NCBI RefSeq assembly: GCF_003664255.1
Contig: NZ_RCCV01000001.1
Span: 3,844,001 to 3,908,000 of the forward strand
Direction: 5' to 3'
Source: Micromonospora sp. M71_S20
GTDB taxonomy: Bacteria; Actinomycetota; Actinomycetes; Mycobacteriales; Micromonosporaceae
DNA: 64,000 nucleotides
A program made the position numbers and the translations under genes. The notes under the pieces are model-generated. The model did no database searches and was not told the origin of the DNA. It saw only the letters and a list, made by a program, of their open reading frames with translations. Within the stretch, counting starts at the first letter, position 1. Every line of letters begins with the position of its first letter. Shown in pieces: positions 1 through 64,000 of the stretch.

Positions 1-777
1 CGGGCCGCCGAGATCCGCGACTTCGTACGCCAGGCGCTGCGCGCGCTCGACGGCGTGCTGCGCGACGAGCCGGGCGGGTCCGGTGGCTTCACCGCCGATG
101 TGAGCGGCACCCCGGCTGGCCTCCGTGACGCGCTCGCCCCGGTGCTCGGCGGCGACGCCGTCGAGGCGGGCCGCCCGGTCCCGTTCCGGGCCACGGCGGC
201 CGTCGCGCGCGGCGAGGCCGCCCTGGTCCGCACCGACCCGGCGGTGGTTGCCCTCGCCGGGTACGTCCTCAACGCCGCCCTCGACGACCAGGTCAGCGGC
301 CCGCGCCCGGCCCGCCGCTGCGGCGTCATCCGCACCCGGGCCGTCACCGGCCGCACCACACTGCTGCTGGTCCGCTACCGCTTCCACCTCACCCTGCCGT
401 CCCGCACCGGGACGCGGCAGCTCGTCGCCGAGGACGCCCGGCTGCTCGCCTTCGCCGGCGCGCCCGCGAGCGCCACCTGGCTGCCCACCCAGGACGCGCT
501 GAAGCTGCTCGACGCGACCGCCGACGAGAACACCGACCCGGACTTCGGCGAGCGCACCATGAGCCGGATCCTCGACGGCCTGCCCGAAGTCACCGATCAC
601 CTCGAGGCGTACGGCGAGGATCTGGCCGCCGAACTTCTCGCCTCGCACCGCCGGGTGCGCAGCGCCTCCGGCGAGATCGTCCGCGGCCTCACCGTCACCG
701 CGCAGAAGCCCGCCGACGTCCTCGGCGCCTACGTCTACCTGCCCGCTTCCACCCCCGCCGCCGGAGGCCACGCCTGA
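1..777 (+). CDS. C-terminal part of an SNF2/RapA-type helicase (5' end outside window)
   Basis: The frame is open from the first base, so the gene begins upstream; 258 codons are visible. None of the helicase core motifs lie in this part. The end is an alpha/beta accessory region of the kind that closes large SNF2/HepA-like helicases in restriction loci, finishing in AYVYLP. The stop codon overlaps the ATG of the next gene (TGATG at 775-779), so the two are translationally coupled. A large SNF2 helicase directly followed by a 1,300-residue Eco57I-like adenine methyltransferase is the drmD-drmMI order of class 1 DISARM phage defence. That assignment is an inference from gene order and size, because drmA, drmB and drmC are not in view. 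It could also be another helicase/methyltransferase pair. Confidence 0.6.
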   Translation, partial: RAAEIRDFVRQALRALDGVLRDEPGGSGGFTADVSGTPAGLRDALAPVLGGDAVEAGRPVPFRATAAVARGEAALVRTDPAVVALAGYVLNAALDDQVSGPRPARRCGVIRTRAVTGRTTLLLVRYRFHLTLPSRTGTRQLVAEDARLLAFAGAPASATWLPTQDALKLLDATADENTDPDFGERTMSRILDGLPEVTDHLEAYGEDLAAELLASHRRVRSASGEIVRGLTVTAQKPADVLGAYVYLPASTPAAGGHA

Positions 778-3700
778 TGTCCGCCACCGCCCGCAACCAG
801 GTCTTCTCCGCCGTCCACACGATCGGCGGGCTGATCCCGGCCGACATGCTGGTCCGGATCGCCGAGGGTAAGGATGTCAGCGGCGCCAAGCCCGCCGACT
901 ACCGGGTGATCGGCTCCCGCTCGGTGCGCGACGACGCCGAACGACACTGGGACTATCTCAAGTCGGTCTGGAAGGAGCTGCGCGACCGGCTCCCGGTCGC
1001 CCCGGAGGCCGAGGCCCCCGCCGACGCGACTGGCCTGGCGGTCACCCAGTGGCTGGAGCCCCTCTTCGGAGAGGGGCTGGGATTTGGTCGGCTGACCGCG
1101 CTCGGCGCCACCGGCATCACCTCGGATGACGGTGCCAAGACGTTCGCCATTAGCCACCGCTGGAACCACGTGCCGATCCATTTGGCCCCTTGGAATGCGG
1201 CGCTGGACAAGCGGCCTGCCGGCGCGGGCAGCGTGCCGCCGCAGTCGCTGGTGCAGGAGCTGCTGAACAGGTCCGAGGCACACCTGTGGGGTGTGCTCAC
1301 CAACGGCCGGCAGCTGCGGCTGCTGCGCGACTCCAGCGCGCTCGCCACCGCCGCGTACGTCGAGTTCGACCTGGAGGCGATCTTCGACGGCGAGCTGTTC
1401 AGCGAGTTCGTGCTGCTGTATCGGCTGCTGCACGTCTCCCGCTTCGAGGTCGCCGAGGGCGCGGCGCCGTCGACCTGCTGGCTGGAGAAGTGGCGCACTG
1501 AGGCGATCGAGACCGGTGTCCGGGCACTCGAATACCATCGCGAGGCGGTGAAGAACGCCATCATCGCGCTCGGCACCGGGTTCCTCCGGCATCCTGCGAA
1601 CGGCGACTTGCGGCGCACCCTTGACGTCAATAGCTACCACGCCGCCCTGCTGCGTCTCGTGTACCGGCTAATCTTTCTCTTCGTCGCCGAGGACCGGGAT
1701 GCTCTGCACCCACCTGGCACGACGGAGCAGACCCGGGAGCGGTATGCAAAGTACTTTTCCTCCGCTCGGCTGCGTCGGCAAGCCCTCCGGCGTCGGGGCA
1801 CCTCCCACAGCGACCTCTATCAGTCTCTCCGGATCGTCCTCGACGCACTCGGCAGCGAGGAGGGCCGGCCGGAGCTAGGACTGCCCGGCCTCGGGGGGCT
1901 CTTCGACGACACCGACGCCGACAAGCCGCTGAAGGACCGGTCGATCGCCAACGCCGACCTGCTGGAAGCGGTGCGTTACCTGGCTCGGGTCCGCGACGTT
2001 GGGTCTGGCCGTTGGCGCCCTACGGACTACCGCAACATGGGTGCGGAGGAGTTGGGCTCCATCTACGAGTCGCTGCTGGAGTTGGTGCCCAAGCACCAGG
2101 CGACCGATAGCACCTTCGACCTGGTCGACCGCGCGGGCAACAACCGCAAGAAGACCGGCTCGTACTACACCCCTAGCTCACTGATCGAGGCGCTGATCGA
2201 CTCGACGCTCGACCCGGTCCTTGACGACGCGCAGAAGCGGGGGGAGGCGAAGGCGACCGCTGCGGGCGAGCCAGACCCTTCGCGCTACGTCATTGAAGAG
2301 CTGCTAGCACTCACTGTCTGCGATCCCGCCTGCGGTTCCGGTCACTTCCTGGTCGCCGCAGCACGCCGTATCGCGAAGCGGGTCGCCTCCGTCCGGGAGC
2401 GTAACCCGGAACCGACGGTCGACGCCGTCGGCGACGCCCTCCACGAGGTCGTCCGTCGGTGCGTGTACGGCGTCGACCTCAACCCGATGGCGGTCGAACT
2501 CGCCAAGGTGTCGCTGTGGCTCGAAGCCCTGAAGCCCGGGCGACCGCTCGGTTTCCTGAACGCGCAGATCAAGCACGGCAACGGGCTGATCGGGGCGAGG
2601 CCGGCGCTGTTGCGCGACGGCATCCCGAGCAAGGCATTCAAACCGGTGGAGGGCGACGACGCGACCTTCGCAAGAGCGTTGGAACGGCGTAACGAGCATG
2701 AACGGCAGGAGCATCCCGGGTTGTGGAAACTCGGCGTGGATGCGAGCGTCACAAACACCGGCTTCGCCGCTGATCTGAACCGGATCGTCGAGGTGCCGAC
2801 CCGCACCCTGCGCGACGTGCACTGGCAGGAAGACGCCTACCGGACCTGGGTGACGTCTCCGGCCTACGAGCATGCCAAGTTTGTGAGTGACGCCTGGTGT
2901 GCAGCGTTCATGTGGCACAAGAGCAGCAAGCTGCCCGCAATCACACACGAGGTGTTCCGCAACCTGCAAGCTGGGGCGAAGCTGCCCGAGGCGGTCCGCG
3001 GCGAGGTTGAGCGGCTCAGCGAGGAGTACCGCTTCTTCCACTGGCACCTGGAGTTCCCCACCGTCTTCGTCGTGCCGCAGGACAGCGTGGATGTTGACGT
3101 CGACCCAGCGACCGGTTGGGCGGGTGGCTTCTCGTGCGTGCTTGGCAACCCACCATGGGACAAGGTCGACTTCGAGGACAAGAAATACTTCAGCGTGGTC
3201 GACCCGGCCATCGCCGCGATCTCCGGCGCGGCACGGCGCAATCGGATCAGCGAATGGGTTAAGGAGAACCCGGAAGCCGCCAGAGACTACTGGGCTGAAC
3301 GCCGCAAGATCAAATCGACGTTCCACTTCGCGGGCGACTCCGGAGCGTTCCCGCTATGCGCCAAGGGCCTTACCGTCAGAGGCGTTACCATGCTTCAGAC
3401 CGACCAGCTCTTCGCCGAAATCTTTACCCTTATCTGTTCACCTAAGGGCAGCGTCGGGTGCATCATCCCTACCGCGATTGCGACGAGCGCGGGGGCGCAA
3501 CACCTCTTTGGCGATCTCGCTAAGCGTGGTGCAATCACCTCTCTGCGCGCCTTTATCAATAGCAATCAGCTTTTCGTCGGCATTCACCTTGACGAGCGGT
3601 TTTGCCTGCTCTCGTTGGTTGGACGAGGACTTCGGGAGTCGAAGGCAAGTTTCGCATTCTTCCTCGAAGATCCGGTCGACCTTGATGACCCTGGCCGCAT

Positions 3701-4903
3701 CTTCGAACTTACTCCCGAGGAGATCGCTTTAATCAGCCCAAACACGGGAAACATTCCGATTTTCCGGTCCCGCCGCGATGCCGAACTCACTGCTGGGATC
3801 TACCGCCGAATCCCTGTGCTGCAGAACGAGCTCCAGAGCGAGGATAATGCTTGGCGCATCGACTTCGTCCCAACCCCCTTCCACATGACCGACGACTCCG
3901 ACCTCTTCCGTGAAAGAGAGCGACTGATTGCGGAAGGGTGGGAACTGGTCGGGAACGTATTTACCCGGAATGGAGAGAGGATGCTGCCTCTATATGAAGG
4001 GAAGATGGCTCACCTTTTCGATCATCGCTGGAACTCCTACTTTGGAACAGGCAACGAGGATCGCAGGCGTCTGACTCTGACTGAGAAGCAGGATCCTTCA
4101 GCGGTGGCCTACCCGCGCTACTGGATTGCGGAAAACGGGCTCATTCCCACAACCCGGAGGGGAAGGCAGGTCGAGATCCCGGGAGTCGCCCTACGCTTGG
4201 CTCAGTTAGGATGGGATCGCGACTGGCTTTGTGGCTGGCGAGATGTTACTAATGCAACCAACGAGCGGACCTCAATCTGCTCCTTCATTCCGCGCACGGC
4301 AGTTGGACATAAGTTCCCCTTGATGCTGCCGCGCGTCTCCCCGGTCCTTGCCGCAGCGCTCATCGCTACTCAGAGTTCCTTGGCCTTTGACTATGTAAGC
4401 CGGCAGAAGATCGGCAAGACGAACATGGGGCTCTTTATCTGGAAGCAGCTACCCGTCCCTGCGCCAGCAGCGCTCGAACTGCATACTCCGTTTGTAACGC
4501 CGCGGGTAATCGAGCTCGTCTACACCACCTACGACATGGCGGGGCTTGCTTGCGACCTCGGCGACACTGGCGCTCCCTTAAATGGGGCGAGGACCGCCGC
4601 GCCCAGATTCGCGCAGAACTGGATGCGTACTTCTTCCACCTTTATGGCATTCGTCGCGACGATGTGGACTACATACTGGAAAGGTTTCAGTCCGACTCGG
4701 GCGGCGGACTCAAGAACAACGATATCGCTAAATACGGCACGTACCGGACCAAGGAACTGGTCCTTGCCGAGTACGACCGGATGGCCGCTGCCGGCGTTAG
4801 CCTGACCATGCCGCTCATCGACGGCGAGAACTACACCTCCACCCTCTCCCCGCCCCCGGGTAAGGGCCCCCGCCACCCTTCCGTGTCTACCGATAGTCGC
4901 TAA
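777..4903 (+). pseudogene. Eco57I-like N6-adenine DNA methyltransferase, frameshifted near the 3' end
   Basis: The protein would be about 1,375 residues. Motif I (DPACGSGHFL) is near residue 515 and the catalytic motif IV (NPPWDKV) near residue 790, so it is an adenine-N6 methyltransferase of the large Eco57I/PglX/DrmMI kind with a target-recognition region in the last third. Reading frame 777-4805 turns to nonsense after codon 1,266: the family-like C-terminus (LKWGEDRRAQIRAELDAYFF onward, to position 4903) lies in the -1 frame. The join is at the CCC of 4575-4577, where one extra C would restore the frame, so one base appears lost. The total length of 4,127 nt is also one short of a multiple of three. 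The stop at 4901-4903 is formed together with the first base of an inserted IS. Catalytic motifs are upstream of the lesion, so residual activity is possible. A sequencing error in the C run is the main alternative. Confidence 0.8.
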
Positions 4904-5782
4904 AGGACGTCTCGTAACTCGGTGAAGGGCGTTGCCCGGCAAAGGTTCTGGGTGTCACCCCGCGAGGATGATGTTGTGGAGATGAGCGATGCCGGATGCG
5001 GTGTCGGCCAATGTGTGGGCGGCGCGGCGGTAGTCGCGCAGGATCTTGAAGCACTTCATGCGGGCCAGGGCGTGTTCGACCTGCGCTCGGACGGTGCGGT
5101 GTTGCTTGTTCAGGTCGGCTTTCCAGTCGGGTAGTTCGCTGCCGTCGGCGGGTTTGCGGTACGGGATGATCACGTCGGGGTTGCCGCGGTAGGCGCCGTC
5201 TGCCATGACTGGCCGTCCGGTCAGTTTCTGGTCGATGCCGCTGGTGCGGTAGACGATGGTGTCGTTGCGGTTGCCGGGTTGCGGGTCGCCGAGGGCGACG
5301 ACGAGGCGGGTGTGGGCGTCGATGGCTACCTGCAGGTTCGTGCTGTAGCGGTAGTTCTTGCTCGGGGTGGTCAGGCGATGGTCCCGGGTCGGGATGAGGG
5401 TGCCGTCGACGATGGTGATCTGGTCGACCCGACGCCGGCGCCCCGGTGCCAGAGCGAGCAGGGGGCCGAGGGTGTCGATGACCCGGTGCGCGGCGGAGTG
5501 CGACACCCCGAACAGCGGGCCGATCTGCCGCATCGTCAGGTTCGTGCGCCAATACGCGGCGACCAGCAACACCCGATCGGCGAGGTCGAGAGACCACTGC
5601 CGGCCCGGCCGACCGTCAGCGATCGCGTCACCGCCACGCTCGGCGACCAACCGGACCAGCCTGCGGAACTGGGCGGGCTGCAGCCCGGTGAACGGAAAGA
5701 TCCACTCCTGGCGGGCCGCCGAGATCACCTGCACCCCGACATGATCCACCATGGATCAGCCACCGAGTTACGAGACGTCCCT
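4903..5782 (-). mobile_element. IS5-family insertion sequence, copy 1 (880 bp)
   Basis: Near-perfect terminal inverted repeats bound the element: GGACGTCTCGTAACTCGGTG at the left end and its reverse complement at the right. Both sides are flanked by TA (4901-4902 and 5783-5784), read as a 2-bp target duplication. It carries a single transposase gene on the minus strand. A second copy in the opposite orientation lies at 24309-25186, with the same ends and also flanked by TA, which supports the boundaries. The rebuilt empty site reads CTAG. Confidence 0.9.
4955..5752 (-). CDS. IS5-family transposase (DDE_Tnp_4 type)
   Basis: This 265-residue transposase has an N-terminal helix-turn-helix (around residues 60-95) that binds the element's ends, followed by an RNase-H-like DDE domain. 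The likely catalytic acidic residues lie in the motifs VDGT (near 117), ADGAY (near 187) and VEHAL (near 233). It is full length for its group and shows no frameshift, so the element may be active. The copy at 24339 is about 95% identical at the protein level by eye. The start at 5752 (MVDHVGVQ) lies 30 bp inside the right inverted repeat. Confidence 0.92.
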   Translation of the reverse strand: MVDHVGVQVISAARQEWIFPFTGLQPAQFRRLVRLVAERGGDAIADGRPGRQWSLDLADRVLLVAAYWRTNLTMRQIGPLFGVSHSAAHRVIDTLGPLLALAPGRRRRVDQITIVDGTLIPTRDHRLTTPSKNYRYSTNLQVAIDAHTRLVVALGDPQPGNRNDTIVYRTSGIDQKLTGRPVMADGAYRGNPDVIIPYRKPADGSELPDWKADLNKQHRTVRAQVEHALARMKCFKILRDYRRAAHTLADTASGIAHLHNIILAG

Positions 5783-6015
5783 TAGGAATCCTTCGGTGTA
5801 TCGGCGACGAAGACACCGATGCCCATGCGGCCAACCAGTTCGCCAAGCTCGATCATGGAGTCCAATGCGCGCCTGACCGTTACGTGGCTCGTGTCGTACT
5901 CCTCGGCGAGGAGTCGCGCGGAGGGAAGCTTGCCTCCCGGTGGGTAGATGCCAGCTCGTATCTTGGCGCGGAGATCCTCCCTGATCTGGCGCCAGAGCGG
6001 CTGGGCATACGGCAT
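5782..6015 (-). CDS. Short GntR-family transcriptional regulator
   Basis: The 77-residue protein is almost only a GntR winged helix: QIREDLRAKIRAGIYPPGGK, then an AEEYDTSHVTVRRALDSM recognition-helix region and a short wing. It lacks an effector-binding domain, like the many 70-90-residue GntR proteins of actinomycetes, so any control is probably through DNA binding or a partner. It is divergent from the 6131-7497 operon and likely controls that operon or itself. The IS inserted at its stop codon: the present TAA (5784-5782) uses the TA duplication plus an IS base, and the uninterrupted site would have read TAG. Confidence 0.85.
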   Translation of the reverse strand: MPYAQPLWRQIREDLRAKIRAGIYPPGGKLPSARLLAEEYDTSHVTVRRALDSMIELGELVGRMGIGVFVADTPKDS

Positions 6016-6065
6016 GTGATCAGCGAAGCAGCCAACGCCGACGTCATGTATAGCTACCCCTGCCT

Positions 6066-6086
6066 ACCTTTACAGGCTTTATAGGT
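6066..6086. promoter_or_regulatory. Imperfect palindrome between divergent GntR and DUF5753 operons
   Basis: ACCT at 6066-6069 and AGGT at 6083-6086 bracket an AT-rich centre with partial dyad symmetry, in a 115-bp divergent intergenic region. A plausible -10 (TACGCT, 6091-6096) for the rightward operon follows directly. This is a candidate operator for the GntR protein, based on position and symmetry only. Confidence 0.35.
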
Positions 6087-6130
6087 CTGCTACGCTCGCC
6101 CCCAACCGGAACGGCAGCCGGGGAGGGGGC

Positions 6131-6436
6131 ATGGGTAGGCGGTGGAAGTGGTTCTTGCGGCCGGGGAGGGTCGCGGTTGACCTGGTCGGGCAGGTCGTAC
6201 CGGATGGCGACGTGCGGGGGCGCGGCGGTCGGCCGGGCGCACCTGACGTCGTACCCGATGGGTGGGTGACGTCGCGATGCGACGGCGCGGTCGTGTACGA
6301 GTGGCCCGAGCGGCGGCGGGCGGCTCCGACGCGGAACCGGCGCGCGGACCGCTACGACCCGCGGCCGGCCGGCGAGCGGACCGCCGGGCAGTGCCGGGGG
6401 AGCGGCCCGGCGGAGGGGCGGGGATCGGATGGCTGA
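6131..6436 (+). CDS. Hypothetical protein upstream of DUF5753 regulator
   Basis: A 101-residue basic, arginine-rich protein with no recognised domain. It is favoured as real because an SD-like GGGGAGGGGG precedes the ATG and because its end overlaps the next start in the form ATGGCTGA, the same coupling seen between the next two genes. It would be the first gene of a three-gene operon under the divergent promoter region. The C-terminal half is low in complexity, so a non-coding leader is the main alternative. Confidence 0.45.
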   Translation: MGRRWKWFLRPGRVAVDLVGQVVPDGDVRGRGGRPGAPDVVPDGWVTSRCDGAVVYEWPERRRAAPTRNRRADRYDPRPAGERTAGQCRGSGPAEGRGSDG

Positions 6437-7310
6437 GGACATGGGGTCGACGGTGCCGCGCCGGCAGCTCGGGCGCGCGCTGCGGGAGCTGCGGACCCAG
6501 GCGCGGATGACGCTGGACGGCGCGGCGGACGCGTTGCAGTGCAGCCGCCAGAAGATGTGGCGGATCGAGACGGGCCTCGGCGCGGTGCGCGGCCTCGACG
6601 TGCGGGCCATGTGCGAGCTGTACAGCGCGACCCCCGAGCTGACCGCCGTGCTGACCGGCCTGGCCCGCGAGACGAAGGCGAAGGGCTGGTGGCACGCGTA
6701 CGGCGACACCATCCCCGACTGGTTCGAGCTGTACGTCGGCCTGGAGGCCGCCGCCGGCCGGCTACGGGAGCACGACGACACCCTGATTCCCGGGCTTCTG
6801 CAAACCCCTGGCTACGCGGCCGGCGTCTACCGGCACCGGTCACGCATGGCCGACGACGAGTGGGAGCGGCTGGTCGAGGTGCGGCAGCGACGGCAGGCGC
6901 TCCTGCGGCGACGGCTGCCCCCGCCGCCCCGGCTCGACGTCATGCTTTCCGAGGCGGTGCTGCTGCGGGTCGTCGGCGGCCCAGCGGCGATGGCGGAACA
7001 GCTCCGGCATTTGGCGGAAGTTGGCCGGCTGCCCCACGTCTCCATCCGGGTCGTGCCGCTGGCCGCCGGCCTGCACTTCGGTGCGGTCGCCGGATCCTTC
7101 GTGATTCTCGATTTCCCGCTCGGCAGTCGCGTCGAACCCGAGCCGTCGGTGGTCTACAGCGAGTCGTTGACCGGCGCGCTCTACCTCGACCGGAAGGAGG
7201 AGTTGGCCGCCTACGAGCGGATCTGGGCGAGCCTCGACTCGCTGGCCCTCGATGAGGGGCAGTCCCGACAGTTGATTATCAAGATTTCCGAGGAGGTCCA
7301 CCATGGCTGA
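6429..7310 (+). CDS. Helix-turn-helix regulator with DUF5753 domain
   Basis: The 293-residue protein has an XRE-type helix-turn-helix near residues 10-65 (LRELRTQARMTLDGAADALQ, then QKMWRIE) followed by a DUF5753 domain (LIPGLLQTPGYA, VYSESLTGALYLDRKEEL). This architecture is one of the most abundant regulator types in Streptomyces and Micromonospora. It is usually encoded next to a small DUF397 protein, as here, and the pair is thought to act as a regulator with its antagonist (BldB/WhiJ-like logic). The start overlaps the preceding gene by 8 bp and the end overlaps the DUF397 gene by 8 bp. A short copy of its GALYLDRKEEL segment recurs at about 9896-9930. Confidence 0.93.
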   Translation: MAEDMGSTVPRRQLGRALRELRTQARMTLDGAADALQCSRQKMWRIETGLGAVRGLDVRAMCELYSATPELTAVLTGLARETKAKGWWHAYGDTIPDWFELYVGLEAAAGRLREHDDTLIPGLLQTPGYAAGVYRHRSRMADDEWERLVEVRQRRQALLRRRLPPPPRLDVMLSEAVLLRVVGGPAAMAEQLRHLAEVGRLPHVSIRVVPLAAGLHFGAVAGSFVILDFPLGSRVEPEPSVVYSESLTGALYLDRKEELAAYERIWASLDSLALDEGQSRQLIIKISEEVHHG

Positions 7311-7497
7311 CCTGACCGGCGCCCACTGGCGCAAGAGCACCCGCAGCGGCGACAACGGCGGCAACTGCGTCGAGGTCGCTGACAACCTGCCCGGCATCGT
7401 CGCCGTACGCGACAGCAAGGACCGCAGCGGGCCGGTCCTCACCTTCCCGCCCGACTCCTGGACTGCCTTCGTCCGGGCGGCCAGCTCGGAGCATTGA
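7303..7497 (+). CDS. DUF397 protein
   Basis: This 64-residue protein matches the DUF397 pattern: the WRKSTRSGDNGGNCVEVA opening, VAVRDSKD in the middle and a WTAFVRA end. Family members partner the DUF5753 helix-turn-helix regulator and are proposed to tune it, perhaps as antitoxin or anti-regulator. The 8-bp start/stop overlap with the upstream gene implies coupled synthesis in a fixed ratio. Confidence 0.93.
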   Translation: MADLTGAHWRKSTRSGDNGGNCVEVADNLPGIVAVRDSKDRSGPVLTFPPDSWTAFVRAASSEH

Positions 7498-7521
7498 GGC
7501 GCGGCAACGTCCCTCAGCGTC

Positions 7522-8961
7522 TCAGCGGCGCCGGTCGGTGACGCGGATGGTGAGGACTGTGCCGTCTTGGCCGAGCGACACCACCCCGTCGCGCGGCCGG
7601 GACCGCGACCACCGGCGGCGGATCAGCGGTGCCGCCCGGAGGTAGGCCGCGACCTGGCCGTCCGCGAGGTGGCGGTACAGGCTGCTCTCCACGCCCCGAA
7701 ACACCTCCAAAGCCTTGCCGTTCTGCAGCGGCGCGCGATAGAGGGTGCCTTCCGCACACAGGTCGTCCGCCACGGGCTGCGATGTGGCGGTGCTCTCTGC
7801 CCACGACGGGTCCAGCTCGAACAGCCTCAGTTGGCCGGTGTGGGGTTCCTCGTCCCCACGTTGCCGTGGCGTTGCGTAATGACGGGCGGTGGCGTTATCG
7901 CCGGCGAACAGCAGTGCGGTGGCCGCCACCGCACGGGTCAGTATCTGTGTGAACCAGCCACGCCGTTCCTCGGGCACGTCGAACACCTCGGGCGCTCCAA
8001 GCGGCAGATCGTCCGTCGGGCCCGGGCCGGTGGTGCCGGGTGGCCCGGCGTCCTCAACCGCCGCCGGCCAGGTCCGTGCCTCGTCGGCCGTGGCGGGCCG
8101 GGTCCGCCAGTGGTGGTCCTCCGGGCGGCCGTGCAGCAACTCGTCGAAGTCGTCGGGGCCGCCGTCCCACAGCTCGCCATCCCCCGGCGGATCGAGGATG
8201 TACGACGTGATCTGACGCCCGGCCAGGCAGGACGCGACCATCAGTGCCGGCGGGCGGCGGCCACCGACGTTCAGCGTTCTCACCTGCACGGCGGCCCGGG
8301 CGAGTTGACCGTAGGCGAAGCTTGGCGGCTGATGGGTGCCCTTGCACTCCAGCACCACGATCTTCATCCGGCTGCGACGACCCGAGCTGTGGTGCCCCAC
8401 CAGGAAGTAGTCCGGGCGCTTCTGGCTCTTGGAGGTGCGTTCCACCGCGCCCGCCCCGTCGATGAACCCTGCCTTCAGCGCCACCTCCGCGTCGACCGCG
8501 AAGAAGGTCCACTGGCGGTATTGCCGCTGCAGCACCTTCTTTGCCACCACCAGGGCCAGGCCGATGCCCAACTGCTCGGACTGGGTCACCTTGTGGTGGT
8601 ACACGAGGCTCTGGGCTGACGGAGTGAGCCCGAGCATGCCGCGTTGCCGGGTCAGCGTCGCGCAGTAGCGGACGTGCGCCCAGTGCCGGGCCACCTGTGC
8701 CAGCGGCGACGCGGTCAACAGCGTGGTCGCCACCCCGAGCTCGTGCAGCACCTGCGCCGGACTGGTTCCCACCGTCGGGCCGATCGCCACCGCGACGGGA
8801 GCCTTGCCGTACCGGTACGCGTCGTTCTTCACGGCGGCGTCCTTGGCGTACTTCTCGACGGCGTCGACAAGGTGGGGAGAGGATTCGACGACCAGTCTGG
8901 ACGGTTGGCTGAGGGAACGTACGAGGGATTCGATGTCCATGCCCACCCCCGGTGTTGACAT
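7522..8961 (-). CDS. Unrecognised protein with a PD-(D/E)xK-like nuclease motif
   Basis: About 479 residues. The central segment RPDYFLVG followed some 20 residues later by KIVVLECKGTH fits the PD-x(n)-ExK signature of restriction-endonuclease-like folds, with hydrophobic strands around both halves. No other domain was recognised. The N-terminal third is alpha-helical and the C-terminal third is variable. The start at 8961 (MSTPGVGMDIESL) follows a strong promoter; the internal ATG at 8940 has a GGGGGTGGG ribosome site and is equally possible. The longer frame to 9102 runs through the promoter and is unlikely. It lies downstream of the 9057-9746 gene and is divergent from the GmrSD-like gene, so a restriction role is suspected but not shown. 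Confidence 0.6.
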   Translation of the reverse strand: MSTPGVGMDIESLVRSLSQPSRLVVESSPHLVDAVEKYAKDAAVKNDAYRYGKAPVAVAIGPTVGTSPAQVLHELGVATTLLTASPLAQVARHWAHVRYCATLTRQRGMLGLTPSAQSLVYHHKVTQSEQLGIGLALVVAKKVLQRQYRQWTFFAVDAEVALKAGFIDGAGAVERTSKSQKRPDYFLVGHHSSGRRSRMKIVVLECKGTHQPPSFAYGQLARAAVQVRTLNVGGRRPPALMVASCLAGRQITSYILDPPGDGELWDGGPDDFDELLHGRPEDHHWRTRPATADEARTWPAAVEDAGPPGTTGPGPTDDLPLGAPEVFDVPEERRGWFTQILTRAVAATALLFAGDNATARHYATPRQRGDEEPHTGQLRLFELDPSWAESTATSQPVADDLCAEGTLYRAPLQNGKALEVFRGVESSLYRHLADGQVAAYLRAAPLIRRRWSRSRPRDGVVSLGQDGTVLTIRVTDRRR

Positions 8962-8982
8962 ACCGCATGGGTCAGGACACCT

Positions 8983-9011
8983 AGAGTGATCGAGGGCTGC
9001 CAGAGTGTCAA
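8983..9011 (-). promoter_or_regulatory. Promoter for the nuclease-like gene
   Basis: On the minus strand a perfect TTGACA (9011-9006) is followed by a 17-bp spacer and CACTCT (8988-8983). This predicts a start of transcription about 15-20 bp upstream of the 8961 start codon, so the gene has its own promoter even though the 9057-9746 gene lies just upstream on the same strand. Confidence 0.55.
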
Positions 9012-9056
9012 TGGAACGACGAACGTGCTCAAGTCCTGCTTGTCGACCGCGGCGCT

Positions 9057-9746
9057 TTAGGAGCAGCGGCACAAACCCAACGACCCCACGACCACTCCGC
9101 ACGCCGGGCAGGCGTCCGGGCGAGTCCGTGGGCTGGGCAGCGGCCGGGTGGGTATCGACGGAGTGAGGCTTGCGGGGCGAGGCGGTGCAGCGAGTGCGGC
9201 GCGCACTTCGTCCTCGGTCACGGCAGGCCAGCCCGACTTCCGGAGCTTCTGCGTCACCCTACGAATGCTCAGCCTTGGGTGCTTGCCCTGAGCCGCCTTC
9301 GCGGCGTCCGCGAGGCGCTGTGACCTCAGCGGGTTCTTCTTGGCCGGGGCGGGACGCCGCTGTGGCTGTCGACGATTCAAGCCTTGCAGCACCTGCCCGA
9401 CCTGCTCTGCGGTGACATCCGGCCAACCCGAGCTCCGCAGATGGCGGGCCAAGGTGCTGTCCTTCGCACCCGGCATCGTGCTCAACAGCTTGCGCGCGGC
9501 TGTGGCAAGGGAGGCCACGGGATGGCCGGCCACCTTGCCAAGTCGGGACTTGCAGGGCATGCACTGACAGGAGGTTCCCGGACGGTGCGGCGCTCCGCCC
9601 GTCCCGGACCGCCGCGCTTCGCCTCCGGCACCGCCTGGCGAGTGCGCAGGCGACGCGGTTCCCAGGTCGTCGAGCCAGGAGTCGGGTGTGCGATCCGGGA
9701 TATCGTCGTTTTCCCAATCGCGGCCGGGATCCGATGAGCCTCGCAT
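9057..9746 (-). CDS. Hypothetical protein with two tandem helical repeats and a C-terminal zinc ribbon-like end
   Basis: The 229-residue protein begins acidic and disordered. It then has CQCMPC near residue 60 and two copies of a 40-residue unit: one around residues 80-122 containing RHLRSSGWPDVTAEQVGQVL, the other around 146-187 containing QKLRKSGWPAVTEDEVRAAL. The last 20 residues carry CPAC and CRC, a pattern able to bind zinc. The repeats look like small helical DNA-binding modules, and the zinc end supports a nucleic-acid role, but no family is recognised. It is upstream of the nuclease-like gene on the same strand. The start has no clear ribosome site, and the frame stays open about 150 bp further upstream without another start codon. 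Confidence 0.55.
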   Translation of the reverse strand: MRGSSDPGRDWENDDIPDRTPDSWLDDLGTASPAHSPGGAGGEARRSGTGGAPHRPGTSCQCMPCKSRLGKVAGHPVASLATAARKLLSTMPGAKDSTLARHLRSSGWPDVTAEQVGQVLQGLNRRQPQRRPAPAKKNPLRSQRLADAAKAAQGKHPRLSIRRVTQKLRKSGWPAVTEDEVRAALAAPPRPASLTPSIPTRPLPSPRTRPDACPACGVVVGSLGLCRCS

Positions 9747-10094
9747 CTCCGCGTCGGCGTACCAATCGCCGATCGTCCCTCTGCTGATGATGTCACCCTC
9801 CGAGGCGTCGCGGTCGAATAGGTCTGGAGGAGGAGGGGCACCGAGTGCCCAGTCTTGATCGTCGCCATCACAGGGTGGCGCCGCAAGGGTTGATCAGGGC
9901 GCTGTACCCCGACCGGAAGGAGGAGTTGGGCCCGTCGTGCCGATTCCTCCGTCGACGGTGGATAGCTGCCTGTCGGGAAGCCGACAGGCGAGCAGATGGT
10001 GTGGCGGCGCTTTGGGCCTTTCGTAGGTTGCTCCGTCCGTTGTTGATCTGGTTGTCTTTCCAGCTCAGGCGCCAAAGTAGACGGGGGACCGGGT
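9747..10094. other. 348-bp divergent intergenic region with a DUF5753-like scrap
   Basis: No complete gene was found. Positions about 9896-9930 closely copy 7173-7207 of the DUF5753 gene, encoding ALYPDRKEEL against ALYLDRKEEL, so a fragment of another DUF5753 gene appears to survive here. The promoter of the rightward GmrSD-like gene should lie in the last 100 bp. A GGGGGA ribosome site precedes its GTG. Confidence 0.5.
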
Positions 10095-12629
10095 GTGGTT
10101 GCGGCACGCGAGACGACGCTGCAGGAGTTGCTGGAGGGCGCGAAGCAGTACCAGGTGCCGCTCTACCAGCGCACATACTCGTGGACGACGTTGCAGTTGC
10201 AGCGCCTCTGGGACGACATCCTGAAGCTGGCCGACGACCGGACCCATGACCCGAAAACGACACACTTCATCGGCTCCCTCGTGCTGGCCCCAAGCCCCAA
10301 CAATGGGCCGACCGGCGTGGCCGAGTATCTGGTGGTGGACGGGCAGCAGCGCCTCACCACCCTGACCATCCTGCTCTGCGCCATCCGCGACCACCGCGCG
10401 CAGCACGAGGGCCCTGTGCATCGCGAGCGGCTCAACCAGCAGTACCTGGTCAACCCGTGGAAGTCGGAGCCGCAGCGGTTGAAGCTGGTCCCCACGCAGG
10501 CCGACCGGGACGCCTACCTAGCATGCCTGGACTCCACCCCGCAGGCCGGGGGCGCCGACCCGGTGGGCGCGGCGTACCGGTTCTTCGTCGCGCAGTTGGC
10601 CGCCGCCGACGATCCGCTCGACATCGAACGCATCGAGAACGCCGTCATCTCCGGCCTGGCCCTGGTGTCGGTCACCGCCCAGGCCGGCGACAACGTGTAC
10701 CGGATCTTCGAGTCGCTCAACAACACCGGCCTCCGCCTCACCCAGGCCGACCTGCTGCGCAACTACCTGTTCATGCGGCTGCCCACCCGGGGCGAGGCCG
10801 TCTACTCGTCCCTGTGGCTGCCGCTGCAGAAGCAGTTGTCGTCGGACGAGCTGGTCCTGCTCTTCTGGCTCGACCTGGTCCACCGTGACCCGCGGGTCAA
10901 GCAGACCGACGTCTACTCGGTACAGCAGGCCCGGCTGAACCGGCTGCGGTCGGAGGAGGAGATCGAGGTGGAGGTGCAGCGGTTCAGCCGCCTCGGCGCG
11001 CTGCTCCGGGTCATCCTCCACCCCGGCGAGGAGCAGGACCCGGGCGTACGGCGGCGACTGGAGCGACTGAGCGCTTGGGGCACGACCACCGTCTACCCCC
11101 TGCTGCTGCATCTGCTCGACCGCCGCCAGCAGGGCACCGCAACCTCGGAGCAGATCGCCGCAGCGATGCTGTACGTGGAGAGCTTCTTCGTCCGACGCCT
11201 GCTGACCGGTCGTCCCACCAACAACCTCAATCGAATCCTGCTCGCCGTGGTCACCGAAATGGGCCAGGACTTGCCGGTGGACGAGGCGGTACGGACCTAC
11301 CTTTCGACGGGGCGTAAGTACTTCTCAAACGACGCCAGCGTGCGGGGTGCAGTCCGCTCCATCCCGTTCTACCTCAACGGCCGCGCACACCAACGCAAGC
11401 TGATCCTCCAGTGGCTGGAGGAGTCGTACGGCAGCAAGGAGCCCGTCGCGCTGGACAAGGCGACCATCGAGCACGTGCTGCCGCAGACCCCCACGACGGA
11501 GTGGCGGCAGATGCTCGCCGCCGACCTCGGACCGGAGGAGAATTTCCGCGAGGCGCACGAGGCCCTGGTCCACACGCTGGGGAACCTGACCCTCAGCGGC
11601 TACAACTCGGAGCTGGGCAACGACGGCTTCCCGGTAAAGCGCGTCAAGTTGAAGCAGAGCGGGATCGTGCTCAACCAGAAAATCGCCGCGCATGGCCGGT
11701 GGGGGCGCCCCGAGATCCACGCCCGCGCCGACGCCCTCGCGGAGCGCATCATCTCCATCTGGCCGGGCCCGACGGAGCAGGCGGCTGAGCAGTCGGAAGA
11801 GCCGTGGGAGGTGATGACCAAGGCTCTCGCCGAGCTGCCGGCCGGCTCGTGGACCACGTACGGCGACCTCGCCGCGCTGATCGGTAGCCACCCGGTGCCG
11901 GTCGGGGCTCGCCTCGCGACCCACCCGGCTCCGAACGCCCACCGCGTGTTGCAGGTCGAGGGCACCGTCTCGCCGAACTTCCGTTGGCTCGACCCGAACC
12001 GCACGGACGACCCACGGGACATCCTGCGCGCCGAGGGCGTGGAGTTCGACCAGTACGGCCGCGCCGATCAGGCGCAGCGCATCGGCACCGAGGAGCTGGC
12101 GCAGCTCGCCGGCCTCACGCCGGAGGACCTGCCCGAGCAGCTGCCTGGGCCGCGCTCCGGCGACGACCGTACCTACAGCGAGCGGTTCATCGAACAGGTG
12201 ACCGCTCTGCAGGGTTCGGCCGTCGCCACCGCCACGCTCGTCGTACTGGAAGTCTGGGTCTCGATGGGCGGCACCCTGCTCTACGGCACCGGCGGGGAAA
12301 CCTCTTGCTTCCTCATGGCACGCGGCAAGGAGCACGAGCTGGGCAACATCTGGCCGGCGGCGATCTATCCGAGCGGCAAGTTCGAGGTCGTGTTCCAGCA
12401 CCTGAGCGTGCGCCCGCCGTTCGACGACGTCACCCTGCGCGAGGAGCTGCGCCAGCGCTTTAACCAGCTGCCGGGCGTCGACATCGCCGCCGCCAAGATC
12501 GCCCTACGTCCAGGCTTCCCCTTGGCGGTCCTCGCGGACGCCGACGCCCGCGAGGCGCTGCTCGACCATCTCCACTGGTTCTACCAGGTGGCCCAAATGG
12601 CTTCTTCGGACAACCTGGCGACCGCCTAG
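10095..12629 (+). CDS. GmrSD-like DUF262/DUF1524 type IV restriction protein fused to an alkyltransferase-like domain
   Basis: 844 residues. The N-terminal DUF262 (GmrS) NTPase domain shows QVPLYQRTYSW and VVDGQQRLTTL. The DUF1524 (GmrD) HNH nuclease domain shows IEHVLPQ and, 50 residues on, LGNLTLSGYNSELGN. This single-chain arrangement is typical of type IV enzymes that cut glycosylated-hydroxymethylcytosine DNA. After about residue 570 comes an alkyltransferase-like module: AGSWTTYGDLAALIG, then NAHRVLQVEG and RAEGVEF. The PCHR active-site cysteine of true MGMT is replaced by NAHR, so it should bind and flip modified bases rather than repair them. The last 180 residues are an unrecognised domain (GTGGETSCFLMARG, NIWPAAIYPSGKFEVVF). 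The GTG start has a GGGGGA site. It heads a rightward cluster with the next helicase. Confidence 0.85.
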   Translation: MVAARETTLQELLEGAKQYQVPLYQRTYSWTTLQLQRLWDDILKLADDRTHDPKTTHFIGSLVLAPSPNNGPTGVAEYLVVDGQQRLTTLTILLCAIRDHRAQHEGPVHRERLNQQYLVNPWKSEPQRLKLVPTQADRDAYLACLDSTPQAGGADPVGAAYRFFVAQLAAADDPLDIERIENAVISGLALVSVTAQAGDNVYRIFESLNNTGLRLTQADLLRNYLFMRLPTRGEAVYSSLWLPLQKQLSSDELVLLFWLDLVHRDPRVKQTDVYSVQQARLNRLRSEEEIEVEVQRFSRLGALLRVILHPGEEQDPGVRRRLERLSAWGTTTVYPLLLHLLDRRQQGTATSEQIAAAMLYVESFFVRRLLTGRPTNNLNRILLAVVTEMGQDLPVDEAVRTYLSTGRKYFSNDASVRGAVRSIPFYLNGRAHQRKLILQWLEESYGSKEPVALDKATIEHVLPQTPTTEWRQMLAADLGPEENFREAHEALVHTLGNLTLSGYNSELGNDGFPVKRVKLKQSGIVLNQKIAAHGRWGRPEIHARADALAERIISIWPGPTEQAAEQSEEPWEVMTKALAELPAGSWTTYGDLAALIGSHPVPVGARLATHPAPNAHRVLQVEGTVSPNFRWLDPNRTDDPRDILRAEGVEFDQYGRADQAQRIGTEELAQLAGLTPEDLPEQLPGPRSGDDRTYSERFIEQVTALQGSAVATATLVVLEVWVSMGGTLLYGTGGETSCFLMARGKEHELGNIWPAAIYPSGKFEVVFQHLSVRPPFDDVTLREELRQRFNQLPGVDIAAAKIALRPGFPLAVLADADAREALLDHLHWFYQVAQMASSDNLATA

Positions 12630-12699
12630 CCGCGACGCAAGGTGCTTGGCAGATCGCCGGCGAGGTCGGCACAGTCTTGGGGTAGACAGGGAGAGGTAG

Positions 12700-14283
12700 A
12701 TGCAGCCGGGACCCTTGTGGGTGCCACTATGGCAGTTGCTGGCGGCGATGCCAGGTCAGAACAAGCGGCAACTGCTCGCCGGGCTGCAGCGCATGGGTCT
12801 GCACGGGCTTACCACGACCGACGTCAACCGGACGTTGTACGCCAACACAACGACCTTCGATCATGACGGCGCCACACCGCCGCGTTGGCGACTCACTGCA
12901 GCCGCATCATGGCACGGGGGAGCGGTTCCTGCCGCTGTGCCGCCGACGCTGCCCCGGTGTTACGTCGGCAAGGAGCCGCGAGCCTGGCAGATTGAGGCGT
13001 TGGCCGCATGGCGAGCTCACAAACGGCAAGGCGTGGTGGAGGCAGTCACCGGGACGGGGAAGACAACCGTCGGTGTGCTGGCCGCTGCGGCCGCGGTGGA
13101 TGCGGGCGAGAGGGTGTTGGTGCTCGTGCCCAGTCGTGAGCTGCTCGACCAGTGGTATGACGTGTTGCAACGTGATCTTCACGGTGTTCTCGTGGGTCGA
13201 CACGGGGACGGCCACGAGGACACGCTCGAAGACCATTCCATCGTGGGCGCCATCGTGAACTCTGCTGCCAGATATCAGATGCTGCCGCTCGGCATACCGG
13301 GCCTGCTGATTGCCGACGAGGTGCATCGCTATGGGACACCCTTCTTCGCGCGTGCTCTCGAGCCGCACTTCGATGGCCGGCTCGGGCTGACCGCGACGTA
13401 CGAGCGTTCTGATGATGGCTTGATCGACCACCTGGAACCCTTCTTCGGCGGCGTGGTAGCCGACTGCAGCTACGACCGCGGGCTGGCCGACGAGATCTTG
13501 GCGCCCTTCCGTGTCGCCTTCGTGGGAGTCGACTTCACTCCAGACGAACAGAAGGCCCACGACGAGTACGACGACCGCGTGAGAAGTCTCCGGCGCCGCC
13601 TGATCGTCGACCACGGCTGTCCGACGGAACCGTTCGGTGAGTTCATGGCGATGGTCAACCACATTAGCGCTGGCGGTGAAGGGGACTCGCGTGCGGCCTG
13701 GGACGCCCGCAAGTACCTGAACGCTTTCAACAAACGGCGTGAGGTCCTGGCCGAGAGCCGGAACAAGCAGGAAGCGCTTGCCTTCTTGGCGCCGGTCTTG
13801 GCCACCGCGGACCGGGGACTTGTGTTCGGCCAAACCATGCGGGGTGCGGAACACGCGGCGGCGGCGCTGCGGGCCAGCGGTGTGCAGGCGATGGAGATCA
13901 CCAGCGGTATGAACGCCCTGAAACGCAAGCAGCGGTTGGCGGCGTTCAAGGACGGGCAGGCAAAGGTGCTGGCCGCGCCTCGACTCTTGGACGAAGGGGT
14001 CGACGTCCCACAGGCGGATGTCGGTGTCATCGTTGCGGGAAGCCGAAGCAAGCTTCAGATGATTCAGCGCATGGGCCGCGTAATCCGCCCGAAAGCCGAC
14101 CGGCGCCCGGCGACATTCATCATTCTGTACGTCAGAGGCACAGCGGAGGATCCCGACACCGGCGCACACGAAGGCTTTCTCGATCAGATCATCGATGTGG
14201 CCCAGGAGATCGAACGGTTTGACCACTTAACGTCTGGCAGGGACCTGCTCGCCTGGCACCTTTCGGGCAGGCTGCCGAAGTGA
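12700..14283 (+). CDS. SF2 DEAD/DEAH-type helicase
   Basis: The 527-residue helicase has an N-terminal 60-residue winged-helix-like part, then core motifs in order: Q-like region (EPRAWQIEALAAW), Walker A (AVTGTGKTTVGV, near residue 110), motif II (LIADEVHR, near 205), motif III (LTATY), and in the second RecA lobe GLVFGQT, LLDEGVDVP and motif VI (QMIQRMGRVIRPK). It resembles the compact XPB/RadD-like and type III restriction-associated helicases. It follows the GmrSD-like gene by 70 bp on the same strand. The next downstream reading frame is only the first 23 codons of a RelE-UvrD helicase, so its former partner seems to have been cut away. Confidence 0.88.
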   Translation: MQPGPLWVPLWQLLAAMPGQNKRQLLAGLQRMGLHGLTTTDVNRTLYANTTTFDHDGATPPRWRLTAAASWHGGAVPAAVPPTLPRCYVGKEPRAWQIEALAAWRAHKRQGVVEAVTGTGKTTVGVLAAAAAVDAGERVLVLVPSRELLDQWYDVLQRDLHGVLVGRHGDGHEDTLEDHSIVGAIVNSAARYQMLPLGIPGLLIADEVHRYGTPFFARALEPHFDGRLGLTATYERSDDGLIDHLEPFFGGVVADCSYDRGLADEILAPFRVAFVGVDFTPDEQKAHDEYDDRVRSLRRRLIVDHGCPTEPFGEFMAMVNHISAGGEGDSRAAWDARKYLNAFNKRREVLAESRNKQEALAFLAPVLATADRGLVFGQTMRGAEHAAAALRASGVQAMEITSGMNALKRKQRLAAFKDGQAKVLAAPRLLDEGVDVPQADVGVIVAGSRSKLQMIQRMGRVIRPKADRRPATFIILYVRGTAEDPDTGAHEGFLDQIIDVAQEIERFDHLTSGRDLLAWHLSGRLPK

Positions 14284-14387
14284 CGTGCAGGCCCTCGCCC
14301 TCTGGACCCTGGATGCCGCAACGGCCGGACGGATGCGACCGGTATTGTCCTCCCTGCCCCTTGAAATGTGACGCTGAGATCCCCGCC

Positions 14388-14457
14388 GTGCCGCAGCCCG
14401 CCTTCATTTACAGCTTCTGGCAGAGCTACGACGTCCTGAAAAAGCCGGTCAAGGCCC
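14388..14457 (+). pseudogene. Beheaded start of a RelE-UvrD-type helicase gene
   Basis: From the GTG at 14388 the translation VPQPAFIYSFWQSYDVLKKP continues to VKA and matches the start of the intact gene at 19416 (VPQLALANSFWQSYDILEKP, VKA) at 17 of 23 residues, with about 85% DNA identity over 70 bp. Homology stops abruptly after position 14457. This is a truncated relative, not just a repeat, because the start codon and first domain boundary are kept. It sits 104 bp after the SF2 helicase, suggesting that a full RelE-UvrD gene once followed it. Confidence 0.75.
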
Positions 14458-15124
14458 GTCGTGGGAAGCGTTTGGCGATCGTTTCGCGGTCTGTCCGCAC
14501 CGGTGGCGTACTCGCGCTTGGGGCGGCCCTCTCACCTGGTTGTTACGTCGGGAGAGCGTCGCAGGTGCAGCCGGCGGGCGGGACACGAGCGCGAGCAGCG
14601 AAGCCATGAGCTCAGCCATCGGATCGTGCATCCACGCGGTCCTACCGGGAGCGTGACGTTCGCTGCCGCTGCCGCCGGTCGGCTCTGGCGTCTCGCCGGT
14701 CGTCCAGCTCACAACGCGCTCCATCCCGCTGTGCGTGCGAACTCCTCTGCCCATCGCCGCACTCGATCCGCCGGGGCGGCACGTCGATCCGGGTTGCTCG
14801 AGCAATCGCACACTCCGTGATCCCAAGACGAAACACTGCGTCATCTGCTCGCGCAACACCTAATCCTTCCAGGAAAAAAGTCGATGCGTGTCGGGAAGAT
14901 CGCGGCATCAAACATCGCGCATCCACTCCGGACTGTCCCAGGATGACCGCAGCGCGGCGGCCGGGCCATCTTCCGAAACCGGCCGCCGCGCTTCTGACGA
15001 GAACCTCGCTGAGCAGCCCGGATGCCGTACCACTGAGCGAAGCTGCGGTGTTCGGGCGGGCGGGTCCGCCTGTGCGGGAAGGGTGGGCGGATTCACCCAT
15101 CCACGACCAGGAAGGCAGGTAGCG
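14458..15124. other. 667-bp region without a supportable gene
   Basis: Short frames exist on both strands but none has a ribosome site, a recognised domain or a plausible composition. The region starts at the break point of the truncated RelE-UvrD copy and ends at the ribosome site (AAGGCAGG) of the DivIVA-domain gene. It may be decayed coding sequence. Confidence 0.5.
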
Positions 15125-15427
15125 ATGAGCGTCCGTAACCAAAGGCCGTTCCCGGAGGGCGGCGGGACGACGTACCGCTCCCGCGCGTACCCCCATCTGC
15201 TGCCGTGGCAGGTGCGCGAGCGGCGCTTCCCACTCGCCCGGCTCGGACGCCGCGGCCTGCACCCCGACGAGGTGTACGCCTTCCTCGACCGGGTCGCCGT
15301 CGACATGGCCGCCGTCTACGACGCGCTCGCGCAGAGCCGGCGGGAGACTCTGCGGATCAAGGATGCGCTGCGCCGGTGGCAGTCCGAGCAGGCCGAGGGC
15401 GGTCGCCGGTTAGCGGACGCTATGTGA
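15125..15427 (+). CDS. Short DivIVA-domain protein
   Basis: The 100-residue protein contains the DivIVA N-terminal pattern (RRGLHPDEVYAFLDRVAVDM) followed by a short coiled coil (YDALAQSRRETLRIKDALRRW) and little else. It lacks the long coiled coil of full polar-growth DivIVA/Wag31, and such mini-DivIVA proteins are common in Micromonosporaceae with unknown roles. The start at 15125 is chosen because an AAGGCAGG site precedes it and because the DivIVA domain begins about 35 residues in. It has no obvious operon partners. Confidence 0.8.
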   Translation: MSVRNQRPFPEGGGTTYRSRAYPHLLPWQVRERRFPLARLGRRGLHPDEVYAFLDRVAVDMAAVYDALAQSRRETLRIKDALRRWQSEQAEGGRRLADAM

Positions 15428-15904
15428 TCCACCTGCCTGTCGTCGCCGCCGACCTGCCGGCTGGCCGGTCCACGCCACCGAGCATCGCTTCAGATGCGCC
15501 CGCAGCTCGCCGGCCCGGCGACCCAGCAGCTACGCCACTCGGGCGACGGCCGTCTTTTAAGCCTCCGGCGTGACCTGGCGGGCGGCCCACCTCTGCGCGC
15601 CGCCGATCGGGTCATTCGGGGACTCGCGGTGGCCCGCAGCACGCAATGCGGCTGCATATCGTCGGATATCCGACGGCGGCGCAGCGCCTTGGTGACGTAG
15701 GCGGAAACCTGGCGGGCGGGAGTGGCCAGATGCTTGGCAGCACCTGGTACTCCGCCATATGGGTGATCTTAAGGGGCGCTCCTATGTCAACCGGATCAAG
15801 GCGGACAGCCTACGATTTTTGCCGGCCCCTGCGAGTCGGTGCATAGCGGGCAACCACTGCTAGGGTGTGAGCCGCGAAACAACGATTGAGTGTCGAGGTG
15901 GGTC
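15428..15904. other. 477-bp intergenic region with promoter for the coiled-coil pair
   Basis: No gene is supported. A TAGGGT hexamer at 15861-15866, a common actinobacterial -10 form, lies about 40 bp upstream of the 15905 start codon, and a GAGGTG ribosome site sits just before that codon. The remainder shows no clear structure. Confidence 0.45.
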
Positions 15905-16903
15905 ATGCCGTTTCCTGTGGTTCTCGTGGCCGTTGCCGCGGGAACAGCGGTCGCCAACTTTGTGGGTAACAAGCTTATCGAGAATCAGGCGAAGAAGAAG
16001 GTGGAAGACCTGCAGGCCCACCACGATGATGAGTACGCGAAGCACCGAGCCGCCGCTGACTCCACCTCTGCAAAGTTGAGAACGCTGGGTGAGCATCAGA
16101 AGTCCGCCCTCGACACTGTGATGCCCCGGATCAAAGCCTTTGCAGAACGGAACGAGCGCCAGTTGCGGATGCGTGAACGCCAAATCATCGAGGAGGGAGA
16201 GACTCCCGAAAAACGGGAGATTGGCGCATTGCCCGACGTCTCGGGTCCTGGCGAAATAGCGGCCGCGATGAACGGTGTTGTGTCGGCCGCCGCCGGAGGT
16301 GGCCTTAGTGGTGCCGCCTACGCGACCGTGGCGAAGGTAGCCACGGCATCTACTGGAACTGCGATCAAAACTCTGAGCGGCGTGGCAGCAAAAAACGCAA
16401 CCCTCGCGGCGATTGGAGGCGGCGCCAAGGCTGCGGGAGGCGGGGGTATCGCAGCAGGCGTACTCCGGCTGAACATCATCACCGCGGTTCCGGCGGTCGC
16501 GCTCAGCGTAGGCTTGATGATCAAGTCGAAGTCTGACGCTGACAAGGCAGTCGCCAAGTACGATGCAGACGTCAAGGAAGCGGTCGCCAAATACAACCAC
16601 CGCAACGAGCTGTTTCGCGGCATAGACGAGCGGGTCGGCGAGATCGAGGAAGTCTTGGCGGGGCTCGTGAGTTGCGCAGGCGAAACGATCGACCGCTTGG
16701 AACAGGCTGAGCGCGAGCCCGGCGGATTTGACCTCCACAATGATGACCATGCACATCGCCTTCAAGCGGCGCTCCTCGTCGTGAAGGGTGTCGGCGAAGT
16801 CGGCGCAACGCCCGTCGTGAATCCTGATTTGACGCTCGACCCCAATGGCGAATTTCTGATGGTCAAGTACCGCAACTACAACCCGGAGAACCCCAATGGC
16901 TAA
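15905..16903 (+). CDS. Coiled-coil membrane protein with glycine/alanine-rich hairpin (unrecognised)
   Basis: 332 residues. It opens with a hydrophobic anchor (FPVVLVAVAAGTAVANFVGN), then a charged coiled coil (about residues 25-100), then a long small-residue segment rich in Gly, Ala and Ser (about 115-180), a second hydrophobic stretch (IITAVPAVALSVGLMI, near 190) and another coiled coil. Coiled coils on both sides of a hydrophobic, glycine-rich hairpin recall alpha-pore-forming toxins and membrane-remodelling proteins, but no family could be assigned. The start at 15905 follows GAGGTG; the longer GTG at 15890 lacks a site. It overlaps the next gene by 8 bp (ATGGCTAA). The lower GC content and more AT-rich codons than in the neighbours suggest recent transfer. 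Confidence 0.7.
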   Translation: MPFPVVLVAVAAGTAVANFVGNKLIENQAKKKVEDLQAHHDDEYAKHRAAADSTSAKLRTLGEHQKSALDTVMPRIKAFAERNERQLRMRERQIIEEGETPEKREIGALPDVSGPGEIAAAMNGVVSAAAGGGLSGAAYATVAKVATASTGTAIKTLSGVAAKNATLAAIGGGAKAAGGGGIAAGVLRLNIITAVPAVALSVGLMIKSKSDADKAVAKYDADVKEAVAKYNHRNELFRGIDERVGEIEEVLAGLVSCAGETIDRLEQAEREPGGFDLHNDDHAHRLQAALLVVKGVGEVGATPVVNPDLTLDPNGEFLMVKYRNYNPENPNG

Positions 16904-17297
16904 CACCCGACCAAAAATGGTCTTTGAAGCGGTGGGCCGGATGGCCGCGACAGCAGACGCCGCCCAGTACCTCATGGCGATTGTCGATGTTGCTAAGCGT
17001 ATCGACGCCAACATGACGGAGCGCGCCAGAATCGTAGCTGAACGCGACAAGGAGGTCGCCAGAATCAGCGCCGCGAGTCAAGGGTTGCGGGACTATCTGG
17101 ATCGCGTTTTTGAGGAGCGTCGCGAACTGCATCGAGCCTTCTTCGCGAGGCTTGACAAGGCTATTGAGGACCGCGACGCAGATACCATCCACGCATGCGT
17201 CACCGGAATCGTGGAGGTCGCCAAGAACTCTCCCCTCAACAACATCGTGGAACTGCGCACCGTTTGGGCAGACCCGAACGCAGTGATCGAGATTTAG
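16896..17297 (+). CDS. Small helical partner of the coiled-coil membrane protein (unrecognised)
   Basis: The 133-residue protein is all-helical by composition, with a strongly charged heptad-like centre (TERARIVAERDKEVARIS, RVFEERRELHRAFFARLDK) and no hydrophobic anchor. It ends with VVEVAKNSP-like and WADPNAVIEI segments that may pack as a small domain. The 8-bp overlap with the upstream gene (ATGGCTAA) ties their synthesis together, so they probably form a complex: membrane component plus soluble regulator or second subunit. A binary effector, an effector with its immunity protein, or a housekeeping scaffold are all possible. Confidence 0.7.
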   Translation: MANTRPKMVFEAVGRMAATADAAQYLMAIVDVAKRIDANMTERARIVAERDKEVARISAASQGLRDYLDRVFEERRELHRAFFARLDKAIEDRDADTIHACVTGIVEVAKNSPLNNIVELRTVWADPNAVIEI

Positions 17298-17380
17298 CCT
17301 CGGCTTCGACTAGGCCGTGTCTCGTGGATCTTGAGGCCGCGAAGGTATCGACTCTTCAAGTCTCTGATAGACATCGCTAA

Positions 17381-17394
17381 TCTACACATGTAGA
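17381..17394. promoter_or_regulatory. Inverted repeat upstream of PadR gene, likely autoregulatory operator
   Basis: TCTACACATGTAGA has 6-bp arms (TCTACA/TGTAGA) around a 2-bp centre and ends 9 bp before the ATG of the PadR gene. PadR repressors usually bind short dyads of this size over their own promoter, so this is the probable operator. It also overlaps the ribosome-binding region. Confidence 0.6.
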
Positions 17395-17403
17395 GTAAGG
17401 CCC

Positions 17404-17721
17404 ATGGAACCGCTTGCCCGCATAGGCAGGGCAACCGTTGACGTCCTGGCCGTCCTGCTTGACTCTGAGCAGCCGCGATGGGGGTTGGAGATTATCAAGG
17501 CTACTGGCCGGCCGTCCGGCACGGTCTACCCACTGTTAGACCGCCTAGAGAGAGCCGGATGGGTTACCTCCTCCTGGGATGACCAGGATCGCAAGGGTGC
17601 CCGGCGGCGACTGTACGTACTGACGCGTGACGGGGCGACCGAGGCTCGCCGGATCTGCCAACGCGCCGCTCAGCGGAGCACGCTCCGGATCTCCACCATT
17701 CGGCCGAACCTGGCCCGATGA
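17404..17721 (+). CDS. PadR-family transcriptional repressor
   Basis: The 105-residue protein is a minimal PadR winged helix: GLEIIKATGRPSGTVYPLLD holds the recognition helix, followed by ERAGWVTSSWDDQDRKGARR (wing) and LYVLTRDGATEARR. Short PadR proteins of this subfamily dimerise through a C-terminal helix and typically repress an adjacent membrane-protein or transporter gene. The stop overlaps the next start as ATGA (17718-17721), so the two genes form an operon. The palindrome at 17381 is the likely binding site. Confidence 0.9.
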   Translation: MEPLARIGRATVDVLAVLLDSEQPRWGLEIIKATGRPSGTVYPLLDRLERAGWVTSSWDDQDRKGARRRLYVLTRDGATEARRICQRAAQRSTLRISTIRPNLAR

Positions 17722-18368
17722 CAGCATCTCGCCGAATGCGCCTCGCTTTGGCCATCAGCCGGTTTGCCTCGGCCGCGTTGCCAGTCTCCGATGCCCGTTC
17801 GCGCTACCGAGAACAGTGGGAGGCCGACATACGCGGCGCCGCCGACATAGGGCTGTCGCCGCTGCGGCTCGCTCTCGGCACTGCAGTGGCAGCCCTCCAA
17901 CTTGTCGCTACCATCAGGACGGGGACAGCAGTGCTTGCGTCAGGGAACATTGCGCTGGCCATCCGGGCAGCCGGTGCGCCCCGCGTACGTACCGGCCTTG
18001 CAGTGACGCAGTTGGGATTCGGCGGTCTATATGCGGTCGTGCTGGTGTTATACGCCGTCAGCCGGATCCGGTTGGGACTCGGCCACCATGAACTCACCCA
18101 CGAAATGCACGACCCCAAGGACCTCGTGCCTTTCGGTCTCTCCCTGCTCAACCCCTTCACCTGGCTGTTCATGACCTCGCAGCTGTACATAATGCTTAAT
18201 GGCTGGGTGCTCGGAGCTGTCCTCGCTGCAGGGTCACTCGTCCACGCGTTTACCGGCAACGACCGTCGGCGGCGGCTCTCCGTGACCGCGACGGCGGTCA
18301 GCGCCGTTGTGCTGGCCATCGCTCTCAGTGGCTTCGGCTGGGACATATTCGTTTGGGTTAGGGATTAG
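17718..18368 (+). CDS. Multi-pass membrane protein in PadR operon
   Basis: The 216-residue protein has about four hydrophobic segments (around residues 50-70, 90-112, 140-165 and 190-212) and a basic N-terminal segment (YREQWEADIRG), which resembles the cytosolic tail of PadR-linked permease-type proteins. The substrate is unknown. It is co-translated with PadR. Its last codons lie at the edge of an IS5 element: the stop TAG (18366-18368) contains the TA flanking the IS, and the uninterrupted sequence would also have read TAG, so the protein seems unchanged. Confidence 0.7.
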   Translation: MTASRRMRLALAISRFASAALPVSDARSRYREQWEADIRGAADIGLSPLRLALGTAVAALQLVATIRTGTAVLASGNIALAIRAAGAPRVRTGLAVTQLGFGGLYAVVLVLYAVSRIRLGLGHHELTHEMHDPKDLVPFGLSLLNPFTWLFMTSQLYIMLNGWVLGAVLAAGSLVHAFTGNDRRRRLSVTATAVSAVVLAIALSGFGWDIFVWVRD

Positions 18369-19277
18369 GGCGAGCGAGATCGCGTAGCCATATCTTCATC
18401 GTGGCGACGTCAACCGTAGCCTGGTACATGAACTCTCTCTTGTCGTAGCGGGTGGCCACGGCTCGGAACTGCTTGAGCTTGTTGATCGCCCGCTCGACGA
18501 CATTGCGCTGTTTGTACAGCTCACGGTCGAATGCGGGCGGGCGCCCGCCCCGGCTGCCCTTGGCCGCCCGAGCGGCGACCTGGTCCTTCTTCTCGGGAAT
18601 CACCGCCGCGATTCTGCGTCGGCGCAGCTCAGCCCGGATCTTCTTGTTCGTGTACGCCTTGTCGGCAAGCAGCCGGCCCGGCCGGGTCCGCGGCCGACCC
18701 AACCGTCGCCGGACGCGGATACCGTCCATGACCATGGCGAACCCGACGCTGTCGTGGCGCTGCCCGGCGGTGAGGGTCCGGCTGACCGGCCGGCACCGGC
18801 GGTCTGCAGCCAGATGCAGCTTCGTGCTCAGCCCGCCACGGGACCGACCAAGCGCCTCACGATCACCCGATTCGCCCGACACCGGCCGCCCCCTTTGCCT
18901 TCGCTGGCCTGCTCGGACAGCTCCCTGGGCAGGTCGCGGCGAGCACCGGCCGCGTGCTGGTGCGCCCGGACCACGGTCGAGTCCAAGCCCAGCACCCAGT
19001 CCTCGCCCGCCTCGGCATCGCAGTCGGTGCGCAGCGCGTCGCAGATCCTCGCCCAGGTACCGTCGAGGGCCCAGCGACGCTTGCGCTGGTAGACCGTCTT
19101 CCATGGGCCGAACCGGGCGGGCAGGTCCCGCCAGGTGATCCCGGTCCGTTCCCGGAACAAGATCCCCGAGATCGTCATACGGTGATCACGCCACCGCCCG
19201 CCCCGGAGTGGATCCGTCGGCAGCAGCGGTCTCAGCAACTCCCACTCGGCGTCAGTGAGCTCAAATCGTCCAGACAC
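18358..19277 (-). CDS. IS5-family transposase expressed by frameshifting
   Basis: Two overlapping frames together make one transposase of about 305 residues. Frame one (19277-18828) holds the N-terminal helix-turn-helix/DUF4096-like part ([45 protein letters not shown] with the first catalytic Asp). Frame two (to 18358) holds [32 protein letters not shown] and the [20 protein letters not shown] segment with the final Glu. The switch is a -1 shift at AAAGGGGGC (minus strand, + positions 18888-18896), a run suited to ribosomal slippage, as in other actinobacterial IS5 elements. Simple mutation cannot be ruled out. Confidence 0.8.
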
Positions 19278-19325
19278 GACAAGCGTGCTACACGTTCACG
19301 TCCCAAAGATCCACGAAACACGCCC
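18368..19325 (-). mobile_element. IS5-family insertion sequence with two-frame transposase
   Basis: The right end reads as GGGCGTGTTTCGTGGATC inward from 19325. The left end begins GGGCGAG at 18368, so the inverted repeats match only weakly beyond the first bases. Both sides carry TA (18366-18367 and 19326-19327). The transposase reading frame ends at 18358, 10 bp outside this left boundary. The left boundary is therefore uncertain, and the left terminus may be altered or slightly truncated. Confidence 0.7.
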
Positions 19326-19415
19326 TAGGGCCCTGGGTGCTGCGGCGAGCCTCGCGACGCAGGCGAACGGTAGGGTCGCACCCACCGCCCTTGCCCAGAC
19401 ACAGGAGGTCGCGCC

Positions 19416-21563
19416 GTGCCGCAGCTCGCCTTGGCCAACAGCTTCTGGCAGAGCTACGACATCCTGGAGAAGCCGGTGAAGGCCGGCGTACGCAAGGCGA
19501 TGGAGAAGTTCCAGCAGCTCACCGTCGCCGAGCTGCACGCCGACAAGGGCCTGCACCTGGAGTCGGTGAACAACGCGCGGGACCCGCGGATGCGGACCAT
19601 CCGGATCTCCGACTTCTGGCGCGGGGTGGTTTTGGCGCCCGACGACGGCAGCGACACGTTCCTGCTGCTCAACGTCGTGCCACACGACGACGCGTACACA
19701 TGGGCCGCGAAGCGGCTCTACACGGTGAACACGGCGACGCGGGCCTTGGAGGTCCGCAACGTCGTCGCCATCGAGCAGCTCACTCCGGCGCTGGAGAAGG
19801 CTGCGGCGGAGGCGCCGAGCCTGCTGTTCGCCCGCTACTCCGACACTGTGCTGCGGCACCTCGGCATCGACGACCAGGTGCTGCGGGCAGTACGCACGAT
19901 CATCGACAAGCGGCAGTTGGACGCGTTCAGCACGTTGCTGCCCGAGGACCAGTTCGAGGTGCTGCAGTACCTCGCCGAGGGCTTCACGCCCGACGAGGTC
20001 TATCGCGACGTCGTGGCCGAGCGTCGGCCGGTGGACGCAACGCCAGAGCCGAGCGGGAGCCTGTCCGTGGCGATCGCCAACACCGCCAACCGCATCACCC
20101 TGGTGACCCGGCCGGATGAGCTCGCCGAGATCCTCGACAAGCCCTTCGCCGCCTGGCGGGTGTTCCTGCACCCGTCGCAGCGGCGGGTCGCGTACCGGGT
20201 CTCCTACAACGGGCCCGCTCAGGTGACGGGTGGGCCGGGCACCGGCAAGACGGTGGTGGCGCTGCACCGGGTCAAGCACCTGCTCTCCCGCACGCCCGAC
20301 AGCCGGGTGCTGCTCACCACGTACACCAATGCCCTGGCCGCGACCCTGCGGGAGAACCTGGCGCTGCTCCTCGACGACGAGGAGCAGCTGGCGCGGGTGG
20401 AGGTCACCACGGTGAACGCCTTCGCGCACCGCGCAGCGCGTGCCCTCGCCGGACGGGTGCCGACCCCGATCGGCGACGCGGACGAGCGGCAGGTCTGGCG
20501 GCGGGTGTGCCGCAGGCTGAACATGCCCTGGACCGAGCAGTTCCTCGCCCAGGAGTTCCGGCATGTGATCCTCGCCCACAACGTGCAGAGCCGGGAGGAG
20601 TACCGCGCGGCCAGCCGGCGGGGGAGAGGGTCGGCGCTCGGCCCGCGGCAGCGCGACCGGGTATGGGACGCCGTGGACATGTTCCAGAAGGAGCTGTCCG
20701 CCGCCGGTACCACCACCCACCTGCAGATCTGCGCGCGGGCGGCGCGGCTGCTCGACGGCGCCGACCTCACCGACCACGGGTACGACCACGTCGTGGTCGA
20801 CGAGGCGCAGGACCTGCATCCCGCGCAGTGGCGGGTGCTGCGGGCCGCGGTGGCGCCCGGCCCGGACGACCTCTTCATCACCGGCGATCCGCACCAGCGG
20901 ATCTACGACTCCCGGGTCTCGCTGAACGCCCTCGGCATCTTCGTCACTGGGCGCAGCAGCCGGCTGCGGGTAAACTACCGCAGCACCGAGGAGATCCTCT
21001 CCTGGTCCACCGGGGTGCTCGTTGGCTCCCGGATCGAGGACCTCGGTGGCGACGGTGACGACAGCCTCGCCGGCTACCGGTCGCTGCTGCACGGCAAGCG
21101 GCCGCACGCCGCCGGATACCCGACGAGTCAGGCCGAGAACACGGCGCTCGTGGAGCGGGTGGCGGAGTGGTTGGAGCAGGGCTTGGCGGCGAGCGAGATC
21201 GCGGTGTGCGCTCGGTTCAACACCACTCTGAGCGACGTGCAGGAGGCATTGACCGCCGCCGGGATTCCTTCTGTGCGGGTTCGCGATCAGCCGGGCGTGG
21301 ACGTGGACGGGGTGCGGCTCGCCACCCTGCACGCGATGAAGGGGCTGGAGTTCCGCTGTGTGGCGGTAATCGGTGTAACGGCGCGGTCGGTGCCGTTCGC
21401 GAAGGAGGTCACGCCGGCCGAGGTGGATCCGTTGCAGCACGAGAGCGACCTGCTCCGGGAGCGTTGCCTGCTGTTCGTCGCGAGCACCCGGGCGCGGGAG
21501 GCGCTGCACGTGTCATGGAGTGGACAGCCCAGCCCGTTCCTGGCGTTCTCCTCTGGCAGTTAG
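19416..21563 (+). CDS. UvrD/Rep-type helicase with N-terminal RelE-like domain
   Basis: 715 residues. Residues 1-110 resemble a RelE/ParE toxin fold (MRTIRISDFWRGVVLA, LLLNVVPHDDAYTWA), followed by an all-helical linker and an SF1 helicase: Walker A VTGGPGTGKTVVALHR (near 270), motif II VVVDEAQDLHPAQW (near 463), GDPHQRIYDSR (motif III), LATLHAMKGLEFR (motif V) and LLFVASTRAREAL (motif VI). Known RelE-UvrD fusions occur in mobile and defence contexts; whether the toxin-like part cuts RNA is untested. The GTG start follows CAGGAGG, and a -10-like TAGGGT is at 19371. A truncated relative of its 5' end is at 14388. Confidence 0.88.
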   Translation: MPQLALANSFWQSYDILEKPVKAGVRKAMEKFQQLTVAELHADKGLHLESVNNARDPRMRTIRISDFWRGVVLAPDDGSDTFLLLNVVPHDDAYTWAAKRLYTVNTATRALEVRNVVAIEQLTPALEKAAAEAPSLLFARYSDTVLRHLGIDDQVLRAVRTIIDKRQLDAFSTLLPEDQFEVLQYLAEGFTPDEVYRDVVAERRPVDATPEPSGSLSVAIANTANRITLVTRPDELAEILDKPFAAWRVFLHPSQRRVAYRVSYNGPAQVTGGPGTGKTVVALHRVKHLLSRTPDSRVLLTTYTNALAATLRENLALLLDDEEQLARVEVTTVNAFAHRAARALAGRVPTPIGDADERQVWRRVCRRLNMPWTEQFLAQEFRHVILAHNVQSREEYRAASRRGRGSALGPRQRDRVWDAVDMFQKELSAAGTTTHLQICARAARLLDGADLTDHGYDHVVVDEAQDLHPAQWRVLRAAVAPGPDDLFITGDPHQRIYDSRVSLNALGIFVTGRSSRLRVNYRSTEEILSWSTGVLVGSRIEDLGGDGDDSLAGYRSLLHGKRPHAAGYPTSQAENTALVERVAEWLEQGLAASEIAVCARFNTTLSDVQEALTAAGIPSVRVRDQPGVDVDGVRLATLHAMKGLEFRCVAVIGVTARSVPFAKEVTPAEVDPLQHESDLLRERCLLFVASTRAREALHVSWSGQPSPFLAFSSGS

Positions 21564-21638
21564 CCCAGATGGTCCCTGAGCTCGTCTTGAAGCTCGCCGC
21601 CTGCGGGGGCTGCGGCGACAGGGTTGCCCTTCAAGGCG

Positions 21639-22430
21639 TCACATCGACGTGGTCATTCCTTTCCGGGTCAGCTCCCATACGCCACGATGCCCGGTTCGCT
21701 TGATCAGTCCGTCGTCGACCATGGCCTTACGCTCCCAACGAGCGGCGTTCCGCCACCGCACTTCGTCCCCATCGACAACGCCATAGTCGCCCTCGAGGAA
21801 GACGTGCTCCATGCGGCGTTCGAGCTCCGCGAGCACTTTGTCCACTTCCTGCCGGCCGCCGGCCTCCTGGAGAATCGCGAGTATGTACGGCCGAAATGCC
21901 TTCTGCGGTGTCTGGCCGCGCTTCCGTCCTGCGGAACGCTGAGCCGGCACCTCCGATGACGGCTCGTCAGATGCGGGGCCGCTGGTTGATGCACCCGGCT
22001 GGTCATGCTCCGCCCAGATGTCGCTGAGAGACTTCCCGTCGCGCTGCCGCTGCCAAGCCGTCCAACCGTTGACCTCATAACCAGCGAGATGCCGGGCGGC
22101 GCTCGAGGGAGTGCCGTGCAGGGAGCCGTCCCGCAGGCGTAGCCGACCGTCGTTCGTGAGCCAGGCCTCGTGTCTCTTCCCCTGATTCCGCCGGTTCCAT
22201 ACGAGGCACTCGTCTACGCGGAGGATGCCGTCGGCGAGCAGCCGAGCGAGTTTGGTCGACGATGCTGGCTTCATGTGTGGACTCCTTGCTGGGCTTTCTA
22301 CGGGGCCAGCGACGCCTCCGTTCAGGTTCAAGAGTCGTCGCAGCACTGTGTTGGGGGTGTCGACGAACGCTTCCGCCTTGGACTGCAGTAGGGCGTACAC
22401 CTCGTCGTCTACCCGGATGGTCGGAGCCAT
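21639..22430 (-). CDS. RHH-RAMA-Mrr_N protein (modified-DNA-reading regulator)
   Basis: 263 residues from the ATG at 22430, which has an AAAGG site; the longer frame to 22628 is rejected because it crosses the divergent promoter. Residues 1-45 form a ribbon-helix-helix (APTIRVDDEVYALLQSKAEA). Residues about 65-140 fit the RAMA fold (LARLLADGILRVDECLVW, DGRLRLRDGSLHGTPSSAAR), found next to restriction and methyltransferase domains and thought to read modified DNA. After a linker, the C-terminus (PYILAILQEAGGRQEVDKVL to GVWELTRKG) is the Mrr N-terminal winged helix, without the Mrr nuclease domain. It is probably a regulator or specificity factor and is divergent from the OGG-fold gene. Confidence 0.75.
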   Translation of the reverse strand: MAPTIRVDDEVYALLQSKAEAFVDTPNTVLRRLLNLNGGVAGPVESPARSPHMKPASSTKLARLLADGILRVDECLVWNRRNQGKRHEAWLTNDGRLRLRDGSLHGTPSSAARHLAGYEVNGWTAWQRQRDGKSLSDIWAEHDQPGASTSGPASDEPSSEVPAQRSAGRKRGQTPQKAFRPYILAILQEAGGRQEVDKVLAELERRMEHVFLEGDYGVVDGDEVRWRNAARWERKAMVDDGLIKRTGHRGVWELTRKGMTTSM

Positions 22431-22525
22431 CTGCTGCCTTTCTGCCTCGACGTACCGGAGATGACAGTGTTGCAGACAGATGAAAAGCTTGGAAGATGCC
22501 GGTCGCCTAAGCGACGGAGGGCGGA

Positions 22526-22540
22526 CTGTCGACAGTCGAC
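22526..22540. promoter_or_regulatory. CTGTCGACAG palindrome with overlapping GTCGAC repeat
   Basis: CTGTCGACAG (22526-22535) is a perfect 10-bp palindrome and is followed immediately by a second TCGAC, giving GTCGACAGTCGAC. It lies midway between the divergent RHH-RAMA and OGG-fold starts. Ribbon-helix-helix dimers bind tandem short dyads like this, so it is a candidate operator for the RHH protein. Confidence 0.45.
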
Positions 22541-22617
22541 AAGGTCGTCGGAGCATGTCCGATCGGCGATTCGCCCCGCCTGTCTGTCTGTAAACCCGTA
22601 CCTCGGTCGGTGGGAAC

Positions 22618-23475
22618 ATGATCGTCATGTCAAACGACTGCGTCCCTGTTCCGAACCGCCTGCGGGAGCTTCTGCATCGATGGGAGGCCGAGGGGCGGCA
22701 ACCTCAGGGCGGCATGGGGTGGAACCGCTCAGCGTGGCTCGCCAGCTTGCCGGAGCACCAGGGCCTTCTCGAAGAGCTGCCGGACCGGCTCGACCGTAAC
22801 CATGTGACAGAACGGGGCCGCCGGGCTGGCGAAGCCCACGGCGAGGCCGTGCGGGCGTTCGTGATAGCGATGGTGTGGGGGTACGGGCCGGTCGGGTACG
22901 GCGCGTTCCGAACCGCACGGGTGCTGCGCGAGAACGAGGAGGCGCCCCGGATTCTCCGCGAGGTGGCGTTGAGAACGCGCCGCGATGGCGGGGCGGAGGC
23001 GTTTAAGTGGCTAAGGCAGCACCGTCTTCGCTACCTTGGCGTTTCCTTTGCCACCAAGTACCTCTTCTTCTGCAGCGGTGCGGAGGCATCGCCGGCGCTG
23101 GTGCTCGATCGGCGTGTGCAGCGGTGGCTGTGGCGGCACGCCGACCTCCACGTCAGCCTGAACTGGAACGTCGACCACTACCGCCGGTACCTGTGCCTGG
23201 TGACCAAGTGGGCGGGAGATCTCGACCTCAGGCCGGACGAGGTCGAGTACCTCATGTTCTCGGACGACGGCTCGCAGCAGATCGCCGCCGAGGAGGGACT
23301 TGTGGAGTCTGACGAAGTCGCCGTGTTGGACGCTCTTGACGAGGCTGCTGCCGCCTTCGCGGCACTGCCGGGCGACATTGACGCGAATGACCTTGAGGAC
23401 TTCGAGCGCGGCGTACGGCAGTTGCGCCGGATCGTGCTGGCTCGCGGCTTGACTCGGCGTGAACCGCCGGAGTGA
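22618..23475 (+). CDS. OGG-fold (8-oxoguanine glycosylase-like) protein
   Basis: 285 residues. The segment FVIAMVWGYGPVGYGAFRTA, then LGVSFATKYLFFCS and PALVLDRRVQRWL, is the signature of the bacterial OGG-fold family annotated as 8-oxoguanine DNA glycosylase-like. These are HhH-type proteins often found in phage-defence contexts rather than general repair. The canonical HhH lysine/aspartate pair is not clear, so activity cannot be claimed. ATGs at 22618 and 22627 are both possible starts. It is divergent from the RHH-RAMA gene with the palindrome between them, and converges on the DUF429 gene 60 bp downstream. Confidence 0.75.
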   Translation: MIVMSNDCVPVPNRLRELLHRWEAEGRQPQGGMGWNRSAWLASLPEHQGLLEELPDRLDRNHVTERGRRAGEAHGEAVRAFVIAMVWGYGPVGYGAFRTARVLRENEEAPRILREVALRTRRDGGAEAFKWLRQHRLRYLGVSFATKYLFFCSGAEASPALVLDRRVQRWLWRHADLHVSLNWNVDHYRRYLCLVTKWAGDLDLRPDEVEYLMFSDDGSQQIAAEEGLVESDEVAVLDALDEAAAAFAALPGDIDANDLEDFERGVRQLRRIVLARGLTRREPPE

Positions 23476-23534
23476 TCCGGAAACAGGTCAGGCAGCCGGC
23501 GGTTCGCCCGGAGCATCCTCCTCGGCAAAGGTCG

Positions 23535-24296
23535 TCAGCGTCTCGCGCTTGACGTGCTGAGGCTGCTCAGTGGTGCGGTCGGTAGGGCGATCCAACCCTC
23601 GGTTGCGGCGGCGGCCAGGTCGGCGGGACCGGGACGGCTGGCCTGGCCGATGGCAGCCGCACGAGCGGTCAGTGCGGCCACGACCGCGTCGATTGCGTGA
23701 TCGCTATCCCGGCACGCTGCCTCAAAGTCGCCGAGTTGCAGCCACGGCGCAGCGTCGATCAGCCGGTTCATCAAGTCGTTCAGCGCGCTGCTGTTCTGCC
23801 GTCCTTTGTATCCCCGGTAGGGCAACCCCCACTGCTTCAGCGACGCCGCAGGATAGACCTCGACAATCGTTCCGCCGCCGCTGCGATCCACGGGTTGCCC
23901 GTCCGCGGCGAGCCGCGCCAGCAGGGCGGCACATCGCATCGCCGTGTGGGCGATCCGGTCCGCGGCCACGCTGAGCGGTGGGCGATCGGTCACCGCGTGG
24001 GTCACCGCATCGGTCCGGCGCCAGGCAAGGCTCCTGCGCCAGGCGCGACCGACCAGGTCGCTAGGGGCGGCGAGGTCGCCGCGATGGTGGGCGATGACGA
24101 ATTCCACGAACGGCCCCGGCCAGCCAAGCGGGCAGTCAATCCCGACCTTCTCCGCTGCCGATGCCGCCCGCAGGAGCTGATCGTCACCTGCGCCGATGGT
24201 CAACTCCTCCAGCGCAGCCCCTGTCGCGGACCACCGGATCCAGGCCACTGCGGTGTTGGCGTCCTCCGCCGCAAGATCGATCCCCGCCGTCAACAT
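23535..24296 (-). CDS. DUF429 protein (predicted RNase H-fold)
   Basis: The 253-residue protein starts MLTAGIDLAAEDANTAVAWI, the first strand and acidic residue of the DUF429 fold. It continues with VGIDCPLGWP, a GGGTIVEVYPAASLKQWGL block and DSDHAIDAVVAALTARA near the end. The family has an RNase H-like fold with conserved Asp/Glu and is predicted to be a nuclease, with no experimental role known to me. An IS5 element begins 12 bp upstream of its start codon (24309), so its native promoter has been displaced and expression may now depend on the IS end. Confidence 0.82.
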   Translation of the reverse strand: MLTAGIDLAAEDANTAVAWIRWSATGAALEELTIGAGDDQLLRAASAAEKVGIDCPLGWPGPFVEFVIAHHRGDLAAPSDLVGRAWRRSLAWRRTDAVTHAVTDRPPLSVAADRIAHTAMRCAALLARLAADGQPVDRSGGGTIVEVYPAASLKQWGLPYRGYKGRQNSSALNDLMNRLIDAAPWLQLGDFEAACRDSDHAIDAVVAALTARAAAIGQASRPGPADLAAAATEGWIALPTAPLSSLSTSSARR

Positions 24297-24308
24297 CCGC
24301 CCAAGCTA

Positions 24309-25186
24309 AGGGACGTCTCGTAACTCGATGATCGGTCCATGGTGGATCATGTCGGGGTGCAGGTGATCTCGGCGGCCCGCCAGGAGTGGATCTTTCCGTT
24401 CACCGGGCTGCAGCCCGCCCAGTTCCGCAGGTTGGTCCGGCTGGTCGCCGAGCGTGGCGGTGCCACGATCGCTGACGGCCGGCCCGGCCGGCAGTGGTCT
24501 CTCGACCTCGCCGATCGGGTGCTGCTGGTAGCGGCGTACTGGCGCACGAACCTGACCATGCGACAGATCGGCCCGCTGTTCGGGGTGTCGCACTCCGCCG
24601 CGCACCGGGTCATCGACACCGTCGGCCCCCTGCTCGCCCTGGCGCCGGGACGCCGACATCGGGTCGACCAGATCACCATCGTTGACGGCACTCTGGTGCC
24701 GACCCGGGACCACCGCCTGGCCGCCCCCAGCAAGAACTACCGCTACAGCACGAACCTGCAGGTCGCCATCGACGCCCACACCCGCCTCGTCGTCGCCCTC
24801 GGCGACCCGCAACCCGGCAACCGCAACGACACCATCGTCTACCGCACCAGCGGCATCGACCAGAAGTTGGCCGGACGCCCGGTCATGGCCGACGGCGCCT
24901 ACCGCGGCAACCCCGAGGTGATCATCCCGTACCGCAAACCCGCCGACGGCAGCGAGCCACCCGACTGGAAAGCCGACCTGAACAAGCAACACCGCACCGT
25001 CCGAGCACAGGTCGAACACGTACTGCCCCGCATGAAGTGCCTCAAGATCCTGCGCGACTACCGCCGCGCCGCCCACACATTGACCGACACCGCATCCGGC
25101 ACCGCCCACCTCCACAACAACATCCTCGCGGGGTGACACCAGCACCGTTGCCGGGCAACCCCTTCACCGAGTTACGAGACGTCCTT
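24309..25186 (+). mobile_element. IS5-family insertion sequence, copy 2 (878 bp)
   Basis: It has the same ends as the copy at 4903-5782 (GGGACGTCTCGTAACTCG at the left, its partner CGAGTTACGAGACGTCC at the right), again flanked by TA (24307-24308 and 25187-25188). It is 2 bp shorter because of a difference near the left end and lies in the opposite orientation to copy 1. The transposase is intact. Confidence 0.9.
24339..25136 (+). CDS. IS5-family transposase (DDE_Tnp_4 type), second copy
   Basis: A 265-residue transposase that differs from the copy at 4955-5752 at about 14-18 positions spread along the chain (for example LVPTRDHRLAAPSK against LIPTRDHRLTTPSK). The VDGT, ADGAY and VEHVL motifs with the presumed catalytic acids are all kept. 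The divergence shows that the copies did not arise by a very recent local duplication, or that they arrived separately. Confidence 0.92.
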   Translation: MVDHVGVQVISAARQEWIFPFTGLQPAQFRRLVRLVAERGGATIADGRPGRQWSLDLADRVLLVAAYWRTNLTMRQIGPLFGVSHSAAHRVIDTVGPLLALAPGRRHRVDQITIVDGTLVPTRDHRLAAPSKNYRYSTNLQVAIDAHTRLVVALGDPQPGNRNDTIVYRTSGIDQKLAGRPVMADGAYRGNPEVIIPYRKPADGSEPPDWKADLNKQHRTVRAQVEHVLPRMKCLKILRDYRRAAHTLTDTASGTAHLHNNILAG

Positions 25187-25337
25187 TACTCAGCACCGAC
25201 GGGTCGACGTATCGTCCACCACGTCATCTCTCGACCCGCCGTTTCACCGACCGCAGCCGAGTCATGGCGCCAGGCGAGGGCGAAACGCCCGAGATCTGTG
25301 TCGGTACGGACGATTGGCGAACGAATTCCAGTTGAGA

Positions 25338-26621
25338 ATGGTTGCGCCTGTGGCGCTCTTCCTGACCGACCTCGATCCTCGTGCGCGCGTGAAGGGATCC
25401 CGCGACGGGCTCGGTGCGCAGGCCGTCTGGTCAGCCACGGGACGCCCGCTCATTGGCAATCTCACCACCGTCACGGACTCCCTTCAGGGCTTCACCACCC
25501 TGCTCGTCGGGCTGCGCTTGGCTGAACTCGCCGCCGCAGACGAGTTCGACAACACGACGAACGCCTTCCTGATCTGGGAGCAGATGGCGGCGTACGTGCG
25601 ACACGTTGTGCACGATCATCGAGGTTTCTTCGGGCTGCAGCGGATCGCCGCGCGGGCAGCGAAGGCCGGGAGCAACGGCGGCAAGGTGCATCTGTCGGCG
25701 CAGCCGGAGCACCAGATTCTGAGCAACCAGCGGACGGACGGTTTGCTCGGCAACTACACCGCCCCGGCGCGGGTCTCCGGGCTCGTCGCGCCGGGCAGCC
25801 CGGTGCGGCTCACCCCCGAAGCGAGCGCTTTCGTGGACGCTGTCTACCTTCCGCGACTGGAATCCGGATGGGGTCGAGATGCCCGCCATCTCATACGGGA
25901 ACTGCGGCGGGAGCGGGTGGTGTTCGACATCGGCGCAAGCGCGAAGCGTGAGGCGGTGGCCAGCATCTTCACCCCCGGGATGTCGCAGCGGGAGATCGGC
26001 TTCTACCGCTACCACCTGGTCGAGGGGGGACCGAGTGATCCGACCAAAGGACGGCAGGCCAAGCTCGCCGTCCTGCTCGAAACCAGGCCCGCTGACTCGA
26101 TCCGCCCTTCACGGCCGTACCTGATAGCAATCGCCGACAACGCAGAGTCGCGAGGCTGGAGCGACATCGCCGACCTGATACGCCGGATCATCGCCTGCGA
26201 ATCCGTGCTCGCGCCGGCCTCTCTGCTCTTCAGCTACCTGCTCGGACGGAATGGCGCCCACCTCGACCACGTCGTGGCCGACCTCCGATCGTCCTGGGGG
26301 GACCGCCTCGAATCGATCGACCCGCTTGCGGCGTCCGCGGTGCCCGGTCAGGAGTGGCCACGCATCGCCGAGGCGCTCGCTCACGGTGATTATCCGAAGC
26401 TCGTCAGAACCTTGGCCGGGCGGAACGCCACGGCGATGCAGGAGCGTGGTGCGGCGCTCGCGTGGCTGGAGGTGACCGACCAGGACCAGCTGCGAGTGCG
26501 GTTCCGGGACGAGCCGGCCGATCTGCCCACCGGTGTCGAGGTCCGGGAGCTGTGGCGGTACCCGTACTTCATCCCGTCACTGGTGTCCATGCTGTCGGCG
26601 ATCGGGAAGGGTGCGGCGTGA
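25338..26621 (+). CDS. Unrecognised first gene of a PLD/SNF2 helicase locus
   Basis: About 427 residues from the ATG at 25338; a TTG at 25314 would add eight. No domain was recognised. Visible features are RVKGSRDGLGAQAVWSATGR near the start, a mixed helical middle (EQMAAYVRHVVHD, GFYRYHLVEGG), and an end ELWRYPYFIPSLVSMLSAIG. It overlaps the PLD gene as GTGA (26618-26621), so it belongs to the same operon. Its place in front of a PLD nuclease and an SNF2 helicase suggests a core subunit of a restriction-like system, perhaps a target-recognition or scaffold protein. Confidence 0.6.
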   Translation: MVAPVALFLTDLDPRARVKGSRDGLGAQAVWSATGRPLIGNLTTVTDSLQGFTTLLVGLRLAELAAADEFDNTTNAFLIWEQMAAYVRHVVHDHRGFFGLQRIAARAAKAGSNGGKVHLSAQPEHQILSNQRTDGLLGNYTAPARVSGLVAPGSPVRLTPEASAFVDAVYLPRLESGWGRDARHLIRELRRERVVFDIGASAKREAVASIFTPGMSQREIGFYRYHLVEGGPSDPTKGRQAKLAVLLETRPADSIRPSRPYLIAIADNAESRGWSDIADLIRRIIACESVLAPASLLFSYLLGRNGAHLDHVVADLRSSWGDRLESIDPLAASAVPGQEWPRIAEALAHGDYPKLVRTLAGRNATAMQERGAALAWLEVTDQDQLRVRFRDEPADLPTGVEVRELWRYPYFIPSLVSMLSAIGKGAA

Positions 26622-28626
26622 GCGAGGGCATTCCCCGGGCGGTGCTCACCGAGGCGCTCCGCGCGCAGATCAACGGTCGCGAGGTGCTGGCCGCGGTGTT
26701 CTGCACGTTTCGCTTCGACCCTGGCTTCTTCGAGCGCGAGATCATGCCGGCTCTCTTCGACGTCCAGCTGCACCAGGACCCGCAGATCCGGCGCGTTCAG
26801 CTTGAGGAGGCGCTGCGACCACTCGCCGGCCGGGTCGCCGTCTACTACGACCCCGGTGCGATCGTGACGGGTGACGGAACAGCATGCCTGGACGTACGCC
26901 GAATCCCGGTTCGGCCCCGCACCGGCTACTTCCACCCGAAGAACGCGTTCATCCTCGTGCGGGACTCGTCAACACAGGAACGGTCGCTGGTTGTGCTCAC
27001 CGCATCGGCGAACCTGACACAGGCGGGCTGGTGGGAGAGCGTCGAGTGCGCCCACCTGGAGGAGATCGCGGAGCACGGCCGGTCGCGGACCGCCCCGGAG
27101 ATCCAGCGGTTCCTCGAACATCTGCGGAAAATGGCGAGGAACTTCGAGTCCCCCATCGCCCTGGACGACATTCGGGGGTTGCTTCGCACCGTGCAACCTA
27201 TCTTGCACCGCTCGGCGGACCAGCGGATGCACCCGCACTTCCTCCACAACGGCCGGCGTGGCGCAAAGGACCTGGTAGATCAGCTCGACGAGATCGCCGG
27301 CCAGTGGCTGCGTGGTGCGAATCTGGAGGTCCTCTCCCCGTACCTCGACGACGCGGACGCCTCGGTGCCGCTGAAGAACCTGATCGACCGCTTTCAGCCG
27401 GGCAAGTGGCGGGTGCTGCTTCCCGAGGAGGGCGGTGTGGCGCGGTGCCGTCCGGAGCTTTACGACTGGGTACGCGAACGAGGCGGGGAGTGGGGGCGGC
27501 TACAGTACCCAAGGCGGTCCTCGCGCACGGCGGCAAGCAGGCTACGGGAGCGACCTACCGGAGAGTGCACGCGAAGGTGTACCGCTTCTTCACCAAGCAT
27601 TGGGAAGTCACCCTCGTCGGATCGTTCAACCTGACCAGGCCCGCGCACTCGGGCGGTGGCAACGTCGAGACCGGGGTGCTGTCGGAGGCGCCCGTCGATC
27701 GGCGCCCGAGATTCTGGCTGGAGGAGATCGAGGAGCCACCACCGTTCGCTCAGCCGGTCGGCGAGGACGACGGCGTCGACCACGGTTTCGTGCCCATGCT
27801 GGCGCGCTTCGACTGGGCGTCAGGGCGGGCCGAGGTCCTGTGGGACGGCGCGGGTGACAGCCCGCGCATCGAGGTGTACGGCCGCGGCGTACACCTCTTC
27901 GAGATCGGTCACCTGAAGCCTGCCGTCTGGACTGCCCTGTCCGCCGACGACGCGGTGATCCTGCGTGAGCGGCTCCGCGAGACCAGCTTCCTCACCGTGG
28001 TCGTTGGCAACCAGCGCGGAGTCGTCCTGGTCCACGAGACCGGCATGGCGCACCGGCCGTCGATCCTGCTCGACCTGACGCCGGCCGACATCTTGCGCTA
28101 CTGGTCGATGCTCACGGCCGGGCAGCGGAACGTCTACCTGGCCCAGCATGGCGGGGCGCTACTCGGCGCAGGGGCGGATCTGCCGGTGGAGTCCGTTCTG
28201 GTCAAGCCCGTCGACACGATTTTCGATCGGTTCGCCGGGATCTTCCACGGGTTCGCGTCGCTGGGTCGCGCTGTACGCACGGCCCTCGACGAGGACCGGA
28301 TCGAGGAGGCCCGATTCCGAATGTTCGGTGCCAAGTACGATTCTCTGCCCGTCCTCGTCCAACAGGTGGCGAGCGATGCCGCAGGTGATCCGCTGGAGCG
28401 ATACCTTATGGTCCTCTGCGCGCAACAGCTTACCGATGACATGCGCCACTCCTACCCTGCGTTCTGGGAGTCAGACCCGACCGGCACTTCCCTCCTCGAA
28501 ACCACGCTCGCCGTACGGCCCGCCCTGCGGGAGCTGCTCGTCGCGCGCAATGACGCCGAAATGGCCGAGTTCCTCGACTGGTACGAACCCCGTTTCCTGG
28601 GCAAAACGACGGCGGTGCCGGCATGA
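26618..28626 (+). pseudogene. Phospholipase D-fold nuclease-like protein, frameshifted
   Basis: Restored, it would be about 669 residues. The first HKD-type motif (YFHPKNAFILV, then SANLTQAGWW) is near residue 104 and the second (VHAKVYRFF, then GSFNLTRPAHSGGGN) near residue 316, so it is a two-motif PLD fold as in PLD-type nucleases. The first motif is in the frame of the GTG at 26618, the second in the -1 frame. The change falls between about 27488 and 27515 (around GGGGGCGGCTACAGTACCC), and total length is one base short of a multiple of three. A ribosome starting at 26618 would lose the second active-site half. The end overlaps the helicase start (ATGA). Decay or an indel error are the options. 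Confidence 0.8.
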
Positions 28627-31600
28627 TGATCAGCGTCGACACCGCCGAGCAGTTGCTGGACTTCAACCGGGTGATCCGCAACCCTCAGCGGGCACGGGAC
28701 CAGCTCCACGGAGCTGTTGCCTTGCACAACATCCTGCAGCGCCAGCATGTCGCCTACCTGGCCGACGAGGTCGGCATGGGGAAGACGTACGTGGCGCTCG
28801 GTGTCGCCGCGCTGCTGCGCCATTTCAGGCCGGACCTGCGGGTGCTCGTCATCGCGCCACGCCAGAACATCCAACAGAAGTGGCAGCGGGAGCAGCAGGT
28901 CTTCACCAAGAACAACGTGCGTTTGGACGACATGCGTGTGCGGATGCCGGGAGGCCTGCCGGCACGTCCACTAGTGCACTGCCGAGACCTGATGCAGTTG
29001 TTGGAGGAGACCGCAGTCGGCCCCGACCGCGACTTCTTCGTCCGCCTTCCGAGCTTCAGCCTGCCTATGCGGCGGGACGCCCAACAGCGGCGCAACCTGC
29101 GCGACCGACTGCGGCGGCAGGTGCCATGGCTTTCCGACGATCTCGTCGACCTGAGGGCCAACGCCAACGTCATCAAGGACCGGTTCGCGCAGGCGATCAA
29201 CGCCGCTCTGCCGCACTTCGATCTCGTGATCGTCGACGAGGCGCACAACCTCAAGCACGGCTGGGGCCCACAGTCATCCTCCCGGAATCGGGTGCTCGCC
29301 ACCGTGCTCGGGAGAGACCGCGCTGACCTCGACGCGAGACTGCGCGACAAGTACGGCCCGCGGGCCGGGAAGGTTCTGCTGCTCTCCGCGACGCCGGTCG
29401 ACGACGACTACCGACAGCTGTGGAATCAGCTCGACGTCTTCGGCCTCGCTGAACCCTTCCGACTGCTACGCGACGCTGATGCCAGCGAGCAGCAGCGGCG
29501 GGACGAGGCACGGCGGTTTCTGATCCGACGGGTGACATCGTTGGAGGTCTCCGGCGAACGGCTCACCAAGAACCTCTACCGGCGGGAGTGGCGCGGCGGG
29601 GGCGTTGCGGCGTACGACGAGCCGATCCGGATCACTGACGACCGGCAGCGGCTGATTGTCGCGCTGGTTCAGAAGAAGGTGAGTGAACTACTCGACGACG
29701 AGCGGTTCGGCACCCGTTTCCAGGTCGGCATGCTGGCGTCGTTCGAGTCGTTCCTCGAAACCACGCCCGCGAAGAAGCCAACCCCGGTCGATGACGCCGA
29801 CGACGTCGCGGATGAGGCCGTCGTAGCCAACTTCGACGACGCCGAGCAGGCCACCGATGCGGTGGAGCGGCAAGGCATCGACGTGTCGATGCTCAACGGC
29901 CTGGCCCGTGACCATTTCCATCGGTTCGGGCGCGAACTCCCGCACCCGAAGATGGATGCCCTCGTCAGTTCGCTCGTCACGTCCTGGCGCGACGGCCGCA
30001 AGGGCCTCGTCTTCGTCCGTCGGGTCGCATCGGTCGCCGAACTCAAGCAGAAACTCGACGACGAATACAGCGACTGGCTCGTCGGCCGGCTACGTAACCG
30101 GCTGAAGGAGCAGCACCGGGCGGCGTTCGAGACGGCTGTCGACGAGTTCCGCCGACAACGTTCGCTGCGCACCGCGACCGCCCCTGTGGCGGCGGAACAG
30201 GCCCGGGAGGACGACGACGCTGGCGGGCAGGACACCTTCTTCGCATGGTTCTTCCGTGGCGCCGGACCAGATGACATTGTCAGCGGTGCGACCATCCAGG
30301 GGCGGTTCCGGAACCAGGGCGGAGCGCTCGGCACCTTCTTCGACGACAACCATGTCCTGGCGCTCCTTGCCGTCGAACCCGGACAGGTCAGGGACTCTCT
30401 GGCGGCCGCGCTCGGCAAGGAGCGGGACAAAGTCGACCGACTTCTCCGCGAACACTCTCGCCACTACCTGACCGAGGCAAAACAAGCGACCCGAGGCGCG
30501 AGGTTCGACGCGGTTCAGGCTGCCGCGCTCGAACTGCTCGCCCAGCATCCGGGGCCACATCAAGAGCGCGCCGAGGTGATTTGGCGTGAGTTGTACCGCC
30601 CGGAGAAGCGGAGCGCCGTGTCGGCTGAGGGGGACCCGGGGCTGCTGGAGACCGCCACCTTCTTCACCGAGCTCCGACGTCGAGAGCGGCTGCGTAGGCT
30701 GATCTGGCCGGAGCCCACTTCCAACAACGTCGGAGAGTCGTTCCGCGAGCAGTATGTTCGGGGGTAGCTTCTCTCCGCCGCTGCGCGCCTCGGACACGCC
30801 TTCCTCGATCTGTACGCCGTGGTCACCGATCACCTGCCGACCCTCGATCCCTCCGCCGCGATCGACAGGGCGGACGTGGTGATCACCGCCTACCTCGATG
30901 AGCTCGAACGCCAGGTGGGGGCCGCGCCGGGGCCTCGACCTTGGGCAGCGTTGGATGAGCTTGTCGCCCTGGCCGAGCACTACGAGTTGGTGCTCGACAC
31001 CAACCTGTCCGACCTGCCGCGGGCAGATCTACGAGAAGCCCGCAGCCGCATCGGCCGGCTCTTCACCGCGCAGCAACCCGTCGCGGGAATGTCCGGCCGG
31101 GTCAACAACCGGCTTGTGCAGCAGTTCCGGCTTCCGGGGTACCCACTCGTGCTGATCTGCACCGACCTTCTTCAGGAAGGGGAGGATCTACACCCCTTCT
31201 GTTCCCGGGTCTACCACTACGGTCTTGCCTGGACGCCGTCGGCGATTGAGCAGCGGATCGGACGGGTCGACCGGGTGCGCTCAGAAAGTGAGCGCCGGCT
31301 GACGATGCTGAACAGACCTGCAACCGGCGAGGACCTGTTGCAGGTGTACTACCCCCACCTCATCGATACGGTAGAGCGCCTGCAGGTTCGGCGCGTGCTG
31401 CGCAGGATCAACGATTTCCTCCGGCTCATGCACGAGGGTCTACTCCTGCAGGCGGCCGGAGAGGGCCATCTCGACGTCGGCCGCGAAGTACTGGTCAATG
31501 AGGATGTCCCCCCGCTCCCGAGCCAGCCGCTTCGGACATCGTTTCCCGTGCGCCCTGAGCACCTGGACGGGCAGAGCAGATCGCTAGCGGTGGATGAGAC

Positions 31601-32087
31601 GCTCGCCGCGCAACAGCTCGACCGTTTCAACGCGATACCGAACATGGCACTACCTGGCCTCGCGGTCGATTGGGAGCGCAACCAACCCGGAAGCGGGACG
31701 CTCCTCGGGACGGCGATCTTCTCTAACGGTCGGCAGCAGCCCTTCAGCGTGCAGCTTGAGCGGGAAGGCCCACATCTCCTCGTTCACTGTGTGAGCCCAA
31801 TCGGTCGGGTCAGCACCACGGACCAGTGGGATGACCTGGCGAAGTGGTCGGCTGCGATTCCTGCGCGGCTCGGCACGGTAGAGGTCCGTGGTGGCAGCTA
31901 CGACGTCACCGTGGAGGATGACGTCCTGCTCACCACGCCGACCTATGACCCGACCCGGGTCGCGGCCCTGATCAGGCGTGTCACCACGCTCGACGATGGG
32001 CTCGAACGGGAGCATCTTCCCGAACGTGATCGGCTACTCAAGGAGTTCAGGGCGGAGTTGGAGCGGGATGTTCGGCACACGCGGTGA
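28623..32087 (+). pseudogene. SNF2/RapA-like helicase interrupted by an in-frame amber codon
   Basis: One continuous 1,154-codon frame broken only by TAG at 30765-30767 (codon 715). Before it: Walker A DEVGMGKTYVAL (near residue 50), motif II VIVDEAHNL (near 204) and LLSATPV (near 254). After it: LICTDLLQEGEDLHPF (motif V, near 845) and QRIGRVDRV (motif VI, near 878). The truncated product lacks the second RecA lobe and cannot be an active translocase. A single base change from CAG or TGG would explain the TAG. A long insertion between the lobes (residues 400-840) is typical of HepA/RapA-like defence helicases. A new start near 30819 would give only the C-terminal part. Confidence 0.85.
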
Positions 32088-32451
32088 TTGGCAGCGGCTG
32101 TGTGCAGCCCAGGACATGCAGCCGAAGCGGCAGCACGTGAAGGTCTCGTTCGCCAACGGTCGCTCGCATTCGGTGCGCGTAACAGAGGCTCCGGACGGAT
32201 ACCTCCTCACCGCTGTGGTAGCCGGCGCTGACATCGTCGAACAGTGGGAGCGCCTGTACCGCGAGGCGTGGGAGAAGAACCGACACAGCCGGCTGGTGGG
32301 GTCCCGGGTCGACGCGGAAGGCCGAATGGTCGCCCAAGGCTGGACGCCGAAGGACGGACTTACCGCGGATGCCTTCCAGACTCTCGTACGCGCCGTCGCC
32401 CGTGAGGCAGACCGCTACGAGTTTCAGTTGACCGGCGACGATCGGCAGTAG
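32068..32451 (+). CDS. Small last gene of the PLD/SNF2 locus
   Basis: 127 residues, starting within the last 20 bp of the helicase frame. The strand pattern VKVSFANGRSHSVRVTEAPD, YLLTAVVAG and a final helix (FQTLVRAVAREADRYEFQL) recall the small YbjN/type III-chaperone-like fold, but the match is by eye and weak. Its conserved overlap with the helicase suggests that it is a dedicated partner or chaperone in the same system. Confidence 0.55.
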   Translation: MFGTRGDWQRLCAAQDMQPKRQHVKVSFANGRSHSVRVTEAPDGYLLTAVVAGADIVEQWERLYREAWEKNRHSRLVGSRVDAEGRMVAQGWTPKDGLTADAFQTLVRAVAREADRYEFQLTGDDRQ

Positions 32452-32579
32452 CATTTGCCCAGAGGGCCGCAGCTATTGCGACAGTCACCGATCGGCACCC
32501 CGCCGATGGGCGTGGCACGCTAACCGCGCGACATTCGTGGTTTCAGGACATCTCCGGTTGGTGAAAGTCCCTCAGCATT

Positions 32580-33424
32580 TCAGACGGGGAGAGTCGCCGT
32601 CGTCCCGTGCGGACCTCCGTGAGGGGCTGCCACGAGGCGATGTAGTGCCTGCTTCAGCTTCTCGAACAGGTCACCGAGCTTCCTGATCAGCGGAATCAGC
32701 CGCCGCAGGCTCGCCAGCAGCCCTCGCAGCAGCCGCGCGATCCGCGCCGCCACCAACGTCGTCACCTGCTCCACCACAGCGGCGCGGCGAGCCCGCCGGT
32801 GATGACCAGTTCGCTGGCGTACACGATGAGCCGGGAGACGCAGGTGGTGATGGCGTCGCGGACCAGCAGCCGGACGGCGGCGACCAGGCCGGCGGCTCCT
32901 TCGGTGATGGCGGCGAGGGTGTCGGCACCCTGGGCGAGCCCGCCGATGGCCTGCTGCTGCTCGGCGGCCCAGACGCGGTAGGCGGGGCCGGCGCCGCCAC
33001 CCCAGCCTGCGACGTCGGTGCGGACGGCGGCGGCCAGGTCGGCGGCCTCCCTGCGCAGCGACGCGGCGACGTTGCGCCAGGTCTGGGCGTGGGCGGTGAT
33101 CTGCGCCGGGTCGCCCGCGAGCCAGTCCAGGGGGCCTCGCTGAGCGGCTTGACGTGCTCGATCAGCCAGGCGATGCCGTACTGGATCGGCGCGCCGACCG
33201 GGTCGGAGACGAAGGCGAGGGCGTCCAGGCCGGCGCTGACCACGCCGGGTGCCGTCGAGCAGCATCGGCATGATCGCGCAGAGCCGCCCGTACGCCTCGG
33301 CGCCCAACCGGACGTGCTGGCCGGCCTAGCGGGCGGTGTCGAGACTGTCGGCGCGGCGATCGAGGCATGCCGCGTGGCGGGGCAGGTCGTCGGGGTCGAC
33401 CTGGATGCCGTCATCGCGGGGCAT
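32580..33424 (-). pseudogene. Decayed WXG100-like ESX-associated protein gene
   Basis: Pieces in three frames line up as one protein: MPRDDGIQVDPDDLPRHAAC (start at 33424), an in-frame TAG at 33328-33326, AGQHVRLGAEAYGRLCAIMP, a frame change near 33247 into GVVSAGLDALAFVSDPVGAP, another near 33132 into DWLAGDPAQITAHAQTWRNV, and a third near 32775 into VEQVTTLVAARIARLLRGLL, ending at 32580. The middle is the W-containing helical hairpin of WXG100-type ESX substrates, with a hydrophobic C-terminal part. With one stop and three shifts it is clearly dead. It resembles the N-terminal part of the intact toxin at 37329. Confidence 0.75.
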
Positions 33425-33808
33425 CCGGTGTGCTCCGGTCGGGATCCAGCCGGCGGCGGTACGACTCGACCAGCGCCGCCGCAGTCGGATCCTCGGTACC
33501 GAGGATGCTCGTGGTCGCCTTGGTGATCCTGCTCAGGAGGTCGGCGTGCGCGGCCTGGGTGGTCGCCAGGAGATGCCGGGCGGTGTGCGCCGCGGAGTGT
33601 TGTCGGGTGCGTTCGTCCAGCCGCAGGTCGACCAGCAGGCCCGACGCGTCGACGGTGACCTGGATCGTCCGGTCGGGGCTGGTTGCCGTGCCCCTCATTG
33701 CCTACACCTGCGTAGCCAGCTCCTTGGCCGGGCCGCCCGGTTCGCGATGGACGCTTCCCAGCCGTCGAGCCGGCGCGTTGCCTCGTCGAGCGCGGCTTCG
33801 TCCGCCAC
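33411..33808 (-). pseudogene. Decayed YbaB/EbfC-like protein gene
   Basis: From the GTG at 33808 (VADEAALDEATRRLDGWEAS) the frame shifts near 33732, meets a TAG at 33704-33702, and continues as RGTATSPDRTIQVTVDASG, LLVDLRLDERTRQHS and a final helix to 33411. The VTVDASGLLVDLRL pattern is that of the YbaB-like proteins encoded just upstream of WXG100 genes in Micromonospora. An intact 95-residue stretch from ATG 33698 could still be translated. It overlaps the start of the decayed WXG100 gene. Confidence 0.7.
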
Positions 33809-33979
33809 ATGCCTGACCCTCCCCAAGGCATCGACGCCGACCGGTCGGTGTCGCCGTCACGTTACCAACCGGTGGCGCTGCGTGGTGCGCCGCTGGTGCC
33901 GCCCCCGCTGCGGCGCTCGACGGTCCTGCGAGGGCCGCGCTTCCGTCGGCGGCGCGGACGCCCTACGACCGGTGCGAGA

Positions 33980-34543
33980 ATGCCGGTCGTGGACCTGGTC
34001 GAGTCTCTCGGACTCCTTGCCGAGCAGAACATCTCCGGTCTGGCCTTTTTGACGGCCTACGGCGTGACGTGGCTGGCCTGCGGTGTCATCTGGCAGCGCG
34101 CATCGGAGCGGATGGCCGCCTTCGCCACGCTGTTCCAGGGCATGGTCGCACTGCCCGTGGCTCTTGGCCTCTCAGCACTGATCAGGGCGATCGGTCGAGA
34201 ACGGCCGGTGCCCGACGAGATCACGCAACTCTCGGTGCTTGTCGGGACCTCACAGCTCCTCGGGCTGCCGTTCCTGATTTACCTCGTCGTGAAGCACCAG
34301 TACACCCTCGTGCCCTTCGCTTTCGCGACGATCACGTCGATGCACTTCGTGTTGTACTCATGGCTGTACCAGACACCGATCTACATCGTGATGGCCGTCC
34401 TGATCTCCCTGGGCACGACCACGGTGATGCTGGCGGCACCTGATGCCACGCCACGGGCGCGAGCTGCCCGGGTCAGCCTTGTGACCGGCGGCCTGCTGGC
34501 CTCGATCGCCCTGCTCTTCCTGGTGCTTCACCTCGTCGGCTAG
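33980..34543 (+). CDS. DUF7010-like multi-pass membrane protein
   Basis: 188 residues from the ATG at 33980; the longer frame from 33809 adds a basic low-complexity head that overlaps the YbaB pseudogene and is unlikely. About six hydrophobic helices are visible, including ISGLAFLTAYGVTWLACGVI, LGLPFLIYLVV and LLASIALLFLVLHLVG. It resembles the uncharacterised DUF7010 membrane family by pattern. No partner gene is apparent. Confidence 0.65.
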   Translation: MPVVDLVESLGLLAEQNISGLAFLTAYGVTWLACGVIWQRASERMAAFATLFQGMVALPVALGLSALIRAIGRERPVPDEITQLSVLVGTSQLLGLPFLIYLVVKHQYTLVPFAFATITSMHFVLYSWLYQTPIYIVMAVLISLGTTTVMLAAPDATPRARAARVSLVTGGLLASIALLFLVLHLVG

Positions 34544-34860
34544 ACAGTGGCGCACGACGGCGAGTGAGCCGGATTCGATCAACTTGATCAAGGCCAGCGC
34601 GCCGGGCGCGGTGGACGTGGTGGCCAGCCTCGGTGACACCAGCTACGGCCGGTACGTGCGGATCGGCCACGGCCCCGGCGTTCACTCGGCCTTCTCGTCG
34701 ACCCCGCGCTGGCGGAGCGCCGGAACTGGGTCGGTGGCCGCCGTCGACATGGCCCGCGCTGGACGACGCCCCTGGCCAAGGGGCGCAGGGAGACCGCGGC
34801 GGCCGACGGGCGTACGGCTGTGGGCTTCTCCGCGAATCCGTCGACCAGCCAGGACGTGGC
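34544..34860. other. 317-bp region with possible coding remnant
   Basis: A short frame starting near 34584 gives APGAVDVVASLGDTSYGRYV and then loses coherence, while another frame continues with coding-like composition (LAERRNWVGGRR, AKGRRETAAADGRTAVGFSA). This looks like a decayed gene, but no family was recognised. Confidence 0.35.
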
Positions 34861-35616
34861 CTACCGGGACGGCAGCGGTGCGGCCGGGCGGACTGCGGTG
34901 AACTGGGAGTGCTCGTACCGGGTGGCGGAAAGCAGCAGTAGCCACTCGTCGCAGCCCTGCCACGGGTAGAGGTCGGCGGCGCCGCCGCGTACGGTGCGGG
35001 GCCCGTCGCCGGTGCGTGGCCGGGCGTCCGCTGGCGCGTCCGCGAAGCCGAGGATCCACACGTCGGCGCAGATCTCGCCAGCTGAGCCCATCGCCGCCAG
35101 GCCGAAGGCGTTCTCGCTGGCGGCGGTGCGCTCTTCGTCGCCGAAGTCGTCGAGGAGCTGGTCCTCGTCGGGTTTGCCGTCACCGCGGAACGTCAGCGTG
35201 GTGGTGCCAGCGCGGGCCGCGTACTCCCACTCGGCCTCGCTGGGCAGCCGGAACGGCAGGGCGTCGAGCAGGTCGTCCAGGTCGTCCTCGAGCCGGGCCG
35301 TGCCGGAGTCCTCGTCGGCGTAGTCGTCATCGTAGTCGGGCAGCCAGTGCCGGACCTGCGCGACCGTCAGTGGGTGCCGGGCGATCAGGAACGGTTCGAC
35401 CCGCACCTCGCGTACGGGCTGGGCGTCCCCGGCGCCGGCGAAGAAGGGTTCGAGGGTGTCCTCGACTCCTCCACTACGCGCGATGGCGCGTAAGGCCTCT
35501 AGTTCCGCGTCGGACAGACCCATCCGGAAGGTCCCGCCCGGCACCTCCCGGAAGACCACGCCGGACGCGGTATGCCGCAGGGCCCGACGCCCGGCCACGA
35601 TCTCCTCGGTCCACAT
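34861..35616 (-). CDS. SUMF1/formylglycine-generating-enzyme-like protein
   Basis: 251 residues with the FGE-sulfatase fold hallmarks in order: REVPGGTFRMG near residue 25, PFLIARHPLTVAQVRHWL near 78, LPSEAEWEYAARAGTTTLTF near 128, then RTVRGGAADLYPWQ near 210. The family includes sulfatase activators, EgtB-type oxidases and many proteins used as binding domains. The catalytic cysteines of true formylglycine enzymes are not in their usual C-terminal place, so a non-enzymatic or variant role is likely. It lies between the decayed ESX locus and the SUKH-3 fusion, on the same strand as the latter. Confidence 0.85.
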   Translation of the reverse strand: MWTEEIVAGRRALRHTASGVVFREVPGGTFRMGLSDAELEALRAIARSGGVEDTLEPFFAGAGDAQPVREVRVEPFLIARHPLTVAQVRHWLPDYDDDYADEDSGTARLEDDLDDLLDALPFRLPSEAEWEYAARAGTTTLTFRGDGKPDEDQLLDDFGDEERTAASENAFGLAAMGSAGEICADVWILGFADAPADARPRTGDGPRTVRGGAADLYPWQGCDEWLLLLSATRYEHSQFTAVRPAAPLPSR

Positions 35617-35829
35617 GGCGCCGAACGCTAGCAGTCGAGGCTTTGTGCCCGGGTCGGTGCCAAGCAGTCAGGCGAGACGATCTAGCCCAAGAGCAGCATG
35701 TTTCGCAACACGGTGCGGCCGAGTCCGCAATTCCTCAGCGGTGCGCAGGAGTGCGAGCAGGGTCGACGACGTGCCCGGCTACTGGCGCCGACCGGCCCGC
35801 CGCTGTGGCACCTGCCGGCTGCGGCCAGC

Positions 35830-37062
35830 TCACCAGGTGCCGTCGTCGCGAACCCGGGTTGGCGCCCGGCCGAGCAGCAGGGTGGTCAGCGCGGCGTCGA
35901 TGTCCTCGCCGAGGAACCACTCACCGGCCTGGTCCAGCGTGAAGACCCGCCCCCGCTCGTCGACGGCGAAGATGCTGTCGCCGTGCTCGGAGCCGACGGG
36001 AAAGAGCCTCGTCCCGAGTACGGCAGCGAAGTCGGCGAGTGTGTCGGCCGAGTACGCGCTCCGGAGTGGGTTGGTCGTGAACCGACTGATCCAGACCTGC
36101 TCGCCGGGGCCCCGGCGGCTGCTCACGATCGCGGGGAAGGCGGTCAGCGCCCGCTCGGCCGCAGGGAAGGGCTCGTGGCGGTGTCGCTGGCCGGCGACCT
36201 CGCACGTCTCCCGGATCGCCCCGGCGGCCAAAGCGGGGTTGAACTCGCTGTCCTCCCAGCCGGCATCCATCAGTGCGTCGCCCACCGGGGGCGGGAAGCG
36301 CCCCGGATGATGCGGGTGCTGCGGCTGCGGGTGCCACTGCGAGGTGAAGGCCAGGTCCGCCCAGGACAGCGCGTTGAAGTGGACCAGGAAGTTGACGCAC
36401 GAGTCGCAGGCTCTTTCCGCCCTGCCGCCATAGGGGTCACCCGCCTCCCGCACCCGGAAGACCTCGAAGCGGGCGCCGCCCAGCAGCATTTCCGCGTCGG
36501 CCATGCCGAGCGGCGCGATGCCCTCGGCGGCGCGGCGGTGGTCGTAGTCGTGCAGGACGTCGGAGACGACGATCAGCTCGGCGTGCCGGTCGCCGCCGCG
36601 CACCAGGTGCCCGGGGGGCAATCCGTCCAGGTAGGACCGCACCAGCGGGTGGTGGTTCAACGTGACGTCGCCCTTGGCGCCCTGCGCGCGGAACAGCCGT
36701 CCCTCGACCGTCAGGTGCGCCGCCGTGCCGGGCGTCGGCAGCCGGCGGATCTCGCGGAGCAGTTGGCTCGCCGGATTGACCGTACGGGGCACCGCGGGGC
36801 CTTCCGGCCGACTCCGGCGGTACATCTGCGCGACCACGTCGACCGGCACGCGCGGCCAGGTGGTCACCTCGCCGGTCAGCTTGTCCACCACCGTGGTCGG
36901 CAGGTCGCCGGGCATCGTCCTCGCCTCGATGGGCACGGTGGACGTGATGACGTAGCCGAGTTCGAACTCGTCGACGCTGGGGCGGCACTCGTGTCCCAGG
37001 CGCTGTGACTCGCGGCGGGCCCACACGGCGGCGAGCTGCTCGGCCTGCTGGCGATCGATCAC
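35830..37062 (-). CDS. YrhB-like / YwqJ-type deaminase / SUKH-3 fusion protein
   Basis: 410 residues in three modules. Residues 1-55 look like a YrhB/Imm35-type immunity fold (VWARRESQRLGHECRPSVDE). Residues about 110-225 are a YwqJ-like nucleic-acid deaminase: RLFRAQGAKGD, then GGDRHAELIVV (zinc-binding His and catalytic Glu) and ACDSCVNF (the CxxC pair). Residues about 255-405 are a SUKH-3 immunity domain (LMDAGWEDSEFNPALAAGAI, FPVGSEHGDSIFAVDERGRV, WFLGEDIDAAL). A deaminase fused to immunity domains fits a resident anti-toxin protein or an immunity-like signalling protein rather than a secreted toxin, since no secretion signal is present. The start is GTG at 37062. It is divergent from the toxin operon at 37137. 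Confidence 0.82.
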   Translation of the reverse strand: MIDRQQAEQLAAVWARRESQRLGHECRPSVDEFELGYVITSTVPIEARTMPGDLPTTVVDKLTGEVTTWPRVPVDVVAQMYRRSRPEGPAVPRTVNPASQLLREIRRLPTPGTAAHLTVEGRLFRAQGAKGDVTLNHHPLVRSYLDGLPPGHLVRGGDRHAELIVVSDVLHDYDHRRAAEGIAPLGMADAEMLLGGARFEVFRVREAGDPYGGRAERACDSCVNFLVHFNALSWADLAFTSQWHPQPQHPHHPGRFPPPVGDALMDAGWEDSEFNPALAAGAIRETCEVAGQRHRHEPFPAAERALTAFPAIVSSRRGPGEQVWISRFTTNPLRSAYSADTLADFAAVLGTRLFPVGSEHGDSIFAVDERGRVFTLDQAGEWFLGEDIDAALTTLLLGRAPTRVRDDGTW

Positions 37063-37136
37063 GGCTTGAAAGTACCGGACCCCACGGATTCGTGGCGCCC
37101 GGTATGGTTCGCCCTACCGACGGTAACCGGGGGAGG

Positions 37137-37310
37137 GTGGCGTTGGCCGAGAGATTTGAGGAGCTGGTTCTGCGCACGTGGGAGGGCGTGGGTCGGCACC
37201 TGGAGGGTCTCGGCGCGGACGTGGTTCGGTCGGTGGATGCCAACGTGCGGGCGGACGCGGCGGGTGCGGGTCGGCTCGGCCGCGTCGGCGACCGGCACCA
37301 GCAGCGCTGA
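37137..37310 (+). CDS. Small protein leading the toxin operon
   Basis: 57 residues from a GTG preceded by GGGGGAGG, with a plausible -10 (TATGGT, 37103-37108) upstream. The protein is helical (ERFEELVLRTWEGVGRHLEG) with no recognised family. It ends 18 bp before the toxin start, so it is likely a co-expressed ESX/WXG-type helper such as a chaperone or partner. Confidence 0.5.
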   Translation: MALAERFEELVLRTWEGVGRHLEGLGADVVRSVDANVRADAAGAGRLGRVGDRHQQR

Positions 37311-37328
37311 TCCGCTGAGGAGACCCGG

Positions 37329-40300
37329 ATGAGTGTGTTGCCGAGCCCCATCCCGCACCCGCTCGACTACTCGCCCTGGCAGTTGCCCGGCTGGGTCTAC
37401 GAGGCCCTGGACTGGGTCATCGGTGTCGAGTGGCCGGAGGGCAACGAACGCGCGGTCTGGGAACTCGCGGACCAGTGGTACGCGGTGGCCGCCGCGCTGG
37501 CCGGGCCGCGTGCCGACGCCGTTGCCGCCGCTGGTGAGGTGCGTAGCGGGTACGGCGGCGTCGGGGCGGTCGCTGCCGCTTTCGACACCGCCTGGCGTCG
37601 GGTGGCGGAGGGCGACGAGGCGCCGTTGCCCGTGCTGCTCGCCGTCAGCACCGAGCTGGGTCGGCTGGTGGAGGAGTGTGGCTGCGACATCGAGGGCGCC
37701 AAGCTCGAGGTCTGGATCGAGCTGGGCATCCTGGTGATCGAACTGCTGTCACTGGCCGTCGCGACCGTGCTCACCGCGGGCGCGGCCTCGCCCGCCGCCG
37801 GGGCGGCGATCACCGCCACCAGGCTGATCGTGCAGCAGATCTTCAAGCGGCTGATGGCGCAACTGGCCCGCAAGTCGCTCAGGCAGGGGCTGAAGGAGGC
37901 CGGCGAGCGGGCGGCGAAGGAGGTCACGAAGGGCGGTGTGCGGGGGTTCAGCCGCCGCGCGGCGCTGAGCGGGGTGTCCGAGGCGGCCGAGGAGAGCGGC
38001 ATCAACCTCGCCACCCAGGCGTACCAGAACTCGACCGGCCGCCGGCACGGGCTGGACGTGACGGAGCTGGGCACCACGGCGCTCGGCGGTATGGCCGGCG
38101 GGGCGGTCGCGCCGCTGGCCGGCCTCGGGCGGCACGCCACCGGCCGGGGCGCCCGGATCGGGGAGCACTTCGGCCGCGAGATGGCCGGCGAGGTGATGGC
38201 CGATCAGGCCGCGAGCCTCGCCACCGGCCAAGGGCTGACCTCCGTGGAGGACGCGGCCCGCGCGGCCGCCTCCGGCGTCCGGGGTTCCGCCACCGCGCAG
38301 GCCGACGCGGCGTTGCAGGCACGGCTGAACGGCCAGATGAGCGCCCTGGCCGGGATGCCCTCCATCTCGGTGGACAGTGGGGCTCCCACGCAACCCTCGA
38401 CCCCAATCGCAGGTTCGATGCCGGGTGTGGAGGCGTCCCGCCACGCGCTCTCGACGCCGGACGCGGAGACGCCCCGATCGGTGCCTGCCGTCGGGGTCGA
38501 CACGCCAGTCGAGGCGAGGGCGGCGACCGCGACGCCAACGTCTTCGGACGCTGGTGCACCCGAGTCCGACAGCCGGATTCCCGAGCAGCGCGTGGCCTCG
38601 TCCAGTACGCCGTCTCAGGTTTCCGACTCGGTCTCCGCCGCCCATGCGGTCAGCCCGGCGGTTGAGGGTGTGCCCGCGGAAGCACGAACCGCTCCACCGC
38701 CCCCACCCGGCGTCGACCCCGGGAATCGGTCCGTATTCCCGGCGTCGCAAGCCGAGGCGCCCAGGGCTCCGCTCGACCCGACGCTCTCCTCAGTCGCGCC
38801 TGCCGCACCTTCGACAGTTGCTCATGCCCCGTCGGTGGTCCCTGGTCCCGTCAACGAATCGGTGCCCGGTTCCGGGCTGGCCGCGCAGAACACCGGCGTC
38901 GCGGCAACCAACCCGCCGACGACCGGGGGACCAGCGCCCCACGGTTCAGCAGCGAACCCACCGCTCGCCGGGATCTCGGCGCAGGCGTCCCCGGTCACCG
39001 CTACGGGGCCGGCAGCGTCCGGTGAGACGACGACGAGAACCGCAGGGCCGAAGGTGGGCTCATCGCGCGTCCCAGACGTGGGGCCGGGGACGCCTGTGGT
39101 CCCGTCACCGACAGACCGGACGCCCGAGGCGGTGCCACACCCGTCAAGAGCCACAGGGCAGCCACCTCCGCGTCCGCGCACGCCGGAGTGGTACGCCGCC
39201 AGATGGGCCGCGGACCAGGACGCGTTCGAGCGGCGCCGCTACCGGGGGCACTTCGAGTTCCAGCGCAGGACTCATGAGGAGAACCGCCGTCTGGACAGCG
39301 CGGCGCGACTGCGTCAGGCCGCAGATCGGAGCTACGACGAAGCCCGGTGGCTGGTCAGCGAGGGCCGTCGCCTGGCGCAGGCCGGGCATCGCGCTGCCGC
39401 CGAGCGCTACTTTCTGGGGGCCCGTGACCGGGAGCGCTGGTGTCACCAGCAGAGGGATCTGGCAGAAGCGGTCCTCGCCGGAGCAGCCGCCCCAGGCGTC
39501 GTCGCCGTCGATGGTGCGGACTTCCGCCGGATCAACGACGACGTCGGCGACCTGGCATACGGTGCCGTGGAGACCGGCGACCGCTCGGCCTTGACAGGCG
39601 ACGACTACCCGCCGCCGATCGACCGGTCCCGGAACTACGGCCGGCCCGGCGGTCTGCGTCCGCCGCTGGCCCTGCACCAGACCGACATCGAACGGCAGTT
39701 GCCCCGAGAACCCGACGGGAGCGTCCGGCGCAACGCCGACCCGCGAGTGGGCGGCTGGTTCGGGTTGGTCAACGACGGCGGACCGCAGGCCGACCCGACC
39801 CGCGGCATCAACTGCATCGACTGCACCCTGTCGATGTTCGACACCTGGATGCACGGTCGCCCCCGGGTGGCCGCTCCCCGCACCTTCGACGCCTACCTGG
39901 CCGGCGACATCACGTGCCCCATCAACGGCGAACGCGACGGCATCGGGCGGGTGGAGGACATCACCGGAGGCCGTTTCCAGCGCCTCTGCCAGCCGACCGA
40001 GGACATCCAGGGTGTTGAGCGGCAGCGGGCCATCGACACGGGATACCGCAACCTGCACGACCAGCTTCGCCTCGGCGGCCACGGCAGCTTCGCCTTCGTC
40101 ATCAACAACTGGGAGCAGGGCGGTTCCCACATCTGGGTCGCCCTCAACCAGAACGGCACCATCCTCTACCTCGACCCGCAGACCGGCACCGTGTCGACGA
40201 CACCCCTGTACCGGCACCACGGCCTCCCGCATCCGCACAACGCCGTCGACACCGAGGTCCTGGTGATCGGCTCGGACGGCAGACCGATGCCGCTGGGTGG

Positions 40301-41339
40301 ACTGCGGCGGGGGCGGTTCAGCCAGCGACCGGACCTGCCGGAGTACCCACCCGTCGAAACCGACCAGGGTTACGGCGAACTGTTCCTCAACCGCATGCAC
40401 CTACTGGACGGGCCGGGCTCAGTAGGCTCAGGCCCCTCGGTCGGTGAGAATCCACCCGATCAGGTCGAGCCAGGCGAGCCATCACCGCTACTTGACCAGT
40501 TGTCTCCTCGAGAGCACTCTGCCCTGGCCACCCTCCGAAGCCGAGCGGTGGCTGCCGCTGACGAGGTTGAGAACGCGCTTGCGGACGTGGGAGTGCGGGT
40601 GACAAGGAGACTGGGATTGGACCGTCCTATCCTCCTGCGAGATCGAGAGTTCAGAGTGAAGGCTCTAGACTCTCTGGCCCGCAAATATCTTGACGAAGCA
40701 CAAGCGGTCGGGATGTCGGTCGAAGAATTCAGCCGGGAGGTGAACGACGTCCTCAGGTTTTCCTTCTCCATGCCGTCGAAAGATTGGTACGGGGATGCTG
40801 TGCAGGCGATCCTCGCGGAGGTTGGCGAGATGGGATATGTTGTCGACGCCAAAAGCTGCAAGAACTTCTGGCGTACGGGCAACCGCTTCTATGGGTTCAA
40901 CTGCACGGTTGTCTCGCCAGGCGGTCAAACTTTCGAGTTGCAGTTGCACAGTGATATGTCCAGAGAGGCCTGGATGCTGACGCATGAAGCGTACGAGGTT
41001 CTGCGTCGGAGTTCTGAGCCCTCTGAGCGACGCATCCATGCGTTCATGCGGATGCTGCTCGTCAACAGGCGATCTGGGATGCCGGACCAGATACCGCCGC
41101 GGCTTTCCGAGAATTTTCCGGCCAAAGACGCCACGTTCGCGAAGTGGATACTTGCGAATGGCCGAGTCTGGGGCGAGTACCTGCGCAGGATGGACCATGA
41201 GGGGCGTAGCTTTTCGCAGGCCGTTGAGGAGTTTGACCTGACCGCAGAAGACTTTCCAATCTCCAGTGAACTCCTCATGCAACTAGGGAAGAATGATGTT
41301 GACCTACTACGTAATCTACCGAGACGACGCCAAGGCTAG
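37329..41339 (+). CDS. Polymorphic toxin: CpnT-like N-terminus, papain-fold glutamine deamidase, RelA/SpoT-like C-terminal domain
   Basis: 1,336 residues, ATG after GAGGAGA. Residues 1-330 form a WXG100/CpnT-like helical N-terminus (HPLDYSPWQLPGWVYEALDW, later small-residue helices) that directs ESX-type export. Residues 340-640 are a Pro/Ser/Thr/Ala-rich linker. Residues about 770-960 form a papain-fold toxin (glutamine deamidase): NCIDCTLSMFDTW near 827 supplies the Cys, GGSHIWVALNQNG near 932 the His and LYLDPQTG near 947 the Asp. A second domain follows (residues 1080-1330): RVKALDSLARKY, NDVLRFSFSMPSKDWY, RFYGFNCTVVSPGGQTFELQ and a MLTHEAYE end, which matches the RelA/SpoT nucleotidyltransferase pattern. 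Two catalytic ends in one chain are unusual. The likely immunity gene overlaps the last 47 bp. Confidence 0.85.
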   Translation: MSVLPSPIPHPLDYSPWQLPGWVYEALDWVIGVEWPEGNERAVWELADQWYAVAAALAGPRADAVAAAGEVRSGYGGVGAVAAAFDTAWRRVAEGDEAPLPVLLAVSTELGRLVEECGCDIEGAKLEVWIELGILVIELLSLAVATVLTAGAASPAAGAAITATRLIVQQIFKRLMAQLARKSLRQGLKEAGERAAKEVTKGGVRGFSRRAALSGVSEAAEESGINLATQAYQNSTGRRHGLDVTELGTTALGGMAGGAVAPLAGLGRHATGRGARIGEHFGREMAGEVMADQAASLATGQGLTSVEDAARAAASGVRGSATAQADAALQARLNGQMSALAGMPSISVDSGAPTQPSTPIAGSMPGVEASRHALSTPDAETPRSVPAVGVDTPVEARAATATPTSSDAGAPESDSRIPEQRVASSSTPSQVSDSVSAAHAVSPAVEGVPAEARTAPPPPPGVDPGNRSVFPASQAEAPRAPLDPTLSSVAPAAPSTVAHAPSVVPGPVNESVPGSGLAAQNTGVAATNPPTTGGPAPHGSAANPPLAGISAQASPVTATGPAASGETTTRTAGPKVGSSRVPDVGPGTPVVPSPTDRTPEAVPHPSRATGQPPPRPRTPEWYAARWAADQDAFERRRYRGHFEFQRRTHEENRRLDSAARLRQAADRSYDEARWLVSEGRRLAQAGHRAAAERYFLGARDRERWCHQQRDLAEAVLAGAAAPGVVAVDGADFRRINDDVGDLAYGAVETGDRSALTGDDYPPPIDRSRNYGRPGGLRPPLALHQTDIERQLPREPDGSVRRNADPRVGGWFGLVNDGGPQADPTRGINCIDCTLSMFDTWMHGRPRVAAPRTFDAYLAGDITCPINGERDGIGRVEDITGGRFQRLCQPTEDIQGVERQRAIDTGYRNLHDQLRLGGHGSFAFVINNWEQGGSHIWVALNQNGTILYLDPQTGTVSTTPLYRHHGLPHPHNAVDTEVLVIGSDGRPMPLGGLRRGRFSQRPDLPEYPPVETDQGYGELFLNRMHLLDGPGSVGSGPSVGENPPDQVEPGEPSPLLDQLSPREHSALATLRSRAVAAADEVENALADVGVRVTRRLGLDRPILLRDREFRVKALDSLARKYLDEAQAVGMSVEEFSREVNDVLRFSFSMPSKDWYGDAVQAILAEVGEMGYVVDAKSCKNFWRTGNRFYGFNCTVVSPGGQTFELQLHSDMSREAWMLTHEAYEVLRRSSEPSERRIHAFMRMLLVNRRSGMPDQIPPRLSENFPAKDATFAKWILANGRVWGEYLRRMDHEGRSFSQAVEEFDLTAEDFPISSELLMQLGKNDVDLLRNLPRRRQG

Positions 41340-41592
41340 ACCGGCGGGAATTTTCGTGATGGATCTGGCCACTGGGTCCGCTATTCTGTGGAACCATCGT
41401 AAGGCTGCCTGGGCATACGACCCGGATCTCGTCCTCAGGTTCTTGGACGATTATCGTAACCTGGATCGATATGAGAACGTCGACAGGTCGGCGGTCGAAG
41501 CCGTGGTGCGGGAGGTCACTGGAGGCGAGGGTTTGCCGGACGAGGATTCAATCGCGCTCATGCTTCAGGTAGGACTTCGGCCGGCCGAATGA
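41293..41592 (+). CDS. Probable immunity protein for the adjacent toxin
   Basis: 99 residues, starting within the toxin's 3' end with GGGA a few bases before two tandem ATGs (41293 and 41296). The protein is small, acidic and soluble (YYVIYRDDAKARPAGIFVMD, LRFLDDYRNLDRYENVD), with the size and placement of toxin immunity genes. No family was recognised. Overlap with the C-terminal domain suggests that it protects against the RelA/SpoT-like part; the deamidase part may need another protein. Confidence 0.65.
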   Translation: MMLTYYVIYRDDAKARPAGIFVMDLATGSAILWNHRKAAWAYDPDLVLRFLDDYRNLDRYENVDRSAVEAVVREVTGGEGLPDEDSIALMLQVGLRPAE

Positions 41593-41783
41593 GGTCGCTG
41601 GCGCCAACGCTGCCCTCGCCACTTTGGCCGTGCTGGCTGGTCGTCGCGCATTCGGCCCCACCTCCGACATCGTGGCCCCGCCGACTGCTGATGTGGGGAG
41701 ACGCGGCGCGTACACCATCGGGTCTTCTGCGATCTGCTGCTGCGCGCTGGCCGCCGCTGTCGACACTCGTGGCTGACTGGCGT

Positions 41784-42101
41784 TCAGTCGTCGCAGCCGA
41801 CGCCGTCGCCGTCACGGTCGAGGTGGTAGATGTCGCTACCCACCACCCGGACCGGTCGATGGACGTAGGCGGGCCCGTTACCGCTGCCGCCGGCGCAGCC
41901 GACGTCACTGGCGACGGGTACGCACGCTCCGCTGTAGTTCGGATCGCACTGCCGGGTCTGCTTGGTACCGATCCTCACCACCTGCGTGACCGGCGCCCTG
42001 TTGATCTCCGACTTGATCAGCTTCTTTGCCGTCCGCACACCGTCGGTGAGAATGACCTGGTAGGTGAGGGTCTTGACGCGCCGCTGACCCGAAGCCGAAA
42101 C
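41784..42101 (-). pseudogene. Fragment of a G5/excalibur-domain protein
   Basis: After an in-frame TAG at 42104-42102, the frame reads VSASGQRRVKTLTYQVILTD and then VTQVVRIGTKQ, the second half of a G5 domain, followed by an excalibur calcium-binding-like end (CDPNYSGACVPVASDV, VVGSDIYHLDRDGDGVGCDD). Upstream of the TAG a hydrophobic stretch (VTSLFLAVADGGACC) is in the same frame and may be its signal region. The family is usually an exported wall-associated protein, so the TAG makes this a probable pseudogene. Confidence 0.65.
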
Positions 42102-42255
42102 CTAGCAACACGCGCCCCCGTCAGCCACCGCAAGGAACAGCGACGTGACTGCATGTGTACGGCGCGGGCCACGGCGATCGCCCTGCACACAGGAGGCCTC
42201 GGACCCGGGTCTTGGAATGATGTCGATCCCTCGATGCCGTTGGTAGGGTGCTGCG

Positions 42256-43221
42256 GTGCCTCCCCCTTCCACCGTCGGCGCGCCACCGGGCGACCGCTCC
42301 CTGACCACCGAATCCACGCCCTCCACCGCCCGACAGGTGCGGCGCGCACGCTTCAGCGAGTCCGGTCTCGCGTGGCTGATGCTGCTGCCCTCGGTGGGGG
42401 TCTTCGCCCTGTTCGTGTTCTGGCCGCTCGGGCGGACGCTGTACCTGTCGGTGCACGGCAACGACATCTTCGGCGCCGCGTCGGAGTACGTCGGCGCGGC
42501 GCACTACCGGGACATGCTGTCCGGGGAGTTCGGCAAGGTGCTGGCCACGACGGCGCTGTTCACGCTCTTCTCGGTGGTGCCGGCCGTGCTGGGCGCGCTC
42601 TTCGTGGTGCTGCTGCTGGAGGCGCGCATCCGCGGCGTACGGGCGCTGCGCACCGCGTTCGCCCTGCCGTTCGCGTTCTCGGTGGCGACCGCGTCGGTCA
42701 TCTTCGCCGTCATCTACAACCCGGCGATCGGGGTGGCGAACGGACTGCTCGGCTCCCTCGGCTTCGACCGGGTCAACTGGCTCACCGACCCGTCGATCGC
42801 GCTGCCCGCCGTCTGCGCCGCGACGGTGTGGATGAACTTCGGCTACAACATCCTCGTGCTCTCCGCCGGGGTCTCGGCGATCTCGCCCGAGGTGGTTGAG
42901 GCGGCGCGGCTGGACGGCGCGACCGGCTGGCGGCTGGCGACGCGGATCACCGTGCCGCTGCTCTCCCCGCAACTGTTCTTCCTCGTCGTGGTCTCCACGA
43001 TCCACGCCCTGCAGAGCTTCGGGCAGATCCACATCCTGACCAAGGGCGGGCCGGACCAGGCCACCACGACGCTGGTCTACTCGATCTACGAGAAGGCGTT
43101 CGCCTTCGGCTCCTCCGACTTCGGCGCGGCCAGCGCGCAGGCCGTCGTGCTGCTGGTCATCATGCTCGGCTGCACGGCCGTCCAATTCGGCGTCCTCGAA
43201 CGGCGGGTCCACTACCGATGA
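42256..43221 (+). CDS. ugpA: Ugp-like sugar-phosphate ABC transporter permease (MalF type)
   Basis: 321 residues with six transmembrane helices (first around residues 45-65) and the cytoplasmic EAA loop EAARLDGATGWRLATRITVP, which docks to the ATPase. It is the first of a permease-permease-binding protein operon. The substrate class (glycerol-3-phosphate or a related diester) is inferred from the binding protein at 44069. No ATPase gene is adjacent, so a shared MsiK-type ATPase is likely, as in many actinomycetes. The GTG start sits 6 bp after a TAGGGT -10-like box (42244-42249), so the transcript may be leaderless. The end overlaps ugpE by 4 bp. Confidence 0.85.
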   Translation: MPPPSTVGAPPGDRSLTTESTPSTARQVRRARFSESGLAWLMLLPSVGVFALFVFWPLGRTLYLSVHGNDIFGAASEYVGAAHYRDMLSGEFGKVLATTALFTLFSVVPAVLGALFVVLLLEARIRGVRALRTAFALPFAFSVATASVIFAVIYNPAIGVANGLLGSLGFDRVNWLTDPSIALPAVCAATVWMNFGYNILVLSAGVSAISPEVVEAARLDGATGWRLATRITVPLLSPQLFFLVVVSTIHALQSFGQIHILTKGGPDQATTTLVYSIYEKAFAFGSSDFGAASAQAVVLLVIMLGCTAVQFGVLERRVHYR

Positions 43222-44048
43222 AAAAGCTCAACCTCGGGCGGGTCGCCGTCTACGTCGTGCTCGGCCTGGCGGCGATCCCCGTGCTGTTCCCGGTCTACTA
43301 CGGCTTCGTGGGCGCCGTGATGGGCCCCGGTGACCTGGCGACCTATCCGCCCGCGCTGGTGCCGAGCGCGCTGCACTGGCAGAACATCACCGACGTGTTC
43401 CGCTCGGTGCCGCTCGGCCGCTTCTACGCGAACTCCGCCGTGCAGGCCGGGGTCATCACGGTGGCGCAGGTGGTCACCAGCATCTTCGCCGCGTACGCCT
43501 TCGCGTTCCTCCGCCTGCCGGCGAAGGCGGCGACGTTCAGCCTGTTCCTCGCCACCCTCATGGTGCCGTGGGAAGCGATCATCATCCCCAACTACCTGGC
43601 CATCTCCGACTGGGGCCTGACGCGGGGCGGGCTGACGTACCTCGGCCTGGTGCTGCCCTTCCTCGCCTCGGCGTTCGGCACGTTCCTGCTGCGGCAGGCG
43701 TTCCTGCAGTTCCCGACCGAGCTGCGCGACGCCGCGGTGATCGACGGGTGCGGCCACTGGCGCCTGCTGTGGCGGGTCATCGTGCCGCTGTCCAAGCCCT
43801 CCATCGCGGCGGTCGGGGTCTACGTCTTCCTCTCGGCGTGGAACCAGTACTTCTGGCCGCTGATCCTGATCCGCGACACCGAGTTCCAGACGCTGCAGAT
43901 CGGCATCTCCCAGCTCAACGACGCCGAGGCGGCGCAGCCGGGTCTCGTCCTCGCCGGCGTCGCGTTGTCGCTGCTACCCACGCTGGCCGTCGTGATCTTC
44001 GGCCAGCGCTACATCGTCCGCGGGCTGACCGCCGGGGCGCTGCGTTGA
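43218..44048 (+). CDS. ugpE: Ugp-like ABC transporter permease (MalG type)
   Basis: 276 residues with six transmembrane helices and an EAA-type loop (DAAVIDGCGHWRLLWRVIVP). It pairs with the preceding permease to form the membrane channel of the importer. The start overlaps ugpA (ATGA) and the gene ends 20 bp before ugpB, so all three are co-transcribed. Typical MalG features include the C-terminal RYIVRGLTAGAL tail that enters the ATPase. Confidence 0.87.
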   Translation: MKKLNLGRVAVYVVLGLAAIPVLFPVYYGFVGAVMGPGDLATYPPALVPSALHWQNITDVFRSVPLGRFYANSAVQAGVITVAQVVTSIFAAYAFAFLRLPAKAATFSLFLATLMVPWEAIIIPNYLAISDWGLTRGGLTYLGLVLPFLASAFGTFLLRQAFLQFPTELRDAAVIDGCGHWRLLWRVIVPLSKPSIAAVGVYVFLSAWNQYFWPLILIRDTEFQTLQIGISQLNDAEAAQPGLVLAGVALSLLPTLAVVIFGQRYIVRGLTAGALR

Positions 44049-44068
44049 ACCATCGAGAAGGAGAACCA

Positions 44069-45478
44069 ATGAGAAGACCTCGGCTCCGCCGTACGGCGGC
44101 GGCGTTCGTCGCCGTCGTGGCCGCCGCCGCGCTCACGGCCTGCGGCGACTCCGGGTCCGGCACCGACGGCGGCAGCGGCGCGCTCGACGCGCCCGGCGCC
44201 GAGGTGCTGGAGAAGGCCACGGACAAGACCACGATCGAGTTCTGGCACGCGATGAAGGGGGCCAACGCCACCGCCGTCGACAAGCTCGTGGCGGACTTCA
44301 ACGCCCAGAGCGGTGGCAAGGTCGAGGTCAAGGCGGTCTTCCAGGGAAGCTACGACGAGACGATCGCGAAGTACAAGGCGTCGGTGCAGCAGAAGAGCAC
44401 GCCGGCCCTGGTGCAGATCTACGACATCGGCAGCCGCTTCATGGTCGACTCGAAGCAGGTCGTGCCGATGCACAAGTTCATCGAGAAGGACGGCTTCAAC
44501 GCCGGCGACATCGAGCCGAACATCGCCAGCTACTACTCGGTCGACGGCAAGCTCTGGTCGATGCCGTTCAACTCCTCGACGCCCCTGCTCTACATCAACA
44601 AGGAGGCGTTCGAGCGGGCCGGCCTCGACCCGACGAAGCCGCCGAAGGACCTCACCGAGATCGGCGAGCTGGCGAAGAAGCTCACGGTCAAGGACGCCAG
44701 CGGCAAGACCGTCCAGTACGGCTTCAACGCCGCCATCTACGGCTGGCTGGTGGAGCAGCTGCTCGCCACCGACGGCAAGGAGTACTGCGACAAGGGCAAC
44801 GGGCGCAGCGGCCTGGCCACCAAGGTGCAGTTCGACCAGGAGACGGCCGTGCGGGTCGCGCAGTGGTGGACGGACCTGGTGAAGGGCGGCTACGCGACGA
44901 ACACCGGCCGCAAGACCGACGACGCCCAGGCCGCGTTCAAGTCGGGCACGGTCGCCATGCACCTGGAGTCCACCAGCGTGCTGCGCGGCTACGTCGACGC
45001 CGCGAAGGGCAAGTTCACCGTGCTCACCGCCCCGTACCCGAAGGTGAGCGCCTCCTCCACGGGCGGACCGATCATCGGTGGCGCCTCGCTGTGGATCAAC
45101 GGCGTCGGCCACACCGACAAGGAGAAGCGGGCCGCCTGGGAGTTCGTGAAGTTCGCCTCCGGCCCGGTCGAGCAGGCCAAGTGGCACACCAGCACCGGGT
45201 ACGTGCCGATCAACGCCAAGGCGCTCGACGAGCAGATCGACAAGGACTGGATGGCGAAGTTCCCCCAGTTCCGCACCGCCGTCGACCAGCTGCACGCGCT
45301 GCCGCCGTCGGTCGCGTCGGCCGGCTGCCTGCTGGGCGTGATGCCGCAGGCCCGCAAGGCGTCCGAGGACGGCCTCGAGGCGGCGATCGTCGGCAGCAAG
45401 CCGGCCGATCAGGCCATGAAGGACGCGGCGGCGAGCGTGCAGGGCGCCATCGACAGCTACAACAAGTCGGTCAGCTGA
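44069..45478 (+). CDS. ugpB: Ugp-like solute-binding lipoprotein
   Basis: 469 residues from ATG after AAGGAG. It has a twin-basic-like start and lipobox (AAALTACGD) that makes it a membrane-anchored lipoprotein, then a periplasmic-type type I binding fold. It shows strong pattern matches to E. coli UgpB: EFWHAMKGANATAVDKL, FNSSTPLLYINKEAFERAGL, PIIGGASLWINGV and WHTSTGYVPINAKAL. The closest substrates are glycerol-3-phosphate and glycerophosphodiesters, though actinobacterial members may bind other polyol phosphates. It is followed by a strong terminator that closes the operon. A PhoP/Pho-box was not recognised upstream. Confidence 0.87.
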   Translation: MRRPRLRRTAAAFVAVVAAAALTACGDSGSGTDGGSGALDAPGAEVLEKATDKTTIEFWHAMKGANATAVDKLVADFNAQSGGKVEVKAVFQGSYDETIAKYKASVQQKSTPALVQIYDIGSRFMVDSKQVVPMHKFIEKDGFNAGDIEPNIASYYSVDGKLWSMPFNSSTPLLYINKEAFERAGLDPTKPPKDLTEIGELAKKLTVKDASGKTVQYGFNAAIYGWLVEQLLATDGKEYCDKGNGRSGLATKVQFDQETAVRVAQWWTDLVKGGYATNTGRKTDDAQAAFKSGTVAMHLESTSVLRGYVDAAKGKFTVLTAPYPKVSASSTGGPIIGGASLWINGVGHTDKEKRAAWEFVKFASGPVEQAKWHTSTGYVPINAKALDEQIDKDWMAKFPQFRTAVDQLHALPPSVASAGCLLGVMPQARKASEDGLEAAIVGSKPADQAMKDAAASVQGAIDSYNKSVS

Positions 45479-45500
45479 CCACCGCACCGGGCTGATCGTC

Positions 45501-45535
45501 GAGAAGGGCCGGTTCCGCCAGAACCGGCCCTTCTC
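45501..45535 (+). terminator. Strong hairpin terminator of the ugp operon
   Basis: GAGAAGGGCCGGTTC pairs perfectly with GAACCGGCCCTTCTC around a 5-base loop, 22 bp after the ugpB stop. There is no T tract, as is common in high-GC actinobacteria. Confidence 0.85.
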
Positions 45536-45669
45536 CGCTGCCGGCCGCCGAACACCGGCGGAGTCGGCCGGAGGACCTCCGCGCGAGCGTCGGTCGTCGG
45601 TGCATCGCGTACGGCGTGGGTGCGGGCGGTTCGTAAGGTGGGCCGTGCCGCCGATCGAGGGAGAGACCG

Positions 45670-47034
45670 TTGTCGCCGTCGTACCGCCCACCCCGTTGGA
45701 GCCTGGCAGGGGCAGCCCTGAGTGTGATTCTCGGGCTTACCGCCTGCACCGGGCCACGGGCGGAGCCGCCGGAGCGGCCGGCGCTGCGGGTCGAGGTGAC
45801 CCAGGAGAGCCTGCGCGGCAGCGAGACCGGAGCGGAGCAGGAGGGCCCGGAGCCGACCTGGTCGGTGACGGCCGACCGGCTCGACCAGCCGTTGACGCAG
45901 CTCGGCCAGGTCATCGTCGTGCCCGACGAGCGGGAGCTGCGGGCGGTGGACCGTTCCACGGGGCAGGACCGCTGGCGTCACCCGTTCCCGGTGAGCTACC
46001 AGTACACGGTCGCCGGCGATCTGATCGTCCTCAGCGCCAGCGACGGAGGGCCGCTGGAGGTGCTCGACGCGGCCACCGGCGCCACCCGCTGGCGGGCGGA
46101 GGACACCCAGGACGTCGTCGTCCAGCAGAAGGTCGTGTACGACCGCGAGTGCGTCGGCACCGGACGGTCGGCGAAGTGCGTCGTCGTCGCGCGCGACCTC
46201 CACGACGGCCGCCAGCTGTGGAAACTGACCGCCGACCGGTTCGCCCGGGTGTCCGACGAGGCGCTCGGCGTCCGGGCGCCGTATGCCGCGCCCACCGACC
46301 GGTACGTGGCGGTGCGGCTGGACGGGCGTACCTACACGACCGTCGCACCCACCACCGGCAAGGCCGGCGCCGGCCGGTTACCGAGCCGGGCCTGGCACGG
46401 CTTCGTCGCCGACGGCCTGCTGGTGACCACCGACCACGATCCACCCCGGGACGACCGGCGGTGCACGGTCAGCATCGCCACCGTCGACGCGGCCACCGGT
46501 GCCAGAGGCTGGTCCGGCGAGGTCTTCAGCGGGCGTCGCGAGGATGGAGAGTGTGCCAAGCGACTGGCGCACGACCGCAGCGGGCTGACCCTGCTCGGGG
46601 CCGGCACCCGGCTCGTCGCGGTCACCGCGGCCGGCCGGCCCCAGGTGATCGACCTGCGGACCGGCAGGACGCAGTGGGAGGGGGCCGCCTCCGGCGTGCC
46701 GGTCGACGGGGACGACCGGTCCGTGCTGGTGCGGCGCAACGCCGACGAGGGCGAGCTGGCCCTGCTCGACGCGGCCACCGGCGCGACGCGGTGGAGCGCG
46801 CCGGATCCGGGGTTGTCCGGCACCTCGGCGAGCTGGCGGTCGAGCGTGACGAAACGCCTCGTGGCGGTCAGCGGCGCGGCAGATGAGCGGCCGGTCGTGC
46901 TCGTCCACGACGTGTCGACCGGTCGCCAACTCGGCCGGTACCCCGGTTGGCTCGCCGGGGCCGGCGACGACTGGGTCGCGGTCAGCCACTCCGGGGGACC
47001 GGACGGGATCGCCCTGGACCTGTACGCCTTCTGA
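45670..47034 (+). CDS. PQQ-type beta-propeller lipoprotein
   Basis: 454 residues from a TTG preceded by GGGAGAGA. The signal peptide ends in a lipobox (LSVILGLTACTG), so the protein is anchored outside the membrane. The rest has repeated WD-like/PQQ-type blades (STGQDRWRHPF, VLDAATGATRWRAED, DLRTGRTQWEGAA, LLDAATGATRWSAP, DVSTGRQLGRYP), at least five to seven of them. Such propellers act as binding platforms or as outer-surface assembly factors, and no specific partner is evident. It is monocistronic and converges on the 47117 gene with a hairpin between. Confidence 0.8.
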   Translation: MSPSYRPPRWSLAGAALSVILGLTACTGPRAEPPERPALRVEVTQESLRGSETGAEQEGPEPTWSVTADRLDQPLTQLGQVIVVPDERELRAVDRSTGQDRWRHPFPVSYQYTVAGDLIVLSASDGGPLEVLDAATGATRWRAEDTQDVVVQQKVVYDRECVGTGRSAKCVVVARDLHDGRQLWKLTADRFARVSDEALGVRAPYAAPTDRYVAVRLDGRTYTTVAPTTGKAGAGRLPSRAWHGFVADGLLVTTDHDPPRDDRRCTVSIATVDAATGARGWSGEVFSGRREDGECAKRLAHDRSGLTLLGAGTRLVAVTAAGRPQVIDLRTGRTQWEGAASGVPVDGDDRSVLVRRNADEGELALLDAATGATRWSAPDPGLSGTSASWRSSVTKRLVAVSGAADERPVVLVHDVSTGRQLGRYPGWLAGAGDDWVAVSHSGGPDGIALDLYAF

Positions 47035-47053
47035 ACCGGCCCGCCGGACCGTC

Positions 47054-47086
47054 GCGGGCCGGCGGCCTTGTCCGCCACCGGCCCGC
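47054..47086. terminator. GC-rich hairpin between convergent genes
   Basis: GCGGGCCGG (47054-47062) pairs with CCGGCCCGC (47078-47086) with further partial pairing in the loop. It lies 20 bp after the propeller stop and 31 bp before the end of the minus-strand gene, so it may terminate both. Confidence 0.6.
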
Positions 47087-47116
47087 GCGCACGGCCGGAC
47101 CGCCGCGCGCCCGGAC

Positions 47117-47710
47117 TCAGCCGGCGAACGGCGGCAGCGCCGCGAAGCCGGGGTGCACCTGGACCTGCTGTGCGAGCTGGGCCATCACCTGGCGTACCCG
47201 GGTCAGCGGGTGCTGCGGGAACCGGGCGTCGTACGCCGGATCGTCGGCGACGTGCGACGGCAGGCCGCCCTCGCCCTCGGACCCGTACGGGTGGGGCCTG
47301 AAGTAGTTCGCGGGGCCGACCTGGCCCATGACCATCGCCTCCCGCTGGCCGAACCCCGCGCTCTCGGCGGCCTGCACCCGCAGCACCGCGCTGCACGCGG
47401 CCTTCGGCACGATGTAGCTGCCCAGGAACGCCTGGCCGTGGGGCTGGTTGGGCAGCTTGACCTTGATGAGCTGGCGAAGTGCCGGCTGGCCGCCGACCGG
47501 CATGACGTCGGCCTCGATCAGCGCACCGCCCTGGGCGGCGGCCATCTTCGCCATCCCCCTGCGCAGCGCGGGCGGGTCCGTCAGCGGGGCGGGCAGGTCG
47601 GGAACCAGGTTGAAGAAGCTCGCCTGGATCACGATCCGCTCGTCGTTGGCCCAGCTGTCGGCGGCCACCTGCTGGAAGCCGGGGAGGAGGAAGTGCGCGA
47701 AGGGGTGCAT
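47117..47710 (-). CDS. Conserved-looking hypothetical protein
   Basis: 197 residues with coding composition throughout (FQQVAADSWANDERIVIQAS, FFNLVPDLP, QAFLGSYIVPKAACSAVLRV, ANYFRPHPYGSEGEGG). It contains few charges and several beta-like stretches. I do not recognise the family. Its ATG at 47710 is preceded by GGAGCC. It is the last of a minus-strand group but separated from the carboxylase gene by 172 bp, so it may be independent. Confidence 0.6.
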   Translation of the reverse strand: MHPFAHFLLPGFQQVAADSWANDERIVIQASFFNLVPDLPAPLTDPPALRRGMAKMAAAQGGALIEADVMPVGGQPALRQLIKVKLPNQPHGQAFLGSYIVPKAACSAVLRVQAAESAGFGQREAMVMGQVGPANYFRPHPYGSEGEGGLPSHVADDPAYDARFPQHPLTRVRQVMAQLAQQVQVHPGFAALPPFAG

Positions 47711-47882
47711 GGGCTCCGATCGTGCCAGATGCCTGGAGCGTGCTCCTGGCCGGCAACCACGCCTCCGCCGGCGGCGGGGCGGGTGCCCGTACCGGCGCGG
47801 AACGCGTCCACGCCGGTACGGGCGCCGGTCTGCGATCAGGCGCGACGCGCCACGGCGAGGACCTCGCCGTGGCGCGCCTCCG

Positions 47883-50800
47883 TCAGCGCAGGCGGGCCTC
47901 GATGGCCTCGATGATGCGCGGGCGCAGTTCCGCCGCGCGGATGACGGCGTCGACGGAGCCGACCTCGACCGCGCGCTGGATGTTGTGCACCCGGTCGAAC
48001 TCGGCGGCCACCTCGCCCAGCTTCTCCACGCGCACCGTCGAGCGCAGCTCGTCGAGCTCCGCGGTCAGCGCCGCGCGGTCGGTGCCGGAGGCGGCCGCGA
48101 CGCGGGCCTCCAGCTCCCGCACGCGCAGGTCGGCCGCGGTACGGGCGTTGACGTCGCCGGAGAACACCACCGCGGCGGCGGGGGCGCCGCCGAGCACCGA
48201 GGCGAACGAGCCTTCCAGCGCGAGCACGGTCATGTTCGGGTTCAGCGCCTTCGAGAACACCACGAACGCGCCCCCGTGGTACCGCGAGATCACGCAGAAC
48301 ACGATGGGCCCGCGGAAGTTCACGATCGCGCGGCCGATCTCGGCGCCGTACTCCAGCTGGAGGTTGCGCATCGACTCGGGCGAGCCGTCGAAGCCCGACA
48401 GGTTCGCCAACACCACCAGCGGCCGGTTGCCGCTGGCCGCGTTGATCGCCCGCGCGGCCTTCTTCGACGACCGCGGGAACAACGTGCCCGCGGTGTAGGT
48501 GTCCGGGCCGTCGGTGGGCGGGAACCCGCGCCGCGGCACCGACCGTGACTCGATGCCGATCAGGCACACCGGCATGCCACCCAGGTGTACGTCCTGCACC
48601 GCCACGGTCTCCGCGTCGGCCATGCCCGCCCACCGTTCCAGCACCGGGTGGTCCTGGTCGGAGAGCGCCCGCATCACGGTCCGGATGTCGAACGGCTTCT
48701 TGCGGTCCGGGTTGGCCTCGGCGGAGAAGATCTCGCCGACGGCGGTGAAGTCGCTGCCCGTCACGACATGGGGGAAGTCGGAGATGTCGCGGTCGACGGG
48801 ATCGGTCGTCCGCGCCCGCCGCGGCCCCTGCTCGCCGGGCGCGACGTACGTGTGCTCGTAGTGCGCCATCAGCACGTCCCGCGCGGCGGCCAGGTTCGGC
48901 GCCCAGTACTGCGCCTGCCCGTTCGGACCCATCACCCGGTCGTAGCCGCCGATGCCGAAGTTGTCCTCGGCCGAGACCCCGCCGGAGAAGTCGAGCGACT
49001 GCTTGCCGGTGAGCACCATCGCCGAGTCGGGCGTCATCACCAGGATGCCCTTGGTGTGCATCAGCATCGTCGCCTCGGCGTTCCAGTACGGCTGCGCGCC
49101 GACGGTGATGCCCGCGACCACGATGTTGATCTCGCCGCCGTCCTGGGTGAACTCGACGATCCGCTTGAGCGCCGCGGCCACCCAGTCCATGTTCTCCGTG
49201 CCCGACTGCATGGAGATCCGGGCGCCCGCGGACAGCGCGTACCACTCCAGCGGCACCTGCATCCGCTCGGCCAGGTCCAGCGCGGCGATCACGCGGCGGC
49301 ACTCCGGCTCCGACAGCGCGCCGAGCGCCTTCGTCGGGTCGCCGAGCAGCACGACCCGGGTGACGCCCTGCGGGTGCCGCCGGGTCGGCGTGGTCACCAC
49401 GCCCGCCACGATCGCCGCGCTGTTGCGCCCCTTCGGCCGCTCGACCGGCACCAGCGCGTGGTTCTCGTCGAGGTCGTGCTCGACGAACGTGCCGAGCAGC
49501 CCGGTCAGCTCGTACGGGTAGACCGCGTTGCGGCTGCTCGCGCGCAGCACCTTCTGCCGGTAGTCGTCGAGCGGCTCGACCGGCTCGTCCGACGGCTCGC
49601 CGACGGTCAGCGCGGTGCCGCCGGTGGCGTCGAACGAGACGCGTACGGCGATCTTGGTCAACTCGCCGGTCCTGCGGTCGCGCTGCCGGGCGATGAACAG
49701 GATCTCCTCCAGCCCGGCGCCCGCGGTCGTGGGCAGCACCCGCCGGGCGATCATCTCCAGCTCCGCGCGGGTGAGGTCGCTCGGCGGCCAGACGTAGAGA
49801 ACGATCCGGTTGGTGCTGAAGCGCTTCCTCGACGGCCGCCGCGACTGGGCGCGGCGGATCGAGTCGAGACAGGTGGCGAGCACGTCCTCGGCCGTCGGCA
49901 GCGCCACCAGCCTGCCGTCGTGCTCGCGCAGCTCGGTCAGGTCGCGCACCTGCGCGAACGCGACGAGGCGGTCGTCCGACGGATTCTCCCGCGCCACGCA
50001 CTGGAAGAGGTAGACCTCCTCGTCCGACGACGGCAGCCGGGTGAGGTCGAACTTGCTCAGCCGCTCCATCTGCATCCGCTGCGCGATGTACGGGTGCAGG
50101 CCGCGGATCAGCCGCTCCTCGACCATCCCGAGGGTCGACGGACGGAACGTGAAGTGGTGGTGCATCACCGCGCCGCTGCGGCCCGCGACGGTGGCGGTGA
50201 GCCTGCGGACCTGGCTCGGCAGCGGGTGCGCGCTGACGACCTCGTGCAGCGCCGCCGCCATCGCGTCGAAGTCCGCCGGCTGGTTCTCCCAGGCCAGGTA
50301 GATGTCGACGTCGATCGCGTCGTGGCCGCCGGCCAGCTCCGCGAGGCCACGCAGCGCGCTGCCCAGCGCGTCGAAGCCCACGGCGGCGGAGACCACGCAC
50401 GAGCCCGTCCGCTCGGCGACGACGAACGTGCAGCCCTCGACCTCGCTGGTGCGTACGCCGGTGAGGTCCTTGTTGCCGTAGTACCGCCGGGTCAGCACCT
50501 CCAGCATGACCGCGTTGTCGAGGTCGTCGCGGACGAGCCGCTGGCCGAGCAGCCGCACCAGCGGCTCGGTGGAGCGCACCATCTCGGCGATGCGCTCGGC
50601 GCGGTCCGGCGCGTCCGGGTGCGCGTCCAGGTGGCGCAGGTGCCGCCGTACGTCGGCGTAGACGCGGGCGCGGTTGCGGCGCAGCAGCGGCTGGGCGAAC
50701 CAGGCGAACACCACGCCGCGCGCGAGGTCGCAGACCACGGGGAAGCGGACCTGCGTCGCGGCCACCAGCCGCTCCAGCGCGAGACCGGCCGGCTCGCGCA

Positions 50801-53345
50801 GCGACTCGTCCGGCGGCGGCTCCCGCAGCCAGGCGCGCAGCAGCGTCGCGACGACCGTGGCGTCGGCGGAGGCGCGTTGCAGGGCGAGGAAGATCCGGAA
50901 CACGGCGGCTTCGAGCGCGGGGGAGCGCTCCAGCTCGGTGACGCCGTAGTGCGCGAGCGCCGTGGCGAGCTTGGCCTGGAAGGCCTCCGGCAGCCCGGCC
51001 CGGTCGACGTCGAGGTACTGCAGGTAGGTGTGGAAGTACTCGCGGGCGCTCGGCACGTGGCCGGCGCCGCCGCCGTCCTCGCCCGTCGGCCGGTTGCGGC
51101 TGAGCTCGGTGAGGTCGGCGAACACGTCGATGAGGCCGAGTTCCTCGGCCAGCGGGCGGTGGCCGTCCTCCGTGGCCGCCCGGCGCGCGGCGAGGTAGTC
51201 GTCGAGCAGCCGGCGCTCGTCGTGCGGGTCGACGTCGAAGCCGAGCAACAGGCTGCGCAGGTCCTCCTGACCGCGCGTGGCGCGCTCCCACGCCGGGACG
51301 CTCGCGGGCGCGGCGGGCAGGTCCAGCTCGACGGACTCGGTCGCCGCGGCCTCCCCGGCCTCGGCGTCGTCGGCGAGCGGCTCCAGCCGCAGCAGCGGCG
51401 CGCCGGTCTCCACCTGGGTGCCGACGGACACCACGCATTCCTTCAGCCGCGCCTTGAACGGCGCCCGCAGCACCGTCTCCATCTTCATGCTCTCCAGCAC
51501 CAGCACCGGCGCGCCCGCCTCGACCTCGGCGCCGACCTTCAACGGGGTGGCGACGACCAGCGCGGGCATGGGCGAACGCAGGACACCGCCCTCGTCGCGG
51601 GTGACCCGGTGCGCCACGCCGTCCACCTCGACCAGGTGGATCGGCCCGTGCGTGCCGATGAGCAGGCGGTACCGGGTGCCGTTGACGACGATCTGCCCGG
51701 TGTGCCGGTCGAAGCGCTCCAACTCGACGTCGGCGGTGCGCACGGCGCCACCCGCTTCGACGCCGACGCGGAACCGGTGTGCGCCGACCCGCGCGACGCG
51801 CACGCGGTAGCCGACGCCGCGCAGCTTGAGGTCCAGCGGCCGGCCGCTCTCGTGCTGCACCTGCGGGCGTCCGCCGAACGCCGTCGACAGCAGCCGCTGC
51901 CGCTCGACGCGTTCCTCCTCCTCGTACGCCTCGATGGCGGCGGCCGCGAGCGCGACGGCGGAGTGCCGGTGCGAGACGAGCCTGCCCTCGCCCCGGACGC
52001 GGTCGATCCAGCCGGTGTCCGCGCTGGCGTCGATCACCTCGGGCTGGTCGAGCAGGTCGAGCACGAAGCTCTTGTTCGTCGCGCCGCCCTCGATGATCAC
52101 CGTGGTCTGGGCCATCGCCCGGCGCAGCCTGCCGAGCGCCTCATCGCGGTCGCGGCCGTACGCGATGATCTTCGCGATCATGGAGTCGAAGTCGGCGGGG
52201 ATGGTGTCGCCCTCGCTGACGCCGGTGTCCACGCGGATGCCGGGCCCGGCCGGCAGGTCCAGCCGCGCGATGCGGCCGGGGGAGGGCGCGAAGTCGCGGT
52301 CGGGGTCCTCGGCGTTCAGCCGGGCCTCGATGGCGTGCCCGCGCTCCACCGGCGGCTCGCCCTCGAGCCGCCCGCCCGAGGCCACGTGCAGCTGCGCCCG
52401 AACCAGGTCGAACCCGGTGGTGGACTCGGTGATCGGGTGCTCGACCTGCAGGCGGGTGTTGACCTCCAGGAAGGCGAACAGCCGGTCGCCGGGGTGGTAG
52501 AGGAACTCGACGGTCGCCGCGCCGCGGTAGCCGACCGCGACGGCGAGCCGTTCGGCCGACGCCTTGAGTTCGGCCGTCTGCTCAGGACCGAGCACCGGCG
52601 ACGCCGACTCCTCGATGACCTTCTGGTTGCGCCGCTGCACGGAGCAGTCGCGGACCCCGAGCGCCCACGCGGTGCCCTGGCCGTCGGCGATCACCTGGAC
52701 CTCGACGTGCCGGGCGCCGGTGACCAGGCGTTCCAGGAACACGACGCCGCTGCCGAACGCCCGCGCGGCCTCCTGGCTGGTGCGCTCGTAGGCGTCGGCC
52801 AGCTCCGCCTCGTTGGTGATCACGCGGATGCCGCGTCCGCCGCCACCCGCGGTCGCCTTGAGCATCAGCGGGTAGCCGATCTCGGCCGCCGCCGCCAGGG
52901 CGGCGTCCAGGGTCTCGACCGCGCCGCGGCTCCACGGCGCGACCGGCACGCCGACCTCCTCGGCGATCAGCTTCGCGCCGATCTTGTCGCCGAGCTTGCG
53001 CATGGCGTCCGGGCTCGGGCCGACGAAGGTGACGCCGACCCTCTCGCACAGTTCCGCGAACGCCGGGTCCTCGGCGACGAAGCCCCAGCCTACCCACGCG
53101 GCGTCGGCCCCGGTCTCCACCAGCGCGCGCTCCAATACCTTCAGGTCGAGGTACGGGCGCGCGGACGCGGGACCGAGGTCGTAGGACAGGTCCGCCTCGC
53201 GGACGAAGGTGGCCGTACGGTCGACGTCGGTGTGCAGGGCGACGGTCTCGATCCGTGTCCCGGTCTCCGCGGCGATGGCCCGTACGGCGTGGATGAGCCG
53301 CATGGCGGCCTCACCACGGTTGACGATGGCGACACGACTGAACAC
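47883..53345 (-). CDS. Single-chain acetyl-/acyl-CoA carboxylase (BC-BCCP-CT)
   Basis: 1,820 residues from a GTG with a near-perfect AAAAAGGAGGG ribosome site. Residues 1-450 are biotin carboxylase (KATAGGGGRGIRVI, FLEVNTRLQVEHP). The biotinyl domain with the biotinylated lysine in LESMKMETV is near 619. A long central region follows, then two crotonase-type carboxyltransferase halves from about 1,240 (for example LVVLANLSGFDGSPESMR near 1,638). The enzyme would carboxylate acetyl-CoA or a related acyl-CoA for lipid or polyketide synthesis. The all-in-one order is like eukaryotic ACC and contrasts with the usual split AccA3/AccD actinobacterial enzymes. A very long antisense frame exists but is an artefact of GC bias. 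Confidence 0.88.
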   Translation of the reverse strand: MFSRVAIVNRGEAAMRLIHAVRAIAAETGTRIETVALHTDVDRTATFVREADLSYDLGPASARPYLDLKVLERALVETGADAAWVGWGFVAEDPAFAELCERVGVTFVGPSPDAMRKLGDKIGAKLIAEEVGVPVAPWSRGAVETLDAALAAAAEIGYPLMLKATAGGGGRGIRVITNEAELADAYERTSQEAARAFGSGVVFLERLVTGARHVEVQVIADGQGTAWALGVRDCSVQRRNQKVIEESASPVLGPEQTAELKASAERLAVAVGYRGAATVEFLYHPGDRLFAFLEVNTRLQVEHPITESTTGFDLVRAQLHVASGGRLEGEPPVERGHAIEARLNAEDPDRDFAPSPGRIARLDLPAGPGIRVDTGVSEGDTIPADFDSMIAKIIAYGRDRDEALGRLRRAMAQTTVIIEGGATNKSFVLDLLDQPEVIDASADTGWIDRVRGEGRLVSHRHSAVALAAAAIEAYEEEERVERQRLLSTAFGGRPQVQHESGRPLDLKLRGVGYRVRVARVGAHRFRVGVEAGGAVRTADVELERFDRHTGQIVVNGTRYRLLIGTHGPIHLVEVDGVAHRVTRDEGGVLRSPMPALVVATPLKVGAEVEAGAPVLVLESMKMETVLRAPFKARLKECVVSVGTQVETGAPLLRLEPLADDAEAGEAAATESVELDLPAAPASVPAWERATRGQEDLRSLLLGFDVDPHDERRLLDDYLAARRAATEDGHRPLAEELGLIDVFADLTELSRNRPTGEDGGGAGHVPSAREYFHTYLQYLDVDRAGLPEAFQAKLATALAHYGVTELERSPALEAAVFRIFLALQRASADATVVATLLRAWLREPPPDESLREPAGLALERLVAATQVRFPVVCDLARGVVFAWFAQPLLRRNRARVYADVRRHLRHLDAHPDAPDRAERIAEMVRSTEPLVRLLGQRLVRDDLDNAVMLEVLTRRYYGNKDLTGVRTSEVEGCTFVVAERTGSCVVSAAVGFDALGSALRGLAELAGGHDAIDVDIYLAWENQPADFDAMAAALHEVVSAHPLPSQVRRLTATVAGRSGAVMHHHFTFRPSTLGMVEERLIRGLHPYIAQRMQMERLSKFDLTRLPSSDEEVYLFQCVARENPSDDRLVAFAQVRDLTELREHDGRLVALPTAEDVLATCLDSIRRAQSRRPSRKRFSTNRIVLYVWPPSDLTRAELEMIARRVLPTTAGAGLEEILFIARQRDRRTGELTKIAVRVSFDATGGTALTVGEPSDEPVEPLDDYRQKVLRASSRNAVYPYELTGLLGTFVEHDLDENHALVPVERPKGRNSAAIVAGVVTTPTRRHPQGVTRVVLLGDPTKALGALSEPECRRVIAALDLAERMQVPLEWYALSAGARISMQSGTENMDWVAAALKRIVEFTQDGGEINIVVAGITVGAQPYWNAEATMLMHTKGILVMTPDSAMVLTGKQSLDFSGGVSAEDNFGIGGYDRVMGPNGQAQYWAPNLAAARDVLMAHYEHTYVAPGEQGPRRARTTDPVDRDISDFPHVVTGSDFTAVGEIFSAEANPDRKKPFDIRTVMRALSDQDHPVLERWAGMADAETVAVQDVHLGGMPVCLIGIESRSVPRRGFPPTDGPDTYTAGTLFPRSSKKAARAINAASGNRPLVVLANLSGFDGSPESMRNLQLEYGAEIGRAIVNFRGPIVFCVISRYHGGAFVVFSKALNPNMTVLALEGSFASVLGGAPAAAVVFSGDVNARTAADLRVRELEARVAAASGTDRAALTAELDELRSTVRVEKLGEVAAEFDRVHNIQRAVEVGSVDAVIRAAELRPRIIEAIEARLR

Positions 53346-53621
53346 CGACCGAGCCCTCCTTTTTGACCAATGATGCGGCGCGCCGCAATGCGGCGGCACC
53401 TTCGGCAGTGTCCACCCTTCCGCCTGTGGATCAAAAGGTCAGGGGTGCGAATCCGTTCGGCGGACGCGCGGGATCATGGCCGTGACCAGGCGAAACGTCG
53501 TACGCAACCGTGATCGTTTCCCGGCATGTGTTGCGGCCGTCCACTTCGTGGGAGGATGGTGCGCCCGCGGCGCACATATGTTACTGGCGGGTTCGTGCCA
53601 ACGGGTGTCGCGACGGGGGCC

Positions 53622-54002
53622 TCAGCGGGGACCGGTGCCGCCGTCGAGGTCGCCGACGAGCGAACCCGGAACACGCATGCGCCACGCGTCGGTGACGAGT
53701 TCCGTCAGGCGGTCGACGTCCACCTCCGCCAGCCGCAGCATGACCAGGGGCAGCCCCTCGTACGCGGGCGTGGTGAAGAAGACCTCGGGCTCGCCGAGGA
53801 GCAACGCCTGCTTCTCCGCCTCGTCGCCGACGTACAGCACCGCGACGTCGGTCCGGATCAGACGCGACGTGCCGGGTCTGCGCTCGGGATAGGACCAGAC
53901 GAACCCCTTGTCGGCGACCCGGAAGTCGAAGCCCTCGCTGTCGATCTCGACCACGTGGGGCAGCGCCAGCGCCACGTGACGGACGTCGTCGGCGTCAGCC
54001 AT
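53622..54002 (-). CDS. MmcQ/YjbR-family protein
   Basis: 126 residues with the YjbR pattern: VRHVALALPHVVEIDSEGFD, FRVADKGFVW, LYVGDEAEKQALLLGEP, then a VDVDRLTELVTDAWRM final helix. Family members are small DNA-binding-like fold proteins of unknown role. An IS5 element lies 44 bp upstream, so its native promoter may be separated. Confidence 0.9.
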   Translation of the reverse strand: MADADDVRHVALALPHVVEIDSEGFDFRVADKGFVWSYPERRPGTSRLIRTDVAVLYVGDEAEKQALLLGEPEVFFTTPAYEGLPLVMLRLAEVDVDRLTELVTDAWRMRVPGSLVGDLDGGTGPR

Positions 54003-54074
54003 CGGGGTTGCTCCGCAACATCGTCTCCCGCACCCGCGCAGACTAGGGCCTGTTTCAGAAGTACGGACTGAGGT

Positions 54075-54386
54075 TCAGGCTGGTCGGTTGGGGTAGTGGC
54101 GGCCGGCTAGCCAGATGGTGAGGTCCCTGGCGATGTGGCCAGGGTCGGTCTCGATGGTGAGGTCGTGGATGTGCTGGTGGGTGTCACGGCGTTCGACTTC
54201 GTAGGTGTCGTCGTCGAGCAGTGAGATCGAGGCGTACCAGGCTGGGTCGTCGTCGGCAGGGTTGATCGTGACGAAGGTGTTGTCAGCGCGGTTCAGCTCG
54301 TCGATGAGCATGAACAGGGCGTCTTCGGAGGGGTCGTCGATGTGGTCGCCGTTCTCGGTGTCGGCGTAGTAGTAGTCGGCGGCCAT
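54075..54386 (-). CDS. IS passenger protein, possibly Imm1-like
   Basis: 103 residues inside the IS, downstream of and on the same strand as the transposase. It is acidic (ADTENGDHIDDPSEDALFML, INPADDDPAWYAS, YEVERRDTHQHIHDLTIETD) and ends AGRHYPNRPA near the left repeat. Size and pattern recall small immunity proteins of the Imm1 type, which are sometimes spread by mobile elements, but the match is weak. The ATG at 54386 is preceded by AGGGAGA. No second passenger exists. Confidence 0.65.
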   Translation of the reverse strand: MAADYYYADTENGDHIDDPSEDALFMLIDELNRADNTFVTINPADDDPAWYASISLLDDDTYEVERRDTHQHIHDLTIETDPGHIARDLTIWLAGRHYPNRPA

Positions 54387-54447
54387 CCGGTGTCTCCCTG
54401 CTCTGCTGGTCAGCGGGCTCAGCTTCGCATGAGGTGATGCTCGGTGG

Positions 54448-55359
54448 TCAGAGCCACTCGTTGATCGCGGCGACGTGCACGGCAGCTTCGAAGCGGACGG
54501 CGAGTTTGTCGTAGCGGGTGGCCACGGCACGGTGTCGTTTGAGCCGGTTGATGCCGCACTCCACGGCGTGACGGGCCTTGTAGTCCTCGACGTCGAACAC
54601 TGGTGGCCTGCCACCGGCTGCGCCGCGCTTCTTACGGTTGCGGGCCTGGTCGGCGGGCTCGGCGATGGTGGCCTTGATCCCGTGGCGGCGCAGATATTCA
54701 CGGTTGGCCCGCGACGAGTACGCCTTGTCGCCGCGCACCCGAACCGGCCGCTGCCGTGGTCGGCCTGGTCCCAGCCGGGGCACCCGGATACCCCGCAGCA
54801 CCGGCACGAACTGCGGCGAGTCCCCGCGCTGCCCGGCCGTGACCAGGATCGACAGTGGCTTCTGGCCCTGCTCACACACCAGGTGGATCTTCGTGGTCAG
54901 GCCACCGCGGGACCGGCCGAGTCCGTGATCGGCAGGCTCAGACACCACCCCACCGGCTGGCTCCCGCTGCGCGTCAACGTCGCGTCGGGCGCCGGCGGCG
55001 TGCTGATGAGCCCGGCAGATCGTCGAGTCGACGTTGACCTCCCAGCAGATCAAGCCGGCCGCGTCCGCCCTGGCCTGCAACGCGGTGAGGATCCGCGCCC
55101 ACACCCCCGAGCGCTGCCACCGCCGGAACAGCCCATACACCGTCTGCCACGGTCCGTACTCCGGCGGCAGATCACGCCACGGACACCCCGTCCGCACCCG
55201 CCACCTGATCCCGTTGATCAATAGTCGACGCGACCACACCGCTGGCCGCCCACGCCCCACCGACGCGGGCAGTAGCGGCTCCAACATCGTCCACTGCTCG
55301 TCGGTCAGATCACCACGACCCACCACAAGATCATCGACGGAGACGAGCCCGTGGATCAA
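54448..55359 (-). CDS. IS5-family transposase
   Basis: 303 residues in one uninterrupted frame. The N-terminal region ([35 protein letters not shown]) and the DDE domain are complete: [17 protein letters not shown] (first Asp), [14 protein letters not shown] (second Asp) and [20 protein letters not shown] (Glu). It is related in layout to the two-frame transposase at 18358 but makes the same protein without frameshifting. The first codon lies within the right inverted repeat region. Confidence 0.92.
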
Positions 55360-55377
55360 CTTCTGAAACAGGCCCTA

Positions 55378-55765
55378 GCCGCTGCGCGGCGCGCGACCGC
55401 CGCGGCACCCGAGCGGGTGACGGCCCCGGGCGTGGCGGTGCCGCGATCACCGAGGTCACCGCGGGCCGGGCGACCAGCCGATCGCACGAGCTGGCCGCCG
55501 GTCTCTACTGGCCAGGGCGCGCGGGATCCGGTTGCGGCGGGTCCTCCGCCGCGGATGAGAGCATGGTGCTGGCGAGCGGGCCCGACCGGCAGGAACCGGC
55601 TGCGCGCAGCGGCTCCGGTCGCCGTCCGACCGCCGCCGGCCGACTGTGAACTCCGTTACCTCCCCGCCGAGCGGGAATGAGATCACCGGATCCGGATTTG
55701 GAGCCAGATGTGACTCCTGCACTCTTCCCAGCCCGGCTGCGTACCGACCGGTCGGAGGCGAGCCG
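55378..55765. other. 388-bp intergenic region, no gene supported
   Basis: The segment lies between the IS and the MFS gene. Short frames show no domain or ribosome site. It ends with the GGAGG site for the MFS start at 55766. The stretch next to the IS may be part of an older promoter region for the MmcQ gene. Confidence 0.45.
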
Positions 55766-57049
55766 ATGACGGCCGCCGTCGACGCCCCGCAGGGGCCGGC
55801 AGCCCCGCTGACGCCCGGTGACCTGATGAGCCCCCGGCAACGCCTGCGGCTCGTCCTCGTCCTCGGGTCGCTGATCGCGGTGGGTCCGCTGACCATCGAC
55901 ATGTACCTGCCCGCGCTTCCCGCGATCGTCGACGACTTCCGGACCACGTCGGCGGCGGTCCAACTGACCCTCACCGGCACGCTGGCGGGCCTCGCCCTCG
56001 GCCAGTTGCTGATCGGCCCGCTGTCCGACGCCGTCGGCCGGCGCGCGCCGCTGATCGCGGGCATCGCGCTGCACGTCGTGGCGTCGCTGCTCTGCGTCGT
56101 CGCGCCGACCATCGCGGTTCTCGGCGTGTTGCGGGTGGTGCAGGGCCTCGGCGTCGCCGCGGCCTCGGTGGTCGCGATGGCCGTGGTCCGTGACCTGTTC
56201 GACGGCGCGGCCTTCGCGAAGCTGCTCTCCCGGCTGCTGCTGGTCATGGGGGCGGCGCCGATCCTCGCGCCGACCCTCGGCGGCGGGCTGCTGCGCTGGA
56301 CGGACTGGCGCGGCGTGTTCGTGGCGCTGGCCGCCTTCGGTGTGCTGCTCGTGGTGGTCGCCGCGCTCGGCCTCCGCGAGACGCTGCCCGCCGAACGGCG
56401 CCGGCGCGGCGGGGTGGTCGCGACGGTGGGCGTGTACGGCTCGCTGCTGCGCGACCGTACGTTCGTGGGCCTGGTCCTGGTCGCCGGACTGGCCATGGCG
56501 GCGTTGTTCGCGTACGTCGCCGGGTCGTCGTTCGTCTTCCAGGAGCAGTACGGCCTGGACGAGCAGCAGTTCGGGTTCGCCTTCGGAGCGGGCGCGGTCG
56601 GCCTGATCGCGGCGACCCAGTTCAACGTGCGGCTGCTGCGCCGCCACTCGCCGCAGCGGATCCTCGTCGTCGCCCTGGCCGCGGGGAGCGTGGCCGGACT
56701 GGCACTGCTGGCCTTCGCCGTGACCGGGTTCGGCGGGCTGCCGAGCCTGCTGGTGTCGTTGTGGGTGGTGCTCGCGGCGGCGGGCCTCGCGATGCCCAAC
56801 GCGCCGGCACTGGCCCTGTCCCGTCACGGGGAGGCGGCCGGCACGGCCTCCGCCCTGCTCGGCGCCGTGCAGTTCGGCGTCGGTGCGCTGGCCGCGCCCC
56901 TGGTGGGCGTCCTGGGCACCGGCGCGGTCGCCATGTCCGTCGTCGTCGCGGGAGGCATGCTGGCGGCGACGGCGGTCCTGCTCGTCGTCGTGCGGCCGTC
57001 CCGGCTCGCCGACCTCGAACCGGACGCGGTGGTCCTGGCCGCGCACTGA
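55766..57049 (+). CDS. Bcr/CflA-family multidrug efflux transporter (MFS)
   Basis: 427 residues with twelve transmembrane helices. The signature TIDMYLPALPAIVDDFRTTS and GPLSDAVGRR in the first loop is that of Bcr/CflA proton-coupled drug exporters. DWRGVFVALAAFGVLLVVVA and RETLPAERRRRGG mark the mid-region. The start at 55766 follows GGAGGCGAGCCG; the longer frame from 55646 lacks a site. It stands alone and converges on the SRPBCC gene with a hairpin between. The substrate is unknown (chloramphenicol, bicyclomycin and sulphonamides are typical for the family). Confidence 0.9.
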   Translation: MTAAVDAPQGPAAPLTPGDLMSPRQRLRLVLVLGSLIAVGPLTIDMYLPALPAIVDDFRTTSAAVQLTLTGTLAGLALGQLLIGPLSDAVGRRAPLIAGIALHVVASLLCVVAPTIAVLGVLRVVQGLGVAAASVVAMAVVRDLFDGAAFAKLLSRLLLVMGAAPILAPTLGGGLLRWTDWRGVFVALAAFGVLLVVVAALGLRETLPAERRRRGGVVATVGVYGSLLRDRTFVGLVLVAGLAMAALFAYVAGSSFVFQEQYGLDEQQFGFAFGAGAVGLIAATQFNVRLLRRHSPQRILVVALAAGSVAGLALLAFAVTGFGGLPSLLVSLWVVLAAAGLAMPNAPALALSRHGEAAGTASALLGAVQFGVGALAAPLVGVLGTGAVAMSVVVAGGMLAATAVLLVVVRPSRLADLEPDAVVLAAH

Positions 57050-57061
57050 GCGGGCGGTGAG

Positions 57062-57095
57062 GGGTCCGGCCCGGCGTCGCGCCGAGGCCGGACCC
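57062..57095. terminator. Long hairpin between MFS and SRPBCC genes
   Basis: GGGTCCGGCC (57062-57071) pairs with GGCCGGACCC (57086-57095), and CGGCG/CGCCG inside it extends the stem. It lies 13 bp after the MFS stop and 30 bp before the SRPBCC stop, so it probably terminates both convergent transcripts. Confidence 0.75.
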
Positions 57096-57125
57096 GCCAC
57101 CGCCGTGCGGCTGCCACCGTCGTGG

Positions 57126-57656
57126 TCAGCGCGGCTGCTCGGCGAGGTCCCGGATGCCCTGCAACGTGCCGGTCATGGCTTCGCGCAGGGCGTCCAGCCG
57201 GCGTGCGATGACCTGCTCCTCGTTCTCGGGGGCCTGGTCGATGACCAGGCTGAGCCCGGTGCGGGTGGGGCCGATCCGCACGGAGTGGGACAGTCGGCAC
57301 CCGCCGTCCTCGGGGGTGAGGCGGTACTGCCAGGTGGCACCCGGTCGCCCGGGATCGGTGGGGCCGCCGCCGAAGCGGTTGTCCGGGTCGAGCACCACCC
57401 AGCCGAAGACCCGCGGCGCGTCGAACCGCACGACGTGCGAGATGGTGCGCCACTCGCCCAGCGCCGGATGGTGGTTGTGCCCCTCGAACCGGGCGCCGAG
57501 CGTCGGCCCCCGGCTGCCGTCCAACCATCGCACCCGGCGCAGTTCCGGACTGAACCGCGGGGGCAGCTCGATGTCCGTGACCAGCTCCCACACCCGGTCG
57601 GGATCGGCTGCCACGTGCAGGTCGCACTCGACCGCCGGGCCGTCGACGTAGCGCAC
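57126..57656 (-). CDS. SRPBCC-family (START-like) protein
   Basis: 176 residues from the GTG at 57656, which has AAGGAGG five bases before it; the longer frame to 57905 is rejected. The fold pattern is clear: VECDLHVAADPDRVWELVTD, then PPRFSPELRRVRWLDGS, FVGWVVLDPD-like strands and a long C-terminal helix (EEQVIARRLDALREAMTGTL). SRPBCC proteins bind hydrophobic ligands or act as aromatase/cyclase-like enzymes, and no specific ligand is suggested here. It is divergent from the amine oxidase gene. Confidence 0.85.
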   Translation of the reverse strand: MRYVDGPAVECDLHVAADPDRVWELVTDIELPPRFSPELRRVRWLDGSRGPTLGARFEGHNHHPALGEWRTISHVVRFDAPRVFGWVVLDPDNRFGGGPTDPGRPGATWQYRLTPEDGGCRLSHSVRIGPTRTGLSLVIDQAPENEEQVIARRLDALREAMTGTLQGIRDLAEQPR

Positions 57657-57934
57657 GGCATCCTCCTTCGTGTCCTTCACTGTCTTCCGGTCCGCGCACC
57701 GCACCCACCGTCGTCGGACGGGCGACAGCCGCACCGGACAAGGATGGCCCGCCCGGGGCCGACCGCGCAGCCCCGGCACGCTCATGTGTCTCGATGCCGA
57801 CGAAACGGCGCGCGCGCATCGCGACGGCCGGCGGTAGACCCGCCCGGTCGCCGGGGTCGCACGCGGCTCCCGCCGCCGGCTGCCGCGATCCGGCGTCGGG
57901 GTCATGGCGGCGGCGGGAACGGGTATGCCGCCGC

Positions 57935-59260
57935 ATGGGAACCGAGGTCGTCGTGGTCGGCGCCGGCTTCTCCGGGCTGGCCGCCGCGCTCGCGCTCGCC
58001 CGCGCCGGCGTGCGGACGCGGGTGCTGGAGGCGCGGGACCGGGTGGGCGGGCGGGTGCTCACCCGTTGGCTGGCCGACGGCACCCAGCTCGATCTCGGGG
58101 CCCAGTGGGTCGGCCCCACCCAGGACCGGGTCAACGGGCTGCTCGCGCGGTACGGGATCGCCACCTTCCCGTCCGCCGCGTACGGCGCGTCGGGCGTGCT
58201 GTTCCCCGACGGCCGGCACGCCGGGGCGCCCGAGGCCGCCGCGCGGGTCCTCGACCTGCTCGACGCGTACGCCGAGCGGGTCGACCCGGCCGCGCCGTGG
58301 GCCGGTGCCGAGGCCGCCGAGTGGGACCGTACGACGCTGGCCGGCTGGCTGCGCACGGCCGCGCCGGACCCGGCCACCGCCCGGTACCTCGGGCGGCTGC
58401 TCGCGGGCGGGCTGCTGGCCGCCGGCCCCGACGAGATCTCCGTGCTCCAACTGGCGTTCTACCTGCGCTCCGGCGGCGGCAGCCGGGCGTTGCTCGCGAT
58501 GGCCGGCGGCGCGCAGCAGGACCGGATCGTCGGCGGACCGCCGGTGCTGGCCGAGGCGCTGGCCGCCGCCCTCGGCCCGGACGCGGTACGGCTGTGCGCG
58601 CCCGTGCGGGCCATCGCGCAGGACCGCGCCGGCGTGGTCGTGCACACCGACACCGACCGCGTCGAGGCGGACGCGGTGGTGGTCGCCGTGCCGCCGACGC
58701 TGGCCGGGCGCATCCGGTACGACCCGCCGCTGCCGCCCCTGCGCGACGCGCTCACCCAGCGGATGCCGATGGGCTCGGCGATCAAGGTCCACGCGATCTA
58801 CCCGGAGCCGTTCTGGCGCGCCGACGGCCGTTCCGGCGTCGCGTTCTGCCTCGCCGGGCCGGTCACCGAGACGGTGGACAACAGCACCCCGGCCTCCCCG
58901 CGCGGGGTGCTCACCGCGTTCAGCTACGGCCCGGAGGCGAACGCGCTGCGACGGATGCCGCCGCAGGACCGCAGGGCGAGCCTGCTCGACGCCCTCGCCG
59001 CCGTTGCCGGACCGGCCGCCCGGCGGCCCGAGGAGTTCGTCGAGTACGACTGGTCGGCCGACGAGTGGACGCGCGGTTGCTTCTGCGGGGCGCCCACCCC
59101 CGGCTCCTGGTGTGGCTACGGCCCGGAGCTGCGCCAGCCGGTGGGGCGGGTGCACTGGGCCGGCACGGAGACCGCCACCCGGTGGGCGGGCTACCTGGAC
59201 GGGGCTATCGAGGCCGGCGAGCGGGCGGCTGCGGAGATCCTGGCGCAGACGGGCGGTTGA
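57935..59260 (+). CDS. FAD-dependent amine oxidase
   Basis: 441 residues. It opens with the dinucleotide-binding motif (VVVVGAGFSGLAAALALARA) and the RVGGRVLTRW flavin-binding segment, and ends with the C-terminal FAD motif (RVHWAGTETATRWAGYLDGA). The order is that of monoamine oxidase/L-amino-acid-oxidase relatives, with substrate residues not conclusive. The ATG at 57935 lies within the divergent region shared with the SRPBCC gene. It may act with neighbouring amine or amino-acid catabolism, but it is not in the same operon as the 60387 cluster. Confidence 0.88.
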   Translation: MGTEVVVVGAGFSGLAAALALARAGVRTRVLEARDRVGGRVLTRWLADGTQLDLGAQWVGPTQDRVNGLLARYGIATFPSAAYGASGVLFPDGRHAGAPEAAARVLDLLDAYAERVDPAAPWAGAEAAEWDRTTLAGWLRTAAPDPATARYLGRLLAGGLLAAGPDEISVLQLAFYLRSGGGSRALLAMAGGAQQDRIVGGPPVLAEALAAALGPDAVRLCAPVRAIAQDRAGVVVHTDTDRVEADAVVVAVPPTLAGRIRYDPPLPPLRDALTQRMPMGSAIKVHAIYPEPFWRADGRSGVAFCLAGPVTETVDNSTPASPRGVLTAFSYGPEANALRRMPPQDRRASLLDALAAVAGPAARRPEEFVEYDWSADEWTRGCFCGAPTPGSWCGYGPELRQPVGRVHWAGTETATRWAGYLDGAIEAGERAAAEILAQTGG

Positions 59261-59464
59261 CGCGGCGGGGCCGGCTGCTCAGCGGCCCAGCCGCTCGGCG
59301 GCGGCGGTCGCCGTCGGCACCGACCGGACGCCTGGCGAGGAGGTGCCCGGCCGGTGCCGCGTCGACCGGTAAGCTCCAACCTCGGCGTACGTGTGTCGAC
59401 CGGTGTTCGTCGGGACGAGGGGTCACCTCACCGCCCCCGGTGAGCTGAGCAGGGTGGAGTGGTT

Positions 59465-60172
59465 GTGACGGCCGACTGGCAGGCGGGCGGTTCCGGCGCC
59501 GCCGGGTCAGGACTGGCGCTGGCGGCCATCCAGGGTCGGCAGAGCCTGCGCGAGGAGGTGGCGCACGCGCTGCGCGCCGCGATCGTGGCGGGCCAGATCA
59601 GGCCCGGCACCATCTATTCGGCGCCCACCCTGGCGACGCAGTTCGGGGTCTCCCCGACGCCCGTGCGCGAGGCGATCCTCGATCTGGCCAAGGAGGGCCT
59701 GATCACGATCGTCAAGAACAAGGGCTTCCGGATCCGTTCCCTGTCGGAGCGGGAACTCGACGAGATCACGCAGATCCGGGAACTGCTGGAGATCCCGGTG
59801 GTGGCCGACCAGGTGGGCCGGCTCTCGGCGGAGCAGTTGCGCGAGCTCCGGGTCCTCGCGGAGGCCATCGTCAGGGCCGCGAGCCGGGGCGACGTCGTGG
59901 CGTACATCGAGGCGGACAGCGAGTTCCACCTGACCCTGCTGCGCGCGGGCGGCAACCTGCGGCTGGTCGAGACGGTGGCCGACCTGCGTAACCGCACCCG
60001 CCTGTACGGACTCGACGCGCTGGTCAGGGACGGCCGGCTGGTCGACTCGGCGGACGAGCACGTCCAGCTCATGGAGCTGTTCGCGGCGGGGGACCGGGAC
60101 GGGGTCGTGGACCTGATGCGCAGCCACCTGCGGCACGTGCGCGGAATCTGGGCCGACCGACCCGAGCGTTAG
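59465..60172 (+). CDS. GntR-family (FCD) regulator
   Basis: About 235 residues from the GTG at 59465, or two codons more from 59459. The N-terminal winged helix (LREEVAHALRAAIVAGQIRP, TLATQFGVSPTPVREAILDL) is followed by an all-helical FCD ligand-binding domain (ELDEITQIRELLEIPVVADQ, EADSEFHLTLLRAGGN, DLMRSHLRHVRG with the metal-binding His residues). It lies immediately upstream of, and on the same strand as, the 60387 catabolic operon and is the most likely local regulator, acting through the dyad at 60363. Confidence 0.88.
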   Translation: MTADWQAGGSGAAGSGLALAAIQGRQSLREEVAHALRAAIVAGQIRPGTIYSAPTLATQFGVSPTPVREAILDLAKEGLITIVKNKGFRIRSLSERELDEITQIRELLEIPVVADQVGRLSAEQLRELRVLAEAIVRAASRGDVVAYIEADSEFHLTLLRAGGNLRLVETVADLRNRTRLYGLDALVRDGRLVDSADEHVQLMELFAAGDRDGVVDLMRSHLRHVRGIWADRPER

Positions 60173-60362
60173 CCGGGGCGTCAGTCACCGCGGGCCGGCG
60201 TCTGCCGGTCCGCTGCCGCGCACCTGCTGGACGCCTGGACCGCCGGCCGCACCTCCCTGCGTGCCACCGCCGGCACATCACTGCGCCGACGACGGGCGCC
60301 GGTGCCGGAAGAGGAACACCATTCGCACCTGGTGACGTCCCCGACAGCCGTGCTACGGTGCC

Positions 60363-60371
60363 ATGTAACAT
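60363..60371. promoter_or_regulatory. ATGTAACAT dyad, probable GntR/FCD operator
   Basis: A perfect 4-bp-arm dyad (ATGT-A-ACAT) lies 15 bp upstream of the 60387 start codon, in the region where FCD-type GntR repressors usually bind. A TACGGT -10-like hexamer at 60354-60359 directly precedes it, so bound repressor would block the promoter. Confidence 0.55.
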
Positions 60372-60386
60372 TTTACTGGAGGTGGC

Positions 60387-61280
60387 GTGGAACAGATTCC
60401 GTGGCGGGGCGTCCTGGCGGCCACCGCCCTGCCGTTCGACTCCCGTGACCTGAGTGTCGACCTCGGCGCCTACGCGGCGCACGTCGGATGGCTCGCCGAG
60501 AACGGTTGCCGCGGGGTCGTCCCGAACGGCTCGCTGGGGGAGTACCAGGTCCTCAGCGCCGGGGAACGCGAGGCCGTCGTGCGGACCGCGGTGCAGGCGG
60601 CCCCGGCCGGCTTCTCGGTGGTTCCCGGCGTATCGGCGTACGGCGCGGACGAGGCGCGACGCTGGGCGGACCAGGCAGCCGAGGCGGGCTGCCAGGCGGT
60701 GATGCTGCTGCCGCCCACCGCCTACCGCGCCGACGACGCGGCCGTGCTGGCCCACTACCGGGAGGTGGCCAAGGCCGGCCTGCCGATCGTCGCCTACAAC
60801 AATCCGCTCGACACCCGCGTCGACCTCACGCCGGCACTGCTGCGGCGGCTCTTCGACGAGGGCCTCGTGGTCGCGGTCAAGGAGTTCAGCGGCGACGTCC
60901 GCCGCGCGTACGAGATCGCCGAACTCGCCCCCGGCCTCGACCTGCTGGCCGGCGCCGACGACGTGGCCCTCGAACTGCTGATGGCCGGCGCGGTCGGCTG
61001 GATCGGCGGCTACCAGAACGCCATCCCGGACAGTTGCGCCCGCCTCTACCAGGCCGCCGTCGCCGGGGACCTGGCGACCGCCGTGCCGCTCTACCGGACG
61101 CTGCACCCGCTGCTGCGCTGGGACTCCCGGTCGGAGTTCGTCCAGGCGATCAAGCTCTCCATGGACGTGGCCGGCCGGCCGGGCGGACCCACCCGCCAGC
61201 CGCGCCAGCCCCTGCCCCCGGCGGTCGTCACCGAGATCCGGGAGACCACCGAGCGACTGCTCGCGGCGGGTCACCGCTGA
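60387..61280 (+). CDS. DapA-family lyase/deaminase (hydroxyproline-type catabolism)
   Basis: 297 residues, TIM barrel of the dihydrodipicolinate synthase superfamily: PNGSLGEYQVLSAGER (the GxxGE loop), IVAYNNP (the Tyr region) and VVAVKEFSGD, whose Lys should form the Schiff base. With a proline-racemase-family gene and a semialdehyde dehydrogenase next to it, the best reading is a pyrroline-4-hydroxy-2-carboxylate deaminase of the trans-4-hydroxyproline pathway. Other DapA functions remain possible. The GTG start follows GGAGG. It is coupled to the next gene by a TGATG overlap. Confidence 0.82.
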   Translation: MEQIPWRGVLAATALPFDSRDLSVDLGAYAAHVGWLAENGCRGVVPNGSLGEYQVLSAGEREAVVRTAVQAAPAGFSVVPGVSAYGADEARRWADQAAEAGCQAVMLLPPTAYRADDAAVLAHYREVAKAGLPIVAYNNPLDTRVDLTPALLRRLFDEGLVVAVKEFSGDVRRAYEIAELAPGLDLLAGADDVALELLMAGAVGWIGGYQNAIPDSCARLYQAAVAGDLATAVPLYRTLHPLLRWDSRSEFVQAIKLSMDVAGRPGGPTRQPRQPLPPAVVTEIRETTERLLAAGHR

Positions 61281-62281
61281 TGCGCACCAACCGCGTCATC
61301 CACGTGGTCGACTCGCACACGGAGGGGATGCCCACCCGGGTGGTCACCGGCGGAGTCCCGGTGATCCCCGGCGCCACCATGGCGCAGCGCCGGGAACACC
61401 TGATGGCCCACCTCGATCACCTGCGCACCTTCCTGATGTACGAGCCCCGGGGCCACTCGGCCATGTCCGGGGCGATCCTGCAACCCCCGACCCGGCCGGA
61501 CGCCGACTTCGGCGTGATCTACATCGAGGTGTCCGGCTGCCTGCCGATGTGCGGCCACGGCACCATCGGCGTGGCCACCGTGCTGGTCGAGACCGGGATG
61601 GTCGAGGTCACCGAGCCGGTGACCACCGTACGCCTGGACACGCCCGCCGGACTGGTGGTGGCGTCGGTCGCGGTGACCGCCGGCCGCGCCACCGCCGTCA
61701 CGATCCGCAACGTCCCGTCCTTCGCCGCCGCGCTGGACGCCGTGGTGGACGTTCCCGGCCTGGGACGGGTCCGCTACGACCTGGCCTACGGCGGGAACTT
61801 CTACGCAATGGTGGACCTCGCCGAGTTGGGGCTCAGCCTCGACGGCGTCCACAAACAGCCGCTGCTGGAGGCCGGACTGGCCATCATGGCGGCGGTCGAC
61901 GCCACCGACCGTCCGGTGCATCCGGAGCAGCCGGACATCTCCGGTTGCCGCCACGTGTACCTGGCCGGCGAGGGCTCGGACGCCCGCCACTCCCGGCACG
62001 CCATGGTGATCCACCCGGGCTGGTTCGACCGGTCGCCCTGCGGCACCGGCACGTCGGCGCGGATGGCGCAGCTGCACGCCCGGGGCCTGCTCCCGTTCGA
62101 CCGGGACTTCGTCAACGAGTCCCTGCTCGGCACCCGGTTCGTCGGGCGACTGGTCGGCACCACCACCGTCGCGGGTCGCCCGGCGGTGGTGCCGACCGTC
62201 ACCGGGCGGGCCTGGCTGACCGGCACCGCCCAGTACTTCCTCGACCCTGACGACCCCTTCCCGGCGGGATTCCTGTGGTGA
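61280..62281 (+). CDS. Proline-racemase-family enzyme, probable 4-hydroxyproline 2-epimerase
   Basis: 333 residues with both catalytic cysteines of the two-base mechanism, in PMCGHGTIG (near residue 91) and SPCGTGTSA (near 256); loss of one would have indicated a dehydratase, so an epimerase or racemase is favoured. The neighbouring DapA-type lyase and aldehyde dehydrogenase point to trans-4-hydroxy-L-proline as substrate rather than proline. The start overlaps the DapA-family stop by one base; the end overlaps the dehydrogenase start. Confidence 0.88.
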   Translation: MRTNRVIHVVDSHTEGMPTRVVTGGVPVIPGATMAQRREHLMAHLDHLRTFLMYEPRGHSAMSGAILQPPTRPDADFGVIYIEVSGCLPMCGHGTIGVATVLVETGMVEVTEPVTTVRLDTPAGLVVASVAVTAGRATAVTIRNVPSFAAALDAVVDVPGLGRVRYDLAYGGNFYAMVDLAELGLSLDGVHKQPLLEAGLAIMAAVDATDRPVHPEQPDISGCRHVYLAGEGSDARHSRHAMVIHPGWFDRSPCGTGTSARMAQLHARGLLPFDRDFVNESLLGTRFVGRLVGTTTVAGRPAVVPTVTGRAWLTGTAQYFLDPDDPFPAGFLW

Positions 62282-63684
62282 GTGAGCTGATTCGGAGTCG
62301 TTCCCCGCAGTGCCCGAGCGACGTGGTCGTCCAGCGGGCCGCGGCGACCCAGGAGGAGGTCCGGGCGCTGGCCGCGCGGGCGCGTACCGCACAGGCCGGG
62401 TGGTGCCGGGAAGGGCCGGCCGGCCGCGCCTCGGCCCTGCGCGCGGCGGCCGACCGGCTGCGCGACCGGGCCGACGCGGTCGCCGACCTCGTCGTCCGCG
62501 AGGTCGGCAAGCCGGTGAGCGAGGCCCGCGCCGAGGTGGACCGCGGCGCGGCCATCCTGGACTACTACGCGCAGGCCTGCTATGCCGCGACCGGTGACGT
62601 GCTGGCACCCTCGCTCCCGGCGCACCAGCCCGGCCTGCTCTTCACCGAACGCCGCCCGCGCGGCGTCGCCGGGCTGGTCACGCCGTGGAACTTCCCGCTG
62701 GCCATCCCGCTGTGGAAGGCCGCACCGGCGCTCGCCACCGGCAACGCCGTGCTGCTCAAGCCCTCCCCGGACGCGCTCGCCTGCGGCGAGGCCGTCGAGG
62801 GGCTGTTCGAAGGGCTGCTGCCGAACGGACTGCTGCACGTCGTACCGGGCGGGACGGAGACCGGACGGGCGGTCGTCGAGGCGAGCGACGTCGTCTCGTT
62901 CACCGGGTCCGCGACCGTCGGCGCTCAGGTCACGGTCGCGGCCGCCCGCGCCGGGCTGCCGGTGCAGGCGGAGATGGGCGGCCAGAACGCGGCCCTGGTG
63001 CTGCCCGACGCGGATCTCGGGCAGACCGCCGCGCTCCTGGCCAACGCCGCGATGGGGTACGCCGGGCAGAAGTGCACCGCGACCCGGCGGATCGTCGTGG
63101 TGGGCGACGCGCGGGAGTTCACCGAGGCGCTGGTGGCCGCCGTGGCGTCGTTGCGGTTCGGCGATCCGGCCGAGGCGACCGTGGTCGCCGGCCCGGTGAT
63201 CGACGCGGCGGCGCGCAGCCGGGTCCTCGAGGCCACCGAGGCCGCGCGGGCGAGCGGGGCGCGGCTGCTCACCGGCGGCACAGGAGGCCCGACCACCGCC
63301 GACGACGGCTGGTACGTCGCGCCGGTGCTGATCGACGGGCTCGACCCGGCACACGCCGTGGCCCGGGAGGAGACCTTCGGGCCGCTGGCCACGATCCTGG
63401 CCGTGCCGGACCTGGCCAGCGCAGTCGACCTGGTCAACGACGTGCGGTACGGGCTGGTCACCTCCGTGCACGGCCGCGACGTCGGAGCGCTGCTCGACGC
63501 CGCCCGGCGGGTCGACACCGGCCTGATCCGGGTCAACGCGCCGACGACCGGGGTGGACTTCCACGCGCCATTCGGCGGCGAGAAGGCCTCCAGCTACGGC
63601 CCGCGCGAACAGGGCACCGCCGCCCTGCACTTCTACACCTCGGTTCGCACCGTCACCTTCGCGGCGCCGCCGCGACCCAACTGA
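62278..63684 (+). CDS. Aldehyde dehydrogenase (probable 2-oxoglutarate semialdehyde dehydrogenase)
   Basis: 468 residues. NAD(P)-binding and catalytic motifs are in order: [37 protein letters not shown] (catalytic Glu) and [12 protein letters not shown] (catalytic Cys near residue 263). In the hydroxyproline pathway this step oxidises 2,5-dioxopentanoate to 2-oxoglutarate, which suits the operon, but other semialdehydes fit too. GTG 62278 or 62275 are both possible; the gene overlaps the previous one by 4 bp. Confidence 0.88.
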
Positions 63685-63719
63685 CCCACCCCACCCACCA
63701 TCCCCGTCAAGGAGCCGCT

Positions 63720-64000
63720 GTGACCCGCGCCGACCTGCGTACCGGCAGCCACGACCTGCCGGTCAGCCCCGCGCTCGAGGAGTTCATGTCGTCCGGCTGG
63801 GCGGACACCGAGCAGTACGACCTGCCGGTCGACGAGGTCGCCGGCTGGGCCGCGACCCGGCGTGCGCGCCTGCACGACCTGTTCGCCGGCCAGCGCCTGG
63901 TGGTCCCGGCCGGGGGCTACAAGCAGCGCTCCAACGACCAGAACTTCCGCTTCCGACCCCACTCGGCCTACACCTGGCTGACCGGCGATCAGTCCTCCGA
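63720..64000 (+). CDS. Aminopeptidase P-like protein, N-terminal part (runs off the window)
   Basis: Only 93 codons are visible. The beginning (GWADTEQYDLPVDEVAGWAA, RLVVPAGGYKQRSNDQNFRF, HSAYTWLTGDQ) matches the AMP_N domain of Xaa-Pro aminopeptidases. The GTG has an AAGGAG site and lies 36 bp after the dehydrogenase, so it is probably the fourth gene of the operon. An enzyme that frees residues before proline or hydroxyproline would supply the pathway with substrate from peptides. Confidence 0.82.
   Translation, partial: MTRADLRTGSHDLPVSPALEEFMSSGWADTEQYDLPVDEVAGWAATRRARLHDLFAGQRLVVPAGGYKQRSNDQNFRFRPHSAYTWLTGDQSS

Follow-up and report, generated by a model that had tools for sequence, protein, structure and literature searches.

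We asked why a nuclease of the GmrSD kind should carry a repair-protein fold behind its catalytic domains. Such a protein is encoded in the window, by which we mean the whole analyzed stretch of 64,000 nucleotides from Micromonospora sp. M71_S20. The gene (10095..12629, plus strand) is an intact open reading frame of 844 aa with a GTG start. The first-pass annotation had described a GmrSD-like core fused to a cysteine-less alkyltransferase-like (ATL) module and had proposed that the module reads bulky modified guanines. We computed domains, predicted folds, residue losses and the occurrence of the module on different nucleases. The reading we favor, with a probability of roughly 0.58, is that of a single-chain, NTP-dependent and probably modification-dependent (type IV-like) nuclease of the GmrSD/BrxU/SspE/DndI kind, in which the AGT-fold module and the C-terminal domain form a DNA-reading cassette.

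Domain architecture of the nuclease

The N-terminal DUF262 domain (GmrSD_N; residues 9-226, 10119..10772, plus strand; Pfam E = 2.9e-35) is a predicted NTPase of the ParB/Srx fold. It contains a DGQQR motif (residues 82-86, 10338-10352, plus strand) which, like P22, Y24 and the QR pair, is conserved in 84 of the 84 alignment rows covering it. The DUF1524 domain (GmrSD_C; residues 413-550, 11331..11744, plus strand; Pfam E = 4.5e-22) is a predicted HNH-type nuclease whose residues H460, N497, N504 and N509 are present in all 85 aligned members. DUF262 with DGQQR and DUF1524 with HNH-type residues mark the GmrSD family, and the gene encodes both. PDB entries 20yv and 20yw ('DUF262 domain-containing protein') match residues 10-96. 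Behind this core lie an AGT/ATL-fold DNA-binding module without catalytic cysteine and without arginine finger (residues 571-655, 11805..12059, plus strand), with N-A-H-R at the position of the AGT P-C-H-R (residues 614-617, 11934..11945, plus strand), and a C-terminal domain that is common to PD-(D/E)XK-like proteins (residues 697-835, 12183..12599, plus strand). The fusion first annotated is real.

Among solved structures, DndI and SspE come nearest. Because their alignments to the model stop at residues 560-565, nothing in them matches the module; the BrxU chain, 557 residues long, aligns only up to residue 558. To our knowledge, BrxU and the GmrSD type IV enzymes lack these C-terminal modules; the available excerpts on them describe reading of modified cytosine. 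The likeness to DndI and SspE might suggest a self/non-self nuclease tied to phosphorothioate marks of the host. A search of the host genome (G000) with the DndC profile TIGR03183 gave no match at E 1e-3, while the control genomes gave none above the cut-off and weak matches in 5 of 14. We rejected phosphorothioate sensing on this ground and regard it as very improbable.

The same structures raise the question of where specificity resides. In DndI, tyrosine Y25 of DUF262 senses phosphorothioate together with P23 and Q26, as stated in the part of PMC11662687 available to us. As it does in SspE and DndI, specificity might lie in DUF262 here too; the module and C-terminal domain would then only raise DNA affinity or position the nuclease. 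Consistent with such a generic DNA-affinity tail, P22, Y24 and Q25 are kept in 84/84 covering rows, and the module has lost both its finger and its bulky pocket residue. However, Y24 and the VPxYQR segment around it do not discriminate, because this segment appears to be a motif of DUF262 domains in general, and the invariant R617, L619, E647 and W586 of the module seem more than a plain tail needs. An affinity tail is possible, if somewhat unlikely.

Losses and kept residues of the AGT-fold module

On the whole protein, Pfam DNA_binding_1 matched residues 575-649 with E = 3.6e-6 and 27.2 bits against a cut-off of 27; a 103-aa piece with the module, scored alone, reached 32.4 bits. The predicted fold agrees, which bears out the AGT/ATL fold that had been proposed for residues 570-660. 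Residues were counted in an alignment (A1, n = 85) of the window's protein, 77 loci and 7 database proteins; L056 (in-frame stop) and L098 (broken frame) were left out of all alignments and L021 out of A1. Position 615, the nucleophilic cysteine of PCHR in AGTs (MGMT/Ogt), is alanine in 84/85 members and threonine in one, so the missing cysteine was also annotated correctly, and the module has the AGT C-terminal fold without cysteine that characterizes ATLs. The equivalent of the base-flipping tyrosine, Y589, is Y in 81/85 and F in 4/85. The strongly conserved pocket-type residues are W586, Y589, H/Y616, R617 (85/85), L619 and E647, with W586, R617, L619 and E647 invariant.

Residues 565-667 thus resemble Atl1 and Vibrio ATL in their fold, in the absent cysteine and in the retained tyrosine, arginine and glutamate of the pocket. 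Unlike these proteins, the module is fused to a nuclease, its active-site loop is shortened, the proline and bulky pocket residue (P-W) are lost, and the arginine finger is missing. Position 601, the place of the finger, is arginine in 1/85 members (L088) and V, I, L, M or Q in 78/85, and the joint alignment shows a 2-residue deletion. The finger is also absent from 13/13 proteins of the sister architecture described below, whereas all 22 non-fused AGT/ATL-type references keep it (L001-L003 and L108-L126; L108, L112 and L126 are Cys-less and L003 is a PWHRV ATL). A search pattern matched 17/22 references and 11/13 sister proteins, the remaining 5 and 2 being read by eye; the finger itself was read by eye in every reference and sister protein.

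A few proteins combine these features differently. L108, L112 and L126 are nuclease-free AGT-fold proteins with N-P-H-R or N-P-A-R for P-C-H-R and an arginine finger. L107, a Cys-less stand-alone protein outside the 22 references, also keeps the finger. L106, a 718-aa family member outside A1, has arginine at the finger place and lacks the tyrosine.

In a canonical ATL-type reader, the pocket would receive a flipped-out, bulky guanine with an O6 or deaza modification. This would agree with the AGT/ATL fold, with Y589, with the exchange of cysteine for alanine and with the source (jgi) names of some members, 'alkylated DNA nucleotide flippase Atl1'. Yet the finger is lost in 84/85 members and in the sister proteins, and the host genome encodes a separate PWHRV-type ATL that has it (L003). 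In the portion of a review at hand (PMC10779285), arginine finger and tyrosine are described as conserved in AGTs and ATLs alike. We therefore consider it unlikely that the module flips modified guanine in the canonical way; a hydrophobic or glutamine finger is conceivable. Of the ATL base-reader idea, the fold, the loss of the cysteine, the position after a GmrSD core and the notion of a DNA-reading add-on are supported; canonical guanine flipping is not. Besides the database names we found no tie to an alkyl- or deazaguanine target.

The module on other nucleases

When the module from a second lineage served as query, 13 proteins were retrieved. Twelve of them are labelled GmrSD_C and RAMA, 11 also GmrSD_N, and the module sits behind RAMA (RAMA E = 2.1e-17 in the query locus L104; 5.3e-16 in P0124). 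The cysteine is absent from all 13 (alanine in 12, glycine in 1). In P0134 the module follows a region that we read by eye as PD-(D/E)XK, where NucS_C reached only E = 0.079, below the cut-off, and a RAMA-like stretch had no Pfam score. The true start of P0134 is unsure because its open reading frame opens with a phosphoesterase piece (E = 6e-12).

Other extra domains are on record for GmrSD homologues: DUF4357 and DUF4268 in the section of PMC4619093 available to us and, rarely, EVE in that of PMC7641849. Since the module occurs on different nucleases and homologues carry DUF4357, DUF4268 or EVE, the C-terminal slot of GmrSD-type nucleases would seem to resemble a swappable reader slot. With RAMA placed between core and module in the sister lineage, this favors the earlier idea of a DNA-reading add-on, as far as the excerpted sources go.

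The C-terminal domain

By predicted structure only, the C-terminal domain resembles the C-terminal domain of T4 MotA and the 'double wing' of YjbR/MmcQ. Foldseek matched it to MotA with probability 0.87 and E = 0.051; in a viral Foldseek search MotA came at E = 0.65 and probability 0.16. A sequence likeness to YjbR (PF04237) was looked for and not found (hhalign 0.3%, no better than controls), and homology to YjbR by sequence was rejected. The domain is conserved and, judged from its model, may be a double-wing DNA binder of the MotA/YjbR kind. It was compared in alignment A4, with 63 sequences; others were dropped because they lacked the C-terminal domain or had long tails, or to keep the set small. 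A different, small C-terminal module of about 75 aa with a YWV..DG..WPVKQ motif occurs on the same GmrSD family; it replaces the C-terminal domain in L096 and follows it in L044 and L046.

Distribution of the family

Of 7993 candidates scored in a protein search, 6272 were kept. The best 120 of the 6272 matches, the window's own protein included, are 67-100% identical; all bear the GmrSD_N and GmrSD_C labels and 115 the PF01035 label. W571, G584 and W586 are kept in 121/121 aligned rows (P0001 and the best 120), so the module is present in the five proteins without the label as well. Among 61 Micromonospora genomes 13 matched: 10 at full length, 2 with 718-aa proteins whose alignment ends at about residue 670-678, and 1 with a stretch containing the C-terminal domain only. 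A scan of 84,980 species, which took one genome per species and patterns from the window's protein and hence covers close relatives only, confirmed 108 relatives; the 80 loci kept all have actinobacterial titles. With a profile of the module, 25 of 296 genomes of the phylum matched at 1e-8. The module sits on a GmrSD protein in 5 of these (own genome included), and in a sixth (L103) its protein ends in an apparent GmrSD end; most of the remaining matches are ordinary AGT-type proteins. In L006, EAD2 scored E = 0.096, below the cut-off. The family is found in many genera of Actinomycetota and is widespread yet sparse and patchy, a spread that would be usual for defense genes.

Genomic neighborhood

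The window contains an intact gene for a UvrD-like SF1 helicase (19416..21563, plus strand; Pfam UvrD-helicase E = 2.5e-24) and a 23-codon remnant of the helicase N-terminus (14388..14456, plus strand; tblastn 78% over 23 aa, E = 1.8e-6). Remnant and full copy are separated by 5 kb that include a DDE transposase gene (18358-19104, minus strand), and are the trace of a rearrangement.

Somewhat like Gabija, in which a nuclease and a UvrD helicase are combined, a two-gene system in which the helicase unwinds or translocates while the nuclease cuts would be compatible with the other readings. With open reading frames called mechanically, the helicase family lies within 10 kb of the gene in 45/80 loci and within 300 bp in 28/80. 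In Micromonospora it lies within 10 kb in 10 of 12 loci with the GmrSD part, and in 4 of them it follows the gene on the same strand by no more than 133 bp. For the 28 adjacent pairs the identity matrices of nuclease and helicase correlate (Mantel r 0.886, 0/2000 permutations), a correlation that is inseparable from shared descent. Against a pair stand the varying orientation (upstream and opposite in 12 pairs, downstream in 9 with the same and in 7 with the opposite orientation), the 35/80 loci without the helicase within the stretch examined, and the copies beside other large genes in genomes without the nuclease gene; in Micromonospora the helicase (E 1e-60) has 33 copies in 28/61 genomes. 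We rejected it as an exclusive partner and, given its varying orientation and its other neighbors, regard it as a shared companion and no more than a possible partner; a two-gene system is improbable. The words 'UvrD' and 'helicase' were looked for in a paper on multidomain RelE/ParE toxins and neither occurs there.

Other candidate partners were dropped. The SF2 helicase gene at 12700-14283 (PbeA-like in PADLOC) was rejected as operon partner since relatives occur in 0/80 loci; it was found in 1/60 other Micromonospora genomes, one without a GmrSD match. The genes at 7522-9102 and 9057-9746 likewise have relatives in 0/80 loci. In L134, one of five Micromonospora regions with the gene, a relative of 7522-9102 lies directly upstream of it, and a looser link between the two is possible.

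The surroundings hold further genes of note. At 777-4805 (plus strand) lies a 1342-aa DrmMI or type IIG-like methyltransferase (PADLOC 5.8e-62), with close relatives (51-68% identity) near the nuclease family in L020, L029 and L032. HTH-DUF5753 regulators are numerous in such genomes; the one at 6429-7310 (plus strand) has relatives in 17/80 loci and in 10/13 regions compared (window included). Another possible reader of modified DNA is the SeqA_N, RAMA (6.3e-18) and Mrr_N protein at 21639-22628 (minus strand). Head to head with it, with starts overlapping by 11 bases, is an OGG-like putative 8-oxoguanine glycosylase gene (22618-23475, plus strand; PF21790, 5.3e-48), unusual company for a defense-like region. 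In 11 Streptomyces loci (L051, L052, L061, L065, L066, L070, L073, L074, L077, L082 and L083) the GmrSD gene is preceded, within 522 bp and on the same strand, by a gene for a ParB/Srx-like protein (about 280-320 aa) with a DGQHRL motif, read by eye in L051, where Pfam gave no match. The PADLOC labels Orf5 and HEC-06 in the window are names only.

Discussion

The fusion itself has been in print since 2015: Machnicka et al. (PMC4619093) mention GmrSD homologues with PF01035, and theirs was the only open-licence PMC paper found to combine PF01035 or methylguanine with DUF262 or GmrSD. The first-pass annotation had allowed that this might be a common described type IV architecture with an assigned function. 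Described it is; the accessible part of the paper assigns no function and contains no functional test of the PF01035-bearing homologues. Nor does that part deal with the missing cysteine or finger, module swapping and the RAMA sister lineage, the common C-terminal domain or the helicase neighborhood.

For the probably modification-dependent nuclease that we favor, intact motifs and homologues suggest that DUF262 would bind and hydrolyze NTP and DUF1524 would nick or cut DNA. The C-terminal 280 residues (560-844) would be the DNA-reading cassette and, we infer, the specificity part. Its AGT/ATL-fold winged-helix module would have dropped alkyl transfer and arginine-finger flipping and kept remodelled pocket-type residues, and module and C-terminal domain together probably recognize foreign DNA. 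The cassette would dock the nuclease there, probably via a feature absent from host DNA, and gate cutting. A foreign feature at the cassette or DUF262 would switch the NTPase, whereupon DUF1524 would nick or cut; such switching in SspE and DndI is described in the part of PMC11662687 available. More speculatively, and doubtful as it stands, a repair-protein fold may have become a specificity module for restriction, whose fingerless pocket and groove-straddling double wing would read hypermodified phage bases, modified guanine included, that classic SRA, EVE and GmrSD readers miss, and which would be traded among unrelated restriction nucleases (GmrSD, GmrSD-RAMA, PD-(D/E)XK).

Type IV readers of modified bases determine which phages get stopped. 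The losses of cysteine, arginine finger and loop make the reader question directly testable. If the module is a reader, it would add a repair-derived type to the sensors of restriction (SRA, EVE, sulfur-binding and other winged-helix ones), and might recognize a guanine or another hypermodification with few known readers. Even as a mere DNA grip, the module would be a clear case of domain recruitment from repair to defense.
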